Source of the DNA: Woeseiaceae bacterium
GTDB lineage: Bacteria > Pseudomonadota > Gammaproteobacteria > Steroidobacterales > Woeseiaceae
Length of the DNA: 32,626 nt
Reading direction: 5' to 3'
NCBI GenBank assembly: GCA_030066625.1
Contig: JASJBG010000008.1
Span: 1-32,626 of the forward strand
The notes under the pieces: generated by a model
Seen by the model: the letters and a program-made list of their open reading frames with translations, nothing else
What the model was told of the DNA's origin: nothing
The model's database searches: none
Shown: positions 1 through 32,626 of the stretch, one piece after another
Layout: the number at the start of each line of letters is the position of its first letter
Position numbering within the stretch: the stretch's first letter is position 1
Position numbers and translations under genes: made by a program

Positions 1-1188
1 GGCATCGTCCTCGTCCTCGTAGGGGATGATCGACAGCACCGGGCCGAAGATCTCTTCGCGAGCGATGGTCATGTCGTTGTTGACGTCGGCAAACACGGTT
101 GGTTTCACGTAATAGCCGGTCTCGAGGCCGTCCGGGCGGCCGGTGCCACCCGCTACCAGCGTCGCGCCTTCGTCGATGCCCTGCTGGATGAGCGCCTGCA
201 CCTTGTTCCACTGCAGTTCCGACACCAGCGGCCCGATCTCGGTACCCTCGGCGCGCGGGTCGCCGACCTTCGCGGCTTCGGCTGCCTTACCCGCCAGCTC
301 GGCAGCTTCCTGCATGCGGTCTTTCGGCACCAGCATGCGGGTCGGCGCATTGCAGGATTGGCCGGTGTTGTCGAAGCAGTCTTCGGCGCCCGTTGTAACG
401 GCTTTGTCGAAGTCTGCATCGTCCAGCAGTATGTTGGCCGACTTGCCGCCCAGCTCCTGCGCGACGCGTTTCACCGTTGGCGCGGCATTCTGCGCAACGG
501 CCACGCCGGCGCGCGTCGAGCCGGTGAACGACACCATCGCGACATCCGGATGCTGACTGAGCGCCGTACCGACGCCCGGACCGTCCCCGTTCACGAGGTT
601 GAACACGCCGGCCGGAACGCCGGCTTCGTGCAGTACTTCCGTAAAGATCATCGCATCAAAGGGCGCAATCTCACTCGGCTTCAAGACCATCGTGCAGCCG
701 GCTGCAAGCGCCGGCGCAACCTTGACGGCAACCTGGTTCATCGGCCAGTTCCACGGCGTGATGAGCGCACAGACGCCGATCGGTTCCTTGATGATGAGCG
801 TGGTGCGGCTGTGCTCCTCGAACTCGAAGTTGTCGAGCACGCGCATGATTGCTTTCATGTGCTGGACGCCGCTGCCGGTCTGCGCGCCCTTCGCGAGGCG
901 CCACGGAGCGCCCATCTCGTGCATGATCGCTCGCGCCATGTCCTCGTAGCGGGTCGCAAAGACGTCGAGAATCGAGCGCAACAGTTCGACTCGCTCTTCG
1001 CGGCTGGTCTGCGAGAAAGTCTCGAAGGCGCGAGACGCCGCGGCGACCGCCTTGTCGACGTCGGCTTCGCTGCCGAGGCTGATGCGGCCGTAGACTTCCT
1101 CCGTCGCCGGGTTGACGACGTCGTGCACGCGGGGAGTCACCGGATCGACCCACTGGCCGTCGATGTAGAACTGGAGTTTTTCGAGCAT
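1..1188 (-). CDS. Aldehyde dehydrogenase family protein (3' end cut by window)
   Basis: NAD(P)+-dependent oxidation of an aldehyde to a carboxylate. The frame is open from the ATG at 1186-1188 to the window edge: 396 codons, so roughly 80-90 C-terminal residues of a usual ~475-residue enzyme lie outside. Seen in the translation: the N-terminal FYIDGQW start typical of the family, the PWNWPM segment, FTGSTRAG of the cofactor fold, QELGGKSAN carrying the general-base Glu (about residue 245), and NTGQSCNAPTR carrying the nucleophilic Cys at about residue 279. GGAG about six bases upstream supports the start. The AraC-type gene lies 56 bp upstream on the same strand, so the two may be co-transcribed. 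The opposite neighbour is a fatty-acid oxidation enzyme, suggesting an aldehyde from lipid or aromatic catabolism, but the substrate cannot be read from the sequence. Confidence 0.93.
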   Translation of the reverse strand, partial: MLEKLQFYIDGQWVDPVTPRVHDVVNPATEEVYGRISLGSEADVDKAVAAASRAFETFSQTSREERVELLRSILDVFATRYEDMARAIMHEMGAPWRLAKGAQTGSGVQHMKAIMRVLDNFEFEEHSRTTLIIKEPIGVCALITPWNWPMNQVAVKVAPALAAGCTMVLKPSEIAPFDAMIFTEVLHEAGVPAGVFNLVNGDGPGVGTALSQHPDVAMVSFTGSTRAGVAVAQNAAPTVKRVAQELGGKSANILLDDADFDKAVTTGAEDCFDNTGQSCNAPTRMLVPKDRMQEAAELAGKAAEAAKVGDPRAEGTEIGPLVSELQWNKVQALIQQGIDEGATLVAGGTGRPDGLETGYYVKPTVFADVNNDMTIAREEIFGPVLSIIPYEDEDDA

Positions 1189-1244
1189 TCTGGTCTCCGC
1201 GGAGAAGCCGCGCATGATATCGCAAATGGGTACCGCGGGGGCGG

Positions 1245-1685
1245 TCAGCCGAAGGTCAGGAACTTCTGGCGGTATTCGATCGGCGGCATGTCGTACCAGG
1301 ACTTGAACGCCGTCGTGAACGAGCTGATGTTCGAGTAGCCGAGCAGCATCGCGACTTCGAGGGCCTTCAGGCGCCGGTCGCTCAGGTAACGGACCGCAAG
1401 CTCGGCCCTGAGCTCGTTCAGGACCTTCTGGAAGCTGGTTTTTTCAGCCTTCAGGCGCCGCTGCAGGGTGCGCCGGCTGATCTTGAGCAGGCGGCATGCG
1501 GCGTCGGCGTTCGCCTCGCCGTGGGCGAGCAGGTCGGCGAGGCCGCGTTTCAGCTGGGCAGCGAGATTGTCGCCTGTATTCAGCGACTTGATGTATTTCT
1601 CTGCCTGTTCAGTGAGTTGCCGGTACATGGTCTGCCTGGATGGGATGGCGACGCGCGTTAGCGTCGTGAAACCCGACGCGCACAT
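1245..1685 (-). CDS. Short AraC-family DNA-binding protein lacking a sensor domain
   Basis: Transcription regulator of 146 residues at most. The C-terminal ~100 residues carry both AraC helix-turn-helix units: KISRRTLQRRLKAEKTSF, then AMLLGYSNISSFTTAFKSW followed by PIEYRQ. The segment before them resembles the linker that precedes the DNA-binding domain in OruR-like AraC proteins of about 330-340 residues, so the usual ~200-residue N-terminal ligand domain is missing. Two starts are possible: the ATG at 1683-1685 and an internal ATG at 1626-1628 (MYRQ, 127 aa). Both have weak ribosome-binding sites. It is divergent from the fadB-like gene 54 bp away and upstream of the aldehyde dehydrogenase on the same strand, so it may regulate either. 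It may be a natural stand-alone DNA-binding domain or a truncated remnant. Confidence 0.8.
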   Translation of the reverse strand: MCASGFTTLTRVAIPSRQTMYRQLTEQAEKYIKSLNTGDNLAAQLKRGLADLLAHGEANADAACRLLKISRRTLQRRLKAEKTSFQKVLNELRAELAVRYLSDRRLKALEVAMLLGYSNISSFTTAFKSWYDMPPIEYRQKFLTFG

Positions 1686-1739
1686 AGACTATCATCTCGG
1701 GCCCCGCGGTACAGCACCGCACTCGACATAAGGACCACC

Positions 1740-3842
1740 ATGGGAGCCCCAGTCAGCTACGACGTCGTCGACGGAATCGGCGTCATCTCAATCGACAATC
1801 CGCCCGTCAACGCACTCTCGCATGCCGTGCGCTCCGGCATTCTCGACGGCATCCGGACCGCCGCCGACGATGCCTCAGCGGCGGTCGTCATCCGCTGCGA
1901 GGGACGGACGTTCATTGCGGGCGCGGACATCACCGAGTTCGGCAAGCCCCCGAAGGACCCATGGCTGCCGGAAGTGGTCGACGCGATCGAGGCCCTGGAC
2001 AAGCCGGTCGTTGCCGCGATTCACGGCACGGCACTGGGCGGTGGTTTCGAAGTTGCGCTCGGCAGCCACTACCGCATTGCGCTCAAGTCCGCCAAGGTCG
2101 GGCTGCCGGAGGTCAAGCTCGGGCTGCTTCCCGGCGCCGGCGGCACCCAGCGGACCCCCAGGCTCGCCGGCGTGCAGGCGGCACTCGACCTGATGACCAG
2201 CGGGGCGCCGATTCCGGCAAGCTCCGCGGAAGCCGCCGGCCTGGTCGACCGTGTGGTGGACGACGGACTCGATGCAGCAGCGCTGGCCTACGCGAGGGAA
2301 CTCGTGGACGAGGGCGCTGCCTGCCGCCGCACGAGCGAACTACCACCGTCATCGGCCGACCCGAGCATCTTCGCCGAGTACAAGCGCCAGCTCGAGAGGC
2401 GAGCACACGGCCAACTCGCACCGCAGAAGATCGTGGACTGCGTGGAAGCTGCGAGTCGCCTGCCGTTTCCCGAAGGTTCGATCGTCGAGCGCGAGGCCTT
2501 CATGGCGTGCATGGCGAGTCCGCAGTCAGCTGGATTGCGCCATATGTTCTTCGCCGAGCGCGAGGCAGCCAAAATCAACGGGCTCGACAAGTCGACGCCA
2601 CTTCGCGAGGTAGCGAAGGTCGGTGTTATCGGCGCTGGCACGATGGGCAGCGGTATCGCAATGAACTTCGCTAACGCGGGCATGCAGGTCTACCTGCTCG
2701 AGGTCAACGACGATGCCCTGGGCCGCGGACTCGAGACGATCGCAAAAAACTACGCGGGCGGCGTCAAGCGCGGCAAGATGAGCGAGGAGCAGGCGCTGGC
2801 GACTCGCGAGCGAATCACGGGTACCACCGACTATGCTGATCTCGCGGATGCGGATCTCGTCGTCGAAGCCGTGTTCGAGGATCTCGGCCTCAAGCAGGAC
2901 ATCTTCGAGCGCCTCGACGAGGTCTGCAAACCGGGCGCTATACTCGCAACTAACACGTCCTACCAGGACGTCAACAAGATCGCCGCCGCGACCAGCCGGC
3001 CCGCTGATGTGATCGGCCTGCATTTCTTCAGTCCGGCACACATCATGAAGCTGCTCGAGGTCGTGCGCGGCGACGCGACGGCCGACGACGTGCTGGCGAC
3101 TTGCATGAAGCTCGCCAAGGCGATCCGCAAGATCCCGGTTGTCTCGGGCGTTTGTTACGGCTTCATCGGCAATCGTATGCTGCAGCACTACGGCCGCGAG
3201 GCGAACCTCTGCCTGATCGAGGGCGCTACGCCGGAGACGATCGATACCGCGATGCAGCAGTGGGGCATGGCGATGGGGCCCATGCGCGTGTTCGACCTCG
3301 CTGGACTCGACGTCGGCTACAAAGCCCGACAGGGCCTGCCGCCCGAAGAGCGCGGCGACCCGCGCGCCTTCGTCATCCCGGACGCGCTTGTCGAGATGGG
3401 GCGCCTCGGCCAGAAGACCGGCGCCGGACTCTACACCTACGACCCGGATACGCGGGACTATCGTTTCGATGCGGAATCGCTCGAGGTCATCGAGACGCAG
3501 GCAAAGGAGCTCGGCATCGAGCGCCGCGAGATCGACGCGAGCGAAATCGTCGACCGGCTGATCTTCTCGCTGATCAACGAGGGTATGCGCATCGTGGAGG
3601 AGGGCATCGCTCAGCGACCGTCGGACATCGACGTTGTGTACGTCTATGGCTACGGCTTTCCCGCCTGGCGCGGCGGGCCGATGTTCTATGCCGACACGGT
3701 CGGCCTCGACGAGGTCTACAAGCGCGTCTGCGAGTTCCGCGATCGCTTCGGTGAGGAAAACTGGGCGCCGGCGCCGTTGCTGGAACGGCTGGCTGGTGAA
3801 GGACGGTCGCTCGCCGAGTGGGCAAGCGATCCGTCCTCCTGA
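1740..3842 (+). CDS. Bifunctional enoyl-CoA hydratase / 3-hydroxyacyl-CoA dehydrogenase (FadB/FadJ-like)
   Basis: Fatty acid beta-oxidation enzyme of 700 residues. Residues 1-190 form the crotonase domain: FIAGADI (oxyanion hole near 60-63), GGGFE with Glu104, and [16 protein letters not shown] with Glu124, the two catalytic Glu positions of hydratases. Residues ~290-470 form the NAD-binding dehydrogenase domain with GAGTMG at 298-303 and HFFSPAH, whose His428 is the expected catalytic His. The C-terminal dehydrogenase repeats follow, including [17 protein letters not shown]. Length and order match FadB-like or peroxisomal multifunctional enzymes. TAAGGA at 1729-1734 sits five bases before the ATG. 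No thiolase (fadA) follows, so it is not a classic fadBA operon. The next gene is convergent with a 4-bp gap. Confidence 0.95.
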
Positions 3843-3846
3843 TTCG

Positions 3847-5076
3847 TCAGGGCAGCGGCACGAAATCGTCGACGGCGTCGAGCCAGACGGGCACCCGGCC
3901 GTCGCGTAGCGCCTTCAACCAGCGCAGGAACGGCGGTTCGAGGAAGTCCGTGGTCCACAGCGTCTGCGGGATGCCGGCAGCCGTATTGAGGTAGAAAAGC
4001 GGCGTCTGCAGCGACGTGTGAATGTCCGAGCCGCTCTGGATGAAGCGCTTGTAACGGAACGGGTGGGCCTCATTGATCGCGCCGTGCTCGGGCACGATCA
4101 GTCCCCGGTACAGCTCCTGGGTTGGCACCTGCAGGAAGAAGCGGTTGGTTATGTCGCCGTCGGTCGAGTAGAAGGACTCGCGTACGGTCGAATCGTTGGC
4201 AAGCCGCCACTTCACGATCTCCGTGCCCTGACCGAGGACGTCGCAGCCCGTGCAGCTCGCCGGGTAGAACTGGCCGAACTGCCAGTCGTTGGCGCGCGCA
4301 AGCGTATCCAGCTGCCCCGGGATCTGCATCGCGACGGGGTTGAGCGCGTTCGGCCCGGCATCGTTGTAGACCGCGAGGTCGACGTAATTGCCGTACAGGA
4401 AGCGGACGAGGAATGGCGCGAAGCTGGCGGCGCCGACGCCACCGGCGCTGGAACCGGCTACGACGATTTTCCTCGCGTGCGGAAACAGGTCTTTCGCGAC
4501 GTCCATGCCCGCCGACAGGTTCTTGAGGCCGCGATGGAAACGAATGCCGCCGAACGGAGCCAGGTTCGCGTCGACGACGTCGTTATCGCCCGTGAACACG
4601 GAGCCGTCGCAGTACGGCATGTACAGCACGGAATAGTCGGCCAGCGGATTGGGGATATTGCCTAGCGGCGTATCGACGCCGTTGTCGCTCCAGATGCCGG
4701 CCTGCGGCGGCGGCGGCAACTGGCCATTGATGTTGAAACTGCAGAAGTAGAAGTTCTCCCAGCATGCGCCGCCGCCCTGCGTGAAGATCAGGAGCTTGTT
4801 CGGGTCGCGCCGGCGCGCGAACACCGAGTATTCCTCGCCGACGAGGCACAGTGGACCGTCGACGCTTTGTGTGAAGCGGAAGCGCTCCCAGCCAGCGCCT
4901 GCATCTTCGGCCGGCTGCGGATGAAAGCGGCCGAGGTACTTGTTTACGCCGGCATCGGCGAGTTCTTTCTTCGCGTCCCGGTCGAGGCCCAGCGAGAACC
5001 AACCCCAGCCGGCAGAGGCGGGGCCGGACAGGCCGAGAAGCAGTGAAACGGAGATCAGGCTGACGATGCGTCGCAT
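3847..5076 (-). CDS. Secreted pectinacetylesterase/Notum-family hydrolase
   Basis: Serine carboxylesterase-like protein of 409 residues. The start at 5076 is set by a perfect AAGGAGG five bases upstream and by a signal peptide beginning there (MRRIVSLISV...GPASA). An in-frame extension to 5136 has neither. Family landmarks are present: FTQGGGACW (oxyanion-hole region), MPYCDGSVFTGD, and the nucleophile elbow VAGSSAGGVG with Ser210. His in SGSDIHTSL and an Asp in the STDGDI region are candidates for the rest of the triad. Many Cys residues suggest an exported, disulfide-bonded protein. Plant members deacetylate pectin and animal Notum removes palmitoleate from Wnt; the bacterial substrate is unknown and no pectin-degradation genes lie nearby. 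It converges with the fadB-like gene, with 4 bp between the stop codons. Confidence 0.85.
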   Translation of the reverse strand: MRRIVSLISVSLLLGLSGPASAGWGWFSLGLDRDAKKELADAGVNKYLGRFHPQPAEDAGAGWERFRFTQSVDGPLCLVGEEYSVFARRRDPNKLLIFTQGGGACWENFYFCSFNINGQLPPPPQAGIWSDNGVDTPLGNIPNPLADYSVLYMPYCDGSVFTGDNDVVDANLAPFGGIRFHRGLKNLSAGMDVAKDLFPHARKIVVAGSSAGGVGAASFAPFLVRFLYGNYVDLAVYNDAGPNALNPVAMQIPGQLDTLARANDWQFGQFYPASCTGCDVLGQGTEIVKWRLANDSTVRESFYSTDGDITNRFFLQVPTQELYRGLIVPEHGAINEAHPFRYKRFIQSGSDIHTSLQTPLFYLNTAAGIPQTLWTTDFLEPPFLRWLKALRDGRVPVWLDAVDDFVPLP

Positions 5077-5081
5077 AGGTC

Positions 5082-5088
5082 CCTCCTT
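5082..5088 (-). promoter_or_regulatory. Ribosome-binding site of the pectinacetylesterase-like gene
   Basis: On the minus strand this reads AAGGAGG, a full Shine-Dalgarno match, with a five-base spacer to the ATG at 5074-5076. It decides that start over the longer in-frame reading to 5136, which would add a non-signal-like N-terminus. Confidence 0.85.
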
Positions 5089-5183
5089 GATTGTTGTTAT
5101 CGGCATGATGTCGAACGCTATCTGAGTATAGTGCAAACGGTTAACATACGGTTATCCTGCGCGCCGGCGCCGGTCGGCTCCCG

Positions 5184-5192
5184 TGCTAGACT
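5184..5192 (+). promoter_or_regulatory. Possible extended -10 promoter element of the TPR gene
   Basis: TGC followed directly by TAGACT forms an extended -10 element (TGn plus 4 of 6 matches to TATAAT). A transcript would start near 5199, about 30 bases before the ATG at 5230. No convincing -35 box is present 16-18 bp upstream, as expected for extended -10 promoters. This is a pattern match only. Confidence 0.35.
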
Positions 5193-5229
5193 GCCGATGG
5201 CTGTCCTGCGCAAACAACAATAACCGAAA

Positions 5230-7386
5230 ATGCACAAGCTGATCAGAGAGTTACGGCGTCGAGAGGTGTTCCGCACAGCGGGCCTCTACATCGGTATCTC
5301 GTGGATCATCATCGAGGGCGCCAGCATCCTGTTGCCGGCGTTCGACGCACCCGAATGGGTTTTCCGGGGGCTCATCATCCTGGCCGTTATCGGCTTGCCG
5401 GTGACCGTCGTGCTGTCATGGGTCTTCGACGTCACCGACAGGGGCATCGAGGTTCAGGCCGATCCGACCGACACGATCGTTGCGCCGCTCGGCAGCCGCC
5501 GCATGGACTTCATCGTCATCGGCGTCTTGACCGTCGCGCTGATCTTCTCGATCTACCTGAACGTGACGGGCGGTCCGGAGGAGATCGTCGAGCCCGACCC
5601 GATCTCTATTCTGATCGCAGACTTCAACAACCAGACCGGCGACGAGCTGTTTGACGGCACGCTCGAGCAGGCGCTGCAGATCGGAATCGAAAGCGCGTCG
5701 TTCATCACAGGCTATCGCCGAGATGCCGCGCTGAGACTTGCGGCATCGTTGCAGCCGGAGGGGGCGCTCGACGAGGCGGCCGCGCGCCTGGTCGCCGTAC
5801 GCGAGGGCGTGAAGCTCGTCATGGCCGGCGGAATCGAAGAGGACAACGGCAGCTATACCCTTTATGTGCGTGCGGTTGACCCGAAAGGAGGCGAGATACT
5901 GACGTCCGTCGAGGTTGATGCCCGGGACAAGCTCGACGTCCTGACGGCCGTGGGGACGTTGGCCGGAGACCTCCGTGAAGAACTCGGCGACAAGTCGCTG
6001 GACCGGGACCGGCTGCGGGCGTCCGAGACCTTCACGGCTCGCAACCTCGAGGCGGCGGCGGCGTATGCGAAAGGTCAGAGACTCGCCTACAACGCCAAGT
6101 ACGAAGAGTCTATCGAGTACTTCAAGCAGGCCCTCGGGCACGACCCGGACTTCGGTCGTGCGTACACCACGCTGGCTTTGTCCGCTGGCAGCCTTGGACG
6201 CACCGACGAAGCCGGCCGGTACTGGGAGCTGGCGATGCAGAATCTCGGCACGATGACCGCGAGAGAGCGCCTCCGTACGCGCGCGATCTACTATTCACGG
6301 GTGACGAGAAATCGCGAGAAGGCGATAGAAGCCTACACCGAGCTCGCGGAAAACTACCCGTCGGACGACGCGGCTCACAACGGGCTGGCGATCCAGTACT
6401 TCTATACGCTCGATTTCGACGCTGCCTTGCAGGCGGGCGGCAAGCTGCTGGATATCTATCCGAACAGCGTCATGGGCCGGTCGAACTACGCGCTGTACGC
6501 GATGTACGCGAGCGACTTCGATACCGCCGCGGCCGAAGCGGCGAAAGTCCGGGAACTGGACGCCGACTATCACAAGGGCTGGCTGCCGCCGGCCATGAAG
6601 GCTCTCGCCGACGGCGACGACGCTGCCGCAGTGGCGGCCTACGAGAGCATGTCGGAAGTCGGCTTTCGGGGTGCCTCGACGGCAAGTCTCGGCCTCGCCG
6701 ATATCGCCCTGTACTACGGCAACAACGACAGGGCCCGGACGATACTGACCGATGGCATTGCTGCGGACGAGGCTGCCTCCAGCCAGTATTTCGCGGCGAC
6801 GAAGTACGTTGCGCTGGCCGAGACCGAGCTGGCTTCCGCGAACGACGCGGCCGCGCTGGATGCATTGGAGAAGGGGCTTGCCGCGTCTTCCCGCGAGGCA
6901 CAGAGTGTCCCGGCCGCCGTAATGTTCGTGCAGCTTGGCGAGGTCGACAGGGCGCGGGAGATCGCCCGAGAGCTTGCAGGCGAGCTGCAACCGACCAGTC
7001 GCGCGCACGGCCTCGTCATCGAAGGACTCCTCACGCTCGCCGAGGGCGGCAATGTCGAGGCCATCGATGCCTTCTCATCCGCGATCGAGCTTGCTGACCT
7101 CTGGCTGGCGCGCTTCTACCGCGGCCGGGCCTATCTCGAAGCCGGCTTTCATGCCGAGGCGCTGGACGAGTTCGAGGCCTGCAACGAGAGGCTCGGTGAA
7201 GCCACGGCCGTGTTTCTCAACGATCTGCCGACCTGGCGATACACGGCAACCCTGCCGTACTGGATCGGCCGGGCCCAGGAAAGCCTCGGCATGACGACTG
7301 ACGCGGAGCAGAGTTTCGCGTCATATCTTGCCTTGCGCCCCGCGGACGACCCGCTTGCTGTCGATGCGCGCGCACGTCTTCCCTGA
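5230..7386 (+). CDS. Membrane-anchored TolB-like/TPR repeat protein
   Basis: 718 residues of unknown specific role. The N-terminus (MHKLIRELRRREVFR) leads into hydrophobic segments at about residues 17-37, 45-66 and 95-112; this module recurs in many gammaproteobacterial TPR proteins. After it comes an alpha/beta segment (ISILIADFNNQTGDELFDGTLEQAL) like the TolB-N/FlgO-type domain often attached to signalling proteins, then TPR-like helical repeats from about residue 270 to the end (for example AAAYAKGQRLAYNAKYEESI, with Ala/Gly/Tyr at repeat positions). Related proteins often add a kinase, cyclase or winged-helix effector; none is visible here, so a scaffold or sensor role is an inference. 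Its TGA is directly followed by the stop codon of the convergent giant gene, with no gap. Confidence 0.75.
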   Translation: MHKLIRELRRREVFRTAGLYIGISWIIIEGASILLPAFDAPEWVFRGLIILAVIGLPVTVVLSWVFDVTDRGIEVQADPTDTIVAPLGSRRMDFIVIGVLTVALIFSIYLNVTGGPEEIVEPDPISILIADFNNQTGDELFDGTLEQALQIGIESASFITGYRRDAALRLAASLQPEGALDEAAARLVAVREGVKLVMAGGIEEDNGSYTLYVRAVDPKGGEILTSVEVDARDKLDVLTAVGTLAGDLREELGDKSLDRDRLRASETFTARNLEAAAAYAKGQRLAYNAKYEESIEYFKQALGHDPDFGRAYTTLALSAGSLGRTDEAGRYWELAMQNLGTMTARERLRTRAIYYSRVTRNREKAIEAYTELAENYPSDDAAHNGLAIQYFYTLDFDAALQAGGKLLDIYPNSVMGRSNYALYAMYASDFDTAAAEAAKVRELDADYHKGWLPPAMKALADGDDAAAVAAYESMSEVGFRGASTASLGLADIALYYGNNDRARTILTDGIAADEAASSQYFAATKYVALAETELASANDAAALDALEKGLAASSREAQSVPAAVMFVQLGEVDRAREIARELAGELQPTSRAHGLVIEGLLTLAEGGNVEAIDAFSSAIELADLWLARFYRGRAYLEAGFHAEALDEFEACNERLGEATAVFLNDLPTWRYTATLPYWIGRAQESLGMTTDAEQSFASYLALRPADDPLAVDARARLP

Positions 7387-12225
<4,839 letters not shown>

Positions 12226-12468
12226 CGCGTGTCCCCCGATCGGAGCACGAACGCAGCACACTGCGTTCTTGTTGTTATTTTTGGTGCGCGCGCAGGCCTT
12301 CTTTTGCGGGCCTTACGAGAACCCAGTATAGACCAGCAGGCGGGACTTCCGGCACCCCGCATCAGCTTATGTCAAAGCGTTGGTGACAGGGGCGGCCGCT
12401 GATGCAATCGAGGTGCCGAGGGCGCGCTGTTACCGCAACGATTCGGCTTGCGCTACCATCCTTGACCT

Positions 12469-14016
12469 ATGAGGGGACTCCGATTCGCGTTTGCCTTGGC
12501 GGGGATGCTGATGCCGTTCGCTGCCTCGGCCGAAACGCCGCGGTGGCTCGAGTGGATCCGCGACTACGACCTGAACGACTACTCGCTCGGCGTCTCGGTT
12601 TTGACGTCGCAGTCACCGTACGCCAATGCAAAGAACTCCGTGTGGGCGTACCCCTACCTCACCAGCTTCCGGCACTCTTCAATGACCGACGACTGGCTGC
12701 TGTTCCGTGGCGGCGGGATCGGCTTCAGGGGCATAAGCAGCGCCGGCTGGGAATTCGGCCTGTTCGGGCGTATCAACACGGGCGGGCTCGGCAACGGCGA
12801 TCCCGAGGAGCTTCGCGGACTGCGCGAGCGCGAGTGGGCGATCGACGCGGGCCCGTTCGTCGGCTGGCGTGGCTGGCCCGTGCACATCAATCTCGACACC
12901 TACTACGAGATCACCAATCGGCATGACGGTTACAGCGCGGAACTCCGGTTCTCGCTGCCGCGTGAGTACCGCTGGGGGCACCTCGTACCGTCGGTTGAAC
13001 TCGATTACGCGAACGACAGCTTCAACGACTACTACTTTGGCGTATCGCCGGCTGAAGTTCGGCCCGGGCGCCCCGAGTATTTCGCTGGCGCCGACACCAA
13101 CGTGCGAGCGAAGCTCCAATATGGCTACCGACTCGGCGAGAAATGGCTGATATCCGGCAGCGTGTCGGCCGAATGGCTGGGGGACGAAATAACGAGGAGC
13201 CCCATCGTCGACCGCGACCGCGTGCCATCCATCGACGTGGGCCTCGCGTACAACGCCGACATCTTCAACCCGCGCGAGTTTCCGTATCCCGACTACCGCA
13301 GTCCCGCAATCGACCTGCGAATTGGCGGCTTTTGGGATAACGTTTCGACCGAGGCACGCCGGACCGACACCGATGGCATTCCAGGCGACGTCGTCGAGTT
13401 CGAGAACACGCTGGACGGCGCCGACGCCAAGTGGGTCGGCTACGGCGATGTGTTTTTTCGTATCGGCCAGTTCCATCGCTTCGAGCTGAGCTATTTCGAG
13501 CTCGGCCGCGACTCGCGACTGATTGCGTCCGGCGACATCGATTTTGGTGAGCTCGAAATACCCGCCGGCACCGAACTGACGAGCAGGTCCGATTTTTCAT
13601 CGCTCGTGACGGCCTATTCCTATTCGCTCATGAAGGATGCGCAGAAGGAGTTCGGCGTTACCGCGGGGCTGCACTTCACGTCATTCGACACCATCATCGA
13701 GATCGTGGGCGGCGACCGGGAAGAAATCGACGAGGAAGTGACGCTGCCCGTCATCGGTGCGCACGGTTCGGTGGCGCTCGGCGAGCGCATGCGGCTTGCG
13801 GCGCGCCTGCAGATATTCGGCGCAGACGTAAACCGCTACGAGGGCAATATGTACTTCGCGACGCTGGACCTCACGCGGGAATTCTCGGAAAAGCTGCGGC
13901 TCGGGCTCGGGTTCAACTACTATGATATCCGCCTCTCGTCGTCGCGCGAATCATTCCGTGGCGACTTTCAGACACGCCACTTTGGGCCCGTTTTGTTCCT
14001 GAGCGTGGCGCTCTGA
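12469..14016 (+). CDS. MipA/OmpV outer-membrane protein fused to a second beta-barrel
   Basis: 515 residues with signal peptide MRGLRFAFALAGMLMPFAASA. Residues ~25-265 match the MipA/OmpV family (scaffold for murein synthesis): ANAKNSVWAYPYLTSFRH, GGGIGFRGI, the SVSAEWLGDEITRSPIVD segment and the final strand SIDVGLAYNADIF, where a normal ~260-residue MipA would stop. A further ~245 residues with alternating amphipathic strands follow (IDLRIGGFWD, DVFFRIGQFHRFELSYFEL, RLAARLQIFGADV, LRLGLGFNYYDIRL) and end in a hydrophobic strand, LFLSVAL. This looks like a second outer-membrane barrel. There is no stop or frameshift between the halves. The ATG is preceded by no clear Shine-Dalgarno. The ligand or partner is unknown. 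It stands alone, with 84 bp before the next gene. Confidence 0.75.
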   Translation: MRGLRFAFALAGMLMPFAASAETPRWLEWIRDYDLNDYSLGVSVLTSQSPYANAKNSVWAYPYLTSFRHSSMTDDWLLFRGGGIGFRGISSAGWEFGLFGRINTGGLGNGDPEELRGLREREWAIDAGPFVGWRGWPVHINLDTYYEITNRHDGYSAELRFSLPREYRWGHLVPSVELDYANDSFNDYYFGVSPAEVRPGRPEYFAGADTNVRAKLQYGYRLGEKWLISGSVSAEWLGDEITRSPIVDRDRVPSIDVGLAYNADIFNPREFPYPDYRSPAIDLRIGGFWDNVSTEARRTDTDGIPGDVVEFENTLDGADAKWVGYGDVFFRIGQFHRFELSYFELGRDSRLIASGDIDFGELEIPAGTELTSRSDFSSLVTAYSYSLMKDAQKEFGVTAGLHFTSFDTIIEIVGGDREEIDEEVTLPVIGAHGSVALGERMRLAARLQIFGADVNRYEGNMYFATLDLTREFSEKLRLGLGFNYYDIRLSSSRESFRGDFQTRHFGPVLFLSVAL

Positions 14017-14100
14017 CGTATCCAGGATTCGGCGCGCTAGACAGGGCCGTGGCGAGTTGAGAGACTCGCGCCCTTCCACTAGAAAAACAGGAGAACGCCG

Positions 14101-14961
14101 ATGCGCGTATTGATCGCCACTGCGTTGTTGCTCGCTTTCGCAGCCGCCAACGCGGACAACCATGCCGATACGCTGAAGCGTATTGCCGAGACGGGCGAGT
14201 TCCGCATTGGCTACGTCCCTGACGCGCCGCCGCTGTCGTTCAATGACCGCAACGGCAACGCGGTCGGCTATTCGATCGATCTGTGCCGGCATATCGCTTC
14301 GACAATCCGCGACGATCTCGGTCTGGAGAAGATCGACATAACTTTCACGCCGCTGGTGACAATCGAAGATCGCCTGTCGGCGGTCCAGAACGGCGATGTC
14401 GATATCGAATGCGGAGCGACGACGGTAACCCTGTCGCGCCGCGACCGCGTGGACTTCACGCTGATGACGTTCATTACGGGCAGCGCCGTCCTGTCGCGCA
14501 AAGCTAACCCGATCAACACGGTCGACGACATCGCAGGTGCGAAGATCGCCGTCCTGAGCGGTACGACGACGGAAGACGTCATGCGACGCGTCGTCGAGGT
14601 CAACGGTTTTAACGTCGATCTCGTCATGATCGACTCGCACGACGAGGGCATGCAGCTGCTGAATGACCGCAAGGTGATCGGCTACGCGTCCGATCGCGCG
14701 ATGCTGATTGGCCAGGTGTTCCGCAACGACAATGCCGCCAACCAGTACGCTCTGACTCGCTCCGCGTTGTCGTTTGAGCCGTATGCATTGATGATTCCGC
14801 GCGGCGACACCAACTTCAGGCTGGCCGCTGATCGCGCATTGGCCTCGCTGTATCGTACAGCGCGAATTCGCCGCCTGTACCAGAACTGGTTCGGCCGCTA
14901 CGGCGAGCCGCTGTCGCCCATCGTCGAGGCGATGTACCAGTTCCAGGCCGTCGGCGAATAA
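14101..14961 (+). CDS. Family 3 extracellular solute-binding protein (orphan)
   Basis: Periplasmic binding protein of 286 residues with signal peptide MRVLIATALLLAFAAANA. The mature part shows the family 3 pattern of amino-acid binders: FRIGYVPDAPPLSFNDRNGNAVGYSIDLCRHIA at the front, LVTIEDRLSAVQNGDVDIECGATT, a hinge near KIAVLSGTT, and the C-terminal LYRTARIRRLYQNWFGRYG. AGGAGA upstream of the ATG is a good ribosome site. No ABC permease or ATPase is in the window, so it either serves a transporter elsewhere or has another role (for example a sensor ligand-binding protein). A small six-bp hairpin lies upstream at 14052-14069. Its TAA is immediately followed by the stop codon of the convergent kinase. 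Ligand not predictable. Confidence 0.85.
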   Translation: MRVLIATALLLAFAAANADNHADTLKRIAETGEFRIGYVPDAPPLSFNDRNGNAVGYSIDLCRHIASTIRDDLGLEKIDITFTPLVTIEDRLSAVQNGDVDIECGATTVTLSRRDRVDFTLMTFITGSAVLSRKANPINTVDDIAGAKIAVLSGTTTEDVMRRVVEVNGFNVDLVMIDSHDEGMQLLNDRKVIGYASDRAMLIGQVFRNDNAANQYALTRSALSFEPYALMIPRGDTNFRLAADRALASLYRTARIRRLYQNWFGRYGEPLSPIVEAMYQFQAVGE

Positions 14962-15879
14962 TCAGGACTTGTAGCGGCACGCCGTTACGGCGTGCTCTTC
15001 GTCCAGCGTCAGCACGGCGTCGGCCCTCTTCGGCAGGGCCGCGAGGTTGTGCCGGGTGATGCGTTCGTAAAAGCGAATGAAGCGGGCGACGCCGTCGGCG
15101 TCCATGAGGCCTTTGCCGCGGCCGCCCGAGGCGCTGGCAAGTTTCTGCTCCTGCTCGAGGCGCCAGCGATAGACGGCCTCGAAGCTCGGTGCGGCAAGGA
15201 ACACGAGCGCATCCAGGCGATCGAATATCGGCGCATAGTCGCTTTTTAGCTTCTCGTTGGCGTAGCCGCGCCAGTTACCGTCGGCGTCTTCATCGCGTTC
15301 GAGACCGTTGACGGGCTGCGCTAGCGCGTCGTTTGTCTCCGCCTCGCTGCCCACGCACCAGCCCTCGAGCACGATCATGTCGATCGGGCCGGTGACGACA
15401 GGCCACTCGTGCTCGGGTGCTCGGTCGTCGCTCGCCTTGTCGAAGCGCGGCAGTCGCGCGCGCTCTTCCGTGGCGAGCGCGACAAGGCCGTCAAGCGTCG
15501 TGTCGAGCATCCCCGTGTCGTGCGTACCCGGAACACCGCGCGTCTCGAGCAGCGGGTGCACAGACGTCGCGAGTGACCGGCGCTCGGCGAGGGTCAGGTA
15601 GAAATCATCGATCGACAACACAGCCGACCGCCACCCGAACAGGCTTGCGGCCGCGATATCGAGAAAATCCGCGAGCGTCGATTTGCCGGTTCCTTGCGCA
15701 CCGTTGATACCGAGTAGCAGGGTTTCGTCACCTTCTCGGAACGATGGCAGCCGCGCCGCAAGCGGCAGGTAGAAACTGGTTGCCGTATCGCGGAATGCTT
15801 CGGGCAGCCGGTGCCTTACGAGGAATCCCTCGAGGTCCTCTGCGGGGATTTCGGTGCTTGTGTCGGGCGGTTTCGGCAT
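14962..15879 (-). CDS. D-glycerate kinase (P-loop, plant GLYK/Tda10-like)
   Basis: 305-residue P-loop kinase. Seen: Walker A in LLLGINGAQGTGKSTLADFL, Walker B-like VLSIDDFYLT, the LETRGVPGTHDTGML motif characteristic of the D-glycerate 3-kinase/Tda10 group, VLEGWCVG, and the NEKLKSDYAPIF region. Known plant members phosphorylate D-glycerate to 3-phosphoglycerate. The assignment here rests on that family and on the neighbouring locus, whose phosphorylase and GH63 enzymes are both predicted to release D-glycerate. It is divergent from the ROK regulator across about 50 bp and convergent with the solute-binding protein (stop codons abutting). An uncharacterised P-loop kinase of the same fold acting on another small acid is the alternative. 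Confidence 0.75.
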   Translation of the reverse strand: MPKPPDTSTEIPAEDLEGFLVRHRLPEAFRDTATSFYLPLAARLPSFREGDETLLLGINGAQGTGKSTLADFLDIAAASLFGWRSAVLSIDDFYLTLAERRSLATSVHPLLETRGVPGTHDTGMLDTTLDGLVALATEERARLPRFDKASDDRAPEHEWPVVTGPIDMIVLEGWCVGSEAETNDALAQPVNGLERDEDADGNWRGYANEKLKSDYAPIFDRLDALVFLAAPSFEAVYRWRLEQEQKLASASGGRGKGLMDADGVARFIRFYERITRHNLAALPKRADAVLTLDEEHAVTACRYKS

Positions 15880-15888
15880 GGTTCACGT

Positions 15889-15918
15889 TTGTCGCGACGG
15901 CGACGCCGCTGCTAGCAT
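15889..15918 (+). promoter_or_regulatory. Possible promoter of the ROK regulator
   Basis: TTGTCG at 15889-15894 and TAGCAT at 15913-15918 with an 18-bp spacer give four of six matches each to the -35 and -10 consensus. Transcription would begin near 15925, leaving almost no leader before the ATG at 15929 and placing the ATG at 15917 inside the -10 box. Weak, pattern-based call. Confidence 0.3.
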
Positions 15919-15928
15919 GCGGGTCGCA

Positions 15929-17119
15929 ATGGCGCAAAGCAATAACCAGAGCGTCGTCCAAACGACACCCGAAAGCTGGGATCCCGTGACGTCGCGCTAC
16001 TTCCGCAGCGACCGGTTCGCACCGAATACCGAGGCGGAACGGGCAGTGCTCGGCCTGATCCTGCGCCGCGGCCCGATGACCCAGATCCAGATCGCGCGTG
16101 AAATCGACCGTTCCCAGCAAACGGTCTCGCGGCTGCTGTCGCGCCTGATCGAGCGCGGTTCCTTGCGCCAGGGCGAGCGTGTGTCGAGCGGCAAGCGCGG
16201 CCAGCTCAGCATCAACGTCGAGATCGTTCCGGACTACGCTTACACCTTCGGCATCGGCATCCTGTGGGACGCGCTGTCCGTGACGTTGATGGACTTCTCC
16301 GGGCGCATCATTGACAGGCGCATGACGCCAATGATGACGATGACGCACGACAACGTCGTCGCCGAGCTTCGTCGGATCATTGACGAACTCATAAGCCAGT
16401 GGGGCATCGACGAGACTCACGTGTTCGGTGCCGGTGTTGGCATCCCGGGTCCGTTCATGCTCGCGACCGGCCAGATCAATACGCCATTGACACTCGAGGA
16501 GTGGGCGAACATCAACGTAGAGGCCGTGCTCGCCAACGACCTCGAGCTTCCCGTCTGGGTGGAGAACGACGGCAATGCGGCCGCGATCGGCGAGAGCCTG
16601 TTCGGCGTCGGTCGCTGGGCCAGCGACTTCGTCTACGTGTATATCGCGACCGGCGTCGGCGGCGGCATTGTCCACGCCGGCGAGCTGGTGCGCGGCGCGG
16701 TCGGCAACGCGGGTGAGATCGGCCAGCTGCTGCCACCGAACATGTATCCGCACCCGAACCTCGAACTGCTGCGCAAGATCATCTGCAAGCACGGCGTCGA
16801 CGTGCCGAGCGTGACCGACCTGGTGCTGAACTTCGACGAGAACTGGCCGGGCGTTGACGAGTGGATCGCCCGGGTTCGTGACTCGATGACCCTGATCGCG
16901 TCCGCGTCGGCCGCGCTGCTCGACCCCGAAGTCATCGTGATCGGCGGTCGAATTCCACGGCCGCTGGCGGAACGGATGATCCCGCACGTCGAGATTTATG
17001 ACCATCGGCGCCGGTCCTTCGCGCGGCCGCTGCCGCGCATCGTCGTCGCGGAGGTGGAGGGTGACGCGGCCGCGATGGGCGCCGCCGCGCTGTCGTTCAA
17101 CAAGTATTTCTTCCGCTGA
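15929..17119 (+). CDS. ROK-family transcriptional regulator
   Basis: Sugar-responsive repressor of about 396 residues. An N-terminal winged helix (AERAVLGLILRRGPMTQIQIAREIDRSQQTVSRLLSRLIERG) precedes a ROK sugar-kinase-like domain with FGAGVGIPGPF, WVENDGNAAAIGES (sugar-binding Glu-Asn-Asp) and YIATGVGGGIV. The usual zinc motif (CxCGxxGCxE) after the conserved GNAGEIG is absent; it reads GNAGEIGQLLPPNMYP instead. Start candidates are 15854, 15917 and 15929. The first overlaps the divergent kinase, and the putative promoter favours 15929. It lies directly upstream of the TonB receptor in the same direction, with palindromic half-sites between them, so it likely controls the receptor and the glycoside enzymes downstream. 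Likely effector: hexose or glucosyl/mannosyl-glycerate (inference). Confidence 0.88.
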   Translation: MAQSNNQSVVQTTPESWDPVTSRYFRSDRFAPNTEAERAVLGLILRRGPMTQIQIAREIDRSQQTVSRLLSRLIERGSLRQGERVSSGKRGQLSINVEIVPDYAYTFGIGILWDALSVTLMDFSGRIIDRRMTPMMTMTHDNVVAELRRIIDELISQWGIDETHVFGAGVGIPGPFMLATGQINTPLTLEEWANINVEAVLANDLELPVWVENDGNAAAIGESLFGVGRWASDFVYVYIATGVGGGIVHAGELVRGAVGNAGEIGQLLPPNMYPHPNLELLRKIICKHGVDVPSVTDLVLNFDENWPGVDEWIARVRDSMTLIASASAALLDPEVIVIGGRIPRPLAERMIPHVEIYDHRRRSFARPLPRIVVAEVEGDAAAMGAAALSFNKYFFR

Positions 17120-17140
17120 ACGCTCGTTGAAGCGGCCTGC

Positions 17141-17211
17141 ATTTATGCATCCATCATGCGTAAATAAGGGCGTTTACCTATACAGATAGCGCTAGTTATT
17201 TACGCACGATG
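17141..17211. promoter_or_regulatory. Putative operator array (three half-sites) before the TonB receptor
   Basis: Three copies of a 10-bp element occur here: ATGCATAAAT (minus strand, 17141-17150), ATGCGTAAAT (plus strand, 17156-17165) and GTGCGTAAAT (minus strand, 17198-17207). The first two form a 10-5-10 palindrome with nine of ten pairs. The second and third form an inverted repeat, perfect over 11 bp (17157-17167 with 17196-17206) and 15 of 16 when extended. The third copy sits directly upstream of AT-rich -10-like hexamers (TATATT at 17214, TATTAT at 17216), a position where a bound repressor would block transcription. The nearest regulator gene is the ROK protein just upstream. Binding is inferred, not shown. 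Confidence 0.6.
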
Positions 17212-17252
17212 AGTATATTATTCTGTTAAGCCGGGGGATCGGGCCGGCCGCA

Positions 17253-17302
17253 GAATGCCCGTTTCCTCCCAGGCGACGCCCGTGGAATGCCTTTGGGCAT
17301 TC
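17253..17302 (+). promoter_or_regulatory. Leader with two alternative hairpins before the TonB receptor
   Basis: GAATGCCC (17253-17260) and GAATGCC (17285-17291) can each pair with the single GGGCATTC at 17295-17302. The near pair gives a seven-bp stem with a four-base loop; the far pair gives eight bp with a 34-base loop. They cannot form together. The segment lies in the presumed untranslated leader, some 45 bases before the ATG. It could affect translation or RNA stability, or be coincidence. Confidence 0.35.
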
Positions 17303-17346
17303 GCGCATCCGCGGGTCCTGAAATCTGTATAAACGGGGGAAAATCC

Positions 17347-19833
17347 ATGACTTTTCGCAAATCAGTGTGGCTGGTGCCGTTCGCCTGCCTCGCGTTGCCG
17401 GCGTTGGCGCAGGACGACATCGACGAAGAATCGATCGAGGAGATCGTCGTCACCGGTACCGGTATCGCTCGTACCGGATTCGAGACGCCGCAGTCGGTCA
17501 TCCAGTATTCGGAAGAGGACATTCGTTCGTTCACCTCATCCAGCCAGGCCGACATCCTGACCCAGATCCCGGGTATCTCCGCCGAAGGCGGTGGCGGTGA
17601 GGTCGCAACCAACGTCTTCCATCGTGCGCTGCCCTCGGGTGGCCAGTTCTCGTTCACGCCGCTCCTGTATGACGGCATGCCGTCGTTCACGACCTTCGGC
17701 CTGAATTCGTCCGCGTTCGACGTCTACTACCGCAACGACCTCGGCATCGAGCGTTCGGAATTCGTTTCCGGCGGTGTCTCGAACCTGTTCGGACCGGGCT
17801 CGGTCGCGGGTATCGTCAACTACATCTCGAAGACCGGCGGACCCGACAACACCGGTACGCTGCAATTCGAAGCGGCCGAAGAGGGTCGCTTCCGCGGTGA
17901 CTACTTCTTCAGCGGCCCGCTGGGCGGCGAGATGTCGGATACCTACTACGCATTGTCCGGCTACTATCGGCAGGACGAAGGCCCGCTGAAATCCGGCCTC
18001 GACACGCAGGGTTTCCAGATACGCGGCAACATCAAGCACAACTTCTCCGACGGCTCAGGCTCGGTCACGGTCTACGGCCAGGCGATCGACGACAGCGTCC
18101 AGTTCTTCCTGCCGCTGCCCGTCGATGGCAACTCTCGTGAGCGCGTCAACGGCAACAACGGCGAGGAAGTGTTCACGATGAACACGGTCGATGCCATCGG
18201 ACTGTCCTACGATACGCCGGACGGCCGCTTCATGACGCCGATCGGCGACGGTGTCGTCACCAAGGGGCAGATGATCGCTGCGGTTCTCGACAAGGACCTG
18301 AACGACGACTGGACGTTGAACGCGAAAGTCCGCTATGCACGCTACGACCACCAGTTCAACCTGTTCCTCGACGGTGACGCACTCGGGCCGAATACGCCCG
18401 AGACCCAGACCGAGTACCTGACCAACCGCGGCATCGACCCGGCCTTCCAGACGGGCGCGCAGTTCACGTACGTGCAGTCAGGCCAGGCGCTTGCCGCCAG
18501 CGACCTGCTGTTCGGCAACAGGACGCTCGACCGCTGGCGTGATGCGACCGACTTCTCCTCGGAGATCAGTGTCGGCCGCAACTTTTCGACGGGTAACGCG
18601 GAGCACACGCTGACAATCGGCGCGTTCTTCTCGAACTCGCAGGCCGATGACCTGAACTACATCACGACCTACCTCGGCGACTTCCGCAATGCGCCGATGC
18701 TGGTCGACGTGACCCTGACGGGTGTCCAAGAGGACGATACGGGCAACCTGGTGGCTGCGGCCGATCCGAATGCGACGTTCAACTGGACGCTCAACGGCCT
18801 CGCGGCATCCAACGGCCTCGTTGGCTATCGCGACCGCAGCGCACGGCGCACGGCGTTTTACGTCGCCGACCAGATGGAGTTCGACCGCTGGTCGTTCGAC
18901 GTCGGAGCGCGTGTCGAGCGCCTTGATGGCGACGTCAAGCAGTTCAACACGGCGTCCTTCGTGATGAGCAGCGACAACTCGGTCAACAATGCGATCGAGA
19001 CGGTCAGTTTCACCGACGGCTCGCTGACGAGTGACTCGCTGAGCGCCACCGAGTGGGCGGTTTCGGCGGGCACGCTGTTCCGTGCTACCGACAACATCAA
19101 CGTGTTCCTGAACGCGTCGCGGGGCTTCTTCTTCCCGCAGATTCGCAGTGTTCCGTTCAACCAGGGCCGGCTCGCGTCGTACGAGGGCGAGATCATTGAT
19201 ACGGTCGAGGCTGGCGTGAAGTTCGAGAACGACACTTTCTCTGCGAACGCGCTGTTGTTCTGGACGACGCTCGACGATCGGCGCAACGTTGACTTCATCA
19301 ATGACCCGAACAACCCGGGCAACATCATCGAGGAAGTCACGCTGCAGTCGACCGAGGCGTTCGGTATCGAGGCAAGCGGTACATGGTTCGTCAACGACTA
19401 CTTCTCGCTGAACGGCAACATCACGCTGCGTGATCACGAGTTCACCAAGTCGGAAGGCAACCCTGGCATCGTCGGCAACGAGCTGCGTCGCCAGCCGACC
19501 GAAATGGCGAACCTGGGAGCGCGCTTCAACTACAACAACTTTGATGCAGCACTGTTCTATAACTTCCACGGCGATAACTTCGCCAACGATTCGAACACTG
19601 TGAAACTCGACTCGTACAGCCTGCTCCGACTCGAAGCCGGTTACACCTTCGACTTCGACAACGGGCAGCTGATTCGAGTCAGCCTGCACGTCTTCAACCT
19701 GACGGACGAGCAGGGCATCACCGAAGGCTCGCCGCGACAGGGCAACGCTCAGTCCGGACAGCCCGCTCAGTTCTTCGTCGGTCGGCCTATCCTCCCCCGT
19801 AGGTCGATGCTCAGAGTCACCTACGACTTCTAG
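17347..19833 (+). CDS. TonB-dependent outer-membrane receptor of the glycoside locus
   Basis: 828 residues. Signal peptide MTFRKSVWLVPFACLALPALAQ, TonB box within EEIVVTGTG, plug domain (SVIQYSEEDIRSFTSSSQADILTQIPGI; NLFGPGSVAGIVNYISKTGG), then a long 22-strand-type barrel ending in SMLRVTYDF with the C-terminal Phe typical of outer-membrane proteins. GGGGGA six bases upstream fixes the start at 17347; the longer reading to 17287 has no signal peptide at its N-terminus. It imports a substrate across the outer membrane using TonB energy. Its place between a ROK repressor and sugar-phosphorylase, symporter and GH63 genes points to a carbohydrate or sugar-acid glycoside rather than a siderophore. 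A hairpin follows the stop. Confidence 0.92.
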   Translation: MTFRKSVWLVPFACLALPALAQDDIDEESIEEIVVTGTGIARTGFETPQSVIQYSEEDIRSFTSSSQADILTQIPGISAEGGGGEVATNVFHRALPSGGQFSFTPLLYDGMPSFTTFGLNSSAFDVYYRNDLGIERSEFVSGGVSNLFGPGSVAGIVNYISKTGGPDNTGTLQFEAAEEGRFRGDYFFSGPLGGEMSDTYYALSGYYRQDEGPLKSGLDTQGFQIRGNIKHNFSDGSGSVTVYGQAIDDSVQFFLPLPVDGNSRERVNGNNGEEVFTMNTVDAIGLSYDTPDGRFMTPIGDGVVTKGQMIAAVLDKDLNDDWTLNAKVRYARYDHQFNLFLDGDALGPNTPETQTEYLTNRGIDPAFQTGAQFTYVQSGQALAASDLLFGNRTLDRWRDATDFSSEISVGRNFSTGNAEHTLTIGAFFSNSQADDLNYITTYLGDFRNAPMLVDVTLTGVQEDDTGNLVAAADPNATFNWTLNGLAASNGLVGYRDRSARRTAFYVADQMEFDRWSFDVGARVERLDGDVKQFNTASFVMSSDNSVNNAIETVSFTDGSLTSDSLSATEWAVSAGTLFRATDNINVFLNASRGFFFPQIRSVPFNQGRLASYEGEIIDTVEAGVKFENDTFSANALLFWTTLDDRRNVDFINDPNNPGNIIEEVTLQSTEAFGIEASGTWFVNDYFSLNGNITLRDHEFTKSEGNPGIVGNELRRQPTEMANLGARFNYNNFDAALFYNFHGDNFANDSNTVKLDSYSLLRLEAGYTFDFDNGQLIRVSLHVFNLTDEQGITEGSPRQGNAQSGQPAQFFVGRPILPRRSMLRVTYDF

Positions 19834-19848
19834 CAGCACGTGGAACAA

Positions 19849-19877
19849 CAGGGGCGCCTTATAGGCGCCCCTGTCTT
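19849..19877 (+). terminator. Hairpin terminator/attenuator after the TonB receptor
   Basis: CAGGGGCGCCT and AGGCGCCCCTG pair perfectly as an 11-bp, very GC-rich stem around a three-base loop (TAT), followed by TCTTT. It starts 15 bp after the receptor stop. The T-tract is short, so it may act as a partial terminator or as a 3' stabiliser that lets the receptor message accumulate over the enzyme genes downstream. Confidence 0.75.
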
Positions 19878-19919
19878 TGCCCTCGGGAGCAGCCTCCAAA
19901 GGCAAGAGAGGCGACTCAC

Positions 19920-21641
19920 ATGCGCGCGTTTGCGACCTACGACGCTATGATTCTTCATCTGCGATCGCTGTATGGTGAAACGGCGGCCGACGAGGTCGTG
20001 CGTGCGATCGAGTCACTGCTGGTGAAGTACCTCGGGACGAGTGGCAGCGGCTCGGGCGAGCCGGCACTCGATCATCGCGATGTGCTCCTGATCACCTACG
20101 GCGATACATTCAATGACGGTGAGTCGCCGCCGCTCAAGGTGCTGCACCGGTTCCATTCAGAGCATTTGCAGGGCGTTTTTGAACTCGTTCATATCCTGCC
20201 GTTCCATCCGTATTCCTCCGATGACGGCTTTTCCGTCATCGACTACTACGCGGTGCGCGAGGATCTCGGCAGCTGGGACGATATCGCCAGCCTGTCCGCG
20301 GATTGCCGGATCATGGCCGACGCGGTCATCAATCACATGTCGAGCGAGTCACCCTGGTTCCGGGATTTTCTTGCCGGGGACGAGGACCGGTCGGGCTTCT
20401 TCACGGAGGCCGACCCGGAGGCGGACCTGAGTGCCGTCGTCCGGCCGCGCACTTCGCCGCTCCTGACTCGCTTCGAAGATGCGGCGGGTGAGGATCGATT
20501 CGTCTGGACGACTTTCTCGGCGGACCAGGTCGACCTGAATTACCGCAACCCGGCGGTACTGGTGGCCATGATCGAGGTGCTGTACTTCCTGATATCGAAA
20601 GGTGCGAGGCTGCTTCGCCTCGACGCCGTTACCTTCCTGTGGAAGGAGCCCGGTACCTCATCGGCGAATCTCGAAGAGACGCACCGGCTCATCAAGATTA
20701 TGCGTGCGGCCATCGGGATGCTGCGCGACGACGTCGTTATCATCACCGAAACGAACGTGCCGCATCACGAGAACGTCGCCTACTTCGGTGACGGCCGCGA
20801 TGAAGCGCAAATGGTCTACAACTTTGCGCTGCCGCCGCTCATCGCCCACAGTTTCATCCGCGGCAACTCGGAGCGGCTGAGTGACTGGGCGCGGGAGCTG
20901 TCGCTGCCGGGCGATGATGTGTGTTTTCTGAATTTCTCCGCGAGTCACGATGGCGTTGGCGTCCGGCCGGTCGAGCAGATCCTGGACGAGGCGGAACAGC
21001 AGGCGCTCGTCGATGCGGCGACGGCCGCGAACGGGCTCGTTTCGTCACGACGGCTTAGCGACGGTCGTGAGCGGCCGTATGAACTCAACTGTACCTTCCT
21101 GGACCTGATCTCGCGCCCCGGTGACGAAGTCGACGTGCTCGTTGACCGCTTCGTGGCCTCGCAGGCGATCGTACTCGCCATGCCCGGCGTGCCGGCGATC
21201 TATGTCCAGTCTCTTCTGGGCACGCGCAACGACCTGGCCAGGGTAGAACAGACGGGCAGGGCGCGAAGCATCAATCGCTCCAAGCACGAGTACGCATCAA
21301 TCACGTCGAAGATACTGGACCGCGAAACCCGGCAGGGCAGGGTATTCGACCGCCTTACGCGGATGATTCGCGTGCGCCGTGTTCACGCGGCCTTCGACCC
21401 ATACGCGCCGTTCGAGATTGTCGATTTCGGGCACGAGGTATTCGCACTGACGCGCGGCGCTGACGAGCAGGCCATCACCTGTATAACAAACCTCACCGAT
21501 CGTGGTGTCACGATCGACATAACCGCGGAGCGCGTTGGCGAGGAACTGCTTTCCTCGACGACCATCGCGGCGGGACAGCATACTCTGCCAGCCTTTGCGG
21601 TCTGGTGGCTGCGGCACGGTAAGACCCAGGGAGCACTATGA
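19920..21641 (+). CDS. GH13_18 sugar phosphorylase, probably glucosylglycerate phosphorylase
   Basis: 573-residue alpha-retaining phosphorylase of the sucrose phosphorylase subfamily. Visible: ILPFHPYSSDDGFSVIDYY, ADAVINHMS, the nucleophile Asp235 in LLRLDAVTFLWKE, the acid/base Glu277 in ITETNVPHHENVAYFG, and Asp344 in FSASHDGVGVRP. The TETNVPH form recalls the glucosylglycerate/glucosylglycerol phosphorylase branch more than true sucrose phosphorylases (recalled from family knowledge, not aligned). Predicted reaction: 2-O-glucosylglycerate + phosphate to alpha-glucose 1-phosphate + D-glycerate, which fits the glycerate kinase and GH63 genes nearby. GAGAGG upstream supports the ATG at 19920. 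Its stop overlaps the symporter start (ATGA), so it is translationally coupled. Sucrose or glucosylglycerol are alternative substrates. Cytoplasmic. Confidence 0.8.
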   Translation: MRAFATYDAMILHLRSLYGETAADEVVRAIESLLVKYLGTSGSGSGEPALDHRDVLLITYGDTFNDGESPPLKVLHRFHSEHLQGVFELVHILPFHPYSSDDGFSVIDYYAVREDLGSWDDIASLSADCRIMADAVINHMSSESPWFRDFLAGDEDRSGFFTEADPEADLSAVVRPRTSPLLTRFEDAAGEDRFVWTTFSADQVDLNYRNPAVLVAMIEVLYFLISKGARLLRLDAVTFLWKEPGTSSANLEETHRLIKIMRAAIGMLRDDVVIITETNVPHHENVAYFGDGRDEAQMVYNFALPPLIAHSFIRGNSERLSDWARELSLPGDDVCFLNFSASHDGVGVRPVEQILDEAEQQALVDAATAANGLVSSRRLSDGRERPYELNCTFLDLISRPGDEVDVLVDRFVASQAIVLAMPGVPAIYVQSLLGTRNDLARVEQTGRARSINRSKHEYASITSKILDRETRQGRVFDRLTRMIRVRRVHAAFDPYAPFEIVDFGHEVFALTRGADEQAITCITNLTDRGVTIDITAERVGEELLSSTTIAAGQHTLPAFAVWWLRHGKTQGAL

Positions 21642-23215
21642 ACACTTTTGACTACGCAATTGTCGTTGGCTACCTCGGCGTACTGCTCGGGCTAGGCTAC
21701 TTTTTCAAGGAGCAGAACTCGAAGACCGACTATTTTCTCGGTGGTCGCGAGATGGGCGTGTTTCCGCTGACGCTGTCGACGATGGCGACGCAGCTGTCGG
21801 CCATCAGCTTTATCTCGGCGCCCGCTTTTGTCGGTCTCCGCGAAGGCGGCGGTATGGTCTGGCTGTCTTACGAATTCGGCGTGCCGCTCGCCATGCTGTT
21901 CCTGATGGTCTACGTGCTACCTGCGCTTTACCGCTCGGGCGTCGTCAGCATCTACGACTACCTGGAACGCCGCTTCGGCATGTCCACGAGGCTCGTAATC
22001 AGCGTCGTGTTCCAGGTGAGCCGAGCGTTCGCCACGGGCGTGACGATTTACGCAACGGCGCTCATCCTGGACAGCGTCATGGGCATCCCGTTTTATCCGG
22101 CAATAAGCATCATCGGCGTAATTACGATCATCTACTCGCTGCAGGGTGGCATGAAGGCCGTGGTCTGGTCGGACACGATCCAGATGATCCTGATCTTCTT
22201 CGGCGTGCTTATGGTCGGCGGCTACGCACTTGTAAATCTCGGCGGCGTCGATGCATTTCTTGCCAACGTCGATACGCAGCGGCTGGAGGTGTTGCGAACG
22301 GATTCGCTGGGCTTTTCGGGCGATGAGTGGGGACTGTTGCCGATGATATTCGGCGGCTTCGTGCTGTACGCATCGTACTACGGCTGCGACCAGACACAGG
22401 CGCAGCGGACGCTGTCCGCGAAGAGCGAGCAGACGGTGCGCCACATCCTGCTTGCAAACGGTTTGGCGCGCTTCCCGATCGTTTTCCTGTACTGCACGGC
22501 CGGTCTGATACTCGGAACTTTCGTTACGATGACGCCCGAGTTTATGGCGAAGATCCCGCCGGACCGGCCGGATACGATGGTGCCGCTGTTCATCGTCAAC
22601 TACCTGCCGCACGGCATCATTGGGATCCTCGTCGTTGCGCTGCTCGCCGCCGCGATGTCATCGCTGAGTTCCGTCGTCAATTCGCTGTCGGCGGTTTCAC
22701 TCGAGGATTACCTGCGGCTCACCGGAAGGGAGCTGGAGCAGAAGACCTACGTATTCTGGTCGCGGGTAACGGTCTTCGTCTGGGGCATTATCATTGTGGT
22801 CACGTCGATCTTCGCCGGCGACATCGCGCCGACCGTGATCGAGGCGATCAACAAAATTGGTTCGGTATTCTATGGCCCGATCCTTGCGATCTTCCTGCTC
22901 GCGATTCTTTTCAACAAGGTACACGCAACCGGGGCGAATATTGGCCTCCTGACCGGCGTTGGCGTCAACGTCTACCTGTGGCTGTTCCAGCCGCAGATCT
23001 TCTGGCTCTGGTGGAATTTCATTGGTTGTGTGGTGACGATGACGGTTGCGCTCGTTATTTCGGCGATTCGCCACGAGGAGTCGACGGCGCCGCCCGGCCT
23101 CGACCAGGGAGTCGGCCACTGGTACAAGGGTGAGACGATCGTGCTGGTTGGCGCCTTCGTCGGTATGCTCATCGTCGGCGCGCTCGTACCCGTCATCTTT
23201 GGCAGCGGCCAATAG
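21638..23215 (+). CDS. Sodium:solute symporter (SSS family)
   Basis: Inner-membrane transporter of 525 residues with about 13-14 hydrophobic segments. Family features: FDYAIVVGYLGVLLGLGYFF in the first helix, KTDYFLGGREMG (the conserved YFLGGR loop), SAISFISAPAFVG, and ALLAAAMSSLSSVVNSLSAV in the sodium-site helix with its Ser residues. The start overlaps the phosphorylase stop by four bases (ATGA), which means tight coupling. It likely carries the intact glycoside (glucosylglycerate or mannosylglycerate) from the periplasm into the cytoplasm, where the phosphorylase and GH63 enzymes act. This is inferred from the operon; SSS proteins transport sugars, amino acids and acids and the sequence alone does not tell which. 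Confidence 0.9.
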   Translation: MNTFDYAIVVGYLGVLLGLGYFFKEQNSKTDYFLGGREMGVFPLTLSTMATQLSAISFISAPAFVGLREGGGMVWLSYEFGVPLAMLFLMVYVLPALYRSGVVSIYDYLERRFGMSTRLVISVVFQVSRAFATGVTIYATALILDSVMGIPFYPAISIIGVITIIYSLQGGMKAVVWSDTIQMILIFFGVLMVGGYALVNLGGVDAFLANVDTQRLEVLRTDSLGFSGDEWGLLPMIFGGFVLYASYYGCDQTQAQRTLSAKSEQTVRHILLANGLARFPIVFLYCTAGLILGTFVTMTPEFMAKIPPDRPDTMVPLFIVNYLPHGIIGILVVALLAAAMSSLSSVVNSLSAVSLEDYLRLTGRELEQKTYVFWSRVTVFVWGIIIVVTSIFAGDIAPTVIEAINKIGSVFYGPILAIFLLAILFNKVHATGANIGLLTGVGVNVYLWLFQPQIFWLWWNFIGCVVTMTVALVISAIRHEESTAPPGLDQGVGHWYKGETIVLVGAFVGMLIVGALVPVIFGSGQ

Positions 23216-23226
23216 AGTCGACGCGC

Positions 23227-24399
23227 GTGAACAAGTTCCGCGACGCAGATTTTCTGGCGGGTCACATCCGCGACACGCTGCGTTTCTACGACGCCAACGT
23301 GATCGATCCGTCGGGTGGCTTTCGGCAGAACTACTACGACGACGGTTCGACCTTCGACGATGCGTCGAAACACCTCGTCAGCAGTTGTCGTATGGTCTTC
23401 AACTATTGCCAGGCACACCGGCTGTTCGGCGGGGACCGGTACAAGGCGCTGATGGATACGGGCGCTGCATTCGTGCGCGGCACACACTGGCAGCCGGAGC
23501 GGCCGGGCTACGTCTGGACGCTGGCGGCCGATGGCAACGACGAGACCAATCACTGCTACGGCCTCGCGTTCGTCGTACTCATGTATTCGGCGCTGCTCGA
23601 GCGCGGTGACGCCGATGCCGGGCAGGATATGAACACCGCCTGGTCGATCATGGAAGAACGTTTTTGGCTACCGGACGCTGGCCTGTATGCCGATGAAGCA
23701 ACCCCGGACTGGAGCAGCGTGTCCGGCTACCGGGGCCAGAATGCGAACATGCACGCCTGCGAAGCGGCGATCTTCGCTTACGAAGCGAGTGGCGACGAGC
23801 GCTTTCTCGATCGGGCGCTGGAGCTGGCCGACACTGTCGCCGTTCGCCAGGCGGGGAGGTCAGACGGGCTGGTCTGGGAACACTTCCGCGCAGATATGGA
23901 AATCGACTGGGACTACAACCGTGACGACCCGGCCAATCTCTACCGACCCTGGGGCTATCAGCCGGGCCACCAGACCGAGTGGACCAAGCTGCTGCTGCTG
24001 CTGCATCGGCATCGACCGGCAGACTGGATGCTGACGCGCGCCGCTGAGTTGTTCGACCGGGCTGTCGATGTTGCGTGGGATGCGGAGCGGGGTGGCCTGT
24101 ACTACGGCTTCGATCCCGACGGCAATATCTGCGACGACGACAAGTACTTCTGGGTGCAGGCCGAGTCCATCGCGGCGGCGGCGCTGTTAGCCGTAGCAAC
24201 CGGCGACGCGCGCTACTGGGACTGGTACGACCGCCTGTGGTCCTACTGTTGGGAGCACCTCGTGGATCACGAGCACGGCGCCTGGTATCGCGTGCTGTCG
24301 GCGGATAACGAGAAGCTGAGCCGGGAGAAGAGCGTTGCCGGCGCGAAGTGTGACTATCACAACCTGAGTGCCTGCATCACGGCACTCGATTGCGTCTGA
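23227..24399 (+). CDS. AGE-family sugar isomerase/epimerase, probably mannose isomerase (YihS-like)
   Basis: 390-residue (alpha/alpha)6-barrel enzyme of the N-acylglucosamine 2-epimerase family. Key motifs and positions: Arg55 in VSSCRMVFNY, His176 in QNANMHACEA, GHQTEW with His248 and Glu251, KYFWVQAESIAAA, and His378 in KCDYHNLSAC. These match, in motif and almost in number, the active-site residues recalled for E. coli YihS, which interconverts mannose, fructose and glucose. In this operon it would convert mannose freed from mannosylglycerate to fructose. It begins with GTG at 23227, 11 bases after the symporter stop; no good ATG is near. Cellobiose 2-epimerase is less likely given the gene context. 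Cytoplasmic, no signal peptide. Confidence 0.83.
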   Translation: MNKFRDADFLAGHIRDTLRFYDANVIDPSGGFRQNYYDDGSTFDDASKHLVSSCRMVFNYCQAHRLFGGDRYKALMDTGAAFVRGTHWQPERPGYVWTLAADGNDETNHCYGLAFVVLMYSALLERGDADAGQDMNTAWSIMEERFWLPDAGLYADEATPDWSSVSGYRGQNANMHACEAAIFAYEASGDERFLDRALELADTVAVRQAGRSDGLVWEHFRADMEIDWDYNRDDPANLYRPWGYQPGHQTEWTKLLLLLHRHRPADWMLTRAAELFDRAVDVAWDAERGGLYYGFDPDGNICDDDKYFWVQAESIAAAALLAVATGDARYWDWYDRLWSYCWEHLVDHEHGAWYRVLSADNEKLSREKSVAGAKCDYHNLSACITALDCV

Positions 24400-24412
24400 C
24401 GCGGAGATGGAG

Positions 24413-25672
24413 ATGATCGACGTCGAGGCAGCTCGCAAAGTGCTGCGAGCCAATGACCGGGGTGGCCATACCGTGCCGACTGACGGTCTCTACCCGTTTG
24501 CTTGGAGCTGGGACTCCGCCATCACGGCACTCGGCTGGCTTACGTTTGACGAGGCGCGGGCCTGGGACGAGTGCCACACGATGTTCAGCGGCCAGTGGGA
24601 CAACGGCATGGTGCCGCACATCCTGTTTCATGGCGGCAATGCGGAATCGTATTTTCCCGGCCCCGACGTCTGGGGCAGCAACACCGCCATTCCTTCCAGC
24701 GCGATCTCGCAGCCGCCGGTCTGGGCGACGGCAATTCGAATGATGGCGGAGCGCGCACAGGACCGCGCGCTGGCTGAATCGGCGCTCGCAAAGCTGATGC
24801 CGCAGCTGATTGCCTATCACGACTGGTGGTACAACGACCGCGACCGGGCCGATACAGGCCTTGTGCGCAGCTATCACCCGTGGGAATCGGGCATGGACAA
24901 CAGCCCGGCGTGGGATACGCCGCTCATGCGCGTACCCGAGGTCGAGTGGGAGTACCAGCGCCGTGATCTCGGCCACGTCGACCAGGACCAGCGTCCGCAC
25001 AAGCCCGAGTACGACCGATACCTGTACCTCGTGGACTTCTACAAGAAGAACGGCTTCGACAGCGACATCATCTATAACGAGTGCCCGTATCGCGTCGTCG
25101 ACATCGGCATCGTGGCCATCCTGCAGCGAGCGACCAAAGACCTCGTAGTGCTTTGTCGCCAGACAGGACATCATGCCGCGGCGGAGCGGATGGAGGGCGA
25201 GATCGATCGCACGCAGTCGGCGATCGACAAACTCTGGTCGCCAGGGCATCGCTGCTTCTTCAACTACGACCTAGTCGCGGACGAGCCGCTCGAGGAAGTG
25301 ACGACGGGCACGGTGCTGCCGCTCTTCGGCGGTCTCGCGGGTGAACAACAGGCAGCCGATATGGCCAAGCTGCTCGACGAATGGATTGACGCTAGCCCGT
25401 TCGCCGTCGCCTCGACGCACCCGTCGAGCCCGAGATACGAGCCGCAGCGCTACTGGCGCGGCCCTATCTGGTTGCACATCAACTGGATGCTGGCCCTGGG
25501 ACTGCGGGACTACGGTTACGATGACGTCGCCGACCGCGTCAATGGCGCAACCCGCGCCTGCGTCGATGCGTCCGGTTTTTTCGAGTACTTTGACGCGGAG
25601 TCAGGCGCCGGCTGCGGCGGCGGCGATTTTTCGTGGACGGCGGCGGTCGCGCTCTACTGGCTGGCCGACTGA
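24413..25672 (+). CDS. GH63 glycoside hydrolase, probably mannosylglycerate/glucosylglycerate hydrolase
   Basis: 419 residues from the ATG at 24413, chosen because GGAG (24403-24406) lies six bases upstream; ATG 24407 and GTG 24368 (overlapping the isomerase) are in-frame alternatives. The (alpha/alpha)6 fold of bacterial GH63 is suggested by PFAWSWDSA near the N-terminus, SYHPWESGMDNSPAWD with the likely acid Asp162, the YWRGPIWLHINWM segment, and FFEYFDAESG with the likely base Glu391. Length and motifs resemble the glucosylglycerate hydrolase of Mycobacterium hassiacum and the Thermus mannosylglycerate hydrolase (recalled, not aligned). Predicted to split the glycoside into hexose and D-glycerate in the cytoplasm. 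It is the last gene of the operon, 13 bp after the isomerase. Mannosyl versus glucosyl preference is undecided. Confidence 0.8.
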   Translation: MIDVEAARKVLRANDRGGHTVPTDGLYPFAWSWDSAITALGWLTFDEARAWDECHTMFSGQWDNGMVPHILFHGGNAESYFPGPDVWGSNTAIPSSAISQPPVWATAIRMMAERAQDRALAESALAKLMPQLIAYHDWWYNDRDRADTGLVRSYHPWESGMDNSPAWDTPLMRVPEVEWEYQRRDLGHVDQDQRPHKPEYDRYLYLVDFYKKNGFDSDIIYNECPYRVVDIGIVAILQRATKDLVVLCRQTGHHAAAERMEGEIDRTQSAIDKLWSPGHRCFFNYDLVADEPLEEVTTGTVLPLFGGLAGEQQAADMAKLLDEWIDASPFAVASTHPSSPRYEPQRYWRGPIWLHINWMLALGLRDYGYDDVADRVNGATRACVDASGFFEYFDAESGAGCGGGDFSWTAAVALYWLAD

Positions 25673-25694
25673 GCGGCCGTCTTTGACAGGGGCG

Positions 25695-25723
25695 TTCACT
25701 CGGGGCGCGATTAAAAATACAAT
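25695..25723 (+). promoter_or_regulatory. Probable promoter of the TSUP permease gene
   Basis: TTCACT (25695-25700) and TACAAT (25718-25723) are separated by 17 bp, with four and five of six matches to the -35 and -10 consensus. A transcript would begin near 25730, about 23 bases before the ATG. It separates this gene from the glycoside operon, which ends at 25672. Confidence 0.5.
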
Positions 25724-25752
25724 CGCCGGCTGTTTACTGCACCCCGCCGTCG

Positions 25753-26634
25753 ATGGATCTCACGCTCTACTGGTTCATGTTCCCGGTCGCGATCTGCGTC
25801 GCGACCTCCGCGATGCTGAGCGGCATCGGCGGCGCCGCGCTGTTTACGCCGATCTTCATCCTGCTGTTCCCGCTGCTCGGGCCCGAGTACGAGCTCGGCA
25901 GCACGGTTGCGGCCATCGGCACGGCACTCCTGACGGAGACCTTCGGCTTCACGTCGGGACTGATCGGCTATCACATGAAGAAGACGATCGATTTTCAGCT
26001 CGCCCGTCGTTTTCTCGTCATTGCCGTACCGACGGCCATTGTCGGTGCATTCTCGGCGCACCTGATCCACGACGGCGTCCTGATCGCGGGCTATGCGCTG
26101 CTCGTGCTCGGACTTGCGGTCGTGCACGTTTTCTTCGAGTACGAGGGCGTGCCGACGCACATGCACGAGGAAATCGCCCAGAAAGGTACGTTGCGCCGCA
26201 TCGTCGACAGCGACGGCCGGGAGTACGTCTACCGCACGCCGGAATTCGGCAACAAGGGCAGGCTGTTCACCGGCGTCGGCGCCTTCCTGACCGGCATGGT
26301 CTCGGTTGGAATCGGCGAGGTAATCGTGCCGCAGCTGACCAAGCGCGGCGTGCCGGTGGCGGTCGCGGCCGCGACCTCGGTTGCCGTCGTGATCGTAACG
26401 GCCGTCTGCGCGTCGTTCACACTGATAGGCCAGTTGATCAGCGAAGGCGGCATGGATGCCGTTCCCTGGAATCTCGTGATCTATACGATTCCCGGCGTCC
26501 TGATCGGCGGCCAGATCGGCCCGCGCCTGCAGGGCCGGATCTCACACCGAACCATGGAGCTTGCGATCGCGAGCCTGTTCGTGTTGCTCGGAATCGCGAT
26601 GCTGTTCGTTGCTGCGCAGCGCTTAGGCTTGTAA
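25753..26634 (+). CDS. TSUP (TauE/SafE) family membrane permease
   Basis: 293-residue inner-membrane protein with about eight hydrophobic segments in two halves, each beginning with the family's Gly-rich pattern: AMLSGIGGAALFTPIF in the first half and GVGAFLTGMVSVGIGEVIVPQL in the second. A charged cytosolic loop (about residues 130-170, FEYEGVPTHMHEEIAQKG...) joins them and is longer than in small members. TSUP proteins export or import sulfonates, sulfite, sulfoacetate or thiosulfate-like anions. The convergent neighbour is a cysteine synthase, which makes a sulfur link tempting but unproven. It has its own promoter candidate and is probably not part of the glycerate-glycoside operon. Stop codons of the two convergent genes are 4 bp apart. 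Confidence 0.83.
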   Translation: MDLTLYWFMFPVAICVATSAMLSGIGGAALFTPIFILLFPLLGPEYELGSTVAAIGTALLTETFGFTSGLIGYHMKKTIDFQLARRFLVIAVPTAIVGAFSAHLIHDGVLIAGYALLVLGLAVVHVFFEYEGVPTHMHEEIAQKGTLRRIVDSDGREYVYRTPEFGNKGRLFTGVGAFLTGMVSVGIGEVIVPQLTKRGVPVAVAAATSVAVVIVTAVCASFTLIGQLISEGGMDAVPWNLVIYTIPGVLIGGQIGPRLQGRISHRTMELAIASLFVLLGIAMLFVAAQRLGL

Positions 26635-26638
26635 TTTG

Positions 26639-27640
26639 CTAGCCCGCCCACCAATCGGGAAGCGACAGGCCTTTCGAGGCAAGGTACTCACGATTGAACA
26701 GCCGCGCCTTGTAGCGCAGGGCCGAGTCGCAGAGGATCGTCACGATCGTATGACCAGGACCGAGCTCCCGTGCAAGCCGCGTGGCGCCGATCAGGTTGAT
26801 GCCGCTTGAGCCGCCGAGTACCAGGCCCTCATGGCGGATCAGGTCATACACCAGCGGCACGGCCTCGTCGTCCGGTATCTGCCAACTGATATCCACTGGC
26901 GAGCCTTCGAGGTTCGCGGTAACACGGCTGTTGCCGATGCCTTCCGAGATGGAGCTGCCTTCGATCTTGACCTCGCCGTTGGCGAAGTAGTTGTGCAGGC
27001 CGGAGCCACCCGGGTCCGACAATCCGATGGTGATGTCTGGATTGAGCTCTTTTAGCGCGCGGCCGACCCCCCCGAGCGTGCCGCCCGTGCCGACGGCGCA
27101 GATGAAACCATCGACTTTGCCGTCCGTCTGTTCCCAGATCTCCGGGCCGGTGGTTTTTTCGTGGAATGCGCGGTTGTCGAGGTTCTCGAACTGGTTGGCC
27201 CAGAAAGCGCCGTTCGGTTCACTGGCGTTCAGCTCCTCGGCCAGTCGCCCCGAGGTGTGCACGAAGTGGTCGGGGTTCTTGTAGGGCACGGCAGGGATAA
27301 GCCGGACCTCGGCGCCGAACGCCTTCAGCGTATCGATCTTCTCCGCGCTCTGGTTGTCGGGCATGACGATGACGGTTCGATGTCCCAACGCGCTGCCGAC
27401 CATCGCCAGTCCGATGCCGGTGTTGCCGGCCGTACCCTCTACGATCACGCCGCCGGGCTTTAGTGCACCGGATTCGCGTGCCGAGAGGACGATGCCGAGA
27501 GCCGCACGATCCTTGACCGAACCGCCGGGATTCATGAATTCGGCTTTGCCCAGGATCTCGCAGCCGGTCTCATCAGAAAGGCTGTTGACGCGTATCAGGG
27601 GCGTATTGCCGATGCAGTCGACGAGCGCGCTTCCGGACAT
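26639..27640 (-). CDS. Cysteine synthase (O-acetylserine sulfhydrylase family)
   Basis: PLP-dependent beta-replacing enzyme of 333 residues that makes cysteine from O-acetylserine and sulfide, or acts in a related thiol reaction. Lys43 in NPGGSVKDRA is the PLP-binding Lys. GTAGNTGIG holds the substrate/cofactor loop (TSGNTG in classical CysK), and GTGGTLGG binds the phosphate. The start at 27640 is supported by AAGGAA upstream and by the family's usual N-terminus (IGNTPLIRV at residues 10-18); the open frame runs on to 27754 without family similarity. GTAGNTG rather than TSGNTG suggests a CysK2- or CBS-like subgroup, so the exact sulfur donor is uncertain. It is divergent from dusA with an 85-bp gap. 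Confidence 0.88.
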   Translation of the reverse strand: MSGSALVDCIGNTPLIRVNSLSDETGCEILGKAEFMNPGGSVKDRAALGIVLSARESGALKPGGVIVEGTAGNTGIGLAMVGSALGHRTVIVMPDNQSAEKIDTLKAFGAEVRLIPAVPYKNPDHFVHTSGRLAEELNASEPNGAFWANQFENLDNRAFHEKTTGPEIWEQTDGKVDGFICAVGTGGTLGGVGRALKELNPDITIGLSDPGGSGLHNYFANGEVKIEGSSISEGIGNSRVTANLEGSPVDISWQIPDDEAVPLVYDLIRHEGLVLGGSSGINLIGATRLARELGPGHTIVTILCDSALRYKARLFNREYLASKGLSLPDWWAG

Positions 27641-27725
27641 TTTTTCATTTCCTTCGGGGAGGCATTTGCAGTGTCCCGATTGTGGCATTATTCGTCGGTC
27701 TCTCGAAGCTCGGAAGGGCAGGCCC

Positions 27726-28706
<981 letters not shown>

Positions 28707-28755
28707 ACTAGCGGTCTTTCCAAAAAATACTTCTCGCGGGGGCAAGCCGACTCAG

Positions 28756-29574
28756 ATGGGTGCGAAAGACTTGAAGCAGAAGCGAAGCATGGCCGAACAG
28801 GCCGATATCCACGAGCTTTACGAGGAGTCCGTTCAGAACGTCGAGAACGAGATCGAATTCCTGCAAACGACTTTCAAGGAGCTTCGCGGCCGCACCGGCT
28901 ACCTGTTCCGGGAAGACTTTTGCGGCACTGCCAGCGCGGCCTGCGAGTGGGTAAAACAGGGTCCCAAGTTCCAGGCTATCGGCGTCGATATCGATCCGGA
29001 CGTGCTGGAGTGGGGTCGCAACAACCGCATCGGCAAACTGCCGGCCGAGGACCGGGCGCGGGTCAGCCTGATCGAATCGAACGTGCTGACGGTCGAGACG
29101 CCCAAGGTCGACCTGATGGCCGCATTCAACTTCAGCTACTGGATCTTCGAGGAACGCGCCACGATGCTGCGCTACATGCGCCGCTGCCACGAAGCCCTCA
29201 AGGACGACGGTGTGCTGTTCATGGACATGTTCGGCGGCCCCGAGTCATTCGAGGAAACCAAGGAAAAGACCAAGCACGACGGCTTCACTTATATATGGGA
29301 GCAGGCCGAGTTCCATCCCGTCACCAATCACATGAAGTGCTTCATCCACTTCAAGTTTCCCGATGGGTCAAAGCTCAAGCGTGCGTTTACCTACCAATGG
29401 CGCCTCTACACCGCGCCTGAACTCCGCGACCTGCTCCTGGAGGCCGGCTTCAGCAAGGTGACGGTCTACTGGGAAGGTGAGGACGAGGACGGCGAGGGCA
29501 ACGGCGAGTTCACCCCGGATGCCAAAGGCGAGGCCGATCTGGCCTGGATTGCGTATATCGTTGCCGAAAAATAG
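28756..29574 (+). CDS. Class I SAM-dependent methyltransferase
   Basis: 272 residues. The SAM-binding fold is visible as YLFREDFCGTASAACEWV (motif I, in the DFCGTG form), IGVDIDPDVLEWG (acidic residue at the end of strand 2), VDLMAAFNFSYWIFEE (motif around strand 4) and LKDDGVLFMDMFGG (strand 5). The C-terminal part has a beta-rich insert, then YTAPELRDLLLEAGFSKVTVYW, the usual last strands. An acidic stretch (GEDEDGEGNGEF) precedes the end. No motif gives the substrate. It lies 49 bp after dusA and 17 bp before the cyclase gene in the same direction, so the three may share a transcript. An alternative start at the second Met (28789, MAEQADIH) is possible. Confidence 0.82.
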   Translation: MGAKDLKQKRSMAEQADIHELYEESVQNVENEIEFLQTTFKELRGRTGYLFREDFCGTASAACEWVKQGPKFQAIGVDIDPDVLEWGRNNRIGKLPAEDRARVSLIESNVLTVETPKVDLMAAFNFSYWIFEERATMLRYMRRCHEALKDDGVLFMDMFGGPESFEETKEKTKHDGFTYIWEQAEFHPVTNHMKCFIHFKFPDGSKLKRAFTYQWRLYTAPELRDLLLEAGFSKVTVYWEGEDEDGEGNGEFTPDAKGEADLAWIAYIVAEK

Positions 29575-29591
29575 CCTGTAGAATTAGGCAC

Positions 29592-30488
29592 ATGGCGCGG
29601 GATCTTGAAGTCGCAATTGTCTTTGCTGACGTAGTCGGCAGCACCCAGCTGTACGACAAGTTCGGCGATACCAAGGCGAGTGAGACCGTGGCCGTCTGCC
29701 TGGACGTCATGAAGGACGCGACCCACCAGTTCAACGGCACCGTCATCAAGACGATCGGCGACGAGGTGATGTCGACATTCCCGACCGTTGACGAGGCCAT
29801 GAAGGCTGCCATCCTGATGCAGTCGAAGATCTCCGCCGACAACAAGAACGGCGAGAACATCCCGGTCTCGATTCGCATCGGTTGCCACTTTGGCCCGGTC
29901 GTGCAGGAGCAGAACGACATCTTCGGGGCGGCCGTGCACACGGCCAACCGGATGACCTCACAGGCGAAGGCCAAGCAAATCGTGATCTCCGGCGAGACAG
30001 TGAAGCTGATGGGGCCGGAGATGCAGAAGCAAACCCGCCAGATCGACGTCGCAACCGTCCGCGGGCGCCTCGACGAGGTCGCGCTCTATGAACTGCTCTG
30101 GAATCCCGAGGAAGCCACGAGCATGCTGCCGACGATCGACTGGGAGTCGAAGGGCGGCAAGGCCTCCAAGCTGATACTCACTTTCCGCAATGCGTCGCTG
30201 GAGGTCTCGGATCGGCGCAAGAGCGTCAATATCGGCCGCGCAGATGACAACGACCTCGTGATCAAGGGCAACCTGATTTCACGGATTCACGCCAAGGTCG
30301 AGATGCGGCGCGGCAAGTTCGTGCTCATCGACCAGTCGACGAACGGCACGTTCCTCCTCAACGTCCGAGGCGACGAGACCTTCGTGCGCCGCGACTCGAT
30401 CGAGCTCCGGACCGAAGGGACGATAGGCCTCGGCCGAGCCGAGGAGCCGGGCTCCTCGCTCGCGATTCACTACAAGGCCGTAGAATAG
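29592..30488 (+). CDS. Class III adenylate cyclase with C-terminal FHA domain
   Basis: 298-residue soluble protein. Residues 1-170 form the cyclase homology domain: metal-binding Asp13 in VFADVVGST and Asp57 in KTIGDEVM, Lys53 and Asp109 (the Lys/Asp pair typical of ATP rather than GTP use), and Arg120. The usual transition-state Asn, eight positions into D-x-x-G-x-x-V-N, is His116 here (GAAVHTANR). Residues ~195-290 form an FHA domain with the phosphothreonine-binding set: VNIGRADDND, LISRIHAKVE, STNGTF. It may therefore make cAMP under control of a phosphorylated partner, or bind such a partner with reduced catalysis. No kinase gene is in the window. It is 17 bp after the methyltransferase and converges with pckG. 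Confidence 0.88.
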   Translation: MARDLEVAIVFADVVGSTQLYDKFGDTKASETVAVCLDVMKDATHQFNGTVIKTIGDEVMSTFPTVDEAMKAAILMQSKISADNKNGENIPVSIRIGCHFGPVVQEQNDIFGAAVHTANRMTSQAKAKQIVISGETVKLMGPEMQKQTRQIDVATVRGRLDEVALYELLWNPEEATSMLPTIDWESKGGKASKLILTFRNASLEVSDRRKSVNIGRADDNDLVIKGNLISRIHAKVEMRRGKFVLIDQSTNGTFLLNVRGDETFVRRDSIELRTEGTIGLGRAEEPGSSLAIHYKAVE

Positions 30489-30501
30489 TAGCCGGCGGTA
30501 G

Positions 30502-32298
30502 CTAGGAGGCCTTCGCCAGGTCCTCGGCGACCTTCTGCTGTTCCTGCTTCAGATCCGCCGGCAATCGATCGCCGTAGCTCTCGAGGTATTCGCCGATTGA
30601 TGCGATCTCCTCAAGCCACGTCTCGCGATTAATCGTCGTCAGCGCGTGCATTGTCTCGTCGGAGATGTCGAGTTCGCTCGTATCGATGTCCTCGGCGTTC
30701 GGCAGGTAGCCGATCGGCGTACGGCGGGCATCGATCCGGCCTTCGCAGCGGTCGATGATCCAGCGCAGCACGCGCAGGTTTTCGCCGAAGCCGGGCCACA
30801 GGAACTTGCCGTCTGCGTCCTGGCGGAACCAGTTGACGTGGAAGATCTTCGGCAGCTTGTCCGTCCGCTCGTCGAACGACAGCCAGTGCGACCAGTAGTC
30901 GGCGAAGTTATAGCCGCAGAAGGGCTTCATCGCCATCGGGTCGCGACGGACGACGCCGACGTTGCCGACCATCGCCGCAGTCGTTTCCGAGGCGACGCCA
31001 GCGCCGACGAGCACGCCGTGCTTCCAGTCCTTGGCTTCGTAAACGAGAGGCGCGATTTCCTTGCGGCGGCCGCCGAACACGATCGCGGAGATCGGCACGC
31101 CCTCCGGCGCATCCGCAAGCGTCGAGTAGCTCGGGTTGTTCTTCGCGGAGACCGTGAACCGGGAGTTGGGGTGCGCAGCCGGAGCCTTCGCGGTGGCCGG
31201 GTCGTAATCACGGCCCTGCCAGTCAATAACCGGCGTTCCCGTCTTCTTCTGCTCCCACCACGGTTCGCCATCCGCCGTCTGGCCGACGTTGGTGAAGATC
31301 GCGTCGTGCTGGATCATGTCGTAGGCGTTCTTGTTGGTCTTCTCGTTGGTACCCGGGACCACGCCGAAATAGCCCGACTCGGGGTTGATGGCGCGCAGCT
31401 GGCCGTCTTCGTCGAGATGCAGCCACGCGATGTCGTCGCCGAGTGTCCAGACTTTCCAGCCGGGCTGGGACGCCGGCGGCACCATCATGGCCAGGTTGGT
31501 CTTGCCGCAGGCTGACGGGAATGCGCAGGCGATGTAGGTGGTCTCGCCCTCCGGGCTTTCGACGCCCAGGATCAGCATATGTTCGGCGAGCCAGCCCTCG
31601 GTGCGCGCCTGGTAACTGGCGATGCGCAGCGCGTGGCATTTCTTGCCAAGCAGCGCGTTGCCGCCGTAGCCGGAGCCGTAGCTCTTGATCGACAGCTCGT
31701 CCGGGAAGTGCATGATGAAGCGGCGCTCGGGGTCGAGCTCGCCCGTCGAGTGCAGGCCGCGAACAAACTTGCCTTCGCGCTCGATGCGCGCGAGCGCTGC
31801 CTCGCCCATGCGCGTCATGATCTTCATATTGATCACGACGTACGGGCTGTCGGTGATCTCGATGCCGCAGCGCGAGTAGGGCGAATCGACCGGACCCATG
31901 CAGTAAGGAATCACGTACATCGTCCGGCCGCGCATCGCGCCGTCGAACAGCGCGTTCATCTTCGCGTGGCCGTCCGCTGGCGGCATCCAGTTGTTGTTCG
32001 GGCCGGCATCCTGCTGGTCGGCGGTGCAGACGAAGGTCAGGTGCTCGACACGGGCGACGTCGTCGGGGTCCGACAGGTGCAGGTAGCAGTTCGGATACGT
32101 GGTCTCGTTGAGCGTCTTGAGCGTGCCATCGGCGAGCATCTGCGAGACCAGCGTTCGATATTCCTTGTCGCTACCGGTGCACCAGTGGATGTCCTCGGGC
32201 CGGGTCAGTTCGGCGACCTGGTCGACCCAGGTCTTGAGGGCGTCGAGCGTCGTGTTTGTCGGGTTTTCCGGGGGTGTTTTTCGCAAGTGCATGGGCAT
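30502..32298 (-). CDS. pckG: Phosphoenolpyruvate carboxykinase (GTP)
   Basis: Converts oxaloacetate + GTP to PEP + GDP + CO2, the entry step of gluconeogenesis. About 598 residues, the usual GTP-type size. Seen: YPNCYLHLSDPDDVARVE near the N-terminus, the GTP-type P-loop AFPSACGKTNLAMM (Cys264, Lys266), TLGDDIAWLH (metal-binding Asp residues), a gate containing NPESGYFGVVPGTN, and MKPFCGYNFADYW, the guanine-binding region. Two close ATG codons exist at 32298 and 32292. An open-frame extension to a TTG at 32364 lies upstream of the probable -10 box, so it cannot be translated from that promoter. It is convergent with the cyclase gene, 13 bp apart. Cytoplasmic. Presence of the GTP enzyme suits growth on acids, fatty acids and amino acids. 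Confidence 0.95.
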   Translation of the reverse strand: MPMHLRKTPPENPTNTTLDALKTWVDQVAELTRPEDIHWCTGSDKEYRTLVSQMLADGTLKTLNETTYPNCYLHLSDPDDVARVEHLTFVCTADQQDAGPNNNWMPPADGHAKMNALFDGAMRGRTMYVIPYCMGPVDSPYSRCGIEITDSPYVVINMKIMTRMGEAALARIEREGKFVRGLHSTGELDPERRFIMHFPDELSIKSYGSGYGGNALLGKKCHALRIASYQARTEGWLAEHMLILGVESPEGETTYIACAFPSACGKTNLAMMVPPASQPGWKVWTLGDDIAWLHLDEDGQLRAINPESGYFGVVPGTNEKTNKNAYDMIQHDAIFTNVGQTADGEPWWEQKKTGTPVIDWQGRDYDPATAKAPAAHPNSRFTVSAKNNPSYSTLADAPEGVPISAIVFGGRRKEIAPLVYEAKDWKHGVLVGAGVASETTAAMVGNVGVVRRDPMAMKPFCGYNFADYWSHWLSFDERTDKLPKIFHVNWFRQDADGKFLWPGFGENLRVLRWIIDRCEGRIDARRTPIGYLPNAEDIDTSELDISDETMHALTTINRETWLEEIASIGEYLESYGDRLPADLKQEQQKVAEDLAKAS

Positions 32299-32341
32299 AC
32301 GGCAGGGGAGCACTGCCGACCAAGTAGTATCAGAAGAAACT

Positions 32342-32347
32342 ATTATA
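32342..32347 (-). promoter_or_regulatory. -10 box of pckG
   Basis: On the minus strand this is a perfect TATAAT, placed so that transcription would start near 32335, about 37 bases before the ATG at 32298. The -35 region is poor at 17 bp spacing (CATCAA), suggesting an activator-dependent promoter. Two CAATTG palindromes at 32362-32367 and 32375-32380 flank that region and could be part of a regulatory site. Confidence 0.5.
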
Positions 32348-32417
32348 TCCCGAGTTTGCGACAATTGATGTACGCAATTGCCGTCGTCGTCGACGGGTTT
32401 TCAGGGCGCGCCGAGGC

Positions 32418-32626
32418 CTACTGGCAGAGGCTGGGACTGCCGTCGGTGAGGGTCGCTGCGAAACTGCGCAAGGTTCGGAAATTGCTGGAGATATCGCCCG
32501 TGGAGGGGTCGGCGACGAAGCGCCATTCGACGACCTCGACCTCGATACGGTCGCAGCGGCCCGTGCCCTGGCTCGAGGCGAAGCCGAGCAGCAGGGTCTG
32601 CGCGGGTGCGTCGCTGGTGCTCGAGT
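32418..32626 (-). CDS. C-terminal fragment of an unrecognised protein
   Basis: The minus strand is open from the window edge to a TAG at 32418-32420, giving the last 68 residues of a gene that begins outside the window. The translation (…GTGRCDRIEVEVVEWRF…TLTDGSPSLCQ) has GC-rich codon use like its neighbours and two Cys, one just before the C-terminus. A C-terminal disulfide loop would fit an exported protein such as a pilin-like subunit, but that is only a suggestion; I do not recognise the family. pckG lies downstream on the same strand, 119 bp away, with its own -10 box. Confidence 0.5.
   Translation of the reverse strand, partial: SSTSDAPAQTLLLGFASSQGTGRCDRIEVEVVEWRFVADPSTGDISSNFRTLRSFAATLTDGSPSLCQ

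What the first reader, a model, noticed from the sequence alone, without database searches (positions are those of the whole stretch)
14962..25672. Complete predicted glucosylglycerate/mannosylglycerate uptake and catabolism locus
Seen: a D-glycerate-kinase-like gene, ROK regulator, TonB receptor, GH13_18 phosphorylase, SSS symporter (ATGA overlap), AGE isomerase and GH63 hydrolase in one block. Known: GH13_18 includes glucosylglycerate phosphorylase, bacterial GH63 includes mannosylglycerate and glucosylglycerate hydrolases, and D-glycerate 3-kinases share the TRGVPGTHD motif. Inferred: these form one pathway from extracellular compatible solute to 3-phosphoglycerate and sugar phosphate, letting the organism feed on osmolytes released by other microbes or algae. 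A full outer-membrane-to-glycolysis set of this kind in a gammaproteobacterium is, to my knowledge, not a standard described operon.
Basis: partly seen in the sequence, partly recalled or inferred. Interest (0 to 1): 0.78.

Follow-up and report, generated by a model that had tools for sequence, protein, structure and literature searches.

The report
Osmolyte-eating gene block in marine bacteria
This stretch of DNA most likely lets a sea-floor bacterium import and eat glucosylglycerate and mannosylglycerate, salt-protection compounds made by other microbes and algae, using a gene set whose parts are known but whose combination I did not find described.

Summary
The block is real and the reading largely holds. 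The window lies in a Woeseiaceae-family MAG. The GH13_18 protein carries both published glucosylglycerate-phosphorylase signatures and is 45% identical to E. coli YcjM. The GH63 protein keeps the cited catalytic and glycerate-binding residues and is nearest to Thermus mannosylglycerate hydrolase. AGE is of the mannose-isomerase type; the kinase is nearest to D-glycerate 3-kinases. Six of 106 other family genomes carry the same core. Eight carry a sister form with another GH63, AGE, usually a non-homologous glycerate 2-kinase and often a fructokinase-like gene; this swap strongly implies glycerate release inside. Ten genomes carry a separate GpgS locus with a second GGaP; the window genome has no GpgS match, so import beats recycling. 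I add a predicted operator, a perfect 11-bp inverted repeat with a 28-bp spacer, found once in the assembly. Weak points: no fructokinase in the block, AGE missing from three of seven carriers, one import-type locus elsewhere holding a turnover-type GGaP, no biochemistry. Digeneaside catabolism is already credited to flavobacteria, so this is a new variant of a known kind, with a predicted glycosylglycerate symporter clade.

The parts
14962..15879 (-). D-glycerate 3-kinase-like gene (GLYK), divergent from the rest
   Evidence: PDB best hits 6ckg and 7xpc, both D-glycerate 3-kinases, E 1.1e-22 and 1.5e-21; no Pfam family; adjacent to the block in 7 of 7 genomes with GH13_18 of this type
15917..17119 (+). 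ROK-family repressor-like regulator (ATG at 15917 or 15929; longest ORF from 15854)
   Evidence: PF00480 plus winged-helix MarR_2 and MarR hits; NagC and Mlc models match far below cut-off
17157..17206 (.). Predicted operator TGCGTAAATAA-N28-TTATTTACGCA, perfect 11-bp inverted repeat upstream of the TonB receptor
   Evidence: No match in 100 shuffles of the window with the 10-bp half-sites at up to 3 mismatches; only such site in the 3.88 Mb assembly at up to 3 mismatches; 28- or 29-bp spacing kept in 15 of 16 scanned loci with an orthologous ROK gene
17347..19833 (+). TonB-dependent outer-membrane receptor (ATG 17347; longest ORF from 17287)
   Evidence: PF00593 and PF07715; 73-76% identical in 5 of 6 sister loci of this type, 41% in the sixth
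19920..21641 (+). GH13_18 predicted 2-O-glucosylglycerate phosphorylase
   Evidence: TETN acid/base loop, PYELN loop A, 45% identity to E. coli YcjM over 516 aa
21638..23215 (+). SSS (sodium:solute symporter) family transporter, predicted alpha-glycosylglycerate importer, ATGA overlap with the phosphorylase gene
   Evidence: PF00474; relatives at 45% identity or more share a stretch with GH63 or GH13_18 in 29 of 33 loci outside the family
23227..24399 (+). AGE-superfamily predicted D-mannose isomerase
   Evidence: PF07221; 417 bits to 5x32, the Marinomonas mannose isomerase; three histidines kept in 20 of 20 aligned ORFs, 13 of them distinct
24407..25672 (+). GH63 predicted mannosylglycerate/glucosylglycerate hydrolase (ATG 24407; longest ORF from 24368)
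   Evidence: PF22422 MGH1-like; 388 bits to the Thermus enzyme 2z07/4wva and 200-208 bits to the mycobacterial one; active-site residues kept

Best explanation
The block is a ROK-controlled route for eating external alpha-glycosyl-glycerates. The TonB receptor brings the anionic solute into the periplasm and the SSS symporter takes it intact into the cytoplasm with sodium. Glucosylglycerate is split by the GH13_18 enzyme with phosphate into glucose 1-phosphate and D-glycerate. Mannosylglycerate (and possibly some glucosylglycerate) is hydrolysed by the GH63 enzyme to a free hexose and D-glycerate, and the AGE enzyme turns mannose into fructose. The GLYK kinase makes 3-phosphoglycerate. The regulator binds the paired inverted repeat at 17157-17206 and is released by the solute or a breakdown product. 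Shown: the genes, their families, active-site signatures, conservation, kinase replacement and operator-like sequence. Inferred: substrates, transport direction, regulation, and the fructokinase step.
For: GGaP signatures in the window and in 22 of 22 other GH13_18 proteins compared, YcjM included (rows chosen at E 1e-40 or better to the window protein, YcjM added). GH63 residues equivalent to Tyr36, Trp40, Trp42, Asp43, Tyr88, Gln115, Gly180, Asp182, Arg216, Tyr222, Tyr375, Trp376 and Glu419 of the mycobacterial enzyme are all kept; the Gln434 position is Phe as in the Thermus enzyme (my reading of the alignments, chain numbering shifted by two; residue roles). AGE keeps three histidines (criterion). 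The glycerate-handling enzyme is swapped at the locus: GLYK in this form, a DUF4147/MOFRL protein in 6 of 7 searched sister-form loci (best NCBIfam matches are glycerate 2-kinases, below cut-off), and in Pseudohongiella L051 a gene beside the regulator whose best match, below cut-off, is tartronate semialdehyde reductase. PfkB fructokinase-like genes lie next to AGE in some relatives. No GpgS match at E 1e-15 in the window genome or in 5 of 7 genomes with this block (the window's included), whereas a second GH13_18 type and GpgS occur in exactly the same 10 of 107 genomes, at shared loci, and the two Woeseiaceae types form separate clades.
Against: No activity, growth or transport data. AGE is missing from G044, G050 and G101, so mannose-to-fructose is not an obligatory step. 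No fructokinase in the window block. GLYK is found in 38 of 107 family genomes, mostly away from this block, and in none of the 8 sister-form genomes. The phosphorylase of the import-type locus L085 (Thalassotalea) groups with the turnover clade, not the import clade (a long branch, flagged as unsure), so clade and role do not map one to one. Four loci with 45% or more SSS identity lack GH63 and GH13_18, one of them cut by its contig end. Several family-model scores are below their curated cut-offs. Why both a phosphorylase and a hydrolase are kept is not proved. The assembly is 89.5% complete, so the absence of GpgS could be a gap.
Confidence: 0.82

Rival explanations
1. Recycling of the cell's own osmolyte: the bacterium makes glucosylglycerate under salt or nitrogen stress and the block recovers leaked solute and breaks down the internal pool.
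For: Ten family genomes carry a GpgS-GGaP synthesis and turnover locus, a phosphatase gene visible in 9 and an adjoining GLYK in 5; two of them (G051, G103) also have the import block. L085's phosphorylase groups with the turnover clade.
Against: The window genome and 4 of the other 6 genomes with this block have no GpgS match at E 1e-15. The NF010496 model gave only matches far below cut-off in the window genome (best 45.9 of 262 bits; the model also gives matches in all 14 control genomes, over cut-off in one). The seven import-block GGaPs form their own clade.
Confidence: 0.08
2. Import of the solutes as osmoprotectants first and food only second.
For: SSS transporters for osmoprotectants are well known (recalled); the solutes are compatible solutes.
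Against: Catabolic enzymes lie in the same gene run with overlapping or nearly touching genes; a sugar-type ROK regulator; glycerate-handling enzymes conserved by function.
Confidence: 0.06
3. The true substrate is another alpha-glucoside or alpha-mannoside, such as sucrose, glucosylglycerol, or the larger mannosylglucosylglycerate.
For: TIGR03852 sucrose phosphorylase is the top NCBIfam hit and glucosylglycerol and sucrose phosphorylases are the best solved relatives; mannosylglucosylglycerate exists in a marine planctomycete (start of the abstract of PMC3694870).
Against: Loop A and acid/base motifs are those of GGaP and not those published for sucrose phosphorylase, sucrose-phosphate phosphorylase or glucosylglycerol phosphorylase; glycerate kinases would have no role for sucrose or glucosylglycerol.
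Confidence: 0.06
4. Only glucosylglycerate is eaten; GH63 acts as a second glucosylglycerate hydrolase and AGE is a side gene.
For: AGE is absent from 3 of 7 genomes with this block; the characterised mycobacterial GH63 acts on both GG and MG.
Against: The sister form lacks GH13_18 in the locus but has AGE in 8 of 8 loci and PfkB in 5 of 7 searched, which fits mannose, not glucose; the nearest characterised GH63 is the Thermus mannosylglycerate hydrolase.
Confidence: 0.15

Closest known systems
Glucosylglycerate phosphorylase (GH13_18; Meiothermus silvanus, Spirochaeta thermophila, E. coli YcjM)
   Same: Both signature motifs, conserved catalytic regions, glycerate kinase neighbour (PMC7178133 sections read)
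   Different: The review reports frequent neighbours for glycerate kinase and for synthesis of the solute, and E. coli has a putative ABC transporter beside it; here the gene overlaps an SSS symporter gene and follows a TonB receptor
Mannosylglycerate hydrolase (Thermus MgH) and mycobacterial glucosylglycerate hydrolase (GH63)
   Same: Fold family, catalytic pair, glycerate-binding residues
   Different: Here linked to import rather than, as with the mycobacterial enzyme, to use of the cell's own pool after nitrogen starvation
Digeneaside (mannosylglycerate, equivalence recalled) catabolism of Zobellia/Maribacter flavobacteria
   Same: Same predicted food; five Bacteroidota contigs in my scan place a 33-35% GH63 directly before the SSS gene (L073, L075, L077, L090, L092)
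   Different: The original description (Barbeyron 2016) is not held, so its gene content could not be compared; those five contigs showed no GH13_18, GLYK, GckA or ROK regulator match
Shewanella sucrose utilisation (outer-membrane receptor + permease + phosphorylase + kinase + regulator)
   Same: General layout (passages of PMC2996990)
   Different: Different substrate, transporter family and regulator family
AGE-type D-mannose isomerase (Marinomonas 5x32, Pseudomonas geniculata)
   Same: 417 bits to 5x32; three conserved histidines
   Different: Genomic role next to a GH63 hydrolase

Membership tests
GH13_18 glucosylglycerate phosphorylase | (T/S)ETN motif in the acid/base loop | tested here: met
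   TETN in the window protein and YcjM (criterion PMC7178133)
GH13_18 glucosylglycerate phosphorylase | Glu instead of Gln in loop A | tested here: met
   RPYELN in the window, SPYEIN in YcjM
GH13_18 glucosylglycerate phosphorylase | Activity on 2-O-glucosylglycerate, none on sucrose | not testable with these tools
   Needs enzyme assay
Sucrose phosphorylase | N(L/V)D(I/L/V)YQ loop A and NCBIfam equivalog cut-off | tested here: not met
   Loop A is PYELN; TIGR03852 at 181.8 of 334.4 bits
GH63 mannosylglycerate/glucosylglycerate hydrolase | Catalytic Asp and Glu and the glycerate-contacting Tyr36, Trp40, Tyr88, Arg216, Tyr375 | tested here: met
   Conserved in the alignments (read by eye) and; roles from PMC6608630
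Mycobacterial glucosylglycerate hydrolase equivalog | NCBIfam NF047898 cut-off | tested here: not met
   325 of 550 bits; the nearest solved relative is the Thermus enzyme, so MGH-like rather than a GgH equivalog
AGE D-mannose isomerase (YihS type) | Three catalytic histidines | tested here: met
   NANMH, QPGHQ, KCDYH kept, with small changes around the His, in 20 of 20 ORFs aligned, 13 distinct, and the His matched in 5x32; taken as the trio described for P. geniculata by order and rough spacing, that protein itself not aligned
AGE D-mannose isomerase (YihS type) | NCBIfam NF051846 cut-off | tested here: not met
   217.7 of 600 bits; closer to the solved Marinomonas enzyme
D-glycerate 3-kinase (GLYK) | Similarity over most of the length to a solved member | tested here: met
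   6ckg E 1.1e-22 over residues 53-271 of 305, 7xpc E 1.5e-21
D-glycerate 3-kinase (GLYK) | 3-phosphoglycerate as product | not testable with these tools
   Needs assay
ROK-type transcriptional regulator | N-terminal winged helix plus ROK domain | tested here: met
   PF12802/PF01047 at 60-107 and PF00480 at 139-295
Sodium:solute symporter family | PF00474 / TIGR00813 over cut-off | tested here: met
   170.1 bits (cut-off 22.8) and 235.8 bits (cut-off 184)

The most novel reading that the evidence does not exclude
The SSS symporter, with a TonB receptor in the Proteobacteria, forms a previously unrecognised importer for alpha-glycosyl-D-glycerates in general, with members in Gammaproteobacteria, Alphaproteobacteria, Bacteroidota and Marinimicrobia. 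Different bacteria attach interchangeable enzymes to it (GH13_18 phosphorylase, GH63 hydrolase, or both; up to three unrelated glycerate-handling enzymes), and in many of the Gammaproteobacteria a ROK repressor reads an unusual operator of two inverted 11-bp half-sites 28 bp apart. This would make glycerate-glycoside osmolytes a shared marine carbon currency between phototrophs and heterotrophs.
Probability: 0.55. Interest if true: 0.62.

Novelty: new variant of a known kind. Interest (0 to 1): 0.52.

Why it matters
Glucosylglycerate and mannosylglycerate are stress solutes of marine cyanobacteria and red algae (recalled; in part from passages and reference titles), yet the review of GH13_18 says that the function of GGaP is not experimentally confirmed and that plenty of organisms not believed to accumulate the solute carry it. 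An import block that carries GGaP in genomes without a GpgS match gives a direct, testable answer: there it is a food enzyme. It also predicts a specific transporter clade that could be used to trace this carbon flow in metagenomes.

Tried and rejected
Sucrose phosphorylase assignment rejected on motifs and cut-off. Own-osmolyte recycling tested by searching GpgS with the NCBIfam model NF010496 (three weak matches, none over cut-off) and then with a family GpgS protein (none in the window genome). The upstream MipA (12469-14016) and solute-binding protein (14101-14961) genes were considered as parts; neither matched in the 14 sister stretches fetched. A search for near palindromes of 16-20 bp found nothing consistent; a motif search by expectation-maximisation led to the paired half-sites scored. 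Promoter- and terminator-like sites were within the spread of shuffles (1 against a mean of 2.2; 10 against a mean of 7.6, sd 3.7). The fructokinase was sought in the own genome: best a 39% PfkB at the end of another contig, with no block gene beside it. Literature (9 searches): glucosylglycerate+TonB gave 3 papers, of which I saw passages of one (PMC5507952) and the listing of two; mannosylglycerate+carbon source+operon+transport gave 28 papers, 15 listed, none opened; Woeseia/compatible solute/glucosylglycer (two of three terms) gave 276, 15 listed, passages of one seen for this question (PMC13410759). Barbeyron 2016 and Franceus 2017 are not held. Structure prediction was not used.
Full report
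What is there. The likely starts of three are further in than the longest ORFs: ROK at 15917 or 15929, TonB receptor at 17347, GH63 at 24407. The window is contig C233 of an 89.5% complete, 3.88 Mb assembly. Most relatives in the same family that I read are titled Woeseiaceae or Woeseia in public records of the same contigs. The organism therefore belongs to, or is close to, this family of Gammaproteobacteria.

Phosphorylase. Franceus and Desmet's review (PMC7178133, sections 2 and 4.2 read) gives two marks of glucosylglycerate phosphorylase: (T/S)ETN in the acid/base loop and Glu in loop A. The window protein has TETN and PYELN and is 45% identical over 516 residues to E. coli YcjM, annotated as glucosylglycerate phosphorylase. 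All 22 other GH13_18 proteins compared, YcjM included, keep both marks; apart from YcjM they were chosen by similarity to the window protein at E 1e-40 or better. It is below the sucrose phosphorylase cut-off, although glucosylglycerol and sucrose phosphorylases are the nearest solved structures.

Hydrolase. The nearest solved relative is the Thermus enzyme TTHA0978 (2z07, 4wva-c), 388 bits, against 200-208 bits for the mycobacterial glucosylglycerate hydrolase entries. Read by eye in those alignments, the window keeps the catalytic Asp and Glu and the residues that hold glycerate in the mycobacterial complexes (roles from passages of PMC6608630). At the Gln434 position it has Phe like the Thermus enzyme. 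The motifs around these residues are largely kept in 46 homologous ORFs, 39 of them distinct; single changes occur, for example Ala for Tyr after the catalytic Glu in the sister form.

AGE enzyme and kinase. AGE is closest to 3gt5 and 5x32. The latter is the Marinomonas D-mannose isomerase (passage of PMC7762179), and three histidines are kept. The kinase has no Pfam match but is nearest to solved D-glycerate 3-kinases.

Sister loci. Of 107 family genomes, 15 including the window have the GH63 gene. I read the other 14. Six have the window's form: GLYK, ROK, TonB receptor, GH13_18 at 63-66%, SSS at 80-87%, GH63 at 64-68% and on the other strand; three of these six also have AGE, two an intact PfkB kinase and one a PfkB fragment. 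The other eight have a second form with GH63 at about 40% and AGE in all eight, without GH13_18 or GLYK at the locus. An SSS at 57-62% is seen in seven of the eight and the receptor in six; L031 and L037 are cut by contig ends. Seven of the eight were searched for the extra kinases through the same public contigs: six have a DUF4147/MOFRL protein and five a PfkB gene. Pfam matches for the examples tested are over cut-off; the best NCBIfam matches, glycerate 2-kinase and fructokinase, are under cut-off. So two unrelated glycerate kinases serve related importers. This is the strongest argument that glycerate is released inside the cell.

Co-occurrence. Over 107 genomes GH63 and SSS coincide in 14 (15 and 15 carriers, 2.1 expected). 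The one GH63 genome without SSS, G085, has its contig cut there; the one SSS genome without GH63, G069, has a 43% SSS. GH63 and AGE coincide in 12 (2.24 expected); all 7 carriers of this GH13_18 type have GLYK and GH63, and none of the 8 sister-form genomes has GLYK. Related genomes are not independent, so the p-values are indicative. GLYK occurs in 38 genomes and AGE in 4 genomes without GH63, so neither is specific to the block. AGE is missing from G044, G050 and G101, which speaks against mannose isomerisation as a fixed step.

Synthesis versus feeding. Ten family genomes carry a second GH13_18 (38-44% identical to the window's), and exactly the same ten carry a GpgS homologue. At these loci the order is phosphatase (seen in nine; the tenth contig begins inside GpgS), GpgS, GH13_18, and an adjoining GLYK in five, not in three, and undecidable in two cut contigs. 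Family models support glucosyl-3-phosphoglycerate synthase (355 bits to NF040724, below its 700-bit cut-off) and the mannosyl-3-phosphoglycerate phosphatase family. These look like synthesis and turnover loci. The window genome and four of the six sister genomes with the same block have no GpgS match at E 1e-15. In the tree the seven import-block phosphorylases and the ten turnover ones are separate clades, each with 100/100 support (drawn with a midpoint root, long branches flagged for YcjM, L070, L081 and L085). One result goes the other way: the phosphorylase of the import-type locus L085 falls with the turnover clade, so clade and role do not match everywhere. On balance feeding on outside solute is favoured over recycling for the window.

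Spread of the importer. One scan of the species-genome collection with the SSS alignment, using two short peptide patterns, gave 53 loci; relatives without these peptides would be missed. Thirteen are the family contigs above. Of the other 40, 30 have GH63 or GH13_18 in the stretch: 29 of 33 at 45% SSS identity or more, and 1 of 7 below. A glycerate kinase (GLYK or the MOFRL type) was found in 13 of the 40. Misses at 45% or more are L060, L062, L083 and L091; L091 is cut by its contig end, and L083 has the MOFRL-type kinase, a GH125-like gene and a fructokinase-like gene. GH63 was counted at any identity with E up to 1e-6, so some are distant; the distant one in L047 is an MGH1-like protein by Pfam. 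A Thalassotalea MAG (L085) has AGE, a more distant ROK gene, GH13_18, GLYK, TonB receptor, SSS and GH63 together. In Pseudohongiella (L051) the gene beside the regulator best matches 2-hydroxy-3-oxopropionate reductase (207 bits, under its 341-bit cut-off), perhaps a third glycerate-handling family. Kordiimonas laminariae 5E331 (L054), titled as a strain, offers a testable relative.

Regulation. Between regulator and receptor lies TGCGTAAATAA-N28-TTATTTACGCA at 17157-17206, a perfect inverted repeat. No match occurs in 100 shuffles of the window, and it is the only such site in the assembly at up to 3 mismatches. The half-site pair, with up to 4 mismatches in all, recurs with a 28- or 29-bp spacer in 15 of 16 scanned loci with an orthologous ROK gene (L025 missed) and in 0 of 17 scanned loci without one (orthology; some loci are close relatives). 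The motif was derived from these loci, so presence is partly circular; the constant spacing and the absence elsewhere are not. It is a predicted operator.

Prior art. Full-text searches found GGaP reviews and enzyme papers (listing; passages), digeneaside degradation credited to Zobellia and Maribacter (passages), and GGaP motifs noted in a red-alga isolate (passage of PMC10608839). A Prochlorococcus paper proposes uptake of glucosylglycerate as a carbon source through a putative transporter (passages of PMC11631117). Glucosylglycerate+TonB gave 3 papers; the one opened, by passages, does not describe such a locus there. The library is open-licence only, and the Zobellia paper could not be read, so I cannot exclude that a similar operon is in print. 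That digeneaside is mannosylglycerate is recalled. I therefore rate this a new variant of a known kind.

Noticed in passing
window 9341-9564, inside ORF 7387-12261(-): About 15 tandem copies of a 15-bp unit encoding an APDEF-type pentapeptide repeat in a 1624-aa protein with HYR and bacterial-surface Ig-like domains.
   Followed up: partly
window 11314-11401, same ORF: A GTC trinucleotide run encoding poly-aspartate tracts.
   Followed up: no
L100-L106, L108-L110: Glucosylglycerate synthesis/turnover loci (GpgS, second GGaP, mostly a phosphatase, in five an adjoining GLYK) in 10 of 107 family genomes, exactly the carriers of the second GH13_18 type.
   Followed up: yes
L045:13090-13233: A 48-residue PfkB-like fragment where some relatives have fructokinase and AGE; possibly a relic of a lost mannose branch.
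   Followed up: no
L047:8259-10004 and similar place in L048-L050, L054: In these alphaproteobacterial loci a protein with weak GH63 similarity lies directly before the SSS gene; in L047 it is 581 aa with a C-terminal MGH1-like domain. L047, L050 and L054 also hold a second, ordinary GH63 several kilobases away.
   Followed up: partly
L083:5021-14160: Sessilibacter corallicola: TonB receptor, SSS, MOFRL-type glycerate kinase, mannose-6-phosphate isomerase-like cupin, ROK kinase and a GH125-like protein, but no GH63 or GH13_18 match; possibly a different mannosylglycerate-cleaving enzyme.
   Followed up: partly
upstream of the TonB receptor in L030, L032, L034, L035: A different conserved element (about TAATACTCATTATAGGTTGTAT) in the sister form, perhaps the operator of its more distant ROK regulator.
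   Followed up: no
window 29592-30488(+): A protein joining a guanylate/adenylate cyclase catalytic domain with an FHA domain.
   Followed up: no
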